The position numbers and the translations under genes were made by a program. Positions 1-64,000 of a stretch of DNA of 64,000 nt are shown here, piece after piece (within the stretch, counting starts at the first letter, position 1; each line of letters opens with the position of its first letter). This stretch comes from Natronorubrum tibetense GA33 (GTDB lineage Archaea > Halobacteriota > Halobacteria > Halobacteriales > Natrialbaceae), in contig NZ_KB913017.1 of the NCBI RefSeq assembly GCF_000383975.1, positions 999,133-1,063,132 on the forward strand, given 5' to 3'. The notes beneath the pieces are model-generated. The model searched no databases. It was not told the DNA's origin and saw nothing but the letters and a program-made list of their open reading frames with translations.

Positions 1-33
1 CGAGAAGCACATAACGGCCACGATACTCGATAG
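1..33 (+). CDS. C-terminal tail of an upstream gene (possibly lysA)
   Basis: An open frame enters from the left edge and stops with TAG at 31-33, four bases before the dapF start. Only about ten codons are visible, so the protein cannot be identified from sequence. The tight spacing suggests the same operon as dapF. In haloarchaeal dap clusters lysA (diaminopimelate decarboxylase) often precedes dapF, so lysA is a guess from context. The other two frames are also partly open here. Confidence 0.3.
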   Translation, partial: REAHNGHDTR

Positions 34-37
34 CACG

Positions 38-868
38 ATGACCGTACCATTTCAGAAGTACCACGGCACCGGCAACGACTTTCTAATTATCCACGCGGAC
101 GAGTACGTCTCCGATCGGGGGGCACTCGCGGTCCGCGAGTGCGATCGCGAGAACGGCGTCGGTGCCGACGGAATCCTCTATCTCGCACTCGAGGAGAAAT
201 TTAGGCCCCCACGCGTCGTGATGACGCTGGTCCAGCCCGATGGCTCGACGGCTCCGATGTGCGGCAACGGCGCACGCTGTGCCGCCGAGTGGGCCATGGA
301 CCGTACCGACACCGATAGCGTCATGATCGACACGCAGTCCGGCACCCTGCGCGCGGATCGGACCGACGGCGTGGTCACCATCGAGATGGGGACGCCGACG
401 TTCGATCCCGACGACGTTCCAGTGCGGGCGGACGACCCGGTCTTCGAGGAGGAGATCGACGGCCTCGAGGTGACGATGGTCAACACCGGCGTCCCACACG
501 CCGTCGCGTTCGTCGACGATGTCGACGATGTCGACCTCGAGGCGGTTGCGCCGCCGGTGCGCCACGGCGACGCGTTCCCGAAGGGGACGAACGTCACGAT
601 CGCCAGCCCCGACGGCGACGGCGGCTTCGACCAGCGGACCTACGAGCGCGGCGTCGAAGCCGAGACGGACTCCTGTGGGACGGGCGCTGTCGCCATCGCC
701 GTCGTCGCTCGTCGCCTCGGACGCACCGACGCCGACCCGGTTGAAGTACGTCCACCAGGTGGCGACCTGCAGGTCAGCTTCAACGACCGCGGAAACGCGA
801 CGCTCACGGGTCCCGTCGAACACGAGTTCGACGGCGAAGTCACGCCCGAATCGCCGGCCGAACTGTGA
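38..868 (+). CDS. dapF: Diaminopimelate epimerase
   Basis: Cytoplasmic epimerase that interconverts LL- and meso-diaminopimelate in the DAP route to lysine; in archaea without peptidoglycan the product serves lysine synthesis only. The 276-residue protein has the normal family length. The N-terminal KYHGTGNDF motif is clear. The two catalytic cysteines are in MCGNG (Cys75) and SCGTGA (Cys213), one in each of the two mirror domains. The ATG at 38 is the natural start because the family motif begins seven residues later. It is followed 67 bp downstream by dapE, consistent with one transcript. Confidence 0.97.
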   Translation: MTVPFQKYHGTGNDFLIIHADEYVSDRGALAVRECDRENGVGADGILYLALEEKFRPPRVVMTLVQPDGSTAPMCGNGARCAAEWAMDRTDTDSVMIDTQSGTLRADRTDGVVTIEMGTPTFDPDDVPVRADDPVFEEEIDGLEVTMVNTGVPHAVAFVDDVDDVDLEAVAPPVRHGDAFPKGTNVTIASPDGDGGFDQRTYERGVEAETDSCGTGAVAIAVVARRLGRTDADPVEVRPPGGDLQVSFNDRGNATLTGPVEHEFDGEVTPESPAEL

Positions 869-935
869 GCGGGGAGAGGATGGGCGAGAGCAAGAGCGGG
901 CGACGACCGGGAACGACTGGAAAGGGGGCCGAACG

Positions 936-2117
936 ATGAGCGAGGATCGGGCACGGACGACGAACCGAGCGGTCGACGACGCCTTCGATCCCGTCGCCTT
1001 CCTGGAGACCGCAGTTCAGCACGCCTCCCACGAGGACGTCGAGTCGATGCGGATGTTTCTCTGTGAGACGCTCGAGGAGCACGGGGTCACCCCGCAAATC
1101 GACCAGCACGGAAACGTAATCGCGACTCGCGGGCCGGCCGACGCCGACACCCACCTCGTGTTGAACACGCACATCGACACCGTCTCGCCGCACGTGCCGT
1201 TCGAGCGGGACTCGACTGGGGGTGAAGGTAGCGGCGAAACCGAGAACGGCGATGTGATCCGAGGCCGTGGCTCCTGTGACGCGAAGGGGCCGCTCGCCGC
1301 GTTGCTGTCGGCGTTTTTCGCTGTCGATCCCACGCACGCGACTGGCCGCGTCACGCTCGCGATCACCCCCGACGAGGAGGTGCTCTCGATCGGCGCGTAC
1401 GAACTGGTGTCGGGCGCGGAGTCGCCGACGCGGGACGCCGACGCGGTGATCGTCGGCGAACCGACGAACCTCGACGTCTGTACGGCTGCCAAAGGGCGAT
1501 TTCAGGGGACGATCCACCTGTCGGGCGCAAACGCCCACGCCGCCGAACCGGAGACGGGAGTCAACGCCGTCGCCGCACTCGAGTCCGCCCTCGCGGCGAT
1601 CCGAACGTTCGACGACCGAGACGACGCGCCGCCGGCACACCCACAACTCGGCGAGGCGACGCTCACGCCAACCGTTGTCGAGGGTGGCGCGGCCACGAAT
1701 CAGGTGCCGGCCGACTGCGCGCTGACGGTCGATCGACGGAGCGTCCCGCCCGAAACGGCCGACGGGTTCCACGCGGCGCTGACCGAGCAGCTGCGGATCG
1801 CCGTCCCCGACGACGTGGGTCTCGAGTTTCGCTATACGGACCGGCCGACGCCGTTTCTCGAGGCCTGGGACACCGACCCCGACGCGCGAATCGTCGAGGT
1901 CCTCTCGTCCGCCTCCGGCGGGGACGTCCGACCCTTTGCCGCCGCGACCGAGGCGTCGTACTTCGCTGCGGATGCGCCGACGGTCGTCTTCGGTCCGGGC
2001 GTCCTCGCGGATGCGGACGGAGCCGTCGCGCACGCCCCGCGGGAGTACGTCCGGGTCGACGCAGTTCGCGAGGCGGCGCGGGCGCTCGAGGAAACGGTGC
2101 TGACGATCGTCGAGTGA
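936..2117 (+). CDS. dapE: M20 family deacylase, probably succinyl-diaminopimelate desuccinylase
   Basis: Zinc-dependent M20 amidohydrolase of 393 residues; next to dapF the likely job is removal of the succinyl (or acetyl) group from N-acyl-LL-diaminopimelate. Metal ligands and catalytic residues are visible: His79 and Asp81 in NTHIDTV, Asp115 in SCDAKG, the Glu pair 147-148 in TPDEEV, Glu175 in VGEPT, and a late His near residue 368. The open frame extends far upstream through dapF, but the MSEDRA start at 936 fits family length and places the gene just after dapF. Acetylornithine or acetyl-lysine deacetylase are close alternatives; operon context favours DapE. Confidence 0.88.
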   Translation: MSEDRARTTNRAVDDAFDPVAFLETAVQHASHEDVESMRMFLCETLEEHGVTPQIDQHGNVIATRGPADADTHLVLNTHIDTVSPHVPFERDSTGGEGSGETENGDVIRGRGSCDAKGPLAALLSAFFAVDPTHATGRVTLAITPDEEVLSIGAYELVSGAESPTRDADAVIVGEPTNLDVCTAAKGRFQGTIHLSGANAHAAEPETGVNAVAALESALAAIRTFDDRDDAPPAHPQLGEATLTPTVVEGGAATNQVPADCALTVDRRSVPPETADGFHAALTEQLRIAVPDDVGLEFRYTDRPTPFLEAWDTDPDARIVEVLSSASGGDVRPFAAATEASYFAADAPTVVFGPGVLADADGAVAHAPREYVRVDAVREAARALEETVLTIVE

Positions 2118-2192
2118 GAACCCGTCGTATTTCTCGAGCGAAAACCGGCTGCCCGGCGACCAACGGGTGGTTCGCCGCGAGCGACCGCGTCG

Positions 2193-2303
2193 CTACCACT
2201 TGAGAGAGATATAGAGGAGGGCGATCATGCCCAGAATTGCCACGATGAAGAGGGCAGCGGTCGCGACTTCCGGGAAGAGATACTCGACTATCGCATCGCT
2301 CAT
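2193..2303 (-). CDS. 36-residue single-span membrane microprotein
   Basis: A short frame runs from ATG (2303-2301) to TAG. The product begins MSDAIVEYLFPEVAT, has one hydrophobic segment of about 20 residues, and ends in LKW. The charge pattern (acidic N-terminus outside the span, Lys at the end) is typical of a small single-pass membrane protein, and codon third positions are G/C rich as in neighbouring genes. Function unknown. It stands alone between dapE (convergent) and the divergent membrane gene at 2453. Confidence 0.6.
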   Translation of the reverse strand: MSDAIVEYLFPEVATAALFIVAILGMIALLYISLKW

Positions 2304-2452
2304 ACTGATCCTTTAGAACAGTCGGTCAAAGCGATGTTGATCTCGATCCGTCGAGAGAACCTCATCGACATCGGATCGGACCCGACGCGAACGGTCCCCG
2401 ACCGATCAGATCGGACGATTTTTGTCGGCCCTATCTAATTAGACAGCAACAC

Positions 2453-3397
2453 GTGTCCCCCGCTGTCGCTGCTGCGTTGTGCTCCGTCACCCTCGTCGGG
2501 GCGGAGTCGACCCTCGTTACGGCCCAGTCGGTCGGCGGCGTCGACCTCCGTCGACCGCTTGCCGTCGCCGTCGGCTGGACGATCCTCACGCTCGTCGTCG
2601 GCGGAACACTGCTGGCCGGATTCTCGTCGCCGATTCGATCGATTCGGGACGACGCCCTCGAGCGGCCGGATCTAGCGTTCGCGACTGGCTTTCTCGCCTT
2701 CTTTGCACCGCTAGTCGTCGCCTCGCTACCGCTGTTCGTTGCCGCCTACGTCGCCGACCATCCGGCGGTGCTCGGTCTCGGGGCGCTCGTCTCGCTTCCG
2801 GCGCTGATCATCGCCGGCGCGCTGTTGATCGTCGGCGGTACGCTCGGTGCCGTCGTCGTCGGCGATCGGATCGCCGGTAGTTTCGGGACCGACACGCCGT
2901 CGCTCGGACGGTCGCTCGCGATCGGATCGGTCGTTTTCGGCTCGAGTCAACTCGTTCCCGTCGTCGGAACGCTGGTCGCGATCGGATTCGCGACCGTCGG
3001 CACCGGCGCGCTCGTTCGACGGCGGTTCGAGCCCTGGAGTGTCGACGATGATCGCACTCGGATGCGTGACGGACTGGCGCGAGCGAACCAGACGGCCAGC
3101 GCCTCGACGAACAGCCGGGAAACAGCGGACACGGACGAAACCGCCGTCTGGTCCTCGAGCGAGACCGAGAACGGCGCCACTGAGGCCGGACGGGACGCAC
3201 CGACAGCGCTGGGTGAATGGGAGGACAATGGGCCGAACGACCAGAATCAGCCGGAACGACGGTGGTCCGACGGCGATTTCGTTCCGGACGGGAGAACCCA
3301 TCCGGACGACCGCTGGACCGTCGACGACTGGGAGTGGGATATCGACACCGACGGGGAGCGCGACGAGGACGATCGACCTTCGGAGACCGACCGGTAG
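2453..3397 (+). CDS. Multi-pass membrane protein with acidic C-terminal tail
   Basis: A 314-residue protein starting with GTG. Residues 1-190 form about five hydrophobic spans, including two Gly/Ala/Val-rich ones near 80-150. Residues 190-314 are a soluble, low-complexity tail rich in Asp, Glu, Arg and Trp (WTVDDWEWD near the end). The pattern is like haloarchaeal DUF-type membrane proteins that accompany bactofilin-like proteins, but no enzyme motif is visible. The GTG follows closely on a TA-rich stretch (ctatctaattag), consistent with a leaderless start. Function unknown; no operon partners. Confidence 0.75.
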   Translation: MSPAVAAALCSVTLVGAESTLVTAQSVGGVDLRRPLAVAVGWTILTLVVGGTLLAGFSSPIRSIRDDALERPDLAFATGFLAFFAPLVVASLPLFVAAYVADHPAVLGLGALVSLPALIIAGALLIVGGTLGAVVVGDRIAGSFGTDTPSLGRSLAIGSVVFGSSQLVPVVGTLVAIGFATVGTGALVRRRFEPWSVDDDRTRMRDGLARANQTASASTNSRETADTDETAVWSSSETENGATEAGRDAPTALGEWEDNGPNDQNQPERRWSDGDFVPDGRTHPDDRWTVDDWEWDIDTDGERDEDDRPSETDR

Positions 3398-3425
3398 CAC
3401 CGTTCGCGACGCCGAGCGACTCGCC

Positions 3426-4199
3426 TCAGATGTACTCGAGGAAGTTCACGAGGTAGACGACCGCGTTGAACAGGCCGTGGACCAGCGCGGGAACGACCAG
3501 ATTGTCCGAGAGTTCGTAGAGAACGCCGAGATAGAGCCCCAGCGTCGTCACCGTGCCGAGACTCACGAGGACCGCTCCGAGATCCTCGCCCAGATAGGCG
3601 GGAAAGTGAACCATACCGAAGACGAGCGACGCGAGGACCACGGCGATCACCGTGGGAAACGTCTCGCCGAGGCGTGACTGGACGACGCCCCGATAGAGCA
3701 GTTCTTCGCCGGGACCGGTGAGGAAGATCGCGATCGGAATCCCGAGCAACAACAGGAGTGGGTACTCCCGACCCCGTTCGATGCCGGAGTGGGTCGTCCC
3801 CTCGCCGCCCGTTCCGAACGGGTCGAACAGGTCGACAACCAGCTGGTAGCCCATGGCGACGATGAACGCACCGACCAGCCCCACCGCGATCCAGCTCAGG
3901 TCCCGGATCGTGGGCTTGCGAATCCGGAGGAACTCGAGGACGAACGCCGGGTCGAACCCCTTTCGACGAACGATCAGGTACGTCAGGGCGAGTCCGCCGG
4001 CGCCGACCACGTTGAACGCGACCGACGAGGCGAGCTGGTGGATCGTCGCCTCGTCGTAGCCGAGCACGAGCAGCTGTACCTCAACCCCGACCGTAGCGGC
4101 GAGTCCGGTGAACCAGCCGCCGATGGCGAGGGCAAGACAGAGCGCGACGGCACGAACGCTCGCCGGAACGGGGACTCGATACCGTCGTCTCGTGGACAC
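3426..4199 (-). CDS. CPBP-family intramembrane metalloprotease (CAAX-protease-like)
   Basis: A 257-residue multi-pass protein of the CPBP/Rce1 superfamily. The hallmark motifs are in order: EELLYR with Glu165, Glu166 and Arg170, FGMVHFP with His198, and the last-helix pair His241 and Asn245. These residues form the intramembrane metal/catalytic site in Rce1-like proteases. Substrate unknown; archaeal members are only loosely linked to protein maturation or stress. The stop codon lies 28 bp from the convergent upstream membrane gene. A second family member is at 31781-32902. Confidence 0.9.
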   Translation of the reverse strand: MSTRRRYRVPVPASVRAVALCLALAIGGWFTGLAATVGVEVQLLVLGYDEATIHQLASSVAFNVVGAGGLALTYLIVRRKGFDPAFVLEFLRIRKPTIRDLSWIAVGLVGAFIVAMGYQLVVDLFDPFGTGGEGTTHSGIERGREYPLLLLLGIPIAIFLTGPGEELLYRGVVQSRLGETFPTVIAVVLASLVFGMVHFPAYLGEDLGAVLVSLGTVTTLGLYLGVLYELSDNLVVPALVHGLFNAVVYLVNFLEYI

Positions 4200-4315
4200 A
4201 GGTGCCCGTAATCACCAGCGACAAAAATAGGTACTGACCATCATCGAGTCGCGAGTGGAAGGCGACGTATTCGACGAACCTGTTCGAAAAATACGCATGA
4301 AAGTGTCTGTCACAG

Positions 4316-4324
4316 TATAAAAAG
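4316..4324 (+). promoter_or_regulatory. TATA box of the acyl-CoA ligase gene
   Basis: TATAAAAAG lies 30-38 nt before the ATG at 4354 in a strongly AT-rich pocket, the expected spacing for a haloarchaeal promoter with a very short leader. It supports 4354 as the start. Confidence 0.6.
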
Positions 4325-4353
4325 AATAATACGCCGGTTACGTATCTCAACGA

Positions 4354-6015
4354 ATGGACATGCCAGGAGGAACCGATCAGACCCTTCGACCGTTTTTGTG
4401 GCGTGCAGCCAACCTGTATTCCGACACGGAGATCGTCTCCCGGAACCACGACGGAATGCAGCGATACACCTACAGCGAGTACGAGGACCGAACGAGCCGA
4501 CTCGCGAACGCGCTCGACGAGTACGGCATCGAGGAGGGCGACCGAGTCGGGACGTTCTGCTGGAACCACTCTCGTCACTTCGAGACGTACTTCGCCGTGC
4601 CGTCAATCGGGGCACAGCTCCATACGATCAATCCGCTGCTTCCCGATGCACACATCCAGTATATCGTCGACAACGCCGACGATCGGCTGATTTTTGTCGA
4701 TCAGTCGCTCGCACCGAAACTCGCGAGCGCGGTCGCCGACGCCGATGGCGACGAGTTCGCAGACGTCGAGTTCGTCGTGATGGGAAGCGAAGAGTCCGAA
4801 CACCTCGAGGCGACGCCGTACGAGTCGTTCATCGACGGCCAAGACACCGACTACGACTGGCCCGATATCGACGAGGAGCAGCCGGCGGGGATGTGTTACA
4901 CCTCGGGAACCACCGGAAACCCGAAAGGCGTCGAGTACACCCAGCAGATGCTCTGGGGCCACACGATGGCGACCCTGACGCCACAGGGGATCCCGATGGC
5001 CGACGACGACGTCGTGATGCCCGTCGTCCCGATGTTCCACGTCAACGCCTGGGGGATGCCGTTTTCGGCGACCGCAGGTGGGTCAAAACAGGTCTTCCCC
5101 GGCCCCTCGCCGGAGCCCGAAGACATCGCGAGCCTCATCGAAAACGAGGGCGTCACCATCAGCGCCGGCGTCCCGACGGTTTGGCTCGGCCTGATGGAGT
5201 ACTGCTCGGAGCACGAGGTCGACCTCTCGACGCTCGAGACCGTGATCGTCGGCGGCTCGGCAGCGCCAAAGTCGATGATCGAGTGGTTCGACGATCAGGG
5301 CGTCGAAGTGCTTCACGCCTGGGGAATGACCGAGATGTCCCCGATCGGCTCCGTCTCCCACCTCAAATCCGATCTACAGGACGCTGACTACGACACCCAA
5401 CTCGAGAAACGCGGCAAACAGGGGCTGATGGTCCCCGGCCTCGAGTTCAAGGTGATCGACGAAAACGACGAGGAGATCGCCTGGGACGGCGAGGAGTTCG
5501 GCGAACTGTGGGTGCGCGGTCCGTGGGTCACGAAGGAGTACTTCAAGCGCCCGGAGGCCAACGAGACGGACTTCGAGGACGGCTGGCTCAAGACCGGCGA
5601 CGTCGTCACTGTCGACGAGGACGGCTACATCCAGATCGTCGACCGCGAGAAGGACGTGATCAAATCCGGCGGTGAGTGGATCTCCTCGGTCGAACTCGAG
5701 AACGCCGTCATGGCTCACGACGACGTCGCCGAGGCAGCCGTCGTCGGCGTGCCCCACGAGCGCTGGCAGGAGCGACCGGTCGCGTTCGTCGTTCCCGGAG
5801 AGGGCGTCGATCGGGGGACGCTGGTCCCCGAAATCAACGAGATGCTCGCCGACGAGTATCCCAAATGGTGGCTCCCCGACGAGATCGAATTCATCGAGGA
5901 GGTGCCGAAGACGGCAACGGGTAAGTTCTCGAAGAAGGACATCCGCGAGGAGTACGCCGACCAGTCCCTCGTCGAGGGTCAGGTTCCGGAAGACGCCGCG
6001 CCGGACCGAGACTGA
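4354..6015 (+). CDS. AMP-forming acyl-CoA synthetase (medium/long-chain fatty acid-CoA ligase)
   Basis: ANL-superfamily enzyme of 553 residues that activates a carboxylic acid to its acyl-adenylate and then the CoA thioester in the cytoplasm. The P-loop-like motif YTSGTTGNPKG is at 183-193, followed by the substrate-pocket helix, the HAWGMTEMSP core motif, the hinge region GWLKTGDV, and the C-terminal KSGGEWISS and PKTATGKFSKK segments that carry the catalytic lysine. Overall it resembles AlkK-type fatty-acid ligases. Halophiles use these for fatty-acid or branched-acid degradation. Monocistronic; substrate length not predictable. Confidence 0.92.
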   Translation: MDMPGGTDQTLRPFLWRAANLYSDTEIVSRNHDGMQRYTYSEYEDRTSRLANALDEYGIEEGDRVGTFCWNHSRHFETYFAVPSIGAQLHTINPLLPDAHIQYIVDNADDRLIFVDQSLAPKLASAVADADGDEFADVEFVVMGSEESEHLEATPYESFIDGQDTDYDWPDIDEEQPAGMCYTSGTTGNPKGVEYTQQMLWGHTMATLTPQGIPMADDDVVMPVVPMFHVNAWGMPFSATAGGSKQVFPGPSPEPEDIASLIENEGVTISAGVPTVWLGLMEYCSEHEVDLSTLETVIVGGSAAPKSMIEWFDDQGVEVLHAWGMTEMSPIGSVSHLKSDLQDADYDTQLEKRGKQGLMVPGLEFKVIDENDEEIAWDGEEFGELWVRGPWVTKEYFKRPEANETDFEDGWLKTGDVVTVDEDGYIQIVDREKDVIKSGGEWISSVELENAVMAHDDVAEAAVVGVPHERWQERPVAFVVPGEGVDRGTLVPEINEMLADEYPKWWLPDEIEFIEEVPKTATGKFSKKDIREEYADQSLVEGQVPEDAAPDRD

Positions 6016-6090
6016 ACGCCGCTCGAGAGTGTTTTTTCGGCGCCGACCGAACTGCACACTGGAGTTCCGACACAGGCTCGGTTCGGCTCG

Positions 6091-6993
6091 TCACTCGCGC
6101 TCGAGGACGATCACGCCGGCAAGAATCGAGACGCCGCCGATGAGGGTCGCCGCGGTAACCGGTTCCGCGAACAGCGCAGCACCGAGGACGACCGTGACGG
6201 GCGGTTCGGCGGTGCTGACGATACTCGCTCGGCTGGCACCGATGTACTGCAGCCCGGCGAAAAACGCCACGACCGGAACCGCGGTCGCGACGACGGCGAT
6301 ACTGAGCAGAATTGCCCACGCCGACGGTGCCGTGGGGATCGCGAGTTGGCCGGTGGCCGTCCCGATACCGACGAACGACGCTGCAGCGGCGGGCAACACG
6401 TACGCGGTCAGGACCAGCGGATCGACCGTCTCGAGCACCGCTCGCGAGCCCGTGATGTAGCAGGCGTAGGCCAGCGCGGCGCCGAGGACGACGACCACGC
6501 CGACGAGCGACGCCCCGTCTGGGTTCGCACCGGTGACGAGGACGATGCCGCCGAAAGCCAGACACAGAGCCAGTAGCATAGCCCGGCTGATTCGCTCGCC
6601 GATCGTGAGGACCGCGAGAACGACGACGAACGCGGGATAGGTGTAGAGGACGATCGCGACTAGCCCGGCCGTCATGTACTCCAGCCCGAGGAAGTAAAGT
6701 CCGCTCTGTGCCGTGTAGCCGACGCCGCCGAGCGCGAGGGCAATCGCCAGCGGTCGCCCGCGGAGGATCGTCGCCTCTCCTCGCCAGGCGAGGAAGGCCC
6801 AGATGGCCACGCCGGCGAGCAGAAACCGAAAGACGAGCACCGTCGGAATCGACAGCCCCGCGCGTTGAGCGTAGATTCCAAAGATGCCGAGCGTTCCGAA
6901 CCCGATTGCGGAGACGAGGATCAACGCGATACCGAGGTGTTCTGTCTCGAGAGACCGGTGAGAGAGATACTCAGTCATAGCGGATCGGGCCAT
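6091..6993 (-). CDS. DMT-superfamily transporter (EamA domains)
   Basis: A 300-residue membrane protein with ten predicted spans in two homologous five-span EamA halves (roughly residues 15-155 and 165-300). The Gly/Ala-rich helices and the motif YTYPAFVVVLA before helix five of the first half are typical of drug/metabolite exporters of the RhaT/YdcZ/EamA type. Family members export amino acids, nucleosides or other metabolites; substrate unknown. The alternative start MTEYLSH lies five codons downstream. Convergent with the acyl-CoA ligase. Confidence 0.88.
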   Translation of the reverse strand: MARSAMTEYLSHRSLETEHLGIALILVSAIGFGTLGIFGIYAQRAGLSIPTVLVFRFLLAGVAIWAFLAWRGEATILRGRPLAIALALGGVGYTAQSGLYFLGLEYMTAGLVAIVLYTYPAFVVVLAVLTIGERISRAMLLALCLAFGGIVLVTGANPDGASLVGVVVVLGAALAYACYITGSRAVLETVDPLVLTAYVLPAAAASFVGIGTATGQLAIPTAPSAWAILLSIAVVATAVPVVAFFAGLQYIGASRASIVSTAEPPVTVVLGAALFAEPVTAATLIGGVSILAGVIVLERE

Positions 6994-7120
6994 CTGCTCG
7001 CAGTACCGCCTATCGGCTTACAAAGACACCGATTCGCGCGCCTCGCGGGGTGTGGCGAGTCGGAACCACCGACTGCAGTCATTCGAGGACGTGTGCCAGC
7101 TACACGAGGTCGTGCGACGA

Positions 7121-8506
7121 CTACTCGAGGTCGTCCACCAACTCGCTCGCGACGCCGGTGTAGCCCGCCGGCGTCAACGCCGTCAGTTCCTCGCGGACGT
7201 CCTCGTCGACCTCGAGGTCGTCGAACATCGCGCGGAAGTCCTCGAGTGTGACGTCCTTACCCCGCGTGACGGCCTTGACGCGTTCGTAGGCGTCCTCTTG
7301 GCCCTCGCGGCGGAGGATCGTCTGGACGGCCTCGCCGATGATCTCGGGGGTGGACTCGAGTTCCTCGCGCATGACCTGCTCCGTGGGGACGACTTTCGAG
7401 AGCCCCGACGCAGTCTTGCCGTAGCCGATCAGACAGTGGGCGAACGCCGCGCCGATGTTGCGTTTGACGGTCGAGTCCGAGAGATCGCGCTGCAGTCGCG
7501 ACGTGGTGATGTAGTCGGCGAGGAAGGTGAGATCCGAGTTCGCCTTCGAGAGGTTCCCTTCGCTGTTCTCGAAGTCGATCGGGTTGACCTTGTGGGGCAT
7601 CGTCGAGGAGCCAGTCTCGCCCTCGACGGCCTCCTGGCCGAGGTAGCGATCGGAGACGTAGAGCCACATGTCGAGATCGAGGTCGAGCAGAACCTCGTTC
7701 GTCCCGCGGAAGGCGTCGAAGACGCTCGCGAGGTCGTCACACGGGTTGACCTGCGTGGTGAGGGGTTCGAAGCTGAGACCCAGATCCGTGACGAACGCCT
7801 CCGCGAAGGACGGCCAGTCGACGTCGGGGTAAGCCGCGTGGTGGGCCGCGTACGTGCCCGACGCGCCGCCGAGTTTGCCCCGAAGTTCGTCCGTCGCCCG
7901 CCGAATGCGGCCCGTCGCGCGCCCGAGGCGGGCGGCGTAGACGGCCATCTCCTTGCCGAACGTGGTCGGCGTCGCAGGCTGGCCGTGGGTCCGGGCGAGC
8001 ATCGGGAGGTCGCGATAGTCGCGGGCCATCTCCGCGAGCGTTTCCCGCACGTCGTACAGTTCCGGAAGGAGCACCTCGTCGACCGCGTCGCGGACGAGCA
8101 GCCGGTGAGCGAGGTTGTTCACGTCCTCGCTGGTCAGTCCGAAGTGGATCCAGGCCGAGGCGTCGCTGCCCTCGGGCAGCCGGTGGCGAACGAAGTACTC
8201 GACGGCCTTGACGTCGTGGTTGGTCGCCTCGAACTCGGCGTAGCCCTCCGTCTCGAGGGTCTTGATCAGTCGCGCGTCTTCCTCCGCGAAGTGTTGATAG
8301 AGGCCGCGAAGCGCCTCGCGCTCGTCGTCACCGATCTCGAGCGGCGTCGCTTCGAGATCGGCCAGCGCGATCAGGTACTCGACTTCGACGCGGACGCGAG
8401 CCCGCATGAGCGCTGCCTCGCTGGCGTAGGGCGACAGCGGCGCGGTCCGGCTGCCGTAGCGGCCGTCCAGCGGCGAGACGGCGTACAGGGCGTTCGTGTC
8501 GGTCAT
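7121..8506 (-). CDS. purB: Adenylosuccinate lyase
   Basis: Purine enzyme of the fumarase/aspartase superfamily that cleaves SAICAR to AICAR and adenylosuccinate to AMP, releasing fumarate. The 461 residues carry the superfamily signature GSSTMPHKVNP around residues 290-310, the early MLARTHGQPATP motif near 165-176 and the N-terminal SPLDGRYG. It is divergent from purNH (next steps of the same pathway) across about 180 bp, so the two probably share a regulatory region. Confidence 0.97.
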   Translation of the reverse strand: MTDTNALYAVSPLDGRYGSRTAPLSPYASEAALMRARVRVEVEYLIALADLEATPLEIGDDEREALRGLYQHFAEEDARLIKTLETEGYAEFEATNHDVKAVEYFVRHRLPEGSDASAWIHFGLTSEDVNNLAHRLLVRDAVDEVLLPELYDVRETLAEMARDYRDLPMLARTHGQPATPTTFGKEMAVYAARLGRATGRIRRATDELRGKLGGASGTYAAHHAAYPDVDWPSFAEAFVTDLGLSFEPLTTQVNPCDDLASVFDAFRGTNEVLLDLDLDMWLYVSDRYLGQEAVEGETGSSTMPHKVNPIDFENSEGNLSKANSDLTFLADYITTSRLQRDLSDSTVKRNIGAAFAHCLIGYGKTASGLSKVVPTEQVMREELESTPEIIGEAVQTILRREGQEDAYERVKAVTRGKDVTLEDFRAMFDDLEVDEDVREELTALTPAGYTGVASELVDDLE

Positions 8507-8683
8507 TGAACGAGCCTTCCCTTACGCGCTCCAAAAGCGTGTCGAAACGCAGGCCGCGCGATGCCACGAGTATGCATATCTCGGAGAGGCCATGCGGAAA
8601 TACTGCCGTTATGATACACGAATGTGGATATCTCGGTGGCCGAGACCGCAACCACTTTGGCCCTCGCGGGCGCGAGTTCGACC

Positions 8684-10321
8684 ATGACGCGAATCGCCGG
8701 GATGGCCGGCAACCGAGGGCGTAACCTGTTGAACATCGCCGACCGCGCGCCGGGTGCGGCCGAACTCGCGGTCGTACTGACGAACAACGCCGACGCGCCG
8801 GTGCTCGAGGCCGCCGCCGAGCGCGGGATTCCGACCGAGGTCGTCCCGCTCGAGGACGGAATGAGTCGAACGGAACACGAGGAGGCCGTGCTCGAGGCCC
8901 TCTCGGGCTACGATTTCGATCTCGTCTGTCTCGACGGCTACATGCGAATTCTCTCGGATACGTTCCTCGACGAAGCGCCGACGACGCTGAACGTCCACCC
9001 ATCCTTGCTGCCCGCCTTCCCCGGAATGGACGCCTGGGGAGATGCTCTCGAGGCGAACGTCTCGGTCACGGGCTGTACGGTCCACGTCGTGACGGACGCG
9101 ACGAACGAGGATGGAGAGGTCGTCGACGAGGAGGTCGACGGCGGTCCCATCGTCACCCAGGAGCCGATCCCGGTCTACGAGGGCGACGACGAGGAGCGTC
9201 TCAAGGAGCGCGTCCTCTACGAGGGCGAGTTCCGCGCGTACCCGCGAGCCGTGAAGTGGTTCGCCGAGGGGAGTGTCGACGTGAACCTCGAGGCGGGCGA
9301 GGTCACCGTCGATAGCGACGTCGCCAGCACGGACGCTGACGATCACGACGGACTGCCGGGCCGACGACTCGTCTCCGACGACCGCGCCGACACGCTCCGC
9401 TACGGGGAGAATCCCCACCAGGACGCTGCCGTCTACACCGACTATACGACAGACGAGGCTAGCGTCGTCCACGCCGACCAGTTGAACGAGGGCGCGAAGG
9501 CGCTGTCGTACAACAACTACAACGACGCCGACGGTGCGCTCAATCTGATCAAGGAGTTCGACGAACCCGCCGCGGCCGTCATCAAGCACACGAACCCGGC
9601 CGGCTGTGCGACTGCCGACGACCTGACCGAAGCCTACGAGAAGGCACTCTCGACGGACCCGATGAGCGCCTTCGGCGGCATCGTCGCGCTCAACCGAGAG
9701 TGTGACGCGGCGACGGCCGAACGGATCATCGACTCGTTCAAGGAAGTCGTCGTCGCCCCCGGCTACACCGACGACGCGCTCGAGGTGCTCTTCGAAAAGG
9801 ACAATCTGCGCGTGCTGGACGTGGGCGAACTTGGCGAGCGGACCGAACGGTTCACCGAGAAACCGCTCGTCGGCGGTCGACTCGTCCAGGAGCGTGACCT
9901 GCAGTCGATTTCGGTCGACGACCTCGAGGTCGTCACCGACCGGGTTCCGAGCGAGGAGGAACTCGAGTCGATGGTGTTCGCCTGGCAGACGCTCAAACAC
10001 GTCAAATCGAACGGGATCCTCTTCACGAAGGGAACCGAGACGGTCGGCGTCGGCATGGGGCAGGTCTCCCGCGTCGACGCAGTTCGCCTCGCGGCGATGA
10101 AAGCTGACGAGCACGCGGAGGGGAAAGACGCCGAGGGTGCGGTCATGGCCTCGGACGCCTTCTTCCCGTTCCCGGACGGCATCGAGGAGGCCGCGAAGGC
10201 GGGCATCGAGGCGGTCGTCCAGCCCGGCGGCTCGGTCAACGACGACGACGTGATCGAAGCCGCGGACGAACACGGTATCGCGATGGCGTTTACGGGCCAG
10301 CGCTCTTTCAGACATGACTGA
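8684..10321 (+). CDS. purNH: Fused GAR formyltransferase (PurN) and AICAR formyltransferase (PurH C-terminal domain)
   Basis: A 545-residue two-domain enzyme. Residues 1-200 are PurN-like, with NVHPSLLPAFPG carrying the catalytic His. Residues 240-545 match the AICAR transformylase part of PurH (RYGENPHQ, KHTNPAGCA, and the C-terminal FPFPDGIEEAAKAG). The IMP cyclohydrolase domain of bacterial PurH is absent; archaea use a separate PurO-type enzyme. One polypeptide therefore does both folate-dependent formyl transfers of purine synthesis. An in-frame ATG lies 20 codons upstream, but MTRIAGMAGNRG begins right at the first beta strand, so 8684 is chosen. Confidence 0.93.
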   Translation: MTRIAGMAGNRGRNLLNIADRAPGAAELAVVLTNNADAPVLEAAAERGIPTEVVPLEDGMSRTEHEEAVLEALSGYDFDLVCLDGYMRILSDTFLDEAPTTLNVHPSLLPAFPGMDAWGDALEANVSVTGCTVHVVTDATNEDGEVVDEEVDGGPIVTQEPIPVYEGDDEERLKERVLYEGEFRAYPRAVKWFAEGSVDVNLEAGEVTVDSDVASTDADDHDGLPGRRLVSDDRADTLRYGENPHQDAAVYTDYTTDEASVVHADQLNEGAKALSYNNYNDADGALNLIKEFDEPAAAVIKHTNPAGCATADDLTEAYEKALSTDPMSAFGGIVALNRECDAATAERIIDSFKEVVVAPGYTDDALEVLFEKDNLRVLDVGELGERTERFTEKPLVGGRLVQERDLQSISVDDLEVVTDRVPSEEELESMVFAWQTLKHVKSNGILFTKGTETVGVGMGQVSRVDAVRLAAMKADEHAEGKDAEGAVMASDAFFPFPDGIEEAAKAGIEAVVQPGGSVNDDDVIEAADEHGIAMAFTGQRSFRHD

Positions 10322-10347
10322 GCGGTGGCGAGGTCGTAACTGAAACT

Positions 10348-10374
10348 CGAAAGACGAGTGGAGCGAGTCTTTCG
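10348..10374. terminator. Hairpin downstream of purNH
   Basis: Arms CGAAAGAC and GTCTTTCG enclose an 11-nt loop gagtggagcga. It begins 27 bp after the purNH stop, so it may end or stabilise that transcript. The loop belongs to a GAG(C/T)G..AGCGA style also seen at 47 kb. Confidence 0.45.
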
Positions 10375-10451
10375 GTGGTTTGATACGACTGAGTGAAAGA
10401 TTCCTTTGAGCTAGACGAGGTGTTTTTTCACTGGCAGAAGTGCGAACGGAC

Positions 10452-11192
10452 ATGGATCGACGACAATTCCTCGCGGCGTCGAGTGTCGGCGTGGCGGCAG
10501 CGATGGCTGGCTGTACCGGCAGCGCCCTCAGCAGCGACGAGAACGACCAAGCGGCGTCCAGCGACACGACCGAAAACGAAATCAGCGTCAGCGCCGACGG
10601 CGAGGTCGAGGCGGAGCCCGACCGCGCGACGGTCAGCGTCGGGATCGAGGCCAGCGGCGACACGGCCGACGAGGTCCGAGACGAACTCGCCTCGAGATCA
10701 GATCCGCTTCGAGAGACGTTCGATGACCTCGGAATCGCCGACGAGAACGTCGAGGAAGGGCGGTATCGCGTCCACCCCGAACGGGACGGCGACGGATTCG
10801 AGGGATCGCGGTCGTTCCACCTCACGGTTGACGACGTGGAACAGGTCGGCGTCGTGATCGACGAGTCGATCGACGCCGGTGCGGACGACATCGGCCGGGT
10901 GAATTTCGGGCTACGGGAGGAGACGCGCGAGGGACTCCGCAACGACGCGCTCGACGAGGCGCTCGCGAACGCAGATAGCGAGGCCGAACACATCGCAACC
11001 AATCGGGGCGTCGAGATCACCGGTACGAACTCCGTGACGACGAACGATGTTAGCTACGGGACGACCCGGTACGCGGCGGACGAAGTCGCGGAGACCGACG
11101 ACGTTGCCCCGCCGGAGACGGAGTTCGACGCGGGTCCCGTCAGCGTGAGCGCGTCGGTGACGGTGACGTACGGATTTGAGGACGCGGCGTGA
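10452..11192 (+). CDS. SIMPL-domain (DUF541) lipoprotein
   Basis: A 246-residue exported protein. The N-terminus MDRRQFLAASS is a twin-arginine signal, and the lipobox AGC places the lipidated Cys at residue 22, so the protein is anchored on the outer face of the membrane. The mature part (about 45-246) is a SIMPL/DUF541 domain, ending with the usual VSASVTVTYGFE strand. Family members are periplasmic or surface proteins of unclear function, some tied to oxidative stress. An ATG four codons upstream exists; the Tat motif position favours 10452. Confidence 0.88.
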   Translation: MDRRQFLAASSVGVAAAMAGCTGSALSSDENDQAASSDTTENEISVSADGEVEAEPDRATVSVGIEASGDTADEVRDELASRSDPLRETFDDLGIADENVEEGRYRVHPERDGDGFEGSRSFHLTVDDVEQVGVVIDESIDAGADDIGRVNFGLREETREGLRNDALDEALANADSEAEHIATNRGVEITGTNSVTTNDVSYGTTRYAADEVAETDDVAPPETEFDAGPVSVSASVTVTYGFEDAA

Positions 11193-11479
11193 AACCCGGA
11201 CCGGCACGGTCGCCTGTACCGCGAGCAGCCACACCCGACCTCGGCCCGACTACTCGTACTCCTCGGCGACGAACGCATCGAAGAGATACTGCCGTTCCCA
11301 CTCGCATCGTCGTTCTTCGGTGATGCTGGTCGACCAGCCGGTCGACACGGCGAGAAACGCGACCACTCCCGGGAACTCGAGAGACCGAGCGGACGCTCTA
11401 TCGTCCGATCCGACAATCGTGTCCCTGTTGAAACCTGTGAGCCGTCCGGAAAACGAACTGCGAAAATCGAACGCGCCGA

Positions 11480-12556
11480 TCAGTCGTCGGCGGGCGCGGC
11501 CGCCGTCGCTCGCACGTCGGCCATCGCGAGGACGTCGTCGAAGAAGCCGAGGGTGTCCTCCGGGCCGGGGTTGGCTTCGGGGTGGTACTGACGGGTGATG
11601 ACGTCGTACTCGATGCCGTCGATCCCCTCCGGCGTGTCGTCGTTGACGTTGATCTGGGTGATCTCGAGGTGCTCACCGGGGTCGGCGACGGTGTAGCCGT
11701 GGTTCTGCGTGGTCATGACGACCTGTCCGGACTCGAGGTCGAGGACGGGCTGGTTGACGCCGCGGTGACCGAAGGTCATCTTCTCGGTGGTGCCGCCGAG
11801 CGCTTCGGCGACGATCTGCTGACCGAGGCAGATGCCGGCGACCGGCGTGTCCTCGACGAACGCCTCGACGAGCGAGATGGCGTTCTCGTAGTTCGCGGGG
11901 TCGCCGGGACCGTTCGAGATGAACAGGATGTCTGGGTCGACGGCGTCGACATCGGCAACGCTCGCGTCGTGTGGCAGGACGTGGACCGTCGCGTCGCGGG
12001 CGACCAGCGAGTCGACGATCGACCCCTTCGCGCCGCAGTCGACCAGCGCGACGGTGTCGCCGTCGTTGTCTGCGCCGTGGACTTCCGCTTCATCGACGCT
12101 GACCTGTGCGCCGATCTCGGTGTGCTCGCTCATGCCCTTGCACTGTTCGAGTTCGGCCAGCGCGTCTTCCTCGGTGACGTCCTCGCCGACGGCGATCCCG
12201 CACTTCATCGCGCCGCCGTCTCGGATGTCGGTGACGACCTCGCGGGTGTCGAGGTGGTCGACTGCGGGGACGCCCTCGCTTGCGAGCCACTCGGTGACAT
12301 CTTCGGTGAGTTCCTTCGCGAGTACGGCGCGTGGGTGGATGCGGTCGGATTCGAACCGTTCTTCTCGGACGCCGTAGTTCCCGATCAGCGGGTACGAGAA
12401 GGTCAGGATCTGTTCCTCGTAGGACGGATCCGTGAGACTCTCCTCGTATCCGGTATATGCCGTCGTGAAAACGAGTTCGCCACGAGCCGTTCCTGGAGCA
12501 CGACCACGTCCCTCGATCACGTGGCCACCCTCCAGTGCAACGTAGGCAGCTGTCAT
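11480..12556 (-). CDS. carA: Carbamoyl-phosphate synthase small (glutaminase) subunit
   Basis: Hydrolyses glutamine and passes ammonia to the large subunit CarB for carbamoyl phosphate (arginine and pyrimidine synthesis). The 358-residue protein has the CarA-specific N-terminal domain (ALEGGHVIEGRG) and a class I amidotransferase domain with Cys243 in GICLGQQ and the His325/Glu327 pair in YHPEAN. carB is not in this window. The gene is divergent from an Lrp-type regulator across about 100 bp, which suggests control by amino-acid supply. Confidence 0.97.
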   Translation of the reverse strand: MTAAYVALEGGHVIEGRGRAPGTARGELVFTTAYTGYEESLTDPSYEEQILTFSYPLIGNYGVREERFESDRIHPRAVLAKELTEDVTEWLASEGVPAVDHLDTREVVTDIRDGGAMKCGIAVGEDVTEEDALAELEQCKGMSEHTEIGAQVSVDEAEVHGADNDGDTVALVDCGAKGSIVDSLVARDATVHVLPHDASVADVDAVDPDILFISNGPGDPANYENAISLVEAFVEDTPVAGICLGQQIVAEALGGTTEKMTFGHRGVNQPVLDLESGQVVMTTQNHGYTVADPGEHLEITQINVNDDTPEGIDGIEYDVITRQYHPEANPGPEDTLGFFDDVLAMADVRATAAAPADD

Positions 12557-12658
12557 TACGATCTACGTATTGGAGCGACCGGCATAAGTGTTGTCTTCGA
12601 AGCTGAGTTACGAAATTCGTAATCGGTAAGTGCACCTCACACGTAGGTACGGATCTCC

Positions 12659-13072
12659 ATGGACGACCTGGACCGACAGATCCTCGATATGCTCCGGCGA
12701 GACGCCCGAACGCCGTACACCGAGATCGCCGACGAGGTCGGAACGAGCGAGGGGACCGTCCGCAACCGCGTCGAGCGGATGATGGAAGAAGACGTCATCG
12801 AACGCTTTACGATCTCGACCCACACGGGCAACGTCAAGGCGATGCTCGAGGTCGGCGTCGCCGTCGACGTCGACACCAAGGCCGTCTCCGAGCGGATCGC
12901 CGAGTGGGAAGAGGTCGACTTCGTCTGGATGGTCTCGGGCGAGCAGGACATCGTCCTCGTGGTCGACGCCGCGGACACACGCGGCGTGAACGACCTCATC
13001 ACGAAAGCCCGCGATCAGGAGGAGGTCGTGAGCACGAAGACGCGACTGATCCTCGACGAGGAACTCGGCTAA
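12659..13072 (+). CDS. Lrp/AsnC-family transcriptional regulator
   Basis: A 137-residue regulator. Residues 1-60 form the winged helix (DDLDRQILDMLRRDARTPYTEIA, then EGTVRNRVERM); residues 65-137 are the RAM ligand-binding/oligomerisation domain. Such proteins sense amino acids as octamers or dimers. It is divergent from carA, so carA (and carB in trans) is the natural candidate target; no operator repeat was identified in the 100-bp spacer. Confidence 0.92.
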   Translation: MDDLDRQILDMLRRDARTPYTEIADEVGTSEGTVRNRVERMMEEDVIERFTISTHTGNVKAMLEVGVAVDVDTKAVSERIAEWEEVDFVWMVSGEQDIVLVVDAADTRGVNDLITKARDQEEVVSTKTRLILDEELG

Positions 13073-13117
13073 TCCGCGCTCGAGTCGACGATCGCTCGAC
13101 GCGAGCCCAGCGGCCCC

Positions 13118-14236
13118 CTACTCCGCGCCTGAATCCCGGTTGTATCGGTTGTACAGCGTCCGGCCGGTCTCGACCAGTTTCCAGGTCGGTCCGGTGCCGC
13201 GCTCCCAGTAGATGTTGGGGAGCAGTTGCCCGCCGAACTCCTCTTTGAACGAGAAGCCCCCGTCCTCGAAGTCCGCGCCCCCACCCCCGAAGTCGTAGGT
13301 CTCGTAGCCCTCGTCGATGGCCCACTGGAACAGGTAGTCGTAGAGCCGTTCCGAGGCGTGATATTCGAAGTAGTCGGACGGAACGGCGGCAAAGAAGCCG
13401 TGGACGGAATCCTGCTCGTCGTTGAGCAGTTCGATGAACCCCCCGGCGTACTCGCCCTCGATGTAGAGTTCCAGCAGGAGGATTCGGTCCTCCATGGTCG
13501 CTAATTGCTCGAAGAACTCGAACGGGTAAACCGTGCCGTCGACGCTCTTCATATGCTGTTCGTACGTCTCGTGAAAGCGCTTTAGCGTCGACCGCGTGAG
13601 GTCCGCTTCGACGATCTCGTGGTCGGTCTCGCGGCCGCGCCGGATGGCCCGCCGTTTGGAACTATCCATCTCCTCGAAAATATCGTCGTACCCTTTCTCG
13701 AGATTCATGACGAATCGACCGCCGACGCGACTTGAGTCGTACCCCTCGGCCTCCATGAAGTCGTTGTACCGGAGAAAGTTCGTGTTCGAGGCCCGAATCT
13801 CGTGGACGACCGTTCGGTTGCTACAGAGCGCTGGCACCACGTCAAGGATCTTCGACAGCGATTCAGAGACATCAGTCGTCAGGAGTGGCCCGCCGAATCC
13901 AGGGTAGATCGATGTCAGTTTGGAAAACGGCGTCTTTGGAATCTCAACGACGAAGTTCGGGAACACCCCGATCGGGTTCGTGTCCTTCTCCACGACGATG
14001 TGTCTGGCCGGATACTCGAGGCCCGTTTCGATCGCCTCGATCCACTCATAACGATGAAAGACAGTCCCGAGCTCGGCACGTTCGACGACATCGTTCCACC
14101 GGTCGCGGCCCATCACTCGTACCGTGTCGATGGCGTTTACTGTAAGGCCCGATTGGTCGTCCGACATCGTCCGAACGGTCCCCGTGGTAGTTTCGTCGCG
14201 GTTCGATTCTGTACGCTCTGTGACTTGCTGGGCCAT
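13118..14236 (-). CDS. FemAB/GNAT-fold acyltransferase
   Basis: A 372-residue protein of the lipid II:glycine glycyltransferase (FemX)-like family, with two tandem GNAT-type folds. Visible are the N-terminal VFHRYEWIEAIE, the central SSKRRAIRRG and the C-terminal YDFGGGG...F.FKEEFGG segment that is diagnostic of this group. Archaea lack murein, so the role is more likely aminoacyl or acyl transfer to a glycan, lipid or protein. A second start, MSDDQSG, lies 23 codons in. The TATA-like box at 14267-14279 fits the longer start. Confidence 0.85.
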   Translation of the reverse strand: MAQQVTERTESNRDETTTGTVRTMSDDQSGLTVNAIDTVRVMGRDRWNDVVERAELGTVFHRYEWIEAIETGLEYPARHIVVEKDTNPIGVFPNFVVEIPKTPFSKLTSIYPGFGGPLLTTDVSESLSKILDVVPALCSNRTVVHEIRASNTNFLRYNDFMEAEGYDSSRVGGRFVMNLEKGYDDIFEEMDSSKRRAIRRGRETDHEIVEADLTRSTLKRFHETYEQHMKSVDGTVYPFEFFEQLATMEDRILLLELYIEGEYAGGFIELLNDEQDSVHGFFAAVPSDYFEYHASERLYDYLFQWAIDEGYETYDFGGGGADFEDGGFSFKEEFGGQLLPNIYWERGTGPTWKLVETGRTLYNRYNRDSGAE

Positions 14237-14266
14237 CTGTCCTCTAGACGCCGTTCAGGAGCTGCT

Positions 14267-14279
14267 TAAGTTATCTTAG
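14267..14279 (-). promoter_or_regulatory. Promoter box of the FemAB-like gene
   Basis: On the minus strand the 13-mer CTAAGATAACTTA sits 31-43 nt before the start codon at 14236. The identical 13-mer occurs at 36928-36940 at nearly the same distance from another minus-strand gene, which supports a real promoter element for a leaderless transcript. Confidence 0.5.
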
Positions 14280-14514
14280 CCTACAGACATACGTTATCGA
14301 ACGTGAGCGTCTGTATTTTGCCCGTAATTAGGCCGTGTAATCCGCGACTATTGACTCCGTTAGTGACATATTTCGTCTGCAGGCGAAAGAGTTTTATTAG
14401 TCTGAGAGGGGCTCGACGACGAACGAGACGATGCCAGCGCACACCGAACCTCCTCCGCCGCAGTACGGCTCTTCCGTACAGACCAGCGTAGAATAAAACG
14501 GTGGTACTAGCTCA

Positions 14515-15243
14515 CTAGTCAGGCGGCTCACCAGTTCGCCGATCGATGAGTCGGTCGATAGCGGCCGCCGATTTCGCTAGCACCTCGTTCGGGTGTTTTC
14601 GCCCGTGAATCCGGCGATAGCCGCGTCGAAGCAGTTCGTCCATCGAGCCATCGGCGACGCGCGGTTCGACGCGTCCGCTACGGATGGCGTCGACGACCGA
14701 TTCGGGAGTGAGCGCGTCCGCGTCGACCAACGTGTAAGCCCGCCCTACTTCGAACGGAAAGTGGGCGTCACTACCCGCGACAACCGGAATCTCTCGCGCT
14801 GCAGCGACCGCTTCGACGAGCGGGCGCGTACGCGGATGTTTTCCGTTGATCTCTATCGCATCGAACGGGATGTCCGCGAACCGGTCGCTCGCGACGTCGC
14901 TTCCCCGATAGGGATGGGCGATGATCGCCGCACAGCCGCGTTCGTGTGCCATCTCGACGACTTCGGCCGGCGTGTACTCGAGCGGAACCGTCTCGCTCGG
15001 CGGATCGGGACCGACGACGAGGACGTGCCCGTGGGTCGTCGACACTTCGATACCCGGAATCACCGTCACGTCGCCGGACGAAAACGGTGTGTAGTAGTCG
15101 TGGTTCGTCGTCGCGATCCCATCGAGGCCACGTCGCCGGCCAGCACGGGCAAGCAGTCGGACGCCGGCGGGATCGAACTGGTCGCCGACTCGACGCCGTC
15201 CGTGAAAGAATCGCGTGTGTGCGTGGAGGTCGACCGCAAACAT
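14515..15243 (-). CDS. PHP-domain metal-dependent phosphoesterase
   Basis: A 242-residue PHP (polymerase and histidinol phosphatase) protein. Metal-binding motifs include MFAVDLHAHTRF at the N-terminus, TTNHDYY near 46-52, GIEVSTTHGH, AIIAHPYRG and GSDAHFPFEVG. These give the trinuclear site used for phosphoester hydrolysis. Archaeal stand-alone PHP proteins may hydrolyse nucleotides such as AMP or other phosphates; the substrate here is unknown. The open frame extends upstream, but the DLHAHT motif must be near the N-terminus, so ATG at 15243 is the start. Confidence 0.9.
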   Translation of the reverse strand: MFAVDLHAHTRFFHGRRRVGDQFDPAGVRLLARAGRRRGLDGIATTNHDYYTPFSSGDVTVIPGIEVSTTHGHVLVVGPDPPSETVPLEYTPAEVVEMAHERGCAAIIAHPYRGSDVASDRFADIPFDAIEINGKHPRTRPLVEAVAAAREIPVVAGSDAHFPFEVGRAYTLVDADALTPESVVDAIRSGRVEPRVADGSMDELLRRGYRRIHGRKHPNEVLAKSAAAIDRLIDRRTGEPPD

Positions 15244-15339
15244 GGAATACCGGTACGAACGCGGGCTACTTCGGTGTTGCCAACGGATCGACCAGTATGA
15301 GACGATACTGGTTTCAAGATCCTCTGCAATTGTAAAGAT

Positions 15340-15906
15340 ATGACCGCACCACGCGACGAACTCCCCCACGAAAACGCCGAACAAGACGTGATCGCCGTCG
15401 ATGCGGACGACACCGAACTCGAGACCGTCAACCGGCTCGACGCCCACACCGGCGACGGGATTCGCCATCGGGCGTTTACCTCGCTCGTCTTCGACGGCGA
15501 GGGGAACGTGTTGCTCGCCCAGCGCGCTCCCGACAAGCGTCTCTGGGGAACCTACTGGGACGGCACCGTCGCTTCCCATCCCGTCGAGGGCCAGAGTCAG
15601 GAGGAAGCTACCCGCGAGCGACTCGAGGAGGAGTTGGGAATCGCTCCCGACCAGTACGACGACCTGCGACTCACCGACCGCTTCGAGTACAAGCGCTACT
15701 TCGAGAACGCGGGCGTCGAACACGAGGTCTGTGCCGTGCTGAAGCTGACGCTGTCGGATCGCAGCCTCGCACCGAGCGAAGAGGAGGTCGCGGGGCTCAT
15801 GTGGGTTCCCTACGAGCGTCTTCACTCGAACCCCGAATGGTACCGCCAGCTTCGACTCTGCCCGTGGTTCGAGATCGCGATGCGGCGGGATATGCGGTCG
15901 GAATGA
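15340..15906 (+). CDS. idi: Type I isopentenyl-diphosphate isomerase-like Nudix protein
   Basis: A 188-residue Nudix-fold protein close to type I IDI, which interconverts IPP and DMAPP for archaeal isoprenoid lipids. The core E-rich box (EGQSQEEATRERLEEELG), the Glu129 in HEVCAVL (equivalent to E. coli Glu116) and the C-terminal Trp-containing segment are present. However, the cysteine that is essential in E. coli IDI (Cys67, SVCGHP) is replaced: here the segment is TVASHP with Ala78. Either the haloarchaeal enzyme works without it or the protein has another Nudix role. The archaeal type II enzyme is not in this window. Confidence 0.85.
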   Translation: MTAPRDELPHENAEQDVIAVDADDTELETVNRLDAHTGDGIRHRAFTSLVFDGEGNVLLAQRAPDKRLWGTYWDGTVASHPVEGQSQEEATRERLEEELGIAPDQYDDLRLTDRFEYKRYFENAGVEHEVCAVLKLTLSDRSLAPSEEEVAGLMWVPYERLHSNPEWYRQLRLCPWFEIAMRRDMRSE

Positions 15907-16029
15907 CTTCGGGCGGGCGACGTCCCGCCGTCGGTCGCACACTCGGTATGTGATAACAAGCAACAAGGCTTATACGATCCCACTTCGTAGCGTCGTCTGA
16001 GGACCGACGAAATCGGTCCGTGTCACGCA

Positions 16030-16356
16030 ATGACCTCCCCACAACCGGAAACAGAGACGTACGAAGTCACGCTCTCCAACGACGAGCAGTGGGTCGTCCA
16101 CGCGCTCCTCGCGAACGAAATCGACGACGCCATCGACGAGAACCAGACACCACCCGCGTGGGCACTCGAGTTGTTCGACGCGCTCGAGGCCGACGACGGA
16201 ACAACGGTACTCACGGGCTATCAGGCGCAGCGACTCGTCGAGACGATGACTGCATACGTCGACGCTGGGGCTACTCCCGAGGAGGACATCGTGCACGGAT
16301 CGGCCGTCGCCGAGCGACTCGAGGACCGACTCGAGTCTCGAGAATCGGTCCAGTAG
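16030..16356 (+). CDS. Small acidic haloarchaeal protein (108 aa)
   Basis: A 108-residue soluble acidic protein with predicted helices (SNDEQWVVHALLANEIDDAI; TGYQAQRLVETMTAYVDAG). I recognise the style of a conserved haloarchaeal DUF, possibly DUF7853, but no function. ATG 16030 is preceded by a TTATAC box near 15970, about 60 nt upstream. Not obviously in an operon; convergent with the gene at 16381. Confidence 0.75.
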   Translation: MTSPQPETETYEVTLSNDEQWVVHALLANEIDDAIDENQTPPAWALELFDALEADDGTTVLTGYQAQRLVETMTAYVDAGATPEEDIVHGSAVAERLEDRLESRESVQ

Positions 16357-16380
16357 GACCAGCAATCGATTTTTAGCGGA

Positions 16381-16686
16381 CTACGGACGCGTCGTCGCCC
16401 AGACGGCCGTTACTGCGAGGAAAAAGGCCGGGAACAGCGGAAGGGTCAAGAGCGCGAAGCGGTAGCCAACGCTCGGCGGCCACAGGAGAATCGCCCCCGG
16501 AGCGATAATGAAGGCGACGACGATCATGCCGACGACCGTCCAGCCCCGCCAGTCGAACTCGCGGTCGGCTGTCTCGGGATGGGCCGGATTGACGAGCCAG
16601 TCGTCGTCGGCCGACTCCGTCGGCTCTCCGTCCTCGTCGAACGCTGCGGGGTCGTGAACGTAGCCGCCGTCGTCGCTCGAACTCAC
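16381..16686 (-). CDS. Two-span small membrane protein
   Basis: A 101-residue protein starting at a GTG. The first 50 residues are acidic and soluble (SSSDDGG...DFDWRGW), followed by two hydrophobic helices (WTVVGMIVVAFIIAPGAILL and FALLTLPLFPAFFLAVTAVW). The frame stays open upstream through the structured intergenic element at 16753-16880, but that part is a chance read-through: it has no acidic bias and overlaps palindromes. Function unknown. Confidence 0.65.
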   Translation of the reverse strand: MSSSDDGGYVHDPAAFDEDGEPTESADDDWLVNPAHPETADREFDWRGWTVVGMIVVAFIIAPGAILLWPPSVGYRFALLTLPLFPAFFLAVTAVWATTRP

Positions 16687-16752
16687 ACGTGAGACTTTCG
16701 AGTCCGTGGTGAAAGCCCTCACGGTTCCAGACCGAACTGTTGCTCTGTCGTT

Positions 16753-16880
16753 CGAGAGAGCCCCGCTCTCTCGTGACTGAGCGAATCGAAGATTCGCGAG
16801 GTCCGCGAGACCGAAGGTCTCGCTTGATGACGAAAGGCGCACAGCGCCTTTCGAACCACGGGCGCGCCTCTGGCGCGCCC
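16753..16880. repeat. Multi-hairpin intergenic element, copy A
   Basis: Five consecutive perfect hairpins: 16753-16773 (9-bp stem), 16781-16797 (7 bp, GCGAATC/GATTCGC), 16805-16823 (8 bp, GCGAGACC/GGTCTCGC), 16831-16853 (10 bp, CGAAAGGCGC/GCGCCTTTCG) and 16860-16880 (9 bp). Linkers TGACTGA, GAGGTCC, TTGATGA and AACCAC match those of copy B at 36302-36431 (one base differs in the second), while several stem sequences differ with pairing kept. Non-coding; likely a folded RNA or a REP-like DNA element. Confidence 0.75.
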
Positions 16881-16992
16881 TCGGCAAAACTTCGATGAAA
16901 AGCACTCCTCCCTCCCCTTCGGGTCGGACGTCGGCCCGCTCGCTCCCTTTGGTCGCTCGCGGTTGCTAACAATGATGGCCCCGCGGTTTCGG

Positions 16993-18018
16993 TTACAGTT
17001 CGCTGTCGGGCCGGACGACGACCTTTCCGAACCCTTCCCGGTTCTCGATGATCTCGTGAGCGCGCGCGGACTCGCTCATCGGTAGCTCCTCGCGGATCGC
17101 AGGCTCGAAGGTACCGTCCCAGACGAGTTCCATCACGTCGTCGACCTGGTCAGGCGTCGCCATCGTCGAACCGATGATCTCGAGTTGGTTCCAGAAGATC
17201 CGCGGAATGTCGGTCTCGGGGTTGCCTCCCCCGGTGCCGCCGCAGGTGACGAGTCGGCCGCCCTTGGTGAGGCTCTTCAGCGAGTCCTGCCAGGTCGGCG
17301 CGCCGACGTGCTCGACGACGACGTCGACGCCGCGACCCCCGGTCTCCTCGCGGACCCAGTCCGCAAAGTCCTCCTCCTCGTAGTTACAGACGTAGTCCGC
17401 GCCGTGTTCCTCGGCGTAGTCGAGTTTCTCCTCCGTGCTGCCGGTCGCGTAGACTTCCGCGCCCGCGTAGTCGGCGATCTGCAGGGCGGCGTGGCCGACG
17501 CCGCCGCTGGCACCCAGTACGAGGACTTTTTCGCCGGCCTCGAGTTCGGCCCGCTCGATCAGCATCCGCCAGGCGGTCTGGAAGACCAGACAGCTCGAGC
17601 CGGCGACCGTCCAGTCGACCCCCTCGGGGACGGGGATTAGGTTGTCCTCGTGAATCGCGGCGTACTCGGAGTGGATCCCCGGAACGTGCTCGCCGATAAT
17701 GTGGTAGCGGGGATCGAGCGTCGGGTCGTCCATCCGCAGGTCGCCGACGCCCGCCGAGAGCGCGACGCGGTCGCCTTCCTCGAACCGGGTGACGTCCTCG
17801 CCGACCTCCTCGACGACGCCCGCGCCGTCGCTGCCCGGAATATGAGGCATCTCGAGGTCCAGCCCCGGCATCCCTCGCCGCGTCCAGATGTCGAGATGGT
17901 TGAGCGCCGCGGCCTTTACGTCGACTAACACCTCGTCGCGGTCGACCTCGGGGTCGGGATACTCCCCGTACTCGATGACGTCAGTGTCGCCGTGTTCCGT
18001 GATTTTGACTGCCTGCAT
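16993..18018 (-). CDS. MDR-family zinc-type alcohol dehydrogenase/quinone reductase
   Basis: A 341-residue medium-chain dehydrogenase/reductase. Residues 1-140 form the GroES-like catalytic domain with ALNHLDIWTRRG and PGSDGAGVVEEVG. Residues 150-290 are the Rossmann domain with the NAD(P) motif VLGASGGVGHAALQ near 168-181. The structural-zinc cysteine cluster of classical ADH is missing, so a single-zinc or zinc-free (quinone-reductase-like) enzyme is likely. Substrate unknown. The start ATG at 18018 directly abuts the AT-containing spacer shared with the divergent ABC operon. Confidence 0.88.
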   Translation of the reverse strand: MQAVKITEHGDTDVIEYGEYPDPEVDRDEVLVDVKAAALNHLDIWTRRGMPGLDLEMPHIPGSDGAGVVEEVGEDVTRFEEGDRVALSAGVGDLRMDDPTLDPRYHIIGEHVPGIHSEYAAIHEDNLIPVPEGVDWTVAGSSCLVFQTAWRMLIERAELEAGEKVLVLGASGGVGHAALQIADYAGAEVYATGSTEEKLDYAEEHGADYVCNYEEEDFADWVREETGGRGVDVVVEHVGAPTWQDSLKSLTKGGRLVTCGGTGGGNPETDIPRIFWNQLEIIGSTMATPDQVDDVMELVWDGTFEPAIREELPMSESARAHEIIENREGFGKVVVRPDSEL

Positions 18019-18083
18019 ACACGCAAATCAACGGAAACGTCGTCCATAACAGTTGGGCTCCCAGAACCTATCGCCACACCTCT

Positions 18084-18100
18084 ACTTTGTACTGCAAAGT
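18084..18100. promoter_or_regulatory. Inverted-repeat operator upstream of the ABC operon
   Basis: ACTTTG and CAAAGT are separated by TACTG (perfect 6-5-6 inverted repeat). A TATA-like TTATATG follows at 18119-18125, placing transcription start near 18147, a few bases before the ATG at 18157. The fourth gene of the operon encodes a winged-helix regulator, so autoregulation through this site is likely but inferred. Confidence 0.55.
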
Positions 18101-18156
18101 GGCTTTGCGTCGGAAACCATTATATGATGGGGACTCAACAGCTCGAGACGAGAAGG

Positions 18157-19026
18157 ATGTCAGCCGAAACACACACGAATCACGACCGGGCAGCGGTCGG
18201 CGAGGAGCAGTCTCGAAGCGGCCATCGACTGTGGCTCGAGCAGGCGGGTGCGTTCGCCACGCGGAGCCTTCGGGAAGTCCGAAACAGTCGGCTCATGCTG
18301 GGTTGGGTGGTCTCGTTCCCGGCGATCATGTACCTGTTTCTCGTCGTACAGGGGGCCGAGGGAACGGCAGCGGGCGACGCGATCACGTCGATCGGTATCG
18401 GTATCATGGGGGCGATGTTCGTCTGTCTTTACCTGTTCGGCGACCAGCTCGCGAGCGACCTCGAGGACCGGCGGTACGCGGCCTACCGATCGATGCCTAT
18501 CTCTCCCGTGGCCGACCTCGCGGGCCGGATGGCGGCGGGACTCCTCCTTTCGGTCGCCGCGTTCGGGCTGACGATCGTCGTCGGCGTCGCGACCGGTGCG
18601 GAGTACGGGTTTCGAGGGCCCGAATCGATCCCGATCGTCGTCGTCGCCGGCCTGTTGACCTGTATCTTCTGGATGGTCGTCGCGATCCCGCTCGTGCTGG
18701 CCACGGATAACGCTCGTGTCGCCGAGTGGGCCACCTCGTTGGTCGCCGTCGGCGCGTTCGTTCTCACCGGGTTCAACGGCGCGCTGGCCGAGCTGTCGCC
18801 GATCGAGGGCGAGATCCTGAACTATCTGCCGAACACCCTGCCGACGCGGCTGCTGGTCTACCACCTCGTTCCCGCCGAGAACTGGGCCGAACTCGGTGCT
18901 GCGCCGCCGGCAATGCCGACCGGACTCGAGTTCCTCGCCTTGCTGGCCGGCTACGCGGCGCTGGCGCTCGTCGTCGGCGCGGCGCTGCTGAACCGCTACT
19001 GCTACGACCGGGGGTGGTGGCCGTGA
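18157..19026 (+). CDS. ABC transporter permease subunit
   Basis: A 289-residue membrane protein, first gene of a four-gene operon. After a short acidic head it has six hydrophobic segments, starting LMLGWVVSFPAIMYLFLVV, in the arrangement of ABC-2-type permeases. It should form the membrane channel for the ATPase encoded next, whose GTG overlaps its stop by 4 bp. Upstream ATGs at 18124 and 18127 exist; the TATA box at 18119 rules them out as leaderless starts, so 18157 is chosen. Export of a drug, lipid or peptide is plausible; substrate unknown. Confidence 0.8.
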   Translation: MSAETHTNHDRAAVGEEQSRSGHRLWLEQAGAFATRSLREVRNSRLMLGWVVSFPAIMYLFLVVQGAEGTAAGDAITSIGIGIMGAMFVCLYLFGDQLASDLEDRRYAAYRSMPISPVADLAGRMAAGLLLSVAAFGLTIVVGVATGAEYGFRGPESIPIVVVAGLLTCIFWMVVAIPLVLATDNARVAEWATSLVAVGAFVLTGFNGALAELSPIEGEILNYLPNTLPTRLLVYHLVPAENWAELGAAPPAMPTGLEFLALLAGYAALALVVGAALLNRYCYDRGWWP

Positions 19027-19964
19027 GTGATACCGTCGTTACCGCCCGCGAGGTTCGCAAGTCTTTCGACGACGAGGCCGTCCTGGAGTCGGTCGATCTC
19101 ACGGTCGAGGACAACGAAATCCTGCTGTTGATGGGGCCCAACGGCGTCGGAAAGTCGGTCCTGCTGTCCTGTCTGGCGGGCAGCGGTCGGCCCACTGCCG
19201 GGAGCATCGACGTCTTCGGCGAGCCGGCGACGGCGCGGGCAGACACGACGAGCTTTCTGCTACAGGATGCACTCTGTCACGGGAAGCTCACGGGCCGGGA
19301 GAACGTCGACTTTTATCGGCGGCTCCATCCCGCGTTCACCGACGACTGGCAGCGCCTCGTCGACCGGTTCGGCATCGACGGTGACCTCGAGAAACGGCTC
19401 GAGGACTACTCCGGCGGGATGACCCGGAAACTCGAGCTTTCGATCGCGGCGAGCATCGACGTGCCGATCTACCTGTACGACGAGCCGACCGCAGCGCTGG
19501 ATCTGACGACGATCCAGACGGTCCACGAACTGTTCCGGGAGCAGCAGGCAGCGGGGAAAACACTCGTCGTCGCTAGTCACCGACCGATGGACGCCGACGT
19601 CGCCGACCGAATCGCCTTCCTCGCTACGGACGGGATCGTCGCGACGGGACGACCCGACGACCTCCTCGCGTCGCTGCCGCCGATCCTCGAGACGGGAACG
19701 GCTAACACGAACGCGCTCGCGACGGCTATCGAGGGTGAGCCGTACGCGGTAGCTGGCAACGTTCGCGGATTTCTGGACGAGGACCGCGCCGGTGACAGCC
19801 GCGATACCGATGCCGGTGGGCGGGACGCGGCTGCCCTCGTCGCCGACGCCGCGGCCGCGACCGGGATCGAGACGGACGATCTCGCGCTCGTCGAACCGAC
19901 GTACACCGACCTCTTTAACTATTATACCGAGAGTGGTCCGGACCAAGACGAGGAATTCAGATGA
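19023..19964 (+). CDS. ABC transporter ATP-binding protein
   Basis: A 313-residue ATPase that powers the neighbouring permease. Walker A GPNGVGKS is at 38-45, the signature YSGGM at 129-133, Walker B IYLYDE with catalytic Glu154, and the switch His in VVASHRP near 186. The signature is the short YSGGM(TRK) form common in ABC-2-type exporters. A GTG start overlaps the permease stop (GTGA), and its own stop overlaps the next ATG, so translation is coupled. The C-terminal 80 residues are an acidic extension. Confidence 0.92.
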   Translation: MSDTVVTAREVRKSFDDEAVLESVDLTVEDNEILLLMGPNGVGKSVLLSCLAGSGRPTAGSIDVFGEPATARADTTSFLLQDALCHGKLTGRENVDFYRRLHPAFTDDWQRLVDRFGIDGDLEKRLEDYSGGMTRKLELSIAASIDVPIYLYDEPTAALDLTTIQTVHELFREQQAAGKTLVVASHRPMDADVADRIAFLATDGIVATGRPDDLLASLPPILETGTANTNALATAIEGEPYAVAGNVRGFLDEDRAGDSRDTDAGGRDAAALVADAAAATGIETDDLALVEPTYTDLFNYYTESGPDQDEEFR

Positions 19965-20587
19965 GCGACGACGCCGTCACCGACGTCGATCCGAACGCCC
20001 TTAAGTCCGACCTCGAGGAGATCAAGGGCGCGATTGGGCTCGCCGAGGACCACCCCTACTGGTGGCGCTTCTGGATCGTCGAAGGGGTCAGCGTTGGCCT
20101 GTTCTTCACGATCGCGCAGTTCTGGTTCCGGGGCTCCTCGGGACCGCTCATCGCCGGCACGCTCGTCGCGATCCTCGCGGTCGATTACGCGGTCAAGCGT
20201 CGGCTCAAGTCGAGCTACGAGCCGCCGATGACCGGCCTCCCCAGCCAGCGCTTCTGGATGGGAGCCGTCCTCGTCGGCATCGGTGCACTGGTCGTCGGCC
20301 TGATACCGGTGTTCGAGGCGCTCGAGGGGACGAACGCGATCCGACTCGCGCTGGTCTCGGCCGTCGCGGTGGTCGGCACCGCCTACCTTCTCATGGGCCA
20401 ACTTCTCAGCGCGTACAACATCCGGGCCGCCGACCGCTATGCCTTTTACGCGGGCGGCGCGTGGATGCTCGTCCTCGCCGCCGCGATTCCGCACATCTCC
20501 GCCTTCGAGGGCTGGGAGTACGCCGTCCTCGGTATCGGTATCGCACTGCAACACGTCGCCGTCTACGTAGTCCTCGCCCGCCGCTAA
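19961..20587 (+). CDS. Membrane protein of the ABC operon
   Basis: A 208-residue protein with a soluble acidic N-terminus (about 35 residues) and five or six hydrophobic helices. Overlaps the ATPase gene by 4 bp and is followed one base later by the winged-helix regulator gene. Such proteins often sit with wHTH regulators in haloarchaeal ABC operons and may be an accessory permease or a signal sensor. No motif identifies it. Confidence 0.8.
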   Translation: MSDDAVTDVDPNALKSDLEEIKGAIGLAEDHPYWWRFWIVEGVSVGLFFTIAQFWFRGSSGPLIAGTLVAILAVDYAVKRRLKSSYEPPMTGLPSQRFWMGAVLVGIGALVVGLIPVFEALEGTNAIRLALVSAVAVVGTAYLLMGQLLSAYNIRAADRYAFYAGGAWMLVLAAAIPHISAFEGWEYAVLGIGIALQHVAVYVVLARR

Positions 20588-20588
20588 C

Positions 20589-20885
20589 ATGGAACTCGAC
20601 AAACTCGTCCACCAGCCGACCCGCCTGCGGATCTTCGCTCACCTCTACGCGAACGGTGAAACGAGTTTCACCGATCTGACTGCGGCACTCGAGATTACCG
20701 AGGGAAACCTCGCGAGCCACATTGATCGGATGGAAGACGCCGACTGCGTCGCCGTCGAGAAACGGTTCGTCGACGATACTCCCCAGACCGCCTATCGGCT
20801 CACCGAGCGCGGCGAGGAACTCTTCGAGGACCACATCCACACGCTCGAGGCGCTCATCGACGGTCTCGAGACCGACACCGAGTAG
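20589..20885 (+). CDS. Winged-helix transcriptional regulator (ArsR/MarR-like, HTH_34 type)
   Basis: A 98-residue DNA-binding protein: helix one MELDKLVHQPTRLRIFAHLY, helix-turn-helix TSFTDLTAALEITEGNLASH, a wing with AVEKRFVDDTPQTAYRLTE, and a C-terminal dimerisation helix. Last gene of the ABC operon. The inverted repeat at 18084-18100 upstream of the operon is the best candidate binding site. Confidence 0.88.
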   Translation: MELDKLVHQPTRLRIFAHLYANGETSFTDLTAALEITEGNLASHIDRMEDADCVAVEKRFVDDTPQTAYRLTERGEELFEDHIHTLEALIDGLETDTE

Positions 20886-20966
20886 TCGACGGTCGGCGGC
20901 CAGCGTTATCGAGGTGTCCACGAGAGGTTGCCAGCACTTTACCCACCGGCGCTCGAACGAGGCGGT

Positions 20967-21677
20967 ATGACCGCGGATCCGAGCCGGAACACGTCACCAG
21001 AGTCGAGAGAAACGGCACCCGAAGACGAGGAGATGAACGAGAACGGGGACGAAAACCGGACTGCCGAGGAGGCCGGGACCGAACGCGACCCGCTCGGCGT
21101 CAGCGTCGTCACGATCTCGGCCGACCGTGAACTCGAGTCGGACCCCGCCGGCAACGTCATGGTCACGGCGCTCGAGGAGGCCGGCCACGACATCGCGACG
21201 CGGGAACACATCGACGCAGACCACGACCGAGTCCAGTCGATCGTCTCGCGGATGATCGACCGCGACGACGTCGACGTCGTGGTGACCAGCGGCGCGACCA
21301 GCGTCGAACCGAGCGACGTCGCCATCGAAGCCGTCGAACCGTTACTCGAGAAGGAACTCACCGCGTTCAGCGAACTGTTCACCGCGCTCGGCTACGAGGT
21401 GGTCGGGAGTCAGATCGTCGCCGCCCGGACGATCGCGGGCGTCGCCGACGACGTTCCGATATTCTGTCTTCCCGGCAAAGCGCCAGCCGCGCGGCTCGGC
21501 ATCGAGAAGATCATCCTGCCCGAGATGCGCCACCTCGTCGGGGTTGCTCGCGCACACCGAGATGAGAGCGAGCGAGACGAAGCCGAAAGCGAGCAGGATA
21601 GTGACGAGAGCGAGCAAGACGAAGGTGAGACAACGAACGACACCGACGCCGAGTCCACGGACGGAGACGCAAGATGA
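20967..21677 (+). CDS. moaB: MoaB/MogA-like molybdopterin-binding protein with acidic tails
   Basis: A 236-residue protein; residues 40-195 have the MoaB/MogA fold used to adenylylate molybdopterin. Conserved elements include EPSDVAIEAVEPLLEKELTAF, the RTIAGVA segment and CLPGKAPAARLGIEKIILPE. The family glycine-rich loop TGGTG is changed to TSGATS at 107-112, so activity may be altered. Both ends carry long acidic low-complexity tails (1-40 and 196-236). Its stop overlaps the next gene by 4 bp, linking it to one-carbon metabolism. Confidence 0.82.
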   Translation: MTADPSRNTSPESRETAPEDEEMNENGDENRTAEEAGTERDPLGVSVVTISADRELESDPAGNVMVTALEEAGHDIATREHIDADHDRVQSIVSRMIDRDDVDVVVTSGATSVEPSDVAIEAVEPLLEKELTAFSELFTALGYEVVGSQIVAARTIAGVADDVPIFCLPGKAPAARLGIEKIILPEMRHLVGVARAHRDESERDEAESEQDSDESEQDEGETTNDTDAESTDGDAR

Positions 21678-22420
21678 GTGACGGCGATCGGAACCGAGAC
21701 GACCGACCCAGCGACATCGACAAGGAGTCCGTCCGCGAACGTGTCTGGGACGATCTCGAGGAGAGCGGCGAGGCCAGATTCCCCTTCCCACCGCACGGCC
21801 GAATTCCGAACTTCGCCGGGGCCGACGAGGCCGCCGACCGACTCACAGCCACACCCGAGTGGCAGTCGGCGTCGACGATCAAGGCCAACCCCGACGCGCC
21901 GCAGTTGCCCGTCCGGCGACGCGCCTTGCGTGAGGGAAAGACGGTCTACATGGCCGTGCCGCGACTCGCGGACGAGGACTGCTTTCTCAAACTGGATCCC
22001 GACGCACTCGAGGACTACGACGCGGCGACGACGGTATCCGGATCGTCGAAACACGGCGAGCAGATCGGGCCTGATGCGGTCGAACCGATCGACTTGATCG
22101 TCTCGGGAAGTGTCGCAGTGACGGATGCGGGCGATCGGATCGGCAAGGGCGAGGGTTACAGCGACCTCGAGTACGCGATCCTCTACGATCTCGGACTCGT
22201 CGACGAGTCGACGACGGTCGCGACGACCGTCCACGAACGACAGGTGATCGACGAGGCGGTCGCGATCGGCGACCATGACGTCTCGATGGATCTGCTCATT
22301 ACGCCCGAGCGAACGCTCCGTCCGGACGGACGACCGCAGCCGACCGGAATCGACTGGTCGGCACTCGACGACGAGCGACTCGAGGAGATTCCCGTACTGA
22401 AACGACTTCGCGAGGACTGA
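21674..22420 (+). CDS. 5-formyltetrahydrofolate cyclo-ligase
   Basis: ATP-dependent enzyme that converts 5-formyl-THF to 5,10-methenyl-THF, feeding the formyl donors used by PurNH. The 248-residue protein shows the family motifs: an N-terminal helix RERVWDDLEESGEA, the basic patch PVRRRALREGKTVYMAVPR, and GRIGKGEGYSDLEYA near 155-170 (here written DRIGKGEGYSDLE), which binds substrate and ATP. Archaeal versions carry a longer N-terminus as here. It overlaps moaB by ATGA. Confidence 0.9.
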   Translation: MSDGDRNRDDRPSDIDKESVRERVWDDLEESGEARFPFPPHGRIPNFAGADEAADRLTATPEWQSASTIKANPDAPQLPVRRRALREGKTVYMAVPRLADEDCFLKLDPDALEDYDAATTVSGSSKHGEQIGPDAVEPIDLIVSGSVAVTDAGDRIGKGEGYSDLEYAILYDLGLVDESTTVATTVHERQVIDEAVAIGDHDVSMDLLITPERTLRPDGRPQPTGIDWSALDDERLEEIPVLKRLRED

Positions 22421-22473
22421 GCACGGAACGGGGGTTGTTACTTGTCGATCTATGACGACGAGTAGAACCCAAC

Positions 22474-22500
22474 TCGAGGCGCGAAGAAGACGCGCCTCGA
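22474..22500. terminator. Hairpin after the folate cyclo-ligase gene
   Basis: TCGAGGCGCG and CGCGCCTCGA form a perfect 10-bp stem around the 7-nt loop aagaaga, 53 bp after the stop. It could end the moaB-cyclo-ligase transcript or begin the structured region that follows. Confidence 0.5.
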
Positions 22501-22513
22501 CTGCCAACCGCAA

Positions 22514-22690
22514 GTGACCCGGGCTGGTGCAAGAGCCCGCGTCGAAACCGGGGAAACGGTACGGTGTGGCAATGGTGGGGGGAAGGGTGCTGTGGTGGGG
22601 TTGCTGGAAGTCACGGGTACAGGCGGTGGATGCCTTGGTGGGGTCTGCCCGTCGACCTCCAGCTATCAGTATCGGTGGGAGCCACTTGAA
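22514..22690 (+). ncRNA. Candidate structured G-rich non-coding RNA
   Basis: A strand-biased G-rich stretch with no credible codon pattern. Stems visible: CGGGCT/AGCCCG (about 22519-22538), ACCG/CGGT around 22549-22562, and a long stem where CTGGA (22604-22608) pairs TCCAG (22658-22662) and ACGGG-CAG (22613-22622) pairs CTGCCCGT (22645-22652). G-runs between could also form a quadruplex. It lies in a 460-bp convergent intergenic region (22421-22879), otherwise empty. It does not match SRP RNA or RNase P RNA motifs I remember. Strand is inferred from G richness. Confidence 0.35.
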
Positions 22691-22879
22691 CGGGGGCGAT
22701 GGTATTAGAATCTTACACCGGATTCCGTCGGATTCAATCCGAGTTTACCCGGCCGAAAACAGGCTTACGAACGTTTATACTCTCGATATCACCCACAATA
22801 ACGATTTTCTCAGGACAGTCTCTCCGTCTGCCTCTTTCGACCGACCCGCCGGCTCAAAGAAATCGACTTTCGATCCGAT

Positions 22880-23209
22880 TCAACCGGTCAGCTCTTCGGC
22901 GACCATCGCGGCGTCCATCAGCTTCGGATCGACGGCGAGGTCGAGCTGTCCCTTGACGAACTCCGGGACGGTATCCCGGGCGTAGACGACGGTTCGAATG
23001 TCGTCGGTGAGATCGCAGACGACCGGAATCGTCGTCGCCTGCCCGACGTCGGTCAGCACGTACAGGTCGGCGTCGACGATTCCGGCCTCCTCGAGTGCGG
23101 GCCGGGAAATGACGCCGTTGAGACGGATGACGCTCGCGCCCTCGGCCTCGAGGGCGTCGCCGATCTCGTCCTCGTCCGGACCGGCAACGACCACGTTCAT
23201 CTCCGTCAT
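22880..23209 (-). CDS. Small Rossmann-like protein (DUF7126-type)
   Basis: A 109-residue protein with a beta-alpha-beta start ([21 protein letters not shown]) resembling TrkA-N/NAD-binding folds, and later motifs [13 protein letters not shown] and [12 protein letters not shown]. Third gene of the pyrG-guaAb operon, overlapping guaAb by 4 bp. In haloarchaea a protein of this type commonly follows guaAb; I recall it as DUF7126. Its link to nucleotide synthesis is inferred from position. Confidence 0.82.
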
Positions 23210-24123
23210 TCGTACTCGATGGTCGCTGGCGGTTTGTGGGTCACGTCGTAGACGACGCGGGCGACGTTCTCGTGGCCGCCGGTAATTCGGGACTGGATGC
23301 GCTGGAGCGTCTCCCAGTCGATCTCTTGGGCGCGGGCGGTCATTCCGTCGCGGGATTCGACGGACCGAACGGAGACGACCCAGCCGTGGACGCGATTGTC
23401 GCCTTTGACGCCCGTCGCCTTCCCGATGACGGCGGCGAGGGCCTGCCAGGGCTCGTACTCCTCGAGTTCCTCCTCGACGACGTGACAGGCGAGGCGGGCG
23501 ACCTCGAGTTTCTCCTCGGTCACTTCGCCGATGACGCGAACGGCGAGTCCGGGGCCGGGGAACGGCATCCGTTCGGCGACGATCTCGTCGAGACCGAGGT
23601 GGCGAGCGACCTCGCGCACTTCGTCTTTGTACAGGTCGCGAACGGGTTCGACGATACCGTCGAAGTCGACGACCTCGGGCAGTCCGCCGACGTTGTGGTG
23701 GGACTTGATCCCGCCCTCGCTCTCGATGCGGTCGGGGTAGATCGTCCCCTGGACGAGGTAGTCCGCATCGGTGTCCGTCGCCTCGCGTTCGAACTCGCGG
23801 ATGAACTGCTCGCCGATAACCTCGCGTTTCTCCTCGGGGTCGGTAACGCCGGCAAGCGCCTCGAGGAACCGATCTTTCGCGTCGACGATCCGCAGCGACT
23901 CCATGTAGTCGAACGTCTCGCGGATCTGGTCGGTCTCGCCTTTGCGCATCAGGCCGGTGTCGACGTAAACCGGGGTGAGCTGGTCGCCGATGGCCTCGTA
24001 GGCCAGGGCAGCGGCGACCGATGAGTCGACCCCGCCTGACAGGGCGATGACGGCGTTGGCGTCGCCGATTTCGTCTTCGATCTCTGCAACTGCGTCCGGA
24101 ACAAACGTCTCTGTCTCTACCAT
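23206..24123 (-). CDS. guaAb: GMP synthase, ATP-pyrophosphatase subunit
   Basis: Synthetase subunit of the split archaeal GMP synthetase; it adenylylates XMP and uses ammonia from a separate glutaminase subunit (guaAa, not seen here). The 305-residue protein has the PP-loop SGGVDSS at 30-36, the [13 protein letters not shown] segment and the C-terminal dimerisation domain ending KPPATIEYE. It is sandwiched between pyrG (1-bp overlap) and the DUF gene, so amidotransferase-linked GTP and CTP synthesis are coupled transcriptionally. Confidence 0.95.
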
Positions 24124-25805
24124 CAGTGGGTTACCTCAGTTTCGGTGTCGCTCGTCGATTCGCTCTCCGCGCCCTCGTCAGCTCCGGACTCCTCGAGAAT
24201 TCCCTCGACGAGGCCCAAAAACGGCGGACTGGGCTGTCCGGGCCGAGAGGTGTACTCGGGGTGGAACTGGGTCCCGAAGAAAAAGGGATGATCCTCGATT
24301 TCGAGGATTTCCATCCGGTTTCCGGCCGTTCCCGAAAACGTCAGCGGTTCGTCTTCGAAATCGTCGAAGTACTCGGGGTTGACCTCGTAGCGATGCCGGT
24401 GGCGCTCCGTACAGGACGTGTCGTCGTAGAGATCGTAGGCCAGCGTCTCCGGTTCGATGACGGTCGTGTGCTCGCCGAGTCGCATCGTTCCCCCCATATT
24501 CTCGACTTCGTACTGCTCGGGCAGGATGTCGATGACTGGATGGGGCGTGTCCTCGAGCATCTCCGCAGAGTGGGCGTCCTCGAGTCCCAGCACGTTCCGG
24601 GCGTACTCGACGACGGCCATCTGGAAGCCCAGACACAGTCCCAAGAAGGGGACGTCGTTCTCGCGGGCATAGCGGACGGCCTCGATCTTGCCCTCCGAAC
24701 CGCGCATGCCGAAGCCGCCGGGGACAATGACGCCGTCGATGTCCTCGAGTTGGCCGGCGTGACCGTCTGCCAACTCGTCGGCCGGCACCCAGTGGACGTT
24801 GACATCGACGCCGACCTCGAAGCCGGCGTGTTTCAGCGACTCGTGGATCGACATGTAGGCGTCCTCGAGGTCGTACTTCCCGACCAGCGCGATGTCGATC
24901 TCGCCTTCCTTCTCGGTGGTGACGATCTTTCGCCAGTCGTTCGTACGCTCCGCGGGCGGCAAGGCGTCCTCGGCGAGTCCAAAGTGCTCTAAGACGTACT
25001 GGTCGAGCCCCCCCTCCTCGACCATCAACGGGACGTGGTAGACGTCATCGACGTCCGGGTTCGAGAACACCGCGTCGGTCGGAATGTCACAGAACAGGGC
25101 GATCTTCTCTTTCGTTTCGGGATCGAGTCGATCCTCGCAGCGGCCGACGATGACGTCGGGCTGGAGACCGATCGAGCGCACTTCCTTGACCGAGTGTTGG
25201 GTCGGCTTCGTCTTCTGCTCGCCGTTTTTCGAGTACGGGACGAGCGTGACGTGCGTAAAGAGGACGTTCTCCTCGGGTTCCTCGTGGGCGAACTGGCGCA
25301 GCGCCTCGAGGTAGGGCATCCCCTCGATGTCACCCACGGTGCCGCCGACTTCGATGATACAGACATCGGTTCCTTCGGCGGCCTCCCGAATCCGACGCTT
25401 GATATCGTCGGTGATGTGCGGGATGATCTGGACCGTCTTCCCGAGGTAGTCGCCTGCGCGCTCCTTCTCGATGACGTGCTGGTAGGTCTTCCCGGTGGTG
25501 ATGTTGTGATCCGAGGTCATGTCGATATCGAGGAACCGTTCGTAGTTCCCCAGATCGAGGTCGACCTCGCCGCCATCCTCCAGCACGTAGACTTCCCCGT
25601 GCTGGTATGGGTTCATCGTCCCCGCATCGACGTTGAGATACGGGTCGATCTTGACCGCCGTGACGTCGAACCCGGCGTTCTTGAGGAGCCGGCCGGTGCT
25701 CGCGGCCGTGATCCCTTTACCGAGTCCCGACATCACGCCGCCGGTGACGAAGATGAACTTGTTCCCCAGGGAAGGGTCATAATGAGTGTCCGATTCCGTC
25801 GGCAT
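24123..25805 (-). CDS. pyrG: CTP synthase
   Basis: Converts UTP to CTP using ATP and glutamine. The 560-residue protein has the N-terminal synthase domain ([17 protein letters not shown] with the P-loop, residues 12-30; [18 protein letters not shown]) and a C-terminal class I glutaminase domain with GLCLGFQ (nucleophile Cys) and [11 protein letters not shown] (His, Glu). An extra acidic tail of about 25 residues is halophilic. First gene of the pyrG-guaAb-DUF operon. Confidence 0.97.
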
Positions 25806-25952
25806 ACCGACTGTCCGCGTGAGCGGTTGAAAACGATTTCGGGACCGACCCGCGACCGAGAGCCACTGTCATACTCGAGCGTGACAGGACCGGCGGTGGG
25901 CGGATCGGCCGCGGCTCCGCAATCTGGGCGTCGTCACCGGATTTCTTTCCCG

Positions 25953-26306
25953 CTACTGGGGGTTTTCGTCCTGCACTTCGACGATCGCTGCCTGCTCTAT
26001 GGACTCCATCCCGCCACCCGTACGCAACTGGATCGTGTACCCGGGAAGGCCCGGATCCGTCTCGTCGGTCGGCTCCTGGGGAACGGATATCGCCGTGATC
26101 CCGTCGAGCGTGACGGATCGGCGCTGGATGGGATCGCCCTCGTACTCGACGGTCTCCCAGATCTCGGCGTCGAAATCCTCGATATCCGCGCCGAAGTACT
26201 CCTCGGAATCCGGATTGACCGAATCTTCGGTCTGGGACTCGCCGGTCGTCCGGTTGTCGTCGAACTGGACCTCCTCGTGTTTGTACTGGTAGAGCTGTGC
26301 GAGCAT
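25953..26306 (-). CDS. Acidic haloarchaeal protein of unknown function (117 aa)
   Basis: A soluble acidic protein starting MLAQLYQYKHEEVQF, with a beta-rich second half (RRSVTLDGITAISVPQE; GYTIQLRTGG). An in-frame GTG five codons upstream gives a 122-residue alternative. Divergent from the membrane protein at 26424. I do not recognise the family. Confidence 0.7.
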   Translation of the reverse strand: MLAQLYQYKHEEVQFDDNRTTGESQTEDSVNPDSEEYFGADIEDFDAEIWETVEYEGDPIQRRSVTLDGITAISVPQEPTDETDPGLPGYTIQLRTGGGMESIEQAAIVEVQDENPQ

Positions 26307-26423
26307 ACGACGGTCCACCACGAACAGCGTGTTAATGCTTACAGGGAGTCACGGCCCGTCGAACTGCGAACGTCGATCCGTGTCCAAATTATTTTATAGC
26401 GAAACGACAATTGCTGAGACATT

Positions 26424-27347
26424 GTGGCGTCTCACGGACGACGTTCGATCCCGGAACCCGCCGGCGACGAGCTCGATCTTGGCTTCAAAGCCGCGATCGG
26501 CTTCTATCTCGGGATTATCGTCGCCGGGCTGGCGACGGTCGCCGGAATCGTAGCCGACGCGTCGATGGCAGCGATCCTCGCGACCGCACCAAGTACAGTG
26601 ACCGCCGTTTTGGTGCTCACCCTAATTTTCGGGGATCAACTCCGAGGCCTGCCGGAACGGATCGGCCGGAGTCGCAGTCGACGACTCGGCTGTTATCTCC
26701 CCGCAGTCGCCTTCGCCTCGATGCTCGTCGTCCCCGCGTTCGTCCCGCTCGAGTACTCCGCCCGGCTCACGACCGTCACGATCGCCTTCACCGCACTTAC
26801 CGCCGCCGTCGCCGTCGGCGTGGCCCGAATGGGGCGCAACAGGTACGTGGCTGCCGTGACCGCGGACGAACCGACGGCTACCTGGTCGTGGCAAAATGCC
26901 CGGTTCCACGACGGCGTCTGGGACATCCTCACCACCGTCGGCGCGCTCCTGTTGGTCGCCGGCGGCCTCGTCGGCATCTATACGGGCGGCACTACCGGAA
27001 TCTGGTTCCTGCTCTACGGGGGCTTCTGGCTGTTCATGCAGTGGAGCGAGACGAACGGCTGGTTCGAGGCAGACGGCTGGGACGGCTCCAAACGGTGGGG
27101 TGCGAGCGACCTCCGAGCCCACGAGGCCGGGATCGTTCTCGATCGGGCCTACCAGCGGAAACTCGTGCCGTGGGACGCGATCGACGATGTCCGGCTGACC
27201 GACGACGAACTCGTCGTAGAGCGCAGCCGCTGGCTCGATATCCGCTGCGATCGATCGGTCATCGACGACCCCGAGGGCGTTCTCGAGGGAATCCAACGCG
27301 CACGCGAGCGAGCCGAACACTCCCGAACGGCGGTATTTGCAGACTGA
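26424..27347 (+). CDS. Membrane protein with C-terminal PH-like domain
   Basis: A 307-residue protein starting with GTG; TTTTATAG at about 26391-26398 is a suitable TATA box. Residues 20-215 hold about six hydrophobic spans arranged in pairs. Residues 225-307 (RAHEAGIVLDRAYQRKLVPW, LTDDELVVERSRWLDIRCDR) look like the PH-like domain of bacterial/archaeal YdbT-type membrane proteins. Function unknown. The cyclophilin-like gene follows after 26 bp and may be co-transcribed. Confidence 0.75.
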   Translation: MASHGRRSIPEPAGDELDLGFKAAIGFYLGIIVAGLATVAGIVADASMAAILATAPSTVTAVLVLTLIFGDQLRGLPERIGRSRSRRLGCYLPAVAFASMLVVPAFVPLEYSARLTTVTIAFTALTAAVAVGVARMGRNRYVAAVTADEPTATWSWQNARFHDGVWDILTTVGALLLVAGGLVGIYTGGTTGIWFLLYGGFWLFMQWSETNGWFEADGWDGSKRWGASDLRAHEAGIVLDRAYQRKLVPWDAIDDVRLTDDELVVERSRWLDIRCDRSVIDDPEGVLEGIQRARERAEHSRTAVFAD

Positions 27348-27373
27348 AGTGGGTGGGGCGTCTGGACTCGTGT

Positions 27374-27748
27374 ATGCCAGATCTGACCGTCACCGTCGAC
27401 GACCGCACGCTCGAGGCGACCTGGACCGACGACGCACCCGAAACGACGGCGGCGCTCGAGTCGGCGCTCCCCGTCGCCGGCGACGGAATTCGCTGGGGTG
27501 ACGAACTGTACTTTGATCTCGCGCTCGACGCGCCGCCGGAGAACGCTCGAGAGGCGGTGCCCAAAGGCGCGATCGCCTACTGGCCGGCGGGGAGCAAACT
27601 GTGTCTGTTCTGGGGAGAAACGCCCGCCAGTCACGATGGTGAACCGCGAGCCGCCGCGCCCGTCACCGTCGTCGCGCTGCTCGAGGACGCGTCGGCGTTG
27701 GGTGCTCTCGAGGGAGGGGCTCGAGTGCGACTCGAGCGATCGGAGTGA
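27374..27748 (+). CDS. Cyclophilin-like-fold protein (DUF369/TM1367 type)
   Basis: A 124-residue protein of the small cyclophilin-like barrel family. The diagnostic central segment is GAIAYWPAGSKLCLFWG with conserved Pro, Trp and Gly, preceded by IRWGDELYFDL. Family proteins have the cyclophilin fold but lack the active site for prolyl isomerisation. Biological role unclear. Possibly in a two-gene unit with the membrane protein upstream. Confidence 0.82.
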   Translation: MPDLTVTVDDRTLEATWTDDAPETTAALESALPVAGDGIRWGDELYFDLALDAPPENAREAVPKGAIAYWPAGSKLCLFWGETPASHDGEPRAAAPVTVVALLEDASALGALEGGARVRLERSE

Positions 27749-27756
27749 AGCCGGAT

Positions 27757-27960
27757 TCAGGTTCGCTCACGTGGGACCGGACCCGGGTTTCGCGTTCGGC
27801 CATCGGCTCTGGAGAGGACGATCCACTGGGGAACGGCGAGTGCCGCGAGCAGTCCACCGGCGGCGAGAGCGAGCGTCCCCGAACCGATCGCCAGCCCGTA
27901 GAAGAGCCCGGCTCCGAGGACGACGTACAACACGGCAAGAACCCAAACTAACTGATTCAT
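27757..27960 (-). CDS. Small two-span membrane protein (67 aa)
   Basis: Two hydrophobic helices (LVWVLAVLYVVLGAGLFYGLAI and LALAAGGLLAALAVPQWIVL) followed by a short Arg/Pro-rich tail. Ends 8 bp from the convergent cyclophilin-like gene. Function unknown; the codon pattern and length fit a genuine small membrane protein. Confidence 0.65.
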   Translation of the reverse strand: MNQLVWVLAVLYVVLGAGLFYGLAIGSGTLALAAGGLLAALAVPQWIVLSRADGRTRNPGPVPRERT

Positions 27961-28030
27961 GTGAGTTATAAGTCAGTCGATACGATAAGGATAGCGACCG
28001 GGTCTGCCCGACCAATCGGCGGCGATTGCT

Positions 28031-28098
28031 ACTTGCCCCAGAGCGGATCCCGACTGCGCTGCTTGTCGAGGTACATGCTCAGCGCCTCGAGTTCGTCG
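28031..28098. repeat. Displaced copy of the infB 3' end (left boundary of the vapBC cassette)
   Basis: Sixty-eight bases that match 28853-28920 (the last 22 codons of infB) with two mismatches. Read on the minus strand it encodes DELEALSMYLDKQ and then RSRDPLWGK followed by TAG. The two base changes give Ser for Asn and Leu for Phe. It has no start and is a fragment. Similarity stops sharply at 28099. Confidence 0.9.
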
Positions 28099-28142
28099 AT
28101 AAAATCCGACCACTGATTACCGGGAGAGCGAGCGGAAAATCC

Positions 28143-28166
28143 TTGTGTTTGTGTACACAAACACAA
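28143..28166. promoter_or_regulatory. Perfect 24-bp palindrome, probable VapBC operator
   Basis: TTGTGTTTGTGT followed directly by its reverse complement, ending 4 bp before the vapB ATG. Antitoxin-toxin complexes of this class repress their own promoter through such sites. Confidence 0.65.
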
Positions 28167-28170
28167 ACAC

Positions 28171-28458
28171 ATGGGGACGAAGACGATCGGACTCAGGGAC
28201 GACGTGTACGAGCGCTTGAAAGCGAGGAAACGGGACGAGGAGAGCTTTACCGAACTCGTCGATCGCTTGCTCGAGGATTCCGATCCGGACTGGCGCGACG
28301 GGTTCGGGACGCTGCCGGAAGCGGAGGGAACGGAACTCGAGGCGATCGTCTCCGACTCCCGAACTCGATTGAGCGACGGACTCTCGGAGCGACAGAACGA
28401 AGCGCTGGAACTCTTGTCGGACGGGGATCACGAGGACGATGGCTCGAAAACTGCTTGA
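28171..28458 (+). CDS. vapB: VapB-family antitoxin
   Basis: A 95-residue protein whose N-terminus (TKTIGLRDDVYERLKARKR, then ESFTELVDRLLE) is a DNA-binding antitoxin head of the archaeal VapB type. The acidic C-terminal part should wrap the toxin. It overlaps vapC by 20 bp. The 24-bp palindrome at its start codon fits autoregulation. The module sits between two copies of the infB 3' end, so it was probably acquired. Confidence 0.85.
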   Translation: MGTKTIGLRDDVYERLKARKRDEESFTELVDRLLEDSDPDWRDGFGTLPEAEGTELEAIVSDSRTRLSDGLSERQNEALELLSDGDHEDDGSKTA

Positions 28459-28849
28459 TACGACGTTTCTGATCCACTACTGGGCTGGAACGCCGGCCGT
28501 CGAGGACTACCTCGACGAGCACGAGCAAACGACCGAGTTCGTCACGACACCGATCAACCTCAAAGAGATCGTCGTCGGACGAACGTTCCAGGGTAAATTC
28601 GATCAAACGGAGATACGCTCGACGTTCGAATGGGTAGAAATCATCCCGTTCGAAGCCGAGCACGCCTTCCACGCGGGAGCCCTCGAGGCGGACCTACGGA
28701 ACAACGATGAACACAATCAGGACAAACTCAATTCACTTACTGCGGATCTCCTGATAGCCGCCGTTGCAAAAGCGCTCGATATTCCCGTCGTGACGCGAAA
28801 TACGGACGATTTCGAGCTATTCGACGGTCTCAACGTGGAGACGTACTAA
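28439..28849 (+). CDS. vapC: VapC-family PIN-domain ribonuclease toxin
   Basis: A 136-residue PIN-domain endoribonuclease. Acidic active-site residues are visible: Asp in LLDTTFLIHYW near residue 7, Glu in INLKEIVVG near 43, Asp in SLTADLLIAAVA near 103, and Asp in VVTRNTDDF near 121. PIN toxins of this class cleave tRNA or rRNA and stop growth when the antitoxin is lost. The stop codon lies 1 bp from the infB stop on the opposite strand. Confidence 0.88.
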   Translation: MARKLLDTTFLIHYWAGTPAVEDYLDEHEQTTEFVTTPINLKEIVVGRTFQGKFDQTEIRSTFEWVEIIPFEAEHAFHAGALEADLRNNDEHNQDKLNSLTADLLIAAVAKALDIPVVTRNTDDFELFDGLNVETY

Positions 28850-28850
28850 T

Positions 28851-30650
28851 TCACTTGCCCCAGAACGGATCCCGACTGCGCTGCTTGTCGAGGTACATGT
28901 TCAGCGCCTCGAGTTCGTCGCCGGGAATCTCGCTCGCGAGTTCCTGCTCTAAGATCTTCGCGTGTTTCTCCGGGATCTGGATCCAGAGTTCGTCGTCCTC
29001 CTCGATCTGGCGGCCGACGGTCGGGCCGTCGATGGCGACGGAGACGCGGTTGCCCGCGCGGGCTTCGTCAACGTCCTCGCCCTGTTCCTGAATCCCCTTG
29101 ACCTGCCCGACGCGGTTGGGTTCGTTGTTCTCGAATTTGACGACGTTCGCGTTGTTCTGGACCGTCCCCGAGTTCACCTCGACGCCGACGACCGCGGGGT
29201 CGTTCTGACGGAAGGTGTGATCCGGCAGGATCCGGAATCGGGCCGGACGGATCACGTTCTCGAGGATCGTGTCCTGCTGGGCGCGCTCGAGTTCGTCGAC
29301 GAACTCCTCGTACTCCTCGATGAGCTGGTAGATGACCTCGTCCGTAAAGATCCGTACGTCGTCGTTCTTGGCGCGCTGTTCGGCATCGCCGAGCACATCC
29401 ACGTTGAAGCCGAGAATGACGCGCTGTTTCGGCTCTTCTGCCGTCGAGGCGACCGAGACGTCCCGGGGTGCGATGTCACCAACTTCCGCCCGGACGATGG
29501 GGAGGTCCACCTCGTCGAGTGCGTCGGCCATCGCCTCGAGGCTGCCGAGCGTGTCGGCTTTGACGACGACGCCCTGCTCTTCGGTGTCGACGGCGATGTC
29601 CGCGAGTTCCGCCCGCACTTCGCCGACGACATCCTCGAGCGGGCGGTTGCGGACGACGCGAACGGGCGCGCCGGCCATCGCGTCCGCGAGGTCGGGCGCG
29701 GCGACCTTGATCCCCGAGGCAGCCGACACTTCGTCGACTTTTTCGAACCGGCTCTCGGTTCGGATTTCGGCGAGCGGGCGGGGCTGGAGCAGGGCACGAA
29801 CGTCGGTGACGATCGGTTCGTTCTTTCCGCCGATGACAATTTGATCGTCGGCCCTGATCGTTCCGTCGTAGAGGACGGTGTCGATGGTCGTCCCGAACCC
29901 TTTCTCGTCTTTGACCTCGAGGACGGTACCGACGCCGGGACCGGTGACGTCGATCTCCATCTCTTCTTTCATGTAGCGCTGGGAGAGTCCCATCATGACC
30001 GTCAGGAGGTCGGGGACGCCCTCGCCGGTCATCGCCGAGACGGGGACGACGCCGACGTTGCGCTGGAAGTTCTGGACCCGCCAGTAGAGGTCGGCCGAGA
30101 ACCCTTCGTCGCTCAGGTTCCCAATGATCTCGTAGAGCTTTTCGTCGAGTCGCGAGCGGACCCGATCCGACTGGGCCTCGTACGTATCGTTGATCGGCGA
30201 ATCCTCGTTGACGTTCCAGCCGGGGACGGTGTCGATCTTGTTCGCCGCGACGATAAACGGCGTCTGGGAGCGACTGAGGATTTCTAAGGCCTCGAGCGTC
30301 TGGGGCTGGAAGCCGTCGTTGACGTCGACGACGAGGATAGCGATATCCGCGAGGGCACCACCGCGAGAGCGAAGCGTGGTAAAGGAGTGATGACCTGGTG
30401 TATCGATAAAGAGGAGGCCGGGGAGATCGAAATCGTCCGGATCGACGAGATCGCCCGCGATCGTGGAGATGATGTCCAGCGGGACGGCTGTTGCGCCGAT
30501 GTGCTGGGTAATCGCCCCTGCTTCGCCCTCGATGACCGCAGAGCCGCGTATCTTATCGAGGAGACTGGTCTTGCCGTGATCGACGTGTCCGAGGACGGCG
30601 ACGATCGGTGTTCTGAGAGATGTTGGGTCGCGCGTATCCGTATTCGACAT
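28851..30650 (-). CDS. infB: Translation initiation factor IF-2/aIF5B
   Basis: A 599-residue GTPase that promotes ribosomal subunit joining. G1 GHVDHGKT (21-28), G3 DTPGHHSF (83-90) and G4 NKID (137-140) are intact, followed by domains II-IV typical of aIF5B. The normal C-terminus DPFWGK ends at TGA. The last 68 bp are duplicated at 28031-28098 beyond vapBC. Monocistronic; the promoter side faces the MITE-containing spacer at 30651-31029. Confidence 0.97.
   Translation of the reverse strand: MSNTDTRDPTSLRTPIVAVLGHVDHGKTSLLDKIRGSAVIEGEAGAITQHIGATAVPLDIISTIAGDLVDPDDFDLPGLLFIDTPGHHSFTTLRSRGGALADIAILVVDVNDGFQPQTLEALEILSRSQTPFIVAANKIDTVPGWNVNEDSPINDTYEAQSDRVRSRLDEKLYEIIGNLSDEGFSADLYWRVQNFQRNVGVVPVSAMTGEGVPDLLTVMMGLSQRYMKEEMEIDVTGPGVGTVLEVKDEKGFGTTIDTVLYDGTIRADDQIVIGGKNEPIVTDVRALLQPRPLAEIRTESRFEKVDEVSAASGIKVAAPDLADAMAGAPVRVVRNRPLEDVVGEVRAELADIAVDTEEQGVVVKADTLGSLEAMADALDEVDLPIVRAEVGDIAPRDVSVASTAEEPKQRVILGFNVDVLGDAEQRAKNDDVRIFTDEVIYQLIEEYEEFVDELERAQQDTILENVIRPARFRILPDHTFRQNDPAVVGVEVNSGTVQNNANVVKFENNEPNRVGQVKGIQEQGEDVDEARAGNRVSVAIDGPTVGRQIEEDDELWIQIPEKHAKILEQELASEIPGDELEALNMYLDKQRSRDPFWGK
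28853..28920. repeat. Native copy of the duplicated infB 3' end (right boundary of the vapBC cassette)
   Basis: The in-gene member of the 68-bp direct repeat; the partner is 28031-28098 (66/68 identical by eye). Together they bracket about 750 bp carrying vapB, vapC and the palindrome, as expected of an integrated cassette or a remnant of a larger element. Confidence 0.9.
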
Positions 30651-30752
30651 GGTGAACCACCCGAGAAGGTCTTATCTAAGGCGTCGGTAGAGCAGTAGTT
30701 AAACCCATCGTCATCCTCGGCCGCGTTGACGGCGATAGCGAGGGAGTCGTCA

Positions 30753-30912
30753 TATTGTCGGACAGAACTATAGTAGCCACTGGAAGTCAGTGCACATCCG
30801 GTCGCACGACGGCTATGCGATCGGTGTGTAAACAGTTCCAGTTGTTACTATATTGTGAAAATTCGCCGCTCCCGTCCGGTGAATTCTCTTCATTGACTTC
30901 TGTCCGACAGTA
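30753..30912. mobile_element. Putative outer MITE with 15-bp terminal inverted repeats
   Basis: TATTGTCGGACAGAA at 30753-30767 and the reverse complement of TACTGTCGGACAGAA at 30898-30912 (14/15) bound a 160-bp non-coding unit. The 84-bp MITE copy (30769-30852) sits just inside the left end, which suggests nesting. No open frame lies inside; this accounts for most of the 30651-31029 gap. Confidence 0.5.
30769..30852 (+). mobile_element. TA-flanked 80-bp MITE, copy 1
   Basis: TATAGTAGCCACTG ... CAGTTGTTACTATA, 84 bp including a TA at each end. Arms pair along most of the length (TAGTAgCcACTGGAA with TTCCAGTTgTTACTA, then a CG-rich inner stem). Copies at 44720-44803 (inverted) and 50081-50164 have the same length. 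Lies about 180 bp upstream of the PRC-barrel gene. Confidence 0.85.
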
Positions 30913-30997
30913 TTACCGTGAGACGTGGGTCGAGAAGACTGCACACCGCGAGACGATTTCGTCCGATACGGACGACATCCGTCTGACGACCCCGTGG

Positions 30998-31006
30998 TTT
31001 TTAATA
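30998..31006 (+). promoter_or_regulatory. TATA box of the PRC-barrel/nob1 operon
   Basis: TTTTTAATA is centred 28 nt before the ATG at 31030, the classical distance for a leaderless haloarchaeal transcript. Confidence 0.55.
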
Positions 31007-31029
31007 CCGATTAGTAAATACGGGTATAC

Positions 31030-31275
31030 ATGAGCGATATACTCGCTGAAAATCTCTCGGGGAAGTCCGTCATGGGTTCCGACGGCACTGAACTGGGACT
31101 GCTCTACAACATCACGATGGATCTCAAGTCCGGCAAACTGCACAACCTCGTCATCGAACCCGACGAAGAGCTGCCGTCCCGATCGGTCGACTTCGACCGC
31201 GACGACGGCGGCCGGTTCCTCGTTCCCGTCAACCGCGTCCAAGCGGTGAAAGACTACATCGTCGTCCAGCGCTAA
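31030..31275 (+). CDS. PRC-barrel domain protein
   Basis: An 81-residue single PRC-barrel: LSGKSVMGSDGTELGLLYNI, then KSGKLHNLVIEP and FLVPVNRVQAVKDYIVV. Such stand-alone barrels occur widely in archaea and are found near cell-division and ribosome-linked genes; they are adaptor proteins. It is the first gene of a two-gene unit with nob1 (4 bp between). Confidence 0.9.
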   Translation: MSDILAENLSGKSVMGSDGTELGLLYNITMDLKSGKLHNLVIEPDEELPSRSVDFDRDDGGRFLVPVNRVQAVKDYIVVQR

Positions 31276-31279
31276 CGGA

Positions 31280-31738
31280 ATGTACATTCTCGACTCCTCG
31301 GCGTTTATCCACGACTTTCACACGACAGAACAGACTGCAACGATCCCGCTCGTCCGCGAGGAACTCGAGGACGAGTCCGCCTATCGCTACGACGCGATGG
31401 AGGGCTCGGGGATGCACATCCACATCCCCAACGAGGACACGACCGAGAAGGTTCGGCGTGCGGCCAAAGAGTCCGGCGATCTGGACGTCCTCTCCGACAC
31501 CGACATCCGACTCGTCGCCGCGAGTTTCGAACTCGACGGAACGCTCGTGACCGACGACTACGCGATGCAGAACGTCGCCGAAAAGCTCAATGTCGAGGTC
31601 GACGCGATCGCCCGGGAGGGGATCGACGAACAGCGCCACTGGCACTACCAGTGTCAGGGCTGTGGCCGCGAGTTCGACGAGCAGAAGGATCGCTGTCCGA
31701 TCTGTGGCTCGGAACTGGCGCGCAAGAACCCGTCGTAA
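31280..31738 (+). CDS. nob1: Nob1 endoribonuclease (16S rRNA 3'-end maturation)
   Basis: A 152-residue protein: an N-terminal PIN domain (MYILDSSAFIHDF with the first Asp; TDIRLVAASFEL and VTDDYAMQNVA with later acidic residues) and a C-terminal zinc ribbon with CQGC and CPIC. Nob1 makes the final cut at the small-subunit rRNA 3' end. Pairing with a PRC-barrel gene is a recurring haloarchaeal arrangement. Confidence 0.93.
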   Translation: MYILDSSAFIHDFHTTEQTATIPLVREELEDESAYRYDAMEGSGMHIHIPNEDTTEKVRRAAKESGDLDVLSDTDIRLVAASFELDGTLVTDDYAMQNVAEKLNVEVDAIAREGIDEQRHWHYQCQGCGREFDEQKDRCPICGSELARKNPS

Positions 31739-31780
31739 CCGACGGTCGTTGCGATTCTACGCGGCCGCAGGACTATGCGA

Positions 31781-32902
31781 CTACAGCAACAGCGTCGCGA
31801 AGATGGCCGCGTTGTAACAGCCATGAACGAGCGCCGGCACGACCAAGTTCTCGGTTCGCTCGTAGAGCACGCCGAGTATCAGCGAGAGCACGAACAACAG
31901 CGAGAGGCTTGCGAGAATCTCGCCCGCCCCCGCGGTTGCGTACGCCAGAATGTGCACCAACGTAAAGACGACGCTCGCGACGACGACGGCACCGTACCGC
32001 GAGAACGTCCCATAGAGCGATTTCTGCACGACGTTCCGGTAGAGGAGTTCCTCGAACGGCCCGACGACTAACACCATCGCGGGGATGATGACGTACAACA
32101 GATCGGGGTTCTCGACCACCCGCTGTGTCGTCGTATGCTCGGAGGACTCGATGCCGAGTGCCCCCATAAGCGCCGAGATGCCGAGGTTCGCTCCGAGTAT
32201 CAGAACCAGGCCGACGACGATCCAGCCGACCGTCCGGAGCGTCGGTCGGTCGAGGTCGATAAACGACAGATCGCGTTCGCGAAGGGCGAGGTAGCCGACC
32301 GTGACGCCGCCGAGTCCGACCGCGAAGGCCAGGTACTCGATCACCGTCCACGCCAGTTCCGGGGCCTCACCCCCTGCTAGCTGCACCGGAATCGAGAGGA
32401 AGATCGACGCGATCGTGATACCGACCAGCCCGGCGACGCCCAGAACCGTCATCTCGACCGTCTGTCCGAGTCGGTAGAACAGTCCCTGCCCCGAGACGCC
32501 GGCGCGATCGGCGACGCCGACGCCAACGGCACCCACCGCGAGGAAAAACGCCACGAACAGCAGCGAGACCGACCACTCGAGACCCGGAACGACGACCGAC
32601 CCGAGCGTCCCCTGGGTGATCGCGTATCCCGAGCAGACGACCGCAAGGAGACTCGAGGCGGCGGCGACCGTGCCGGCGAGACGGCGCTCGAGAAGGCCGT
32701 GCCGCCGTGCGAGAAAGGCACCGGTGGCTACGAACGCGGCGGCCGCCGCGGCCCAGAGGGCGGGGTCGACGACCCCGCGGCGAACGGGGACCAGGAGCGC
32801 GACGAGGGCGATGGCCGAGAGGACGGTCCCAGCAGTCGGCACGACAACCGTCGATGAACGCTGGACACCGTCGCCGTCGGCCGCCCGTGCGGTATCGCTC
32901 AT
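31781..32902 (-). CDS. CPBP-family intramembrane metalloprotease, second copy
   Basis: A 373-residue multi-pass protein with eight or more spans. The CPBP motifs are EELLYRNVVQ, FTLVHILAYA and the last-helix ALVHGCYNA with His and Asn. The N-terminal 170 residues add four spans compared with the 257-residue paralogue at 3426. The catalytic Glu pair, Arg and His residues are present, so an active protease is plausible. Convergent with nob1. Substrate unknown. Confidence 0.9.
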   Translation of the reverse strand: MSDTARAADGDGVQRSSTVVVPTAGTVLSAIALVALLVPVRRGVVDPALWAAAAAAFVATGAFLARRHGLLERRLAGTVAAASSLLAVVCSGYAITQGTLGSVVVPGLEWSVSLLFVAFFLAVGAVGVGVADRAGVSGQGLFYRLGQTVEMTVLGVAGLVGITIASIFLSIPVQLAGGEAPELAWTVIEYLAFAVGLGGVTVGYLALRERDLSFIDLDRPTLRTVGWIVVGLVLILGANLGISALMGALGIESSEHTTTQRVVENPDLLYVIIPAMVLVVGPFEELLYRNVVQKSLYGTFSRYGAVVVASVVFTLVHILAYATAGAGEILASLSLLFVLSLILGVLYERTENLVVPALVHGCYNAAIFATLLL

Positions 32903-33199
32903 ACGTGGGTGTTCGTGTGCGCGCTCTTAGGCGAACCGGAACTCGAGCGAGCGACACCGTTCGACCGGAGCACGTACTCACTGCTGATTGGATCAAACCA
33001 CGTGCGGTGGCGCGTGCTGCGTCGCGGCGAGTGACTAGCGAGAGGCGACTCGATTACGTGTGAGAGACGAGCGAGCGCTGTAGCGCGCGAGTCGGCTGGG
33101 GAGGGTGTGGAAATTACCGTCGCCAGCGTGAGAAGATCGCCCGACTTCACCGCACTCTCCAACGATTATGAGACGTTCAACCGGAAAACGGGAGATCCG

Positions 33200-34501
33200 C
33201 TATCGCTCGATCCGAAGCTCCGTCTTCTCGGCGACGGCTTCGGCCTCTTCGAACTCCCCGCCGCCGAGCAGCCCTCGAGTCGCCTTCTTCGCCCACTCGA
33301 CGGCCGGCTGTTCGAACGTGTTGACGGCGTAGAGTTCGCCCGCAAGCACGCAGGCCGCCTCCAGCCCGTACAGCAGGCCGCCGAGTTCGTACTCGTCGAC
33401 GCGCTGGAGTTCGAGCCGGACGTTTGGCCGCCCCGCAGCCGCCAGGCTAGCCTCGGTGGCCTCGAACTCGGCCTCGAGCAGTTCACCGAGCGTCGCGTCG
33501 CCGAGATACGCCAGATCCTCGACCTCGGTTTCCGGAATCGACCGATCGGCGGTTTCCCCCGGCGAGACGAACGTTACGAGTTTGTCCCGCGGTCCGGCCC
33601 GATAGAGCTGCAGTTGGGAGTGCTGGTCGGTCACGCCGAGTGCGCGCACCGGCGTCTGCCCGAGGTCGTCTTTCCCCAGACTCTCGGCCCAGAGCTGTGC
33701 GAACCACTCGGCCGAGGTCTCGAGGGACTCCGCGTAGGGAACCATCGCGTTGATCCCGGCCCCGCGCTGGTCCAGCGCGTAGCTCGTTGCCCCGTAGGCG
33801 TAGGCGGGGCAGTCGAACAGCGACCCCGAGAGGGTCTCGCGCTCGGCGGCTGCACCCTCGAGCAAGGCGTCGAGATCGTGGCCGCAGATTTCTGCGGCGA
33901 CCATCCCCACGGCGGAGAGCGCCGAGAACCGGCCGGGGACACCGTCGGGAACCTTCAACGACGGCAGATCGTGTCGATCCGAGAGGTCCCGAAGGGGGCC
34001 GGACTCGCCGGTCGTGACGATGGTCCGCTCTGTCCAGTCGACGCCGGCGTCCTCGAAGGCCTCGCGCACGACCAGAAAGTTGGCCAGCGTCTCCGCCGTC
34101 GTTCCCGATCGTGAGACCACGTTGACCGCCGTGTTCTCGAGGGGAAGTCGCTCGAGGTGGCTCGACACCCACTCAGGATCGACGTTGTCGAGGTAGACGG
34201 CCTCCGTGTCGCTTTCGTCGGCGAGTGCGTCGGTGATCGTCGCCGCGCCCAGCGCGCTGCCGCCGATACCGACCGTAATCAACGCGTCGGCGTCGGCCAC
34301 CGGTTCGACGGCCGTTCTGATCTCGTCCGGATCGGTCCGTGCGGGGAGGTTCAGCGCTTCGTAGCCGTGTTCGTGGGATTCCATTCCCCGTTCGATTCGC
34401 TCGTGGGCGTCCGCGACCTGTTCGTCCAGTCGTTCGAGAGACTCCCTCGAGACGCCCGGCGAGGAGACGGCTGCGAGCGCGTTCCCGATATCGACGTTCA
34501 T
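33200..34501 (-). CDS. pgi: Glucose-6-phosphate isomerase
   Basis: A 433-residue cytosolic isomerase that interconverts glucose 6-phosphate and fructose 6-phosphate in gluconeogenesis. The two SIS domains are visible: VGIGGSALGAATI near 78-90 and VVSRSGTTAETL near 127-139, plus the C-terminal conserved YELGGLLYGLEAACVLAG with the GLEAA-like loop. This is the PGI-superfamily type rather than the cupin type found in some Euryarchaeota. Monocistronic. Confidence 0.94.
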   Translation of the reverse strand: MNVDIGNALAAVSSPGVSRESLERLDEQVADAHERIERGMESHEHGYEALNLPARTDPDEIRTAVEPVADADALITVGIGGSALGAATITDALADESDTEAVYLDNVDPEWVSSHLERLPLENTAVNVVSRSGTTAETLANFLVVREAFEDAGVDWTERTIVTTGESGPLRDLSDRHDLPSLKVPDGVPGRFSALSAVGMVAAEICGHDLDALLEGAAAERETLSGSLFDCPAYAYGATSYALDQRGAGINAMVPYAESLETSAEWFAQLWAESLGKDDLGQTPVRALGVTDQHSQLQLYRAGPRDKLVTFVSPGETADRSIPETEVEDLAYLGDATLGELLEAEFEATEASLAAAGRPNVRLELQRVDEYELGGLLYGLEAACVLAGELYAVNTFEQPAVEWAKKATRGLLGGGEFEEAEAVAEKTELRIER

Positions 34502-34649
34502 AGGAAAGCAGGCGACTGCCGGGGTAAAAGTCGTTCCGTGATACGCACGGTCGACTCGCGTTCGAGCGTCCCCGCGGACGATACCGGGAACACCACGTGT
34601 GTAGGGGCCAGCTTTAGGCGGCCGACGCCGCTAGTCGTTTTCGAGTACA

Positions 34650-35102
34650 ATGCCCAGTCATACCCCTACCGAGCCGGTGGACATCCTGCTGGTCGAAGAC
34701 AATCCTGGTGACGTCCGGCTGACACAGGAAGCGTTCAAATCGATCGACAGCGAAATCGAGTTTCACACCGTCGCCGACGGCGAAGCGGCCACGCGGTACT
34801 TCGACGTCTGCGGGACGGATACCGAGCGTGTCGATCCCGATCTGGTGCTGCTCGATCTGAATCTCCCGCGGATAGACGGCTTCAGAATCCTCGAGATCCT
34901 CAAGGAGGAACTGGACTACCCGCCGCCACCGATTCTCGTCCTCTCGAGTTCGGAGACGGAAGCGGACATCGTCGAGAGCTACGAGCGAGCGGCGAACGCG
35001 TACCTCACGAAACCGGACACGCCGGACGAGTTCGACATGCTCGCACAGGCGATCGAGGACTTCTGGATCGACTCGGCACGGCATCCGCCCGCACCGTCGT
35101 AG
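34650..35102 (+). CDS. Stand-alone response regulator receiver protein
   Basis: A 150-residue CheY-like domain with no output module. The acidic pair is in LVEDNPGD (near 13-20), the phospho-acceptor Asp is in VLLDLNLPR near residue 70, the Ser in LVLSSSE and the Lys in YLTKPDTP complete the set. The NPGDVRLTQEAF helix is typical of haloarchaeal Rcp1-like receivers that pair with hybrid histidine kinases. No kinase is nearby. Confidence 0.9.
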   Translation: MPSHTPTEPVDILLVEDNPGDVRLTQEAFKSIDSEIEFHTVADGEAATRYFDVCGTDTERVDPDLVLLDLNLPRIDGFRILEILKEELDYPPPPILVLSSSETEADIVESYERAANAYLTKPDTPDEFDMLAQAIEDFWIDSARHPPAPS

Positions 35103-35248
35103 CTCCGCCTCCAGCGACGACGGTCGCCGTCTCGGGCGTTGACGAACGCGTAGAATCCTCGTAGCCAGCCGTTGTCTCTGCCCGGACATGCAGTTTCCGT
35201 AAATCGCTTTTCGTGCCGCAAATCTATGAATTTCTACGAGAATCCCTA

Positions 35249-36058
35249 TTAGTCGGCCGGATCCTTTATTTGGGGCAACCCCGCTGTCACTAACCGGCGC
35301 AACAACACCACGACCCCGTTCTGGAGCCCTTTGGCGAAGATTGCCTGTTCGCCGGATTCGTCGCCGTCCGGGTAGTACGACCCGATCAGAAGCGTCTCGC
35401 GGTCGACGAGCAGGATACGACTGATTGCCACCTCGCTGTCGTCCTCGATGCCGGTGAGCCAGTGGAGACCGGTTTCGAACACCCGAGTGGACGGAAGCTC
35501 CGCCTCGAGCGTCTCAGCCGTCGATTCCGTCTGTCCACCGAGGAGAAGCGAGAGGTCGCGATCGATCGCCCCCTCGAGGCCCTCGAACAGCGCGTCGGAC
35601 ATGATCTCGTCGTCGACGACGAGGAGCGCGATTTCGGACTCCGCGTTCTCGATGAGCTCGAGGGTCCGCGACTCGATCGCGTCGTGACCGGTCAACGACC
35701 AGATCTCCTGGACGTGATCGTCCTCGTCCGGGTTCTGAACGTCCGTATTCTCGAGATACGTCTCGAGCGTATCGATCCGACTGGCGTACTTCTGCCGAAG
35801 ATTCTGCGTCGCTTCGGAAATGCTGACGGCGCGATACAGCTGTGGACTCGAGTGTTGTACTTCCACTAATCCCTGGGACTCGAGCACCCGTATCGCGTCG
35901 TACACCCTCGTGCGCGGGACATCGGAGATCTCGTGTATCTCCTTGGCCGTCCCCATGGGCAGTTTGTTCAATGCGACGAAGCAGCGCGCCTCGTACTCCT
36001 GTAGTCCGAGGTCCTGCAGTAGACTGATCGCTTCCGTTGTAGTTTCGTCCTGTGTCAT
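35249..36058 (-). CDS. TrmB-family transcriptional regulator
   Basis: A 269-residue regulator. Residues 1-75 hold the TrmB winged helix (AISLLQDLGLQEYEARCFVAL, AKEIHEISDVPRTRVYDAIRVLESQGLV), followed by a coiled-coil linker and a C-terminal effector domain with PLD-like features (SEIALLVVDDEIMSDALFEGL). Haloarchaeal TrmB proteins control sugar and central metabolism or surface genes. An upstream in-frame ATG (17 codons earlier) is rejected since MTQDETT fits the family. Confidence 0.9.
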   Translation of the reverse strand: MTQDETTTEAISLLQDLGLQEYEARCFVALNKLPMGTAKEIHEISDVPRTRVYDAIRVLESQGLVEVQHSSPQLYRAVSISEATQNLRQKYASRIDTLETYLENTDVQNPDEDDHVQEIWSLTGHDAIESRTLELIENAESEIALLVVDDEIMSDALFEGLEGAIDRDLSLLLGGQTESTAETLEAELPSTRVFETGLHWLTGIEDDSEVAISRILLVDRETLLIGSYYPDGDESGEQAIFAKGLQNGVVVLLRRLVTAGLPQIKDPAD

Positions 36059-36228
36059 GGCCCAACCACGAATTCGGAAATCCGAGTATCTAGAATACAG
36101 AGCGCGCATGCAAAAGAATTCGTGTTTAAGTGTCCGTCAAAAGTAGTATGTTCACAAACAATCTTGAACGGGAAAGTTCACTCAGATAATCACACAAGCT
36201 ACTTCAGGGTGCGTTGGTTACGAAGGAG

Positions 36229-36268
36229 TGACAGGCCCCGTTTGGCCCAACCACGACAGGGCCTGTCA
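36229..36268. repeat. 10-bp-stem hairpin in the 36.1-36.6 kb gap
   Basis: TGACAGGCCC and GGGCCTGTCA enclose a 20-nt loop. It precedes the multi-hairpin copy B by about 35 bp. The 536-bp gap 36059-36594 contains this hairpin, copy B and the AT-rich TrmB promoter side; no credible gene. Confidence 0.5.
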
Positions 36269-36301
36269 GTTTTAACCGATCTACAGGCGGTTAAGGCAGA
36301 G

Positions 36302-36431
36302 TGCCTCGGATTCGTACGGAAATCGAAGATTTCCGTGACTGAGCGAATCAGAGATTCGCGATGTCCGCGAAGCCTACAGCTTCGCTTGATGACGAGACGC
36401 TTTGCGTCTCGAACCACTTGACCCCGAGGCA
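36302..36431. repeat. Multi-hairpin intergenic element, copy B
   Basis: Outer stem TGCCTCGG (36302-36309) with CCGAGGCA (36424-36431) encloses four hairpins: 36316-36336 (ACGGAAATC/GATTTCCGT), 36343-36359 (GCGAATC/GATTCGC), 36367-36385 (GCGAAGC/GCTTCGC) and 36393-36411 (CGAGACGC/GCGTCTCG). Linkers GACTGA, TTGATGA and AACCAC are the same as in copy A (16753-16880); stem sequences of hairpins 1, 3 and 4 differ on both sides in step. Non-coding. Confidence 0.78.
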
Positions 36432-36594
36432 GTTCACTCGAGCGTCTCGCTGCTCGGATGTCCACCGATCACCGCCCACGATAGGCTCGACTGTCGGTCT
36501 CAGCTCAAACTGTTACCACCGACTCTCCGTTCGAACGGCTGCTCCGCTGTCCGAGGGGCGTATCCGACGTACTAACGACCGCGCCATGATTCGG

Positions 36595-36900
36595 TTATAA
36601 CGACGTTGCTGGGAACGTTTTGCGATGGTCGACTAGTACCTCCAAAACTGGCATGATCTCGTCGAACTGAGGACCCGATTCGATCGCGTTGGCGTTCGGA
36701 TACCAGTTGATAAAGCCATAATCGTCCAGCATGGGGAGATGGACGTGGTAGCGTTTGAACCGTTCGTTGCCGCCATTCGCGATCGTGTCGGGTGGAGAGT
36801 CGATATTGACCGAGTCAGGTTCGTCCGCGAGGTCGAATAGAATTTGCCGTCGCTCTGGATCCGCTAACGCGGTGAACAGGTTATCGTGTATGGATGCCAT
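36595..36900 (-). CDS. Haloarchaeal helix-turn-helix protein (DUF7344-like)
   Basis: A 101-residue protein with the ArsR-like start HDNLFTALADPERRQILFDLAD and the wing YHVHLPMLDDYGFINWYPN, then a short helix (FDEIMPVLEVLVDHR). Such one-domain regulators are multiplied in haloarchaea and usually have no known ligand. Start MASIHDN is chosen because the shared promoter 13-mer lies 28 nt upstream. Confidence 0.78.
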   Translation of the reverse strand: MASIHDNLFTALADPERRQILFDLADEPDSVNIDSPPDTIANGGNERFKRYHVHLPMLDDYGFINWYPNANAIESGPQFDEIMPVLEVLVDHRKTFPATSL

Positions 36901-36927
36901 CCGTAGATGCACACTAGTCAGCGGAGA

Positions 36928-36940
36928 TAAGTTATCTTAG
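36928..36940 (-). promoter_or_regulatory. Promoter box of the DUF7344-like gene
   Basis: Minus-strand CTAAGATAACTTA, 28-40 nt before the start at 36900; identical to the 13-mer before the FemAB-like gene at 14267-14279. Confidence 0.5.
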
Positions 36941-37063
36941 TACATTTTCACGTCAGATTGTATTTTGAGTAACTGAGTGAATGGGTGTCCACTCCGTTTT
37001 CGAGCGCGGAGCGCGCGGCCGAAAGCCGAAACCCGGAAACCGAACCCCGCCGTACGACCGACC

Positions 37064-37537
37064 ATGACCGAAACCACCGGCACGTTCGTCGTCACCCACG
37101 CCGAGAGCGAGTCGGCCGTCGTCCGCGACGTCGAGACTGCACAGGTCCACACCCTCGCGTCGAATCCTGGCCTCGAGGTCCACGATGTCCTCGAGGCGAC
37201 CGTCGCCCCCGACCCGCCGCTCGAGGTGACGTGGCAGGTCGTCGAGGTCGACGACCGGCGCTCGATCGACCTGGTCGACAGCGACCTCGAGCCCACCCAA
37301 CTGGAGAAGGAACTGGCCGCCGACGCTGACATCGGTGACCTGATTCAAGAGGAGCGCGCGGGTACCGGCGAAATTCACGTCTTCCGCGTCCCCGAAGACG
37401 AGGTCGAAGCGGCAGCTCAGGACGTCCTCGACGACGAAGAGACGGTGGCCCGTGCGGCACGACTCGAAGCGGTTCGCGTCGAGGTTCGCCGCTCCCCCGA
37501 GGACGGCGTGCTGAGCGTTCGCTATCTGCCGGATTGA
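37064..37537 (+). CDS. DUF5812 family protein
   Basis: A 157-residue acidic soluble protein that I recognise as the haloarchaeal DUF5812 type: TGTFVVTHAESESAVVRDVE at the start, GTGEIHVFRVPEDEVE in the centre and VEVRRSPEDGVLSVRYLP at the end. Function unknown. The upstream in-frame extension (29 codons) is basic and unlike the family, so ATG 37064 is used. Confidence 0.85.
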   Translation: MTETTGTFVVTHAESESAVVRDVETAQVHTLASNPGLEVHDVLEATVAPDPPLEVTWQVVEVDDRRSIDLVDSDLEPTQLEKELAADADIGDLIQEERAGTGEIHVFRVPEDEVEAAAQDVLDDEETVARAARLEAVRVEVRRSPEDGVLSVRYLPD

Positions 37538-37612
37538 CGGTCGAACCGGCTCGGGTCCGCTCCGCGCAGGCGTCGCGGAACCGGCTCGGACAGCGGCCGC
37601 TGAGCGTCGTCT

Positions 37613-37987
37613 TCAGGCGCGACTCGGTCCGTCCTCGCTCTGGACGCGCCAGCTACCCTCGAGCCCGCAGGCCTCCCGCACCTCGTAGCTGATCTCGGTT
37701 TCGGCGTCGACTCGAGCGCCGCCGTCGACGCGTTCGACGCGCAGCGGGACGTCCAAGGTGTTGCCACAGCAGCCGACGCCGACGAACTCCTCCCAGACGT
37801 CGCCCGCTCGAGCCTCGTCTCGAGTCTTGCGCAGGAACGCGCGAAACGACGGCTTCTCGACCTGAAACCGTCCCCAGTCGGAGAGGTCCGCGGGATAGGA
37901 AATCACGACGCGCTCGGCGGTCCTCGTGCTCGACTGATCGGTCGGTTCGATCGATCGTCCCGAATTCTGACCTGATTCAGGCGTCAT
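37613..37987 (-). CDS. Hypothetical acidic protein (124 aa)
   Basis: Starts MTPESGQNSG; residues 30-124 include beta-rich segments (ERVVISYPADLSDWGRF, EEFVGVGCCGNTLDVPLRVE, ETEISYEVREACG). Longer in-frame starts at 38053 or 38158 would run into the secF promoter region on the other strand, so the short form is preferred. Divergent from secF. Family not recognised. Confidence 0.65.
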   Translation of the reverse strand: MTPESGQNSGRSIEPTDQSSTRTAERVVISYPADLSDWGRFQVEKPSFRAFLRKTRDEARAGDVWEEFVGVGCCGNTLDVPLRVERVDGGARVDAETEISYEVREACGLEGSWRVQSEDGPSRA

Positions 37988-38104
37988 AACTACCGAGACG
38001 GTCTCGAACGGCTTCAGCTCACCGCCCCGAGAGTAACGTTCTTCGAAAAACATGCTGTAGAAATTGAGAAGGCTTACTTTAGCTGACCCCCAGTGGTCGC
38101 GTAC

Positions 38105-38989
38105 ATGGGGTATTTCGACGTACCGGAGTTCGACTACACCCGGTACAGCAACCGCCAACTCGCGGCGGTGCCGCTAGCCGTTCTCGCGGTTGCATTGCTC
38201 GTCCTCACTGGCTCGTTTCTCGCGACCGGCGCGCCGGTACAGCTGGGGATGGACTTCGCCGGCGGCTCCGAGCTGACGGTCCAGACCACCTCCTCGGAGG
38301 AGGAGATCGCACAGGCGTTCAACGAGGAGCCCGAGTCGGTGCAGGCAGTTACCGCCCCCGACACGGAGAATCAGTACATCATCCAGTTCACCTCGACCGA
38401 CCTCTCGTCGCTGACCGAGCAAGCCGAGGCGAACCTAGCGCAGGATGGTGATACAGCCGTCGTCCAAGAGGAGCGGACGGTCTCGGAGACCTTCGGCGAA
38501 CAGACCCAGCAGACTGCCCTCCTGGGAATCGCCGTCGCGTTCCTCGGGATGAGCGTGCTCGCGTTCTTGCTCTTTCGGACGTTCGTCCCGTCGATCGCGA
38601 TCGTCCTCTCAGCGTTTTCGGACATCGTGATCCCGCTCGCGTTCATGACGGTCACCGGCATCTCGCTCTCGCTGGGGACCGTCGCCGCGCTGTTAATGTT
38701 GATCGGTTACTCGGTCGACTCGGACATCCTGTTGAACAACCAGATCCTGCGCCGGCAGGGTGACTTCTACGAGAGCACCCTTCAGGCGACACGGACGGGG
38801 GTCACGATGACGGTCACGTCGATGGCCGCGATGCTCGTGATGGGCATCTCCGCGTGGCTGTTCGGCGTCGAACTGCTGGCGTCGATCGGGATCATCCTCT
38901 TCGTTGGCCTCGCGGCCGACCTGATGAATACGTACATGTTAAATCTGAGCCTGCTTCGGTGGTACAAGTTCCACGGGGTGAGATCATAA
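38105..38989 (+). CDS. secF: Protein-export membrane protein SecF
   Basis: A 294-residue RND-superfamily accessory subunit of the Sec translocase. It has the N-terminal span, the external domain beginning GMDFAGGSELTVQ, and the conserved cluster of five spans with IGYSVDSDILLNNQILRR (catalytic-like Asp residues). With SecD it helps late export steps using ion gradients. The stop (TAA) shares one base with the secD ATG. Order F then D is archaeal. A GTG four codons upstream is an alternative start. Confidence 0.95.
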   Translation: MGYFDVPEFDYTRYSNRQLAAVPLAVLAVALLVLTGSFLATGAPVQLGMDFAGGSELTVQTTSSEEEIAQAFNEEPESVQAVTAPDTENQYIIQFTSTDLSSLTEQAEANLAQDGDTAVVQEERTVSETFGEQTQQTALLGIAVAFLGMSVLAFLLFRTFVPSIAIVLSAFSDIVIPLAFMTVTGISLSLGTVAALLMLIGYSVDSDILLNNQILRRQGDFYESTLQATRTGVTMTVTSMAAMLVMGISAWLFGVELLASIGIILFVGLAADLMNTYMLNLSLLRWYKFHGVRS

Positions 38990-40623
38990 TGGGGCCAATC
39001 AGCTTCGTCAAGGAGTACTGGCGGCTGATGCTGTTGCTCGTCTTCGTCAGCTTCGCCCTCGTCGCCCTCTTTATTCCCGGTGGCATCATGGCCGACGACA
39101 GCTACGTCGACGGCGAGAGCGTCAACGACAACCCGACGAACCTCGAGTACGGGCTCGGGCTCGACGGCGGGACCCGAATTAGCGCACCCGTCATCGGCAT
39201 GACCGCCGAGAATATCGACGCCGGGGCCGTCGACGAAGACGACGGCCAGGTCGACCGGGAACGGCTCAACGAGATCGAGTCGATCCTCTACGACAACGAC
39301 GAGTTCGAACTCGAGACCGGCGACGCACGCGTCAGCGTCGACGACGACGGCAACGTTCACGCCGAGGTGTTCACTGACGAAGTGACCGAAGAACAGTTCG
39401 CCGCAGCGCTCGCTGAAGCCGGCGTCGAGGTCGATCCCGACGAGGACATCCGCGACGGCGTGACCGCCGAGACGCGCACTCAGATGATCGAGACCATCCA
39501 GTCGAAGATCAACGAGGCGGGTCTCGACGGCGGTGACGCCTACGAGTCCGAACAGCTCGGCGGCCAGCACTACATCGTCACCGAAGTGCCGGACATGGAT
39601 CCCGACGAGCTCCGCGACCTGCTCTCCGAGCGCGGTATCGTCGAGGTCGTCGCCTACTACCCCGAAGACGATACGGGCAACCACACGAACGAGACGGTGC
39701 TCGAGGGCGGCGATATCGCGACGGTCGATCCGCCCCAGACCTCGGAGCGCGGCGGCGGATACGAAGTCCCGGTCGAAGTCTACAGCAACGCCGCACCCGA
39801 GTTTCAGAGCCGAATGAACGATCTCGGCTTCACCGGCGAAGGGCAGGGGATGTGTCAACTTAGCGGGGGCGAGGACGGAGTCAACTTCAACCACGACGGA
39901 CCGCAGTACTGCCTGCTCACGGTCGTCGACGGCGAGCCGATCGACGCCCACTCGATGGGGCAGAACCTCGCCGAACCGATGGCGGCCGAGACCTGGGCGA
40001 GCGATCCGTCGTTCGTCATGGGTGCGCCGGACCAACAACAGGCACAGGGCCTCTCGGTGAGCCTCCAGGCCGGTGCGATGCCCGCGCCGCTTGACTTCAG
40101 TCAGGAGCAGACGTACTCGCTGTCGCCCGCGCTCGCCGATCAGTTCAAGCTCTACTCGCTGATCATCGGCGGCCTGTCGGTGCTGACCGTCAGCGGGATG
40201 GTCTTCCTGCGCTACCGCGACGTCCGCGTCGCCTCGCCGATGATCCTCACCGCGATGGCGGAGGTGGTCATCCTCCTCGGCTTCGCGGCGCTGATACGTA
40301 TGCCGCTGGATCTCTCTCACGTCGCTGGCTTCATCGCCGTCGTCGGAACGGGGGTGGACGACCTCATCATCATCGCCGACGAGGTGATGGACGACGGCGA
40401 CGTCAGCTCACAGCGGGTGTTCGAGTCGCGGTTCCGCAAGGCGTTCTGGATCATCGGGGCCGCCGCCGCGACGACGATCATCGCGATGTCGCCGCTGGCC
40501 GTGTTGAGCCTCGGCGACCTGCGCGGGTTCGCGATCATCACCATCCTCGGCGTGCTGATCGGGGTCCTGATTACCCGTCCAGCCTACGGGGACATCCTCC
40601 AGCGGCTGCTGACGGACAAGTAG
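38989..40623 (+). CDS. secD: Protein-export membrane protein SecD
   Basis: A 544-residue RND protein, partner of SecF. Shown by the first span (LMLLLVFVSFALVALFIPGG), the motif YGLGLDGGTRIS, a long acidic exterior domain (about 60-360) that is expanded in halophiles, and six spans with VVGTGVDDLIIIADE and the related Asp residues. One-base overlap with secF suggests coupled translation. Export of Tat/Sec surface proteins, many of them in the 52-61 kb region, depends on such components. Confidence 0.95.
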   Translation: MGPISFVKEYWRLMLLLVFVSFALVALFIPGGIMADDSYVDGESVNDNPTNLEYGLGLDGGTRISAPVIGMTAENIDAGAVDEDDGQVDRERLNEIESILYDNDEFELETGDARVSVDDDGNVHAEVFTDEVTEEQFAAALAEAGVEVDPDEDIRDGVTAETRTQMIETIQSKINEAGLDGGDAYESEQLGGQHYIVTEVPDMDPDELRDLLSERGIVEVVAYYPEDDTGNHTNETVLEGGDIATVDPPQTSERGGGYEVPVEVYSNAAPEFQSRMNDLGFTGEGQGMCQLSGGEDGVNFNHDGPQYCLLTVVDGEPIDAHSMGQNLAEPMAAETWASDPSFVMGAPDQQQAQGLSVSLQAGAMPAPLDFSQEQTYSLSPALADQFKLYSLIIGGLSVLTVSGMVFLRYRDVRVASPMILTAMAEVVILLGFAALIRMPLDLSHVAGFIAVVGTGVDDLIIIADEVMDDGDVSSQRVFESRFRKAFWIIGAAAATTIIAMSPLAVLSLGDLRGFAIITILGVLIGVLITRPAYGDILQRLLTDK

Positions 40624-40655
40624 ACGGCGGGCGGTCGTTCGATCTTTTCGTTCGG

Positions 40656-40760
40656 TTATTCGTCTCGACAGCGCGGACACCAGTCGACGGTTCCGTCGTG
40701 ACCGTACGCACGTGCGAAGTCGAGAGAGACGGGGTCGTTACAGGTAGTGCAGATCGGCAT
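40656..40760 (-). CDS. 34-residue zinc-finger microprotein (DUF7563-like)
   Basis: The short frame encodes MPICTTCNDPVSLDF, then a basic/hydrophobic stretch and VDWCPRCRDE. Two CxxC pairs fit a single zinc knuckle. The same layout as the longer protein at 47189. Haloarchaea carry many such small zinc-finger proteins. Function unknown. Confidence 0.65.
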   Translation of the reverse strand: MPICTTCNDPVSLDFARAYGHDGTVDWCPRCRDE

Positions 40761-40887
40761 CTCGAGCACGGAAACTGGACGCCGTAACGGCAATGAGCTG
40801 GCAGCCTGCCATCGAAACCCGCTCGAGTCGGTCGCGAGACGAGCTAATAGTTCGCGTCAATCGAGGTGAGAGTTGGGACGTCCGCGA

Positions 40888-41583
40888 TCAGAACTGCTCG
40901 AGGCCCGTCTGTTCAGCCTCGGCCAGCAGGTCCTCACAGGTCGACCACGACTCGCGGGCGAACGGCGGGAGTGTGGCGTGCTCGTCGACGTAGGTCTCGA
41001 GAAATTCGCGCGTGTTCGGATCGCTCGGATAGCCGCTGCCGACGGGGCCGTACTCCTCGGCGATGGCGGCGACGTGGGCGTCGCGTTCGACCTTGGCGAC
41101 GATACTGGCCGCGCCGACGATCTTCGAGTCGTCGTCGGCCCCGTGGCGGGCGTCGATCTCGAGTGCATCCGTGGGCGCCTCGAGCGACGACACAGCAGAG
41201 CAGGCCTGGCTCACCCGTCGAGCGAACCGATCGGCGTCGGTGTCACAGGCGTCACACAGGCCCGCAATCGAGTCGGACTCGAGTGCATTGTCGTCGAGTC
41301 CCTCGAGGGCGCTGCCGATCGCCTCGGCGTGGGCCGCGACGGCCAGCGAGTTCATGTCCGTTTCTGGATCGTCGATTCGCGCCGTCGTAATCTCGGCGAC
41401 GCCGACGCGGATCCGATCGTCCTCGCGGATGGTGGCCGCCAGTTCCTCGCGGCGCTCGGGTGCGAGTCGCTTCGAGTCCGCGATGCCGTTCGGCAGGATC
41501 GTCGGGTCCTCGAGTGCGACGCTCGCGGCGAACATCGAGCCGAACACCGGTCCCTTGCCGGCTTCGTCGACGCCGAATTGCAT
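40888..41583 (-). CDS. rnhB: Ribonuclease HII
   Basis: A 231-residue RNase H2 that removes ribonucleotides and RNA primers from DNA. The motif GVDEAGKGPVFG (Asp6, Glu7) opens the protein; the later Asp in ARHGADDDSKIVGAASIVAKVERD completes the active site. ATG 41583 gives MQFGVDEAGKG exactly at the motif. Monocistronic. Confidence 0.95.
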   Translation of the reverse strand: MQFGVDEAGKGPVFGSMFAASVALEDPTILPNGIADSKRLAPERREELAATIREDDRIRVGVAEITTARIDDPETDMNSLAVAAHAEAIGSALEGLDDNALESDSIAGLCDACDTDADRFARRVSQACSAVSSLEAPTDALEIDARHGADDDSKIVGAASIVAKVERDAHVAAIAEEYGPVGSGYPSDPNTREFLETYVDEHATLPPFARESWSTCEDLLAEAEQTGLEQF

Positions 41584-41683
41584 GTCACGTGGATCAGCGG
41601 CCGGCCGCTAAACCGTTGCGTTGTCCGATCGTCGGTCAGTCAATCACGTACTACTATTAAGCTGGACGGAAGATTGACACGTT

Positions 41684-41986
41684 ATGAGTTCGAACCCGAG
41701 TCGGGTTCAGTTTCGCGCACCCGACGAACTAGTCGAGCGAGCGAATATTCTGGCGACAGCCCTCGAGACGGAGCGTGAGGACATCCTTGCTACTGCACTC
41801 CGAGAGTATCTCGACGACGCGGTATGCGACGACGAGATCGAGCAGGAGATCGCCGCTGCGTACTACGATGCGGCGATCACGGACGAGCAACTGGCTTCAC
41901 TCGTGGGACGTGCGCAAGCGACGAATTTTCGCGCCCTCAAACGACAGCTCAAGCCGTCGTACGTCGATGAAATCGCCGATTTGTAG
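41684..41986 (+). CDS. Orphan ribbon-helix-helix/antitoxin-like protein
   Basis: A 100-residue protein with a likely N-terminal RHH fold (VQFRAPDELVERANILATAL, then REDILATALREYLDD) and a C-terminal tail resembling UPF0175-type antitoxins. No toxin gene lies on either side (rnhB and pus10). Probably a stand-alone regulator or an antitoxin whose toxin was lost. Preceded by AT-rich sequence (ctactattaag). Confidence 0.6.
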   Translation: MSSNPSRVQFRAPDELVERANILATALETEREDILATALREYLDDAVCDDEIEQEIAAAYYDAAITDEQLASLVGRAQATNFRALKRQLKPSYVDEIADL

Positions 41987-42040
41987 CAACAATACCAGTT
42001 GGTGAGATCGAGATGCCTCGTCCTCGGTAAGAAAAAAGAG

Positions 42041-43414
42041 TTACGCGTCTACCGACGCCCTCTCCCCGTCATCACGCGGCTCGTCCCGGAAGTACGCCTC
42101 GAGTTCGAACGGTTCGTCCTCACCTTCGACGCTGAGCACGTCTAGCGCCGTCACCTCGGCGTCGGTCTCGAGCACTCCTGCCAGACTCGGCACCGTGCGG
42201 CCGTCGTCGCTGCTGACGAGTTCCTTGACGTAGAGGCCACCTTCGCCGTGGATTCGAACCTCAGCCTGCGTCGGCTCGAGGAGCTCTCCGTCCATCTCGT
42301 AGACGGTTCGCTCGCGCGTCAGCGCCGCTCGCCGGTGGTCGACCCGCTGGGGCGTGTCCTGCTCGACGGTGGCGCCGGTGAGTTCCTCGAGCGCGGCCTC
42401 GAAATCGCCCTCTTCGACGGGGTCAGCGAACTCGACATCAGCGCGATACTGCTTGCTCGCGTCGTGTTCCTTGACGCGCTCGACCATGTCGTAGGTCGCG
42501 AGTCGGAGGCCGTCGACCTCGACCGATCCCGCGGCGGCCTCGTTGATCTCTCGCTCGAGAGATTCGACGTCGACCTCCCGCGTGCTCGGCCGCTTGACCT
42601 CGAGGACGAACGGCCGGCCGTCCTCGAGCATTCGGGCGTCGACGTCCTCGCGGCCCGCGCCGTGGAAGGTTCCCTCGTCGCCGTCCATCGCCTCGACGAC
42701 GTGGGGGCGAACGACCTGTTCGACGCTCGTGTCGTACAGGTAGCCAGAGCCGCCGCAGTAGTCACAGGGCTCCTCGCCCGTGTCGGCTAACTGGATCCCG
42801 CTACCGCCACACTCTCTACAGGGCCACTCCGTCTGGGGAATATCGCGCTCGAGTTTGCGGTAGCGGCCGTAGACGAACGCGGGGTTAACCTGCACGTCGA
42901 CCGCGTGGCTCGTGACCGAGTCGGCGTCGAGGGCCTCGAAGGGATCGAACCCCTCGAGATCGACGATCGCGAGGACATCCGGGCGGTCGAAGTCCACGTC
43001 AGTCCCGGTTATATTTCCGATTCGAATGCCCACCTCGCGGTTTACTTCTCGTTTGAGCGACTCGCCGACGTCGGGTTCGAGCCCGGCGTCCTCCCGAAGG
43101 AGCCGTTCGTTCTCTTCGACCAGCGGCGGCACGCGGGAGCCGACCTGGTAGGTGTCGAAGTCGACGGTCTCGAGGGCGTCCGCGATCGTATTCGCGATCG
43201 CGTCGAACGTGCCGCAGTACCCCTCACAGACCCAGCAGTCGGCGGGGGCGACGGGATCGTAGTCCTCGTCGTCGTCCATCGCGATCGTCGTGCGCAGCGC
43301 CCGGCCGCGCTCGTCGTTCGTCAGTCCGAAACTCCGTGCGGCGAAGGGGCGACCGAGACAGGAGTCGCAGATGGCTCCCGTCTCAAGCAGCGCGCGGGCG
43401 TCGTCCGTGATCAT
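42041..43414 (-). CDS. pus10: tRNA pseudouridine(54/55) synthase Pus10
   Basis: A 457-residue archaeal enzyme that makes pseudouridine at tRNA positions 54 and 55. The N-terminal part has a zinc cluster (CDSCLGRPF; CWVCEGYCG) and a THUMP-like domain; the catalytic domain carries the Asp in GREDVDARMLEDGRPFVLEV and CRECGGSG zinc-type residues. TrmY (46225) then methylates pseudouridine 54 to m1-pseudouridine, so the two enzymes act in series. Confidence 0.93.
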   Translation of the reverse strand: MITDDARALLETGAICDSCLGRPFAARSFGLTNDERGRALRTTIAMDDDEDYDPVAPADCWVCEGYCGTFDAIANTIADALETVDFDTYQVGSRVPPLVEENERLLREDAGLEPDVGESLKREVNREVGIRIGNITGTDVDFDRPDVLAIVDLEGFDPFEALDADSVTSHAVDVQVNPAFVYGRYRKLERDIPQTEWPCRECGGSGIQLADTGEEPCDYCGGSGYLYDTSVEQVVRPHVVEAMDGDEGTFHGAGREDVDARMLEDGRPFVLEVKRPSTREVDVESLEREINEAAAGSVEVDGLRLATYDMVERVKEHDASKQYRADVEFADPVEEGDFEAALEELTGATVEQDTPQRVDHRRAALTRERTVYEMDGELLEPTQAEVRIHGEGGLYVKELVSSDDGRTVPSLAGVLETDAEVTALDVLSVEGEDEPFELEAYFRDEPRDDGERASVDA

Positions 43415-43595
43415 ATCCCGGAAATCGGGCGGCCGCGGGTAACACGTTTTCCCTTCGGCCGGCGCGTCACTCCAACTCTCGTCAGTAGGTGGCTCACTCC
43501 CAGCAACCGTCTCGTGTGCTGACTAGTTTACCACCACGACATACCAACACACGTGAGCCCGGAGGTTCAAATGGGTAGGGTCCTATCCCCCGGAC

Positions 43596-44702
43596 ATGAA
43601 CGATTCTGGACTGGATCGGCGCGGCTTTCTTTCGCTCTCCGCCGCCGGAGTCGCCGGCGTGTTCGCCGGGTGTGCGGAACCGCGGACCGAGAGCTCGATC
43701 GAGGGGAACTCCTCGAGCCAGATCGACCGGGACAATCTCGCCGAGGGCTCGACCTACACCGACATCTACGAGGCGGTCATCGACTCGGTCACGCAGGTTC
43801 AGGTTTCCGGCATCGAAGACCCGCTCACGGGTGAGGAAGGGCAGGGACAGGGCTCCGGGTTTCTCTTCGACGGCTCCTACGTGGTCACGAACGACCACGT
43901 CGTCGCCGACGGGAACGAGATCGATCTGCAGTACGTCAACGGCGACTGGACGAGTACGCGGTTGGTCGGCACCGACTTCTACACCGATCTGGCCGTGCTC
44001 GAGGCCGATCACGTCCCCGAGGCTGCGACACCGCTTTCGCTCTCCGAGGAGTACCCGGTGGTCGGTCAGGAGGTGCTCGCGATCGGCAACCCCTTCGGCC
44101 TCGAAGGGACGATGACGAAGGGGATCGTCAGCGGCGTCGATCGAACGCTCGACACGCGGGACCGGGACTTCTCCTACTCGAACGTGGTTCAGACCGACGC
44201 CGCGGTCAACCCCGGGAACAGCGGCGGTCCGCTCGTCGATCTCGACGGAAACGTCGTCGGCGTCATCAACGCCGGCGGCGGCGACAACATCGGCTTTGCG
44301 ATCTCGGCGGCGATGACGAGCCGCGTCGTACCGTCGCTCATCGAGACCGGCGAGTACGAACATCCCTACATGGGAATCGGGCTCGTGAGCGTCGATCGTC
44401 ACATCGCAGAGGCGAACGATCTCCCCGAAGCGACCGGGGTCATCGTCACTCACGTCGAACCCGGCGAGGCCGCTGACGGCGTGCTCGAGGAAGCCACGAT
44501 CCGCGAGGGGAGTGACCCGGTTCCCGTCGGCGGCGACGTCATCTTCGAGATCGACGGCGAACCGATTCCCGACCGTCACGCGCTCTCGACGTATCTCGAA
44601 CTCGAGACCAGTCCGGGCGAGACGATCGAGATCGACTGCTGGCGGGACGGCGCAGAGATCACGGAATCGCTGACGCTCGGCAGCCGTCCGCCGGCCCAGT
44701 GA
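43596..44702 (+). CDS. HtrA/DegP-like serine protease, Tat lipoprotein
   Basis: A 368-residue surface protease. Tat signal DRRGFLSLS and lipobox AGC (Cys26) anchor it outside the membrane. The trypsin-like domain has the full triad: His101 (TNDHVVA), Asp131 (TDLAVLE) and Ser209 (NPGNSGGP). A PDZ domain follows (about 255-365, YMGIGLVSVDRH... VHFEIDGEPI). Protein quality control at the cell surface is the likely role. Monocistronic. Confidence 0.94.
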   Translation: MNDSGLDRRGFLSLSAAGVAGVFAGCAEPRTESSIEGNSSSQIDRDNLAEGSTYTDIYEAVIDSVTQVQVSGIEDPLTGEEGQGQGSGFLFDGSYVVTNDHVVADGNEIDLQYVNGDWTSTRLVGTDFYTDLAVLEADHVPEAATPLSLSEEYPVVGQEVLAIGNPFGLEGTMTKGIVSGVDRTLDTRDRDFSYSNVVQTDAAVNPGNSGGPLVDLDGNVVGVINAGGGDNIGFAISAAMTSRVVPSLIETGEYEHPYMGIGLVSVDRHIAEANDLPEATGVIVTHVEPGEAADGVLEEATIREGSDPVPVGGDVIFEIDGEPIPDRHALSTYLELETSPGETIEIDCWRDGAEITESLTLGSRPPAQ

Positions 44703-44719
44703 AATCCGCCTCGTTGTGA

Positions 44720-44803
44720 TATAGTAACAACTGCAACGATTTACACACTGATCGCCGAACGGTCTGGCGATCAGGTGTGCAATGACTTGCAGTGGCTACT
44801 ATA
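44720..44803 (-). mobile_element. TA-flanked 80-bp MITE, copy 2 (inverted)
   Basis: 84 bp with TATAGTAACAACTG at the left and CAGTGGCTACTATA at the right; minus-strand orientation relative to copies 1 and 3. At the variable stem position it has C/G (ACTGCAA with TTGCAGT) where copy 1 has G/C and copy 3 A/T. It is the only feature in the gap 44703-45091. Confidence 0.85.
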
Positions 44804-45091
44804 GTTCGGCAACGCTTCGCCTCGAGTTCACCACGGTTGCAGCGCTCGAGCGTCGTGAGACGGTTCGAAAGCACCCCCTACACCGACGGCAGTGCCGGCA
44901 ACAGCTGACGGGGCGGTCGTAATTCCGCCGTACACGTTAGCGACGGTTTCGTTCTCGGTTTCGTGAATGAACGATCTGAACTGCGGCGGAACTGAACGCT
45001 ATCGTCACTGTTCAACCGATTAGCAGGTCGATAACAATAGGATACTCTCGGGTAGCCGTATCCAGAGCGATTCCCCCATCGCCTGCCACGC

Positions 45092-45295
45092 ATGAACACG
45101 GACATCAACACTGACGACGACGCGCAGTCACCGCCCGACGAACCGACGACGGAACTGGATCACGTGACCGTCGAGAATGACGACGCGCCGAACGAGTGTG
45201 CGATCTTCCCCCGAGAGGCGAGCGAAGAGGCCCTGATGACCAACTGGATCTCCGCCCACGAAGACTCGTTCGTCGCAGTGGAGTCGATGCGCTGA
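45092..45295 (+). CDS. DUF7511 domain protein (67 aa)
   Basis: A small acidic protein whose second half, ENDDAPNECAIFPREA then LMTNWISAHEDSFVAVESMR, matches my memory of the haloarchaeal DUF7511 consensus. Function unknown. It starts a pair with the 64-residue membrane protein 4 bp downstream. Confidence 0.78.
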   Translation: MNTDINTDDDAQSPPDEPTTELDHVTVENDDAPNECAIFPREASEEALMTNWISAHEDSFVAVESMR

Positions 45296-45299
45296 TGCC

Positions 45300-45494
45300 A
45301 TGAGCGTTCACCTTGGCCACGCGATCACCGCTGCTGGATTCTGGCTCGGCACCCTCCTGCCGGTCGCCTATCTTCCGGTCTTTCTCGCCGGCATCGACTC
45401 GGTCGCCACGCTGTCGATCCTCGTCGGACTCCTCACGATCCACGCGCTCGCCCTGATCGTCGGCCACGAGTATCCCAGTTCGCGGACCCGCTGA
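45300..45494 (+). CDS. Small two-span membrane protein (64 aa)
   Basis: Two hydrophobic helices (AGFWLGTLLPVAYLPVFLAG and LSILVGLLTIHALALIVG). Follows the DUF7511 gene after 4 bp, so probably co-expressed. No function known. Confidence 0.65.
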   Translation: MSVHLGHAITAAGFWLGTLLPVAYLPVFLAGIDSVATLSILVGLLTIHALALIVGHEYPSSRTR

Positions 45495-45680
45495 CGGCCT
45501 CCCGTGCCAACGGCGAGGTCTCCTTTCAGCCCTCCCCACCCGTTCGTGGTCGCTCGAGTCCGAACTCGGCTGCGTCGCGCCGACGGACTGTTCGACGCAG
45601 ACGCACGCGGCATCCCGTCTCGCGGACTGGTCAGCGAATCCGATGAAAGAAATACCCTACTCGGTGTGGGAGTGACGCGT

Positions 45681-45839
45681 ATGCGTACCCGCTGTCCGCT
45701 CTGTACCCGAGACGTCCCGCGCGAAAAGCAAGTCTGGTGTACGTGTGGATCCGCGATGGATTCGGGCTGTTACGACGCCCACGAGGATTGGTGTGCCAAA
45801 CGGGGGACCGACGCCTGGGTTGGCGCGCTCGAACTGTAG
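45681..45839 (+). CDS. Small zinc-finger protein (52 aa)
   Basis: Starts MRTRCPLCTRDV, then CTCGSAMDSGCYDAHEDWC. Eight Cys/His residues give one or two zinc sites like those of the haloarchaeal zinc-finger microproteins. ATG 45681 is the first in-frame start at the zinc motif; the upstream extension is not coding-like. Confidence 0.68.
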   Translation: MRTRCPLCTRDVPREKQVWCTCGSAMDSGCYDAHEDWCAKRGTDAWVGALEL

Positions 45840-45847
45840 TTAGCCGT

Positions 45848-46021
45848 CTACCACAGCTGAGCTCGCGGGGTGTCGCAGCTGTCACAGATCGCCGCTCGGT
45901 TCTCCTTGTAGACGCCGAGCTCGAGTTCGCCGTCGTCGCAGTCGGGACAGGGACGCCCCTCGAGAATCGCGAGTAACGTCGGGTCGTCGTCGCTCGTCCG
46001 TGACGACTGTGATTTCGCCAT
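45848..46021 (-). CDS. HVO_A0556-like zinc-finger protein (57 aa)
   Basis: GRPCPDCDDGELELGVYKEN, then AAICDSCDTPRAQLW. The CPxC...CxxC layout and ending match the haloarchaeal zinc-finger family named for HVO_A0556, as I recall it. Start MAKSQSS lies 8 bp from the convergent 45681 gene region. Function unknown. Confidence 0.78.
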   Translation of the reverse strand: MAKSQSSRTSDDDPTLLAILEGRPCPDCDDGELELGVYKENRAAICDSCDTPRAQLW

Positions 46022-46224
46022 ATACGCAGTACAGAGCCGAGACACTGGAAACAGTTGGCCATGCCTATGCAATGTCAACTACCCCCAAATCGAGACGCGA
46101 GATGGATCGAAACCGACCGAACTACCTCGTCTTCCACTCGATTTCGTGGTACGAGTTCCCTAAACAGCACTGGCGGCCGCCAGAAAACCGTGGCGGCTAT
46201 CCCGTCGGTCGTCGTTCCTCCGAT

Positions 46225-46821
46225 ATGCGCCAATTCGTACTCCTCGGTCACGAGGTGCCGACCGAGCCCGATTTCTCGCTTGACGACCTCGCGGGCGGCG
46301 CCGGTCGACTCGACGCCCTCTGTCGCTCGATCACCGCGTCGTTCGTCACCTCCCACGGGATTCGCGAAGACGTTCGCACGCATCTCGTGGTGCAGGACGA
46401 ACTCACGATCACCTTCGATGGGAGCGAACTTCGCCGGCTGAACCCCGACGAGCGGAGCACTGCGGCACTGGTTCGAAAGGCCATCGAACACCGCGACGAG
46501 GCCATCGGCGCGCTGCCTGCCGAACCCAGCCCGGGGATCGAGGTGTATCGGCGCGGGTTCGAGGAGACGCTCGAGACGGTTGCGACGGAGGGAACCGTCG
46601 TACAGTTACACGAGGATGGTGAGGCGATGGTCGACGTGGGCGGACTCGAGAATCCGGTGTTCGTGCTCTCCGATCATCAGGACTTTACCGACGACGAAGA
46701 GCGGGTGCTCGAGGATGTCGTCGACCAGCGGCTTCGACTCGGGCCGGAGCTGTTGCACGCGGATCAGGCGATCACGGTGGCCCATCACTATCTGGACACG
46801 GCCGGCTACGAACAGTTCTGA
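46225..46821 (+). CDS. trmY: tRNA (pseudouridine54-N1)-methyltransferase
   Basis: A 198-residue SPOUT enzyme that methylates pseudouridine 54 made by Pus10. The start MRQFVLLGHEVPTEPDFSL is the family N-terminus, and the C-terminal knot region ENPVFVLSDHQDFTDDEE and RLRLGPELLHADQAIT provides the SAM-binding loop. The upstream in-frame extension (75 codons) is rejected. It is separated from pus10 by about 3 kb. Confidence 0.93.
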   Translation: MRQFVLLGHEVPTEPDFSLDDLAGGAGRLDALCRSITASFVTSHGIREDVRTHLVVQDELTITFDGSELRRLNPDERSTAALVRKAIEHRDEAIGALPAEPSPGIEVYRRGFEETLETVATEGTVVQLHEDGEAMVDVGGLENPVFVLSDHQDFTDDEERVLEDVVDQRLRLGPELLHADQAITVAHHYLDTAGYEQF

Positions 46822-46903
46822 GCGTGAGCGGAAATCGCCACCCGCAGGCCCGATCGGCGGTTTCGGAACCGTTAAACGATCCGGCGTCCACAATTGTAGA
46901 TGC

Positions 46904-46976
46904 GGGCCGGTGGGGTAGCTTGGTATCCTTCGGCCTTCGGGTGGCCGTAACCGCAGTTCGAATCTGCGCCGGCCCA
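46904..46976 (+). tRNA. tRNA-Pro (anticodon CGG)
   Basis: Acceptor GGGCCGG pairs with CCGGCCC; anticodon stem CGGCC/GGCCG surrounds loop TTCGGGT with CGG in the middle; T-arm CGCAG TTCGAAT CTGCG; discriminator A. Seventy-three nucleotides, no intron. A degenerate copy of its 3' end lies at 47094-47121, and an accessory region follows, so this tRNA probably served as an integration site. Confidence 0.93.
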
Positions 46977-46978
46977 CT

Positions 46979-47092
46979 ATCCATCCCGCAACGCAAAACC
47001 GTGAGCGACAGCGAACGGTCTGCGTTGCGGGGAAATGGATCCAAGCAGATTCGAAGTAGACCAGACGCGCGTAGCGAAGCGAGCACGTCTGG
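46979..47092. repeat. Two hairpin units next to tRNA-Pro
   Basis: First: 46979-47040, stems ATCCAT/ATGGAT, CCGCAACGCA/TGCGTTGCGG and inner ACCGT/ACGGT around gagcgacagcga. Second: CCAGACG (47061-47067) with CGTCTGG (47086-47092) around a gtagcgaagcgag loop. Between them GCAGATTCGAA (47045-47055) is an inverted scrap of the tRNA T-arm. A run of at least ten C follows near 47131. Non-coding. Confidence 0.6.
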
Positions 47093-47093
47093 G

Positions 47094-47121
47094 CGTAGTT
47101 CGTAATCTGCGCCGTCCCACT
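47094..47121 (+). other. Degenerate copy of the tRNA-Pro 3' end (attachment-site remnant)
   Basis: CGTAGTTCGTAATCTGCG then CCGTCCCACT matches the tRNA segment from the T-arm to the discriminator with two substitutions and one inserted base. Direct orientation, 118 bp from the tRNA end. Typical of an att site left by an integrated element. Confidence 0.55.
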
Positions 47122-47188
47122 TGATATAAACCCCCCCCCCTTTCCCGCATCTCCTGACAGTTAGCGGCCGGTTTGGGGGGTGGTCTGC

Positions 47189-47422
47189 ATGACGGTCGCT
47201 CCATGGCCGTCGACCGATACCTCGACGACGTGCGAACACTGCGGAGCGTACGTTTCGGAGCGCTTCTGCCGCGTCTACGGTGACAACAATGACCGAGCCC
47301 ACCGCTGTGGAGACTGTGATTCGTATCGACGACTGACCCGCGGGTCCGCAGCTGGTGTCGACGTTGGGATTCCCGATCCGGAGACGGCCGTCGGTCACCA
47401 CGGAGGTGAGCCCGATGTCTGA
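47189..47422 (+). CDS. Zinc-finger protein of halovirus/plasmid type (DUF7563-like)
   Basis: A 77-residue protein: TCEHCGAYVSERFCRVYGDN, then HRCGDCDSYRRLTRG. Two CxxC pairs form a zinc finger of the kind common in haloviral and plasmid genomes. First gene of the island behind tRNA-Pro. The G-rich sequence before the ATG may act as a ribosome-binding site. The next gene overlaps it by 8 bp. Confidence 0.65.
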   Translation: MTVAPWPSTDTSTTCEHCGAYVSERFCRVYGDNNDRAHRCGDCDSYRRLTRGSAAGVDVGIPDPETAVGHHGGEPDV

Positions 47423-47806
47423 GTTCGTCCCGTCGAGCAGTCTGTACGATGTCGAGAGTCGGACACCCATAGCCCATCCAGCCCATCAGGCGACCGATGC
47501 CGACGTTCACCGGGCGCTCGGAGAGCGAGAAATTCGGGCCGATAGTGGACACTCCTCGAGCGGTAGTGCACAGAAAGCGGAAGGGGTGGGATTTGAACGC
47601 CACGTGGCACGAGCGCCGCCGCAGATCCCGATGGGATCACGGTGCTCTTCCGCTGAGCGACCCTTCCGTACGCAGACTATCTCCGGGGCCCCGATTAGTA
47701 ACGGGCTGCCTAGAAGACTGGAAGGGGGTCTTTTTTCTCAAGGCGGATTCGCCGAATACGACCGATCACTACCCACGAATACTGAACAAAAGGAGGGTGA
47801 TTCGCG

Positions 47807-47810
<4 letters not shown>
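47415..47810 (+). CDS. Truncated or degraded island gene
   Basis: ATG 47415 is preceded by a textbook Shine-Dalgarno GGAGGTGA (47402-47409), unusual in haloarchaea. The first 50 residues (MSEFVPSSSLYDVESRTPI, TDADVHRALGEREIRA) look coding, but the frame then runs across the tRNA-like relic on the other strand and becomes Arg/Pro-rich. The original 3' part is probably lost. Function unknown. Confidence 0.4.
47578..47667 (-). other. tRNA-like relic
   Basis: On the minus strand: acceptor GGAAGGG pairs perfectly with CCCTTCC; D-arm GCTC-AGCGGAA-GAGC; T-arm GTGG-C-G TTCAAAT CCCAC with an extra C bulged in the stem. The 90-nt middle cannot form a normal anticodon arm; instead GATCCC/GGGATC makes a tight hairpin. 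It is best read as a decayed or virus-type tRNA rather than a working one. Confidence 0.45.
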
Positions 47811-48473
<663 letters not shown>

Positions 48474-48520
48474 CTATAGGTTCACCAAATTTTATACCAG
48501 GGCGGGTTGCGAGCCGTGGT

Positions 48521-48715
48521 ATGTTCTTGAACAAACTGCGACAGCTCGATGGGAATTCTGCCGGGGTTACGATGCCGAAAGACGACCTTCGGCTCGAGGG
48601 ACTGATCGACGAGAACGGCGAATTGGTTGAGAGCCACCACGTCCACATCCAGCGGGTCGACGATGGGCAGTGGACGCTGGAACTTGTTGAAGGAATTGAT
48701 ACGCAGCTAAAATAA
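48521..48715 (+). CDS. AbrB-like small island protein (64 aa)
   Basis: MFLNKLRQLDGNSAGVTMPK followed by acidic beta-rich sequence. The opening resembles the swapped-hairpin AbrB fold (a basic strand followed by GVTMPKDDL). TTTATA at 48491-48496 is 25-30 nt before the ATG. Similar 60-70 residue proteins occur in haloviruses and plasmids. Probable DNA-binding regulator. Confidence 0.65.
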   Translation: MFLNKLRQLDGNSAGVTMPKDDLRLEGLIDENGELVESHHVHIQRVDDGQWTLELVEGIDTQLK

Positions 48716-48731
48716 ATGAGACGGCTATCTG

Positions 48732-49238
48732 TTAGCTGTCACTGAAGTCCCAATCTACGCTCCCAATCACACTCTCTGAGTTCCCATCGATAGCGACGAT
48801 ATTGACGCTTCCTTCCTCAGCGAGGACATCATCGTCGTCTGGGCTAGGTGCACTAGCTTCTGTTTCTTCTAGTGTATGAGTTGTTCCGACTCCACCGAAG
48901 TAGAGTTCTACTTCGCCGCTATCTGTAGCATTATTAGCACTATCGTGATCGATGATATCCTCTCCATCACCCTCGTCACCACGGACGACAAACCGTTCAG
49001 CATCACCTACCTCTGTGACAGTAAAGGTGATTTCACCCTCTGAATTGCTGATATCGGTACTGACAGCTGCGTTCACAGATCCATCGCCCATATCGTCACC
49101 GATGTCCAGCACGAATGCTGCGATCACTGCCGCGAGAATCACAGTTATCGCGACCATGAGAATGACGCCTATAACTGGACTTACTGCTCGCTCTTCTTCT
49201 GACCCGACAAGTTTACCACGAATTATTTTCGCATCCAT
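48732..49238 (-). CDS. Type IV pilin (archaeal Pilin_N/DUF1628 type), copy 1
   Basis: A 168-residue pre-pilin. Basic head, then [20 protein letters not shown] with the class III signal-peptidase site before AVSP, and a hydrophobic assembly helix to about residue 45. The rest is an acidic beta-rich head domain. It has lower GC and a different codon mix from housekeeping neighbours. The hydrophobic part is nearly identical to the pilin at 49250, so the two are a tandem duplication. Likely surface adhesion. Confidence 0.9.
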
Positions 49239-49249
49239 GCTTTTCCTCC

Positions 49250-49705
49250 TCAGAACTCCCACTCGACGCTTCCAACAACACTTTCCGAGTTTCCATCAAT
49301 TGCAACAATGTTGGCTTCTCCACCACTGCTGCTGAGTGCGTCCGCATCACCTGTCCCATCAGAACCACTATGATAAAGTGAATGACTTGATCCAACAGTG
49401 AGATCATCAAATTCAAGATCTGCTTCCCCACTGTCGATGTCGTCCCCACGAACAACGAATTCTTCTGCGCCACCATCATCTTCAAGCGTAAAGGTGATTG
49501 CGGCATCACTTTGACTCGTATCAGTGCTGATGGCCGCATTTACTGGACCATCGCCCATATCATCACCAATGTCCAGCACGAACGCCGCGATCACAGCTGC
49601 GAGAATAACCGTAATTGCGACCATGAGAATTACACCGATAACCGGACTCACTGCCCGTTCGTCTTCGCTTCCGATCAGCTTCTGTCTGTATTTGGTCAAA
49701 TCCAT
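49250..49705 (-). CDS. Type IV pilin, copy 2
   Basis: A 151-residue pre-pilin, first gene of the pair. Head [20 protein letters not shown] with the PibD-type cleavage site, then the same helix as copy 1. The C-terminal ends are also alike ([20 protein letters not shown] versus VIGSVDWDF). The middle parts diverge. Eleven base pairs separate it from copy 1, so one transcript is expected. Confidence 0.9.
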
Positions 49706-49880
49706 TGTTTGTCACGCACCGCGAGAACGGTTGGAAAGCTTATTCTCGGCGGTCCGATACCACCGTGTGACGCTCAGGGGGATTGGGTTTGCACAACCAT
49801 CTCGTGCGTCATCCTTCCTGCCGTTCGGTTTTGGTGCTGATAGCAACCAGCCCACTGTGCCCATATATATCTAGAGGTTA

Positions 49881-50000
49881 GTGAATCTCCCAGAGACTGA
49901 TAGCGGTTTCATCAATGATAATCAGCGGCTGATAGAATCGCTCCAACGTACCCTTGAAACATCTGAAGCAGCCGATATCGGGCGTTTCAGATATAGGTGA
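49881..50000 (+). pseudogene. Possible gene remnant (39 codons)
   Basis: A GTG-started frame encoding NLPETDSGFINDNQRLIESL and then QRTLETSEAADIGRF. It resembles the first half of small haloarchaeal helical proteins that continue further; here TGA cuts it short. The other sequence in the gap 49706-50035 is AT-rich with no clear gene. Low certainty. Confidence 0.3.
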
Positions 50001-50035
50001 TAATGCTTTTGGCAGGGTAGCGACACCACAGCAGT

Positions 50036-50555
50036 ATGACCGAATCGGATCTCGTAACCGCGCGCGACCTCGCGCGCACCTATAGTAGCCACTGAAAGTC
50101 AATGCACACCTGATCGCACGACAGCTGTGCGATCAGTGTGTAAATAGTTTCAGTTGTTACTATACAACGGCGGTACGTACAGCGACCCCTGGGCCGCCGT
50201 TCTGGACTACCAAGCTGTCATGCGATACGCGAGCCACCACCCGAACTAGGGCTCCGGCGCGATCTCGAGCGCACTGGAAATGCCTCGAGGACGGATTCGC
50301 AGCTGGGTCGACGGAAACGAAAAGCCGGATGCCGTTCGCGGGATCGAAGCCGCCTGCGAGTACGGGTGGCTCGATGCGACCTACAGAGATCGGGAGTTCA
50401 TGGCCCTGAACACGCTCGTTGCGAACGTCTTTTCGGGCGGCTCGATTGTGACGGAGAATTTCGTTCCATTGTTCGCGCTGAACCACGCCGACCACCGCTC
50501 ACACGTGAACGACGCGCTCGAGGAGAGCCGTTCGAACCGACAGCAGTGCCAGTAG
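50036..50555 (+). pseudogene. Broken gene interrupted by a MITE and a nonsense codon
   Basis: The frame starts MTESDLVTARDLARTY and is cut at codon 16 by MITE copy 3. Removing the 80-bp element plus one TA restores the frame exactly: it continues NGGTYSDPWAAVLDYQAVM, meets TAG (50252-50254 region), and continues GSGAISSALEMPRGRIRSW for another 85 codons. The protein resembles a haloarchaeal family with an HTH-like segment (RGRIRSWVDGNEKPDAVRG). The 3' end is also shortened. Function unknown. Confidence 0.75.
50081..50164 (+). mobile_element. TA-flanked 80-bp MITE, copy 3 (inside a gene)
   Basis: TATAGTAGCCACTGAAA ... TTTCAGTTGTTACTATA. The host gene reads through when one TA plus 80 bp are deleted, so the TA is a target-site duplication and the element is 80 bp (50083-50162). 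TA duplication is the mark of IS630/Tc1-mariner-type transposition. No transposase of that family is in this window. Confidence 0.88.
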
Positions 50556-51163
50556 CGGTACTGAGGTCAGGAGTGTCAGGGGTTTCCGCCCTGACACGGA
50601 GCAGCGATGCGAGCTGCTCTTTGGAATTCGGACTCAGTTGGTTATTCTGGTGGTTTCGGGTGCCTCTGAGTCCGTTTCGAGTGACGAAGTAAACGATAAT
50701 AAATGCGCTAGGGGTTGGCAATAACAGCCGGAAACTGAGCGCGAGAGCGGTGAGTTTCGATGCGCTAACTGGTCGACCGGTCCGAGAGGCCCGTAGAGGC
50801 GACTATTCGGAGTCTCGAGGGTACCTCGACATCGGCCCACGCACCTCGAGCAGCACTGACCAGTCAGCCCACGGTACTACTGCAACTGACGACTACTAGT
50901 CAATAGCCGAGTCGAACGATACGTTATCAGAGGCACGCTCCGGCCCGGCTACCGATTCGGATCCGTTGGACCCGGCCATCCACGGATTCGATGCTAACGG
51001 CGGGCGATCACTCCGAATCGACCGCGAGGCCACTGCGTCTCGATGCGCTCGCGGACGGCAGCACCGAGCATCGCTCAATTCTGTCAACGTCGACTCACCA
51101 TACACTTGACACCGCTTACGGCTACCAGAAGAGTCTTTGCGGACTCATGGAATTATCTCGAGT
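50556..51163. other. Gene-poor stretch
   Basis: About 600 bp without a credible gene. A perfect 9-bp hairpin GTGTCAGGG/CCCTGACAC lies at 50573-50597, just after the broken gene. A minus-strand frame ending at about 50896 has an acidic C-terminus but no proper N-terminus. The rest probably consists of decayed accessory sequence. Confidence 0.4.
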
Positions 51164-51643
51164 ATGTCTGCCGACGGACTCGACGAGATCGACTACGGAA
51201 TCCTTCATCTTCTCCAACAGAACGCCCGAGCCACGACGCCGGTCGATATGGCCGATCAGCTGCCGGTAACTGACACGACGATTCGAAATCGGATCGAGCG
51301 GTTGGAAGAGAAGGGGGTCATCGAGGGCTATGTACCGATCATCGACTACGAAGCGGCGGGCTTTCCGATGCGGCTCCAGTTTTCCTGTACCGCGGCGACG
51401 AACAAGCGCGAGGAGATCGCTGAACGGGTGCTCGAACTTCCCAACGTCGTGAAGGTGGACGAGATGTTGAGCGCGAGAGAGAACATTCGCGCGCTCGCCG
51501 TCGCGAGTACCACCGAGGAGGTCAACGATATCGCCGCTCGACTGGACGAACTGCCGCTGACGATCGAACGAGAGAGTTTGCTCCGGAAGGAGCGCATTCG
51601 ACCGTTCAACCACTTCGGTGAGCACGTCGTCCCGAACGAGTGA
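51164..51643 (+). CDS. Lrp/AsnC-family regulator
   Basis: A 159-residue regulator: winged helix IDYGILHLLQQNARATTPVDMADQ and TDTTIRNRIERLEEKGVIEGY, then a RAM-like C-terminal domain (RLQFSCTAATNKREEIAERV) and a short extra tail. It is only distantly similar to the Lrp at 12659. No divergent metabolic gene is present, so the target is unknown. Confidence 0.85.
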   Translation: MSADGLDEIDYGILHLLQQNARATTPVDMADQLPVTDTTIRNRIERLEEKGVIEGYVPIIDYEAAGFPMRLQFSCTAATNKREEIAERVLELPNVVKVDEMLSARENIRALAVASTTEEVNDIAARLDELPLTIERESLLRKERIRPFNHFGEHVVPNE

Positions 51644-51983
51644 TGGTCACGAGATAAGATACAGGCATCTTTCTTCGAAAACTCAAACACTTATAAGTTG
51701 TAGGTTTGGCTCCAAATAGATTTGGGAGAAGTGTTTTTGTATCGGCGAATAAGTTGCTGACGATGACTGTCGTAGCGGAGCGAAGTGTCGACACCGATTC
51801 CGGAGACTCGGCTCGAACCCGTGCCTCACCGAACCGACGAACCGACGGCCGCAAAGATCCTCGTTGGCCGTCGAATACCGCATCGGCAGCATGCGGCAGT
51901 CAATATAACGCGCGGCAATCGCCACGCCGAGTGGCACCTGCGCCGGGAGCACAGTCGAGTGTCCGATCGACGATCACCGACCG
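51644..51983. other. Gap with one doubtful frame
   Basis: 340 bp. AT-rich from 51650 to 51760 (tataagttgtaggtttggctccaaatagattt). A frame 51763-51987 (MTVVAERSVDTDSGDSART) overlaps the next ATG by 4 bp, which hints at a real small gene, but its codon pattern is mixed and the protein is Arg/Ser-rich. Not called as a gene. Confidence 0.35.
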
Positions 51984-52190
51984 ATGAGTGAGGAACGCTA
52001 TCGATGCATCTGTCATACGTGCGAATCGGAGCGACTGATCGACGGTCTCGAGAACGCACAGGAAGTGTTCAACGAACACGCCGATATGGCCCACGAGGTC
52101 GAACTGCTGAAACGCCAGTCGCGCTGTCGCGATTCGAACTGGCCAGTCGAACCCGAATCCGGGAACGACAGGTCGACTACTGACAGATAG
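51984..52190 (+). CDS. Small Cys-containing protein (68 aa)
   Basis: MSEERYRCICHTCESERLID, then helix ENAQEVFNEHADMAHEVELL and a basic tail. Cys-x-Cys-x2-Cys plus two His in the helix could bind zinc. Such short proteins are common in haloarchaea. Function unknown. Confidence 0.6.
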   Translation: MSEERYRCICHTCESERLIDGLENAQEVFNEHADMAHEVELLKRQSRCRDSNWPVEPESGNDRSTTDR

Positions 52191-52250
52191 TATCGCCTCA
52201 CAGACAATCAAACGCTACTCGGGAGCGGGGCCGGTCACGACGAACGCGTG

Positions 52251-52658
52251 TTAACTGGTGTCCCGTGCATCGACGATTTCGTCGACGCGGATCCGCAAGA
52301 GGACGCGCTCTGTTTCGATTTCCATCGGATACTCGTCTTCGTCCATATACCGCCGCGTGAGTTCGTCGATGTGGGCTCGTGCACCCTCAGTCGTCACCTC
52401 GTCGACCTCACCGATTATCGACAATCGCCGGTAGGGGTTGTCCGGGTCGATCATACTGACCCCGACGGACGGATCGGCCTCGAGATTGCGCACTTTTCGC
52501 CGGCCGCGTTCGCTATTGATCAGGAGCCGCCCGTCGTCGCCGTCGTAATCGATCCAGACCGGTGTGACGTGTGGGTCCTGCTCGTCGCTCAGCGTCGCGA
52601 TGTGCGCGTACGTTTGCTTCTCGAACAGGTCCTGAAACGAGTCGGGAATGGATTCCAT
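52251..52658 (-). CDS. PPOX-class F420-dependent oxidoreductase-like protein
   Basis: A 135-residue split-barrel flavin/F420-binding protein: IPDSFQDLFEKQTYAHIATL at the start, HVTPVWIDYDGDDGRLLINS, then RKVRNLEADPSVGVSMIDPD and YRRLSIIGEVDEV. This is the layout of the PPOX F420-type family, in which reduced F420 reduces small substrates. Substrate unknown. Confidence 0.88.
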   Translation of the reverse strand: MESIPDSFQDLFEKQTYAHIATLSDEQDPHVTPVWIDYDGDDGRLLINSERGRRKVRNLEADPSVGVSMIDPDNPYRRLSIIGEVDEVTTEGARAHIDELTRRYMDEDEYPMEIETERVLLRIRVDEIVDARDTS

Positions 52659-52852
52659 AGGTACGATTCAGCCGTCGGTGACTTCCCTCTGGTGCCTACA
52701 GCAGAAGGTGACTGCCGGACTCGAGGAGCGCGGGTCGACGAGCGGAAGCCACCCATCGGCGCTGAAACTGCGGGGCGCGAGCGAGGCTCGTAGCGGTTGA
52801 CCACGCGAGTGTCGGCTATCGACTTATTCCCGTCGGGAAAGAGACTGTTGCT

Positions 52853-53125
52853 GTGACACCATCGAAACGGACACGACGGCGGATGCTACAGCTGACAGGT
52901 GCCACGGCGTCGGCAGCGCTGCTGGCCGGCTGTGGTGGACCTGGCGAAGAGGAAGAGGGAGACGAAACCGGCACCGAAGAGGGAACCGGAAACGGGCAGG
53001 ACCTAGAAGATGAAGAGGAAGCTGACGACGAGGACGAAGACGATGTCGCCGGCGAGAACGGGGAAGACGATATCGCTACTGAGGACGACGCGGACGACGA
53101 AGGCGACGACGAGGACGATACGTGA
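52853..53125 (+). CDS. Small acidic Tat lipoprotein
   Basis: A 90-residue protein with GTG start. TRRRMLQLTG is a Tat signal and LLAGC the lipobox (Cys about 25). The mature part is almost only Glu, Asp, Gly and Thr. Probably a surface-exposed spacer or charge layer; no domain. The gap 52659-52852 before it holds nothing clear. Confidence 0.65.
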   Translation: MTPSKRTRRRMLQLTGATASAALLAGCGGPGEEEEGDETGTEEGTGNGQDLEDEEEADDEDEDDVAGENGEDDIATEDDADDEGDDEDDT

Positions 53126-53440
53126 TGGCGGTCGGCTAGCGCGGCGAAACGGGCTTCCGAAGCAACTTCTGAGTAGTTGTGCGTCGATGACGGATCGCAC
53201 CTCGGTAGCAGTCAGTACGGATCGTCGAGCAGTTGGGGGAGCATATTAGCTACGACACCGCCGTCTGCTTTGCGGTATCTGCTCCGTTTCGTGGAGATAC
53301 GCTCGTTCGAAGCGGTTATCGAGTTAGTAACCCGTGACGGAATTGAATGAAACTATTTTAAATTAGATACCAGTGTTCAAAAACGAGTAACAGGTTTACT
53401 TTAGATTGTTTTACAATAACTTGCGGAAGTAATAAGTTGC
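53126..53440. other. AT-rich promoter region of the large surface protein
   Basis: 315 bp without a gene. The last 100 bp are strongly AT-rich (ctattttaaattag near 53352-53365, tttactttag near 53396-53405, ttttacaataac near 53410), in contrast to the GC-rich genome. Several TATA-like boxes may drive 53441. Confidence 0.4.
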
Positions 53441-56068
53441 ATGATAATGCCAATCACAGATATGTCTGGGATAGACGATAATGAAGGTATCCGAACGCGA
53501 GCGCTACCGGTTCCGGCAGTCATCGTCGTAGTAGTCACTGTGGTTCTCTTCACGGCGGCGGTCGGGTTCGCCGCTGGGTCCGTCGGCGCCGGCGACGGCT
53601 CAGCCGACCGAACGGATCGAACGCAGTTCGTAAATCCATCGCTCGAGACCGTCGACGACCAGTCGGCATCGCTATCGACCGCCGAAACGGTATCCAGTGA
53701 TTACGTCGTCACGGCCGACGATACCGAGGCGGAACCGGGCGAACGCGTCACGGTCGATGTCGAGGCCAAAGCGCTGATCGACGACGACGCAGAGATCACC
53801 GGCTACGAACTGCTCGTCGAGTACGACGACGAAAGCCTCGCGTTTACCGACGCCGAGACGTTCCTCGCTGACGACGACGATCTCGACGTGGAGTCGAACG
53901 ACAGCTCGGCCACCGTGGAGTTAGATCCCAGTGCCTTCGAGATCGTCGGTGACGAACTGATCGCCGCGGCTACCGGTGGCGATTCGAGCGTCGAGATGGA
54001 CGTCACGATCGTCACACTGGAGTTCGTCGTCGTGGGCGAGCACGGCGAGAGCGCCGACATCGACTTCGAGCAGGAGTCGACGATGCAGTCGGGTGCAACG
54101 GCGCTCTCCGAATACGACGACGACGAACTGCACTGGGACGGAACCACCGTTGACATCCCCGAAGCGGACGACGAGGACAGTGACGGCGACGGTGACGACG
54201 GAATTTCCGACGACGTCCAGGTGGGCGAGCTGTCGGCCGTAAGTCAGGGTGGTTTCGTCGCGTTCGACGAGGAGACCGAGAGCGAGGCGGAATCCGAGGG
54301 CGTGCCGTTTCCGGTCGACGACGACGGCGACACGCCGGTCGAGCTAACGGGAGCTATCTTCGACGACGGGACGTGGGAGTCGACCGACGTGTCGTTCCCG
54401 ACGCTCGATGCCGGCGCGGCCGACGCCGAGGTCGAAGCGCGCGATGGGCTGTCCGGCGAGATCGATCAAGAATCCGACGAACTGACGGTCGAAGGAGAGC
54501 TAACCGTCCTGGTCGACGGCGACGAGGACAGACAGTTCAGTTTCGATATCGAGGCGGTCACGGCGGACAGCGGTGAACTGAGCGGGAGTGCCGACTTCGG
54601 TAGCTCACCGGCGACCGTTTCAGCCGTCGACAACGAGTATGTCGTCGAGGACCGAACCGGAGACAGCGTCGTCGACGGCTCGCTCGGACTGCCTTCGACA
54701 CAGGAAGGTCACAACTGGCTGCAACTCGACCTCGAGATCGAGACCGAAGAGGTCGACGTGGCGACCGGGCAAGCCGCAGGCGTCGTCGAAGACGAGAGCG
54801 GAGAGTCGATCGAGGGTGCGACCGTCGAAGTCGTCGACGGCGTCGGCGCGACCGAGACCGACGGCGACGGTGCGTACGAACTCCCCGTCGAAGTCGGGAC
54901 CCACGAGCTTCGCTTCGATTCCGACTCGCACGCCGAAAAGACTGTGACGGTCGACGTCACCGAAGCGGAGACGACGGAGCGGGACGTGACCCTCGAGGCG
55001 GGCGACGCCGAGTTCGATGTCGAGATCGATGCCGAAGACGTCACGGCGGCTGAAACGCTCGTCGTGACCGGAACCGTCCACAACGTCGGCACGGGCGTCG
55101 GCTCGCAGGCCGTCACCGTCTCGGTCGGCGAGGAATCGACGACGGAGACGGTCGACCTCGCGGGCGACGAGTCGGAAACTGTGAGCCTCGAGTGGGACGT
55201 CGACGAGAACGACGTCGGCGAGTACACGGCGACGATCGAGAGCGTGGACGACAGCGCGAGCACCGATGCCCGCGTCAACGAGCCAACCGACTCGGTGGAC
55301 GGGTCGAACGGGACGGAAGACGAGCAACCGGACGGCGAGAACACGTTCGCCGCTCACAGCCAGGGCGGCTTCATTTCGTTCGCCGAAGATACCGATCGCG
55401 AGGGTGCGTTAGAAGCGGGTCTCGGGTTCCCCGCGGAGGGAGACGACGATGAACACATCCGGATCGTCGGCACGATCAACGACGACGGCTCGTGGGAATC
55501 CACCAGCACCTCGTTCCCGAACCTCGAAACGGACTCCGGCATCGAAGCCGAGGTCGACGCGCCCGACGGACTCGAGGGAACGATCGACGACGAAACTGGC
55601 GAAATGACGGTCGAAGGGGCGCTCGACGTCGCCATCGAGGGCGACGACGACCGGCAGTTCACGTTCGAGATCGCGACGACGACCGGCGAGAGCGGGTCCC
55701 TCAGTGGGACGAGTGACCTCGACGAGGACGGCGGCACGGTGACCGTCGTCGACAACGAGTTCCTCGTCGACGATACGACCGGCGACAGCATCATCGATTC
55801 CGAGCTCGACCTGCCAGCGACCGAGGAGGGGACGAACTGGTTCGAACTCGAACTCGAGACCGAACTCGATGTCGACGAAGAGACCGCCGCGGAGGCGAGC
55901 GAAACCGACGAGGAGGACAGCGGAGACGAGGAAGATGAGGCCGACGACGGGACGACCGGTGCCGGAGCCGGAATCGTGACCGGACTCGGGCTGATCGTCG
56001 GACTCCTGAGCGTCGTCTCGGCCAGTGGGCTCCTCTTGGCGGGTGGGATCGGACGATTCAGTTCGTGA
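53441..56068 (+). CDS. Large acidic surface protein with two repeat domains, cohesin-like and CARDB-like modules
   Basis: An 875-residue secreted protein. Residues 20-48 are a hydrophobic signal or anchor; 85-240 look cohesin-like (VEAKALIDDDAEITGYELLVEYDDE); 262-440 is repeat 1 (SQGGFVAFDEET to WLQLDLE); 445-520 is a carboxypeptidase-regulatory-like fold (VVEDESGESIEGATVEVVDG); 525-620 is CARDB-like; 645-830 is repeat 2 (SQGGFISFAEDT to WFELELE); a Gly-rich hydrophobic C-terminal segment follows (about 845-870). It may be membrane-anchored at both ends or processed. Role likely in adhesion or cell-surface assembly. Confidence 0.8.
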   Translation: MIMPITDMSGIDDNEGIRTRALPVPAVIVVVVTVVLFTAAVGFAAGSVGAGDGSADRTDRTQFVNPSLETVDDQSASLSTAETVSSDYVVTADDTEAEPGERVTVDVEAKALIDDDAEITGYELLVEYDDESLAFTDAETFLADDDDLDVESNDSSATVELDPSAFEIVGDELIAAATGGDSSVEMDVTIVTLEFVVVGEHGESADIDFEQESTMQSGATALSEYDDDELHWDGTTVDIPEADDEDSDGDGDDGISDDVQVGELSAVSQGGFVAFDEETESEAESEGVPFPVDDDGDTPVELTGAIFDDGTWESTDVSFPTLDAGAADAEVEARDGLSGEIDQESDELTVEGELTVLVDGDEDRQFSFDIEAVTADSGELSGSADFGSSPATVSAVDNEYVVEDRTGDSVVDGSLGLPSTQEGHNWLQLDLEIETEEVDVATGQAAGVVEDESGESIEGATVEVVDGVGATETDGDGAYELPVEVGTHELRFDSDSHAEKTVTVDVTEAETTERDVTLEAGDAEFDVEIDAEDVTAAETLVVTGTVHNVGTGVGSQAVTVSVGEESTTETVDLAGDESETVSLEWDVDENDVGEYTATIESVDDSASTDARVNEPTDSVDGSNGTEDEQPDGENTFAAHSQGGFISFAEDTDREGALEAGLGFPAEGDDDEHIRIVGTINDDGSWESTSTSFPNLETDSGIEAEVDAPDGLEGTIDDETGEMTVEGALDVAIEGDDDRQFTFEIATTTGESGSLSGTSDLDEDGGTVTVVDNEFLVDDTTGDSIIDSELDLPATEEGTNWFELELETELDVDEETAAEASETDEEDSGDEEDEADDGTTGAGAGIVTGLGLIVGLLSVVSASGLLLAGGIGRFSS

Positions 56069-56468
56069 AACTGCGGTCGTCTCGCGGGAGCCGGGACGCA
56101 GACGGCGTGTCTCCCACGAGACTTTGTAACACGTTCTCGCAACCGGAGGGTCTCGTGGACGAGCCTCGAGCACGGACCAAACGTGTGAAACGTGGTAACG
56201 GCTCCGCCGGACTCGCTCGTTCGACGACGGCGGACGGCAGTCGGCCAGCCGTCGCACACTCAAGGGTCGCGGCGAAGCCACGCGTGTGTCTTTCGTGCAT
56301 CGATCGTCCTCGAACGTCGGTCGCACTCTCGAGGCGGGACTAGGTCGAAGTTGTGGCCGGCGGCGCTACGACGATTGTGTTCGAGATTGGACGTGAGAAC
56401 GGCGTATCAGCCCGATACTGTGTTCGGTGAGACGATCGTATAGCGGTTCGTCACACGGTTTCGAACCA
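56069..56468. other. Intergenic region, no gene seen
   Basis: 400 bp between the surface-protein gene and a convergent membrane gene. No coding signal, no strong hairpin noted. Composition is GC-rich. Confidence 0.4.
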
Positions 56469-57074
56469 TTACGTGCCGCCGACGGCCGACGTGACAGCGC
56501 CGACGATCGCACTGACGAGACCGCTCAGGCCTGCGAGCGCGACGAGGTCGGCCGGGCCGGGCCCACCGCCGCTGCCGGCCCCCGACACACCGATGAAGAG
56601 GCCCGAAACGAGGACCAGTAGCGTCGCACCGATCAAACAGCCTACCCCGACCACGATAGCTTCGGTCCGCGTCGAGAGCGTTCGCCCCTCGAAGAGCCCC
56701 ACGATACTGGAGACCACCGGCGTCGCGAGGGCAGTGACGATCAGGAACACCAGCGGCGTGTACCCCTCGACGATGAGCGCTTCCGTTCCCTCCTGTTCCG
56801 GCAGGATTGCCGATTCGATCCAGAGCCACGTCAGCAGACAGAGGAGACCGATCCCGACGCCGACGACGACCATCGAGGCCGTGATTCGTCCGAGTATGTG
56901 GAACGGACGGCCCGGGATCGTGAGCCGTATCGTCGACTCCGAGGGGGACTCCTTGAGCGGTTCCCCGGACGCTGGTTCGGGAGTAGCAGGGAGCACCTTT
57001 CCTGTCGAATCGTCCCGGCCGGATCGCCGTGACGAGGTGCCGCTCGTTGATTGTTGTGAGGTACTTTCTGTCAT
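56469..57074 (-). CDS. Four-span membrane protein
   Basis: A 201-residue protein: Ser/Thr-rich soluble head (about 60 residues), then four hydrophobic spans (SMVVVGVGIGLLCLLTWLWI, YTPLVFLIVTALATPVVSSI, AIVVGVGCLIGATLLVLVSG, and a Gly/Ala-rich last one). The spans are of simple composition. No known family. It may belong with the surface-protein set around it. Confidence 0.75.
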   Translation of the reverse strand: MTESTSQQSTSGTSSRRSGRDDSTGKVLPATPEPASGEPLKESPSESTIRLTIPGRPFHILGRITASMVVVGVGIGLLCLLTWLWIESAILPEQEGTEALIVEGYTPLVFLIVTALATPVVSSIVGLFEGRTLSTRTEAIVVGVGCLIGATLLVLVSGLFIGVSGAGSGGGPGPADLVALAGLSGLVSAIVGAVTSAVGGT

Positions 57075-57264
57075 ACGGGTAGTTCACATTCATTATTGAC
57101 CATTATTAAAGCAAGGATTACAGAAACGGTTCGATAGTCCCGATTCCCTGCGAGAGGACGAGCGATGTTCCGGTTCTCGAACGGCCTGTATTCCGCCCCT
57201 AAACGTCACGATACCGGGGCTGTTCGGCGGATAACAATCCCCCGTCCGCGCTAACTGTATCCGC

Positions 57265-58512
57265 ATGAGACGCCGGACCTATCTCGCGACGGCAACGGGG
57301 GCGACTGCAGCGACCGTAGCAGGCTGCCTCGGACTCGGTGGTTCCGACACCGACGAGGAGGCGAACGACGACGAGACCGACGACGACGGCCCACCCGCAC
57401 TCGATGGACCCGACGAGGACGGGACACTCGACGACTTCGACGATCTCGGCGCGTGGACGGTGATCAGCGGCTCCATGTCGGCCGAGGAGGAGCAGGCCGT
57501 CGCGGGAGACCAGTCCGTGCTGCTCGAGACCGACGCCGACGACCAACAGGCCAGAATCGTCCGCGAACTTCCCGAACCCGTCGACTGTTCGACCGTGAAT
57601 CTCGGACTGGCCGTCGCGAGCGAGGAGACGATCACGCCGATACTCCAGTTGTTCGACGACGACGGCAACGTGATCGACTACCGTGCGACGATTCATTCCG
57701 GCGGGCTGCAACGCTGTAACTTCGGCGTCTCGGGGATGGACAGCAGCATCGAACTGACCGAGATCACCGACATCCACATCGCATTTCTCTCTGCCGAAGA
57801 CTCCGAAGATAGGCTGTTGCTCGACGATCTCTACGCGGTCCCCAGACCCGACGACGGGCAGGTGATGATCCAGTTCGACGGCGGTCACGAATCGATCGAG
57901 TCCGAGGGCCTGCCGATTCTTCAGGAGTACGACTACCCCGCCACCGTGTTCGTTCCAACGGATCTGGTCCGCGAGGACGATGACGCCGAAGGCGACTATC
58001 TCACCGAGGACCAGGTCGAGGAACTCGACGACGCCGGCTGCACGATCGCGAGTTACGCGGCGAACGGACAGATACTCGACAACTACGACGAGGACGATCA
58101 GGCCGATCAGCTCACCGACGCACAGGAGTGGCTCGAGGACGAGGGCTACGATAACGGGGCCCGCTACTTCTCGTATCCGGCCGGTCAGTACGACGAGGAT
58201 ACCCTCGAGCTCGTCGCGGACACCTACGACGTCGGGTTCGCCGGACACCATCCCGTACAGGCCCACGTCGTCAACGCGGCTCGCTATCCCCGCCTTCTGA
58301 ATCCCGAAACCGAAGATGCCGAGGAGGACCTCGAGCGAACGGCGACACTCGGCGGGATCACCACGCTCTGTTACTACTCGCTCGAGGATGATGACGCGGT
58401 CGAGCGGCTCGAGGAGACGTTGGACCATCTCGAGGACTACGTCGACGAGGGTGAACTCGAGGTCATCATGCCAGACGATCTCGAGACCCAGTACGTGTAC
58501 GACGGCGAGTAG
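57265..58512 (+). CDS. Polysaccharide-deacetylase-like lipoprotein with a degenerate active site
   Basis: A 415-residue Tat lipoprotein: RRRTYLATATGA signal, lipobox AGC (Cys21). Residues 45-190 form a beta-sandwich-like domain; 195-410 match the NodB/polysaccharide deacetylase barrel (DGGHESIESEGLPILQEYDYPATVFVP, EEL..., YFSYPAGQYDEDTLELVADTY). The usual TFDDG is FDGG here and the SHxxxH metal motif region reads SYAANG, so zinc ligands are missing. It may bind rather than deacetylate sugars. Confidence 0.85.
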   Translation: MRRRTYLATATGATAATVAGCLGLGGSDTDEEANDDETDDDGPPALDGPDEDGTLDDFDDLGAWTVISGSMSAEEEQAVAGDQSVLLETDADDQQARIVRELPEPVDCSTVNLGLAVASEETITPILQLFDDDGNVIDYRATIHSGGLQRCNFGVSGMDSSIELTEITDIHIAFLSAEDSEDRLLLDDLYAVPRPDDGQVMIQFDGGHESIESEGLPILQEYDYPATVFVPTDLVREDDDAEGDYLTEDQVEELDDAGCTIASYAANGQILDNYDEDDQADQLTDAQEWLEDEGYDNGARYFSYPAGQYDEDTLELVADTYDVGFAGHHPVQAHVVNAARYPRLLNPETEDAEEDLERTATLGGITTLCYYSLEDDDAVERLEETLDHLEDYVDEGELEVIMPDDLETQYVYDGE

Positions 58513-58648
58513 GCAGCCGTCATCGACGAGCCATCGGTCCCGTACGGCCCGAGGATCAGTCCACGATCGAGGACGCCGAGGCGCTGTTTTTCGGTCACGG
58601 AACCCGCAAGTCGCAACGGGTATCGGCGTCCAGTACCATCCTCGAGTG

Positions 58649-59377
58649 ATGACTGAGGGACTCGACGCGGACGTCGACGGCATGGACGAGGTCGCCGAAC
58701 GGCGCGACGAACTGGCTGCTCGCGTTCGGACGCACGCCGGCCAGATCGCGCGCGAACTCGCCGTCTTGCAGGGCGGCGACTACGGGCAGGAGTCGTTCGA
58801 CACCGACGGCGGTAGCTGGACGGTCAAATACGAGGCCGGCGACGTCCAGTACCTCCGATTCGACCCCAAATCGGGATCCGAGACCTACGTCGTCTCGAGC
58901 AAGCAGCCTCCCGAACCCGGTCCGCTCGAGACGGCAATGGCCGACTACGGGAATTTCGTCGCGGCCTACAACGAGTACGTTCGGTCGTTCGACGGTCTGC
59001 TTGCGGACGTGCCCGACGAGTTCCCCGAGGTCGAGTCGACGGCGGAACTGGTCGCCGAACGCGACCGAATCGTCCAGCGAATTCGCGAGGTCGGGACCGC
59101 GATGGCGGGCGAGCTGTACCGGTACGATGGCGAGTACGGCACCTACTCCACGACGGTGTCGGGAACGCGCTGGGAGCTCAAGTGGGACGGCGACGCGGTC
59201 TCCTATCTGCGAGTCGGCGGTTCGGACGGGACGTATCTCCTCTCACAGTACGGTCCACCGTCCGCACCCGAAGTTCGTCGACTCGCCGACGATGTCGGTG
59301 CGTTCGTCGAGGCGTTCAACGAGCACGTCGACGATCTCGAGGCGGATCTGTCGCAGGTGTCGCTCGGCGAAGAGTAA
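58649..59377 (+). CDS. Internally duplicated haloarchaeal protein (242 aa)
   Basis: Two halves share layout: helix, then SWTVKYEAGDVQYLRFDPKS (half 1) and RWELKWDGDAVSYLRVGGSD (half 2), each ending with a PP-containing loop (QPPEPGPLETAMADYG; GPPSAPEVRRLADDVG) and a helix with ..AAYNEYV / ..EAFNEHV. No catalytic motif. Acidic and soluble. Start ATG 58649 chosen; the upstream frame is out of style. Confidence 0.75.
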   Translation: MTEGLDADVDGMDEVAERRDELAARVRTHAGQIARELAVLQGGDYGQESFDTDGGSWTVKYEAGDVQYLRFDPKSGSETYVVSSKQPPEPGPLETAMADYGNFVAAYNEYVRSFDGLLADVPDEFPEVESTAELVAERDRIVQRIREVGTAMAGELYRYDGEYGTYSTTVSGTRWELKWDGDAVSYLRVGGSDGTYLLSQYGPPSAPEVRRLADDVGAFVEAFNEHVDDLEADLSQVSLGEE

Positions 59378-59535
59378 TAAGGGACTCGGTGTTCGGAGCC
59401 GATACCCGGACTGTAGGAGGACGTTTCGATCCGTTACGAGCGTTCTACACGGACCCCGGCAGAGTAAACGGGTCGACAATCAGGGTAACTGACTGACTGG
59501 TTTTTCCCTATTTCGACCGCCGTTTTGGATGTAGT

Positions 59536-60867
59536 ATGACTCTATCACGACGTTCGACAATCAAGGCGATCGGTATAGTTGGTGGCGGTTCGGCACTGAG
59601 CGGAACTGCACTTGCCGTCAACGAGCACGAAGATGACGAGCGAGACGTTGACGAGGAACCGGACGACGGAGAGATGGGAGCGATTCGCGTCGGTCACTTC
59701 TCACCGGACGCTCCGAACGTCGACGTCTACGTCGACGATCAGCAGATCCTCACGGACGTCGCGTACGACGAACTCTCGCCGTATCTGGAGATCGCGCCCG
59801 GGACGTACACACTGACGATCACGGCCGCCGGCGACGACGAACCGGTTTACGAGGAGAACATCCCGGTCGACACGGACTACTATACGGCCGCGGCGATCGG
59901 CGAAATCGAAGGCGACGACGGCGACGACGAAGTTGAAGGGGCGGAAACCGCCGCGTCAGTCCAGGACGACGATTACGAGGACGACGATTACGAGGACGTC
60001 GATGACGAGGACGACGATTACGAGGACGTCGATGACGAGGACGACGATTACGAGGACGTCGATGACGACTACGACGATGCCGATGACGACCTCGAAGAGG
60101 AAGCGGTTGACGACGAAGACGACGAAGACGGACCCGGAACGTTCGACGTCCTCCTGCTGTTCGACCGAGAAGCGGTCGAACAGGAGGGCACGTCACAGCT
60201 TCGACTGGTCCACGCCTCCCCCGACGCGCCCACGCTCGACATCACGGACGACCAGGGACTGCCGCTCTACGAGGATGTCGGCTTCGGCGAGCCGTCGGGA
60301 TACGTGTCGTTCGAGCCCGGAGAGCAGACGCTCGAGTTGTTCGAGGCCGGCGAGAACGAGTTCGACGCGGAGTTCGACGAAGACGACCTCGAGGACCAAG
60401 AAGACGAGGAAACCGAAGAGCCGGAAACCGCCGCGTCCATCCAGGACGACGAGGACGATGACCTCGATCTGGATGACGAGGACGACGATCTCGACGAAGA
60501 CGAGGTCATCGATCAGGCTGAACCCCTTTCCTCCGTCGATGTCGACCTCGAAGAGGACACGGTGTATACGGCGTTCGCGATCGGCTACTTCGAGGAGAGA
60601 GACGACCTCGACGACGACCGACCATTCGAGATTCGCGTCGCCATTGACGGAGAAGAAGAGGAGGAGGACGACCACGACGAGGCTCCCGACGAAGCCGAGC
60701 CGGACGAAGACGAAGTCGACAACGGTGAGGACGACTACGAGGACGACCCAGATGTCGATGACGACGACGATTACGAGGATGACGACGACGACGGATACGA
60801 CGATTACGATGATGACGACGGGTACGACGACGAAGAGGAAGAAGAGCCGATGACAGCCGACGACTGA
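59536..60867 (+). CDS. DUF4397-domain secreted protein with acidic repeats
   Basis: A 443-residue protein with a Tat-type signal (SRRSTIKAIGIVGGGSALSG). Residues 50-125 are the first DUF4397 domain (AIRVGHFSPDAPNVDVYVDD); 135-200 are an acidic linker with repeated DDYEDVDDED units; 220-285 the second domain (TSQLRLVHASPDAPTLDI), then another acidic linker and the last beta segment. The tail is almost only Asp, Glu and Tyr. Both domains are joined by duplicated DNA around AETAAS(V/I)QDD. A cell-surface role is likely. Confidence 0.85.
   Translation: MTLSRRSTIKAIGIVGGGSALSGTALAVNEHEDDERDVDEEPDDGEMGAIRVGHFSPDAPNVDVYVDDQQILTDVAYDELSPYLEIAPGTYTLTITAAGDDEPVYEENIPVDTDYYTAAAIGEIEGDDGDDEVEGAETAASVQDDDYEDDDYEDVDDEDDDYEDVDDEDDDYEDVDDDYDDADDDLEEEAVDDEDDEDGPGTFDVLLLFDREAVEQEGTSQLRLVHASPDAPTLDITDDQGLPLYEDVGFGEPSGYVSFEPGEQTLELFEAGENEFDAEFDEDDLEDQEDEETEEPETAASIQDDEDDDLDLDDEDDDLDEDEVIDQAEPLSSVDVDLEEDTVYTAFAIGYFEERDDLDDDRPFEIRVAIDGEEEEEDDHDEAPDEAEPDEDEVDNGEDDYEDDPDVDDDDDYEDDDDDGYDDYDDDDGYDDEEEEEPMTADD
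59981..60060. repeat. 30-bp tandem repeat in the DUF4397 gene
   Basis: The unit gatgacgaggacgacgatta + cgaggacgtc occurs twice at 60001-60060 with a partial copy (59981-60000) before it. It encodes DDEDDDYEDV repeats and should be prone to slippage. Confidence 0.75.
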
Positions 60868-61278
60868 CCGGGATATCGGCCGGTTCCGGTTCGACCGATC
60901 ATTTTTCGAGCGCGATCCGACGACCGATGGCAAACGGTACAGACGAACAGCCGCCGATCGAGTTCCCGATATCGATCCCCCACAATCGTCCCCTCCGTAC
61001 CAGTTCTGAGGGGAACGCGCCTCTGTGAGGTGCTCTATTCGGTGTGAGCGACGGTTACGAAAGTTCGACGAGCGGGTACAGCAGTGTCGACGCGGTGCTC
61101 AGCGATCGACCAGTGCTACTGCAGAGTGGCTGGTGGATGAACGTTCGAGACTCAGTGCCGGGACGCCGCGTCCGATTCGAACACCGGATCCGAGGTCGTT
61201 CGTCGTTGTCGAGCGACCACTCCCTCGACTGTGACCGGCGGACCACGGACGACCCGCTGATAGAAATCGCTAGCGCAT
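60868..61278. other. Gap before the TnpB element, no gene seen
   Basis: About 410 bp. GC-rich with no credible coding frame. A T-arm-like ATTCGAAC near 61174 does not extend to a full tRNA. Confidence 0.35.
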
Positions 61279-61300
61279 ACCTGCGTCTTTAGGCGCAGGT
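61279..61300 (+). mobile_element. Left-end hairpin of the TnpB (IS200/IS605-type) element
   Basis: ACCTGCG and CGCAGGT enclose an 8-nt loop tctttagg about 120 bp before tnpB. Subterminal hairpins of this kind mark the ends of IS200/IS605 elements. Confidence 0.5.
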
Positions 61301-61422
61301 CGAGCGATAGACAGTGTTCGGCCAGTGTCCGAGAGTGGCGACCACTGGATTTCCCACGTTTACTTTCACTCCGCATGGCTGACGTATTTGCCGTCACGGA
61401 GCGTAGTGAGTACATAGAACGG

Positions 61423-62682
61423 ATGTCTGCAGTCACAAAAACGCTGAAGTTGCGCCTCGCCAAGCCCAACTCACACAAAGAACGCAAGTTGTGTGAGACC
61501 CGCAAGGCGTACCAGCAGGCACTGCAGGCAGCCTTCGACGCCGAATGCACCACCCAGTCAGCCACCAACGACGTCGTCGTCGAGTACGACCTCTCCGGCT
61601 ATGCGAAAAACGCGCTCAAACAGTATGTCCCGCAACTCTGTGGTGACAGCTACGACGCCAACGAACTTCACGACGACCACCCGGTAAAATTCACTAACGA
61701 CGGTGTCCAACTCGACCACAAACCAGAGAACGGCATCGAGTGGTACGTCAAAATCCCGCACCACGAGGATTACCACCTCTGGATACCGGCACACGCCAAT
61801 CCCGACCAACGAGAGTGGCTGGAAGCGGTATACGCTGACGACGCCGAGATGGGTGAAAGTCGGCTCTTCGAGCGAGATGGAACATGGTATCTCCACGTCA
61901 CCGCCACTCGCGACGTGGAGGTCCAATCCGAGACGTCCGCCGACGAGCGGACGCCCATTGGCGTGGACATCGGAGAAGCGAGTCTCGTCACGGTGTGTCA
62001 CCGTGATGAGAGCAAGTCTCCGGTTCGCCCTAACCTGTGGGCCGACGATGGTAAGACCGTTCGTCGGCTCCGTAAAACCTACTTCACCGCCACGAGACGA
62101 CTTCAACGTCGTAGCAGTGAGCGAATCGCTGAGTCCTACGGTGACGCGCTGTGGGGTCAGATTGACGACGTGTTCCACTGTGTGACCCGCGAGGTCGTGG
62201 AGTACGCTGAGTCTGTCGAGAATCCATTACTGGTACTGGAAGACTTGACCTACATCCGTGAAAACATGGATTACGGCGAGTACATGAATCGGCGGTTGCA
62301 CGGATGGGGTTTCGCCAAGCTCCACGCACAGATTCGGTACAAAGCCGCCGAGAAGGGGATTCCCGTCGAGACGGTGAATCCGCGGAACACGTCGAAAGCA
62401 TGCCACGCCTGCGGTGAACACGGCTACCGGCCACGACAAGCGACGTTCCGTTGCTCGAACGACGATTGTTGGGTCAGTGAGTACCAAGCCGACGTGAATG
62501 GGGCGATAAACATCGCAGACCGCTACCGTAGTGGAGAGAGTCACTGCCGAAGCGTCCGAACTTCCCGGCAGAAGGCAAGTGACAATGACTCGACTACGGA
62601 TGGGGCCTCTTTGACCGGGCCACAAGACAGCCACGCAGATGCTGAAACTCAGCAGGAGACGCGTGGAACGTATGCGTCTTGA
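61423..62682 (+). CDS. tnpB: IS200/IS605-family RNA-guided nuclease TnpB (no TnpA partner)
   Basis: A 419-residue TnpB. RuvC residues Asp182 (GVDIGEAS), Glu273 (VLEDLTYI) and Asp357 (YQADVNGA) are intact, and the zinc-ribbon cysteines 327, 330, 344 and 349 (CHACG, CSNDDC) are present, so the nuclease is probably active. TnpB cuts DNA next to a short TAM guided by an RNA from the element right end. An ATG 16 codons upstream (61375) is an alternative; MSAVTKTLKLRL fits the family N-terminus better. It may persist by re-cutting empty sites. Confidence 0.92.
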   Translation: MSAVTKTLKLRLAKPNSHKERKLCETRKAYQQALQAAFDAECTTQSATNDVVVEYDLSGYAKNALKQYVPQLCGDSYDANELHDDHPVKFTNDGVQLDHKPENGIEWYVKIPHHEDYHLWIPAHANPDQREWLEAVYADDAEMGESRLFERDGTWYLHVTATRDVEVQSETSADERTPIGVDIGEASLVTVCHRDESKSPVRPNLWADDGKTVRRLRKTYFTATRRLQRRSSERIAESYGDALWGQIDDVFHCVTREVVEYAESVENPLLVLEDLTYIRENMDYGEYMNRRLHGWGFAKLHAQIRYKAAEKGIPVETVNPRNTSKACHACGEHGYRPRQATFRCSNDDCWVSEYQADVNGAINIADRYRSGESHCRSVRTSRQKASDNDSTTDGASLTGPQDSHADAETQQETRGTYAS

Positions 62683-62688
62683 AACTAA

Positions 62689-62747
62689 CAGGCCGCTTCG
62701 CTCGGCCTGAAATCCTATGGTGGGATTCCTCCGCGTTCACGCGGAGG
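62689..62747 (+). ncRNA. Right end of the TnpB element and probable guide (omega/re) RNA scaffold
   Basis: Two hairpins after the tnpB stop: CAGGCCG/CGGCCTG (62689-62709) and CCTCCGCG-TTCA-CGCGGAGG (62728-62747). TnpB elements encode the guide RNA scaffold across the 3' end of the gene and the right end; the guide is the flanking sequence after the element boundary (after about 62750). Boundary not fixed. Confidence 0.5.
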
Positions 62748-62871
62748 AGGAGGTCAATCCCTGTCTTCGACCGCAAGCCGTTGGTCGACGCGAGAGTTCG
62801 ATCGGTGAGGAGTACCTCCAGTAGCTGTGGCCCGTCAGATGCAGCACACGGCTCGAGAAGAGCCAGGAGTG

Positions 62872-63147
62872 TCAGACGTCGACGTACTGGTCGACCCACT
62901 CCTGACGGCGCTGCAGGACACGTCGCCCCTTCGGGGTCAGGGCGTAGTAGTTCGTCCGACGATCGAGTTGGCCTTTCTCGACGAGTTCCTTCTCGACCAG
63001 CGTGTCGAGATTGGGATACAGCCGGCCGTGGGTGACCGGCTGATCGATGTACCGATTGATGTCGTCGAGTATCTCCTGTCCGGACGGACGGTCTTTACCT
63101 GCGATTACGTACAACAAGTCACGTTGGAAGCCAGTTAACTGATCCAT
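62872..63147 (-). CDS. PadR-family transcriptional regulator
   Basis: A 91-residue winged-helix protein: LTGFQRDLLYVIAGKDRPSG, then INRYIDQPVTHGRLYPNLDTLVEKELVEKG and the wing RRTNYYALTPKGRRVL. It lacks the long C-terminal helical bundle of larger PadR proteins. Targets unknown. Its start at 63147 lies about 180 bp from the divergent Nudix gene. Confidence 0.9.
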   Translation of the reverse strand: MDQLTGFQRDLLYVIAGKDRPSGQEILDDINRYIDQPVTHGRLYPNLDTLVEKELVEKGQLDRRTNYYALTPKGRRVLQRRQEWVDQYVDV

Positions 63148-63325
63148 GGATCACCCTCTGAATGACGACGTTCACCGATCTGTGGCTTTGTTATAGAGCA
63201 GGTACGATCGGCCGAGCGTCCGGAACGCACCGCGTAGGACCGGCTCCCGCACGGCCCAGCGCGCAGAGCGTCGACGACGACTGCGTGACGCGGCGTTTTT
63301 GACGGGCACGGCCGTACAGCCCGGT

Positions 63326-63880
63326 ATGCCTCCGGATCCGCTCGCGTGGGAGACCCAAGATCGTCGGGTAGCCTATTCCTGCCCGGGCTTCGACATCGTT
63401 AACGAGTCCGTTCAGCTGCCCGACGGGACCGAAACCGAGTTCGACCACCTCTCCGAGCCGGCGAGCGTCTGCGTGCTCCCGTTCGCCGCCGACGGCGACG
63501 TGGTCTGCATCGAAGAGTGGCGTCAGGCCGTCTCACGGATCAACCGCGGTCTCCCCGTGGGCGGGACCGAACCGGACGACGACGATCTCGAGGCGGCCGC
63601 CCGCCGCGAACTCGCCGAAGAGACCGGCCACGAGGCCGAACGTCTCGAGCCGCTGGTGACTGTCGAGCCGGCAAACGGTATCGCGGATTCGGTGCTTCAC
63701 TTCTTCGTTGCCCACGGCTGTCGGCCGACTGCCGAACAGCAACTCGACCACAACGAGAGCATCCGCGTGACCCGGCAGCCGTACGAGGAGTTGCTCGAGG
63801 CCGTCCGCGACGGCGAGATCCGCGACGGGCGGACGGTGCTCGCCGTCTCGTACTATCAGCTGCTCGAGACAGATCCCTAA
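63326..63880 (+). CDS. Nudix hydrolase (ADP-ribose pyrophosphatase-like)
   Basis: A 184-residue Nudix protein. Helix box residues AAARRELAEETGHEAE are at about 103-118, with the N-terminal Glu of the canonical box replaced by Asp in a DDDD run. The preceding VCIEEWRQAVSRINRGLPVGG is typical of ADP-ribose pyrophosphatases. It would hydrolyse ADP-ribose or related nucleotides. Start ATG 63326. Confidence 0.88.
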   Translation: MPPDPLAWETQDRRVAYSCPGFDIVNESVQLPDGTETEFDHLSEPASVCVLPFAADGDVVCIEEWRQAVSRINRGLPVGGTEPDDDDLEAAARRELAEETGHEAERLEPLVTVEPANGIADSVLHFFVAHGCRPTAEQQLDHNESIRVTRQPYEELLEAVRDGEIRDGRTVLAVSYYQLLETDP

Positions 63881-63935
63881 AAATCGCGACGCGGTGCGAT
63901 CGGTCAGCTGACCGATCGGTGGTCACGGTCGGTCC

Positions 63936-64000
63936 TCAATTTAGAACGCCGATCGAGCCCAGCTCATCGTCGTTCTCGTTTTCGTCGATGTCGTCATCGT
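63936..64000 (-). CDS. C-terminal end of a gene that runs off the window
   Basis: On the minus strand the frame from the right edge reads DDIDENENDDELGSIGVLN and then TGA. The acidic repeat-like end is typical of halophilic proteins. Too short to identify. It is convergent with the Nudix gene. Confidence 0.45.
   Translation of the reverse strand, partial: DDDIDENENDDELGSIGVLN

Follow-up and report, generated by a model that had tools for sequence, protein, structure and literature searches.

Stowaway-like MITEs of the Tc1-mariner / IS630 superfamily are small foldback elements that duplicate a TA target. MITEs have been described from Haloquadratum walsbyi, where their ends match known transposons, and the same work describes SMRs as lacking target duplication (PMC3119063). 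Among viral gene arrangements, that of the haloarchaeal betapleolipovirus SNJ2 (Natrinema virus SNJ2, NC_074646) pairs gp09 with a divergent gp10 encoding a Pilin_N protein.

The locus considered here lies in a stretch of 64,000 nucleotides of Natronorubrum tibetense GA33, termed the window, whose numbering is used below unless a genome handle is given (G000 for the source genome, G005 for N. texcoconense). Within it, a MITE-type element has very probably inserted at a TA, with duplication of that TA, in a truncated gene, and it is confirmed that copy 3 of the element (Table 1) disrupts a gene fragment, in a way that is ordinary for MITEs. The site provides a natural record of the element's start, end and TA target, for a family found in many haloarchaea.

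Limits of the element and duplication of its target

A reading made from the letters of the window, hereafter the sequence-only reading, had claimed that an 80-bp element interrupts a reading frame and that removing 82 bp, the element plus one TA, restores it. This is borne out: the undeleted frame hits stop codons within copy 3, and the joined sequence ACC TAC AAC GGC GGT is formed by any 82-bp deletion register from 50080-50161 through 50085-50166. The span given for this interruption, 50036-50555, stands as to the interruption itself, but its right limit is no natural gene end: homology to the gene gives out near 50530, and adjacent DNA supplies the last ~8 codons.

The element limits and the TA duplication claimed by the same reading are supported by empty sites, for which it had proposed comparison with an intact homologue. 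An intact paralogue of 276 aa (L061), encoded in the same genome at about 3.985 Mb (G000:C1:3984767-3985177, minus strand), reads CGCGCACC TA TGACGGCGG, with a single TA and alignable sequence on both sides, so that CGCGCACC TA TGACGG in the paralogue corresponds to CGCGCACC TA (80 bp) TA CAACGG in the window. Nucleotide identity to the paralogue is 91% over 49554-50083 and 88% over 50167-50530, where it ends. Ten homologues from related genomes are likewise continuous across the insertion junction, the alignment on which the reading had staked its claim. The empty site of copy 3 is paralogous and not that of a sister strain, which counts against the insertion as main explanation. A second, independent empty site is available for copy 1, which stands in the window as AAC TA (80 bp) TA TTG; in G005 the host repeat lies in the opposite orientation and reads AACTAGTG, with one TA. 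A single TA is thus found at two independent empty sites.

Table 1. Features of the window that bear on the interrupted gene and its element.
Feature	Position	Strand	Evidence or remark
MITE copy 1	30771..30850	+	lies inside another palindromic repeat; 88% identity to copy 3; one-TA empty site in G005
MITE copy 2	44722..44801	-	present at matching position in G005
tRNA-Pro (CGG)	46904..46977	+	ARAGORN; directly adjoins inserted segment
Lineage-specific inserted segment	46977..50530		DUF7563 protein, pilin genes, gene fragment; absent from G005
Type IV pilin gene, divergent from broken gene	49250..49705	-	Pfam Pilin_N, E 1.7e-17
5' part of interrupted gene	50036..50082	+	codons 1-15 and two bases of codon 16; 91% nt identity to paralogue
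Left TA of target duplication	50081..50082		paralogous empty site has single TA
MITE copy 3	50083..50162	+	80 bp, non-coding, near-complete foldback; identical to copy at G000:C1:1710360-1710443
Left terminal inverted repeat TAGTAGCCACTG	50083..50094	+	sequence; at copy ends genome-wide
Internal palindrome (hairpin stem), compensatory changes between copies	50103..50142	+	base-pair covariation
Right terminal inverted repeat (TAGTAACAACTG on minus strand)	50151..50162	-	sequence; at copy ends genome-wide
Right TA of target duplication	50163..50164		paralogous empty site has single TA
Remaining gene fragment	50163..50530	+	to codon ~137 of 276; 88% nt identity to paralogue
TAG nonsense codon for AAG (Lys44)	50247..50249	+	lysine in paralogue and all ten aligned homologues

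The inserted segment and the order of events

The 3.55-kb segment that carries the gene fragment (46977-50530) is absent from N. texcoconense, whose matches span window positions 37593-46976 and 50531-52725; since the counterparts of 46976 and 50531 are separated by 74 bp there, the segment is an insertion relative to that genome. It starts at the 3' end of tRNA-Pro and represents the remnant of a mobile element or else a duplicated block. A search for a second att site gave no clear candidate, the best repeats matching at 18/30 bases, one of them at 47091. Partly similar sequence stands beside the same tRNA-Pro(CGG) in the relatives G004 and G009.

The fragment ends at the right edge of the inserted segment, and the alignment shows a 5' piece of the gene, cut by that edge at codon ~137 of 276. 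A separate change has turned Lys44 into TAG, and this in-frame stop, noticed in the sequence-only reading, is indeed present. That reading also held that the gene went on decaying after the MITE had entered. On this point the evidence leans the other way, given the truncation at the segment edge, a relaxed branch and a MITE identical to another copy.

The window gene and its paralogue differ by 10/8/34 changes at the three codon positions, and because the differences are mainly at third positions, both copies were functional for most of their separation. With substitutions polarised against ten homologues, nonsynonymous changes number 14 on the window branch and 1 on the paralogue branch, and synonymous changes 13 and 10. 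A simple estimate dates the loss of constraint to about 0.042 substitutions per site before the present (95% 0.018-0.069). Under a rough model, a MITE in place since then would have stayed unchanged with a probability of about 0.06 if one copy is counted and of 0.009 if two are. Its identity to another copy, together with this low probability if it were old, implies that the MITE probably came late. Coding constraint on the gene had probably gone by the time the MITE entered, in which case the insertion is likely to have had almost no fitness effect and something else to have killed the gene.

The converse order, in which the MITE killed an intact gene and the TAG and the loss of the 3' part came afterwards, is unlikely, if still to be reckoned with. 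It can appeal to the concentration of divergence at third positions, which indicates a working window copy through most of its past, and to the fact that the three lesions are not directly datable. Set against it are the 14 nonsynonymous changes of the window branch, compared with no change at all between this MITE and another copy, the rough probabilities just given, which apply if both began together, and the coincidence of the truncation with the edge of the inserted segment. The favoured order, in which constraint was lost first, is drawn from a single 80-bp element and 27 polarised substitutions and is not proven. Chance could mislead, as could gene conversion between MITE copies, by which the insertion would appear more recent than it is, and the truncation could be a later deletion, since the right edge lacks 74 bp that G005 has. 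The case cautions that finding a mobile element within a pseudogene does not make it the agent that broke the gene; here an intact paralogue remains in the genome.

An 80-bp foldback family and its movement

The element is short, has no transposase coding capacity, carries the terminal inverted repeats TAGTAGCCACTG / TAGTAACAACTG and is dispersed in many copies. In the source genome (4.93 Mb, five contigs) the family gave 44 matches (best E 7e-38), far beyond chance, and occupies at least 40 places, 40 candidates having been scored of the 44 matches. It was found in 10/10 Natronorubrum genomes searched, in many Natrialbaceae genomes, and on plasmids of Natrinema, Haloarcula, Halomicrobium and others. 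Among typical full copies sampled in other genomes, 95/97 are exactly 80 bp long, and the targets show a C-TA-G flank bias, with C before the TA in 59% and G after it in 52%. As copy 2 is shared with G005 and the site of copy 1 is empty there, the copies differ in age.

Some members exceed this length, at 117 bp to about 416 bp, and have other hairpin repeats in the loop; four of these (L062, L063, L064 and L065; 137-319 bp) hold nested GCGGTTCGGAGCG...GAACCGCG hairpin repeats. Several further repeats were observed in the window. The palindromic family GTCGGACAGAA...TTCTGTCCGAC that hosts copy 1 (30757-30930) has 97% copies at G000:C1:3065059 and G005:C2:714446, two 68-bp direct repeats (28031-28098 and 28853-28920) are 97% identical and lie 822 bp apart, and an imperfect repeat array with 15-bp spacing occupies 59899-60123, extending in part to 60849.

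The foldback comprises 31 base pairs across the element, with 96.2% of cells paired among 91 distinct clean copies, a set that was picked for having conserved tips and a TA at each side, and in which related copies are not independent. Double changes are seen in 93 cells, where shuffling gave 25 on average and 38 at most. This covariation points to maintained pairing, short of proving function.

Insertion at a TA with one extra TA, conserved ends and a foldback is directly visible at these sites. An 80-bp non-autonomous inverted-repeat element entered the TA in codon 16 of the gp09-like gene, duplicating it as the empty-site comparison shows, and we infer that it was most likely moved by cut-and-paste with a 2-bp stagger, through a trans-acting transposase that works on the ~12-bp ends.

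Matching ends were sought around candidate transposases, genome-wide pairing being built from search matches, and no autonomous partner appeared in the places searched, which also counts against the main explanation. None of 30 IS630-type DDE_3 loci of the genus was bracketed by matching MITE ends, nor were the DDE_Tnp_1 loci of the source genome, and no DDE_Tnp_1_2 loci were found. Solo end matches in the source genome with 3 kb of flank gave no transposon partner, and 120 stretches in named genomes gave no autonomous partner with MITE ends. Viral contigs yielded no MITE-like or transposon-length end pair, the one result there being a 219-bp chance pair in two low-GC contigs; phage records gave no match. 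The open papers searched did not contain the end sequence, and the paper on haloarchaeal MITEs among them deals with Haloquadratum. For want of a partner in these places, assignment to IS630/Tc1-mariner is not made.

A rather improbable alternative describes a very abundant 80-bp foldback family of Natrialbaceae and other haloarchaea, its transposase not yet linked, in which the hairpin itself, and not the ends alone, may aid movement, for example through a folded single-stranded or cruciform intermediate; the near-fixed length and co-varying arms are the reason for supposing that the hairpin may be needed. Insertion of an 82-bp unit at a TA-containing site without target duplication is very unlikely. 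It would formally leave an identical sequence at both empty sites, so that sequence alone cannot separate the two readings; yet it is the 80-bp unit about which the inverted repeats show symmetry, TA lies outside each end of copies in many contexts, and TA duplication is both simpler and typical of known transposases.

The interrupted gene and its relatives

The broken gene has no Pfam or NCBIfam match above cut-off, which might suggest an accidental frame and no real gene, but that reading is refuted by homologues, with matches in 33/61 genomes, a match of the intact paralogue to phrog_14115 (E 1.9e-125) and its 46.5% identity to gp09 of SNJ2, and by the third-position bias. Pilin genes occupy the equivalent place beside the window gene, and the same pilin sequences usually accompany this gene at related loci of the genus. 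The module of pilin and divergent gp09-like gene (here 48732-50530) is common to SNJ2 and to many chromosomal and plasmid sites of haloarchaea. Other broken gp09-like copies, with in-frame stops or frame breaks, are present at G002:C1:1434747-1435128 and G028:C44:2035-2417. Rep-Arvir, the SNJ2 replication protein (PMC13107129), was considered as an identity for the broken gene and rejected, being ORF19 of SNJ2 and not gp09.

Comparison with known systems

The arrangement at this locus resembles the gp09-gp10 module of SNJ2 in that a gp09 relative stands divergent from a Pilin_N gene. In contrast to the viral module, it is chromosomal, includes several pilin genes and has a truncated gp09-like copy.

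The element resembles the MITEs of Haloquadratum walsbyi (PMC3119063) in being short and non-coding, with terminal inverted repeats, many copies and target duplication; it differs from them in that no transposon with these ends was found here and in being almost wholly one foldback. With SMR-A (PMC3119063) it shares a very short length and terminal inverted repeats unlinked to a known transposon, whereas it has TA on both sides of what is a single-TA site, unlike the absence of duplication described for SMRs.

Small size, a foldback and duplication of a TA target liken it to Stowaway-like MITEs, although the IS630-type (DDE_3) loci of the genus are without matching end pairs. The element is a further case within an already known element type.
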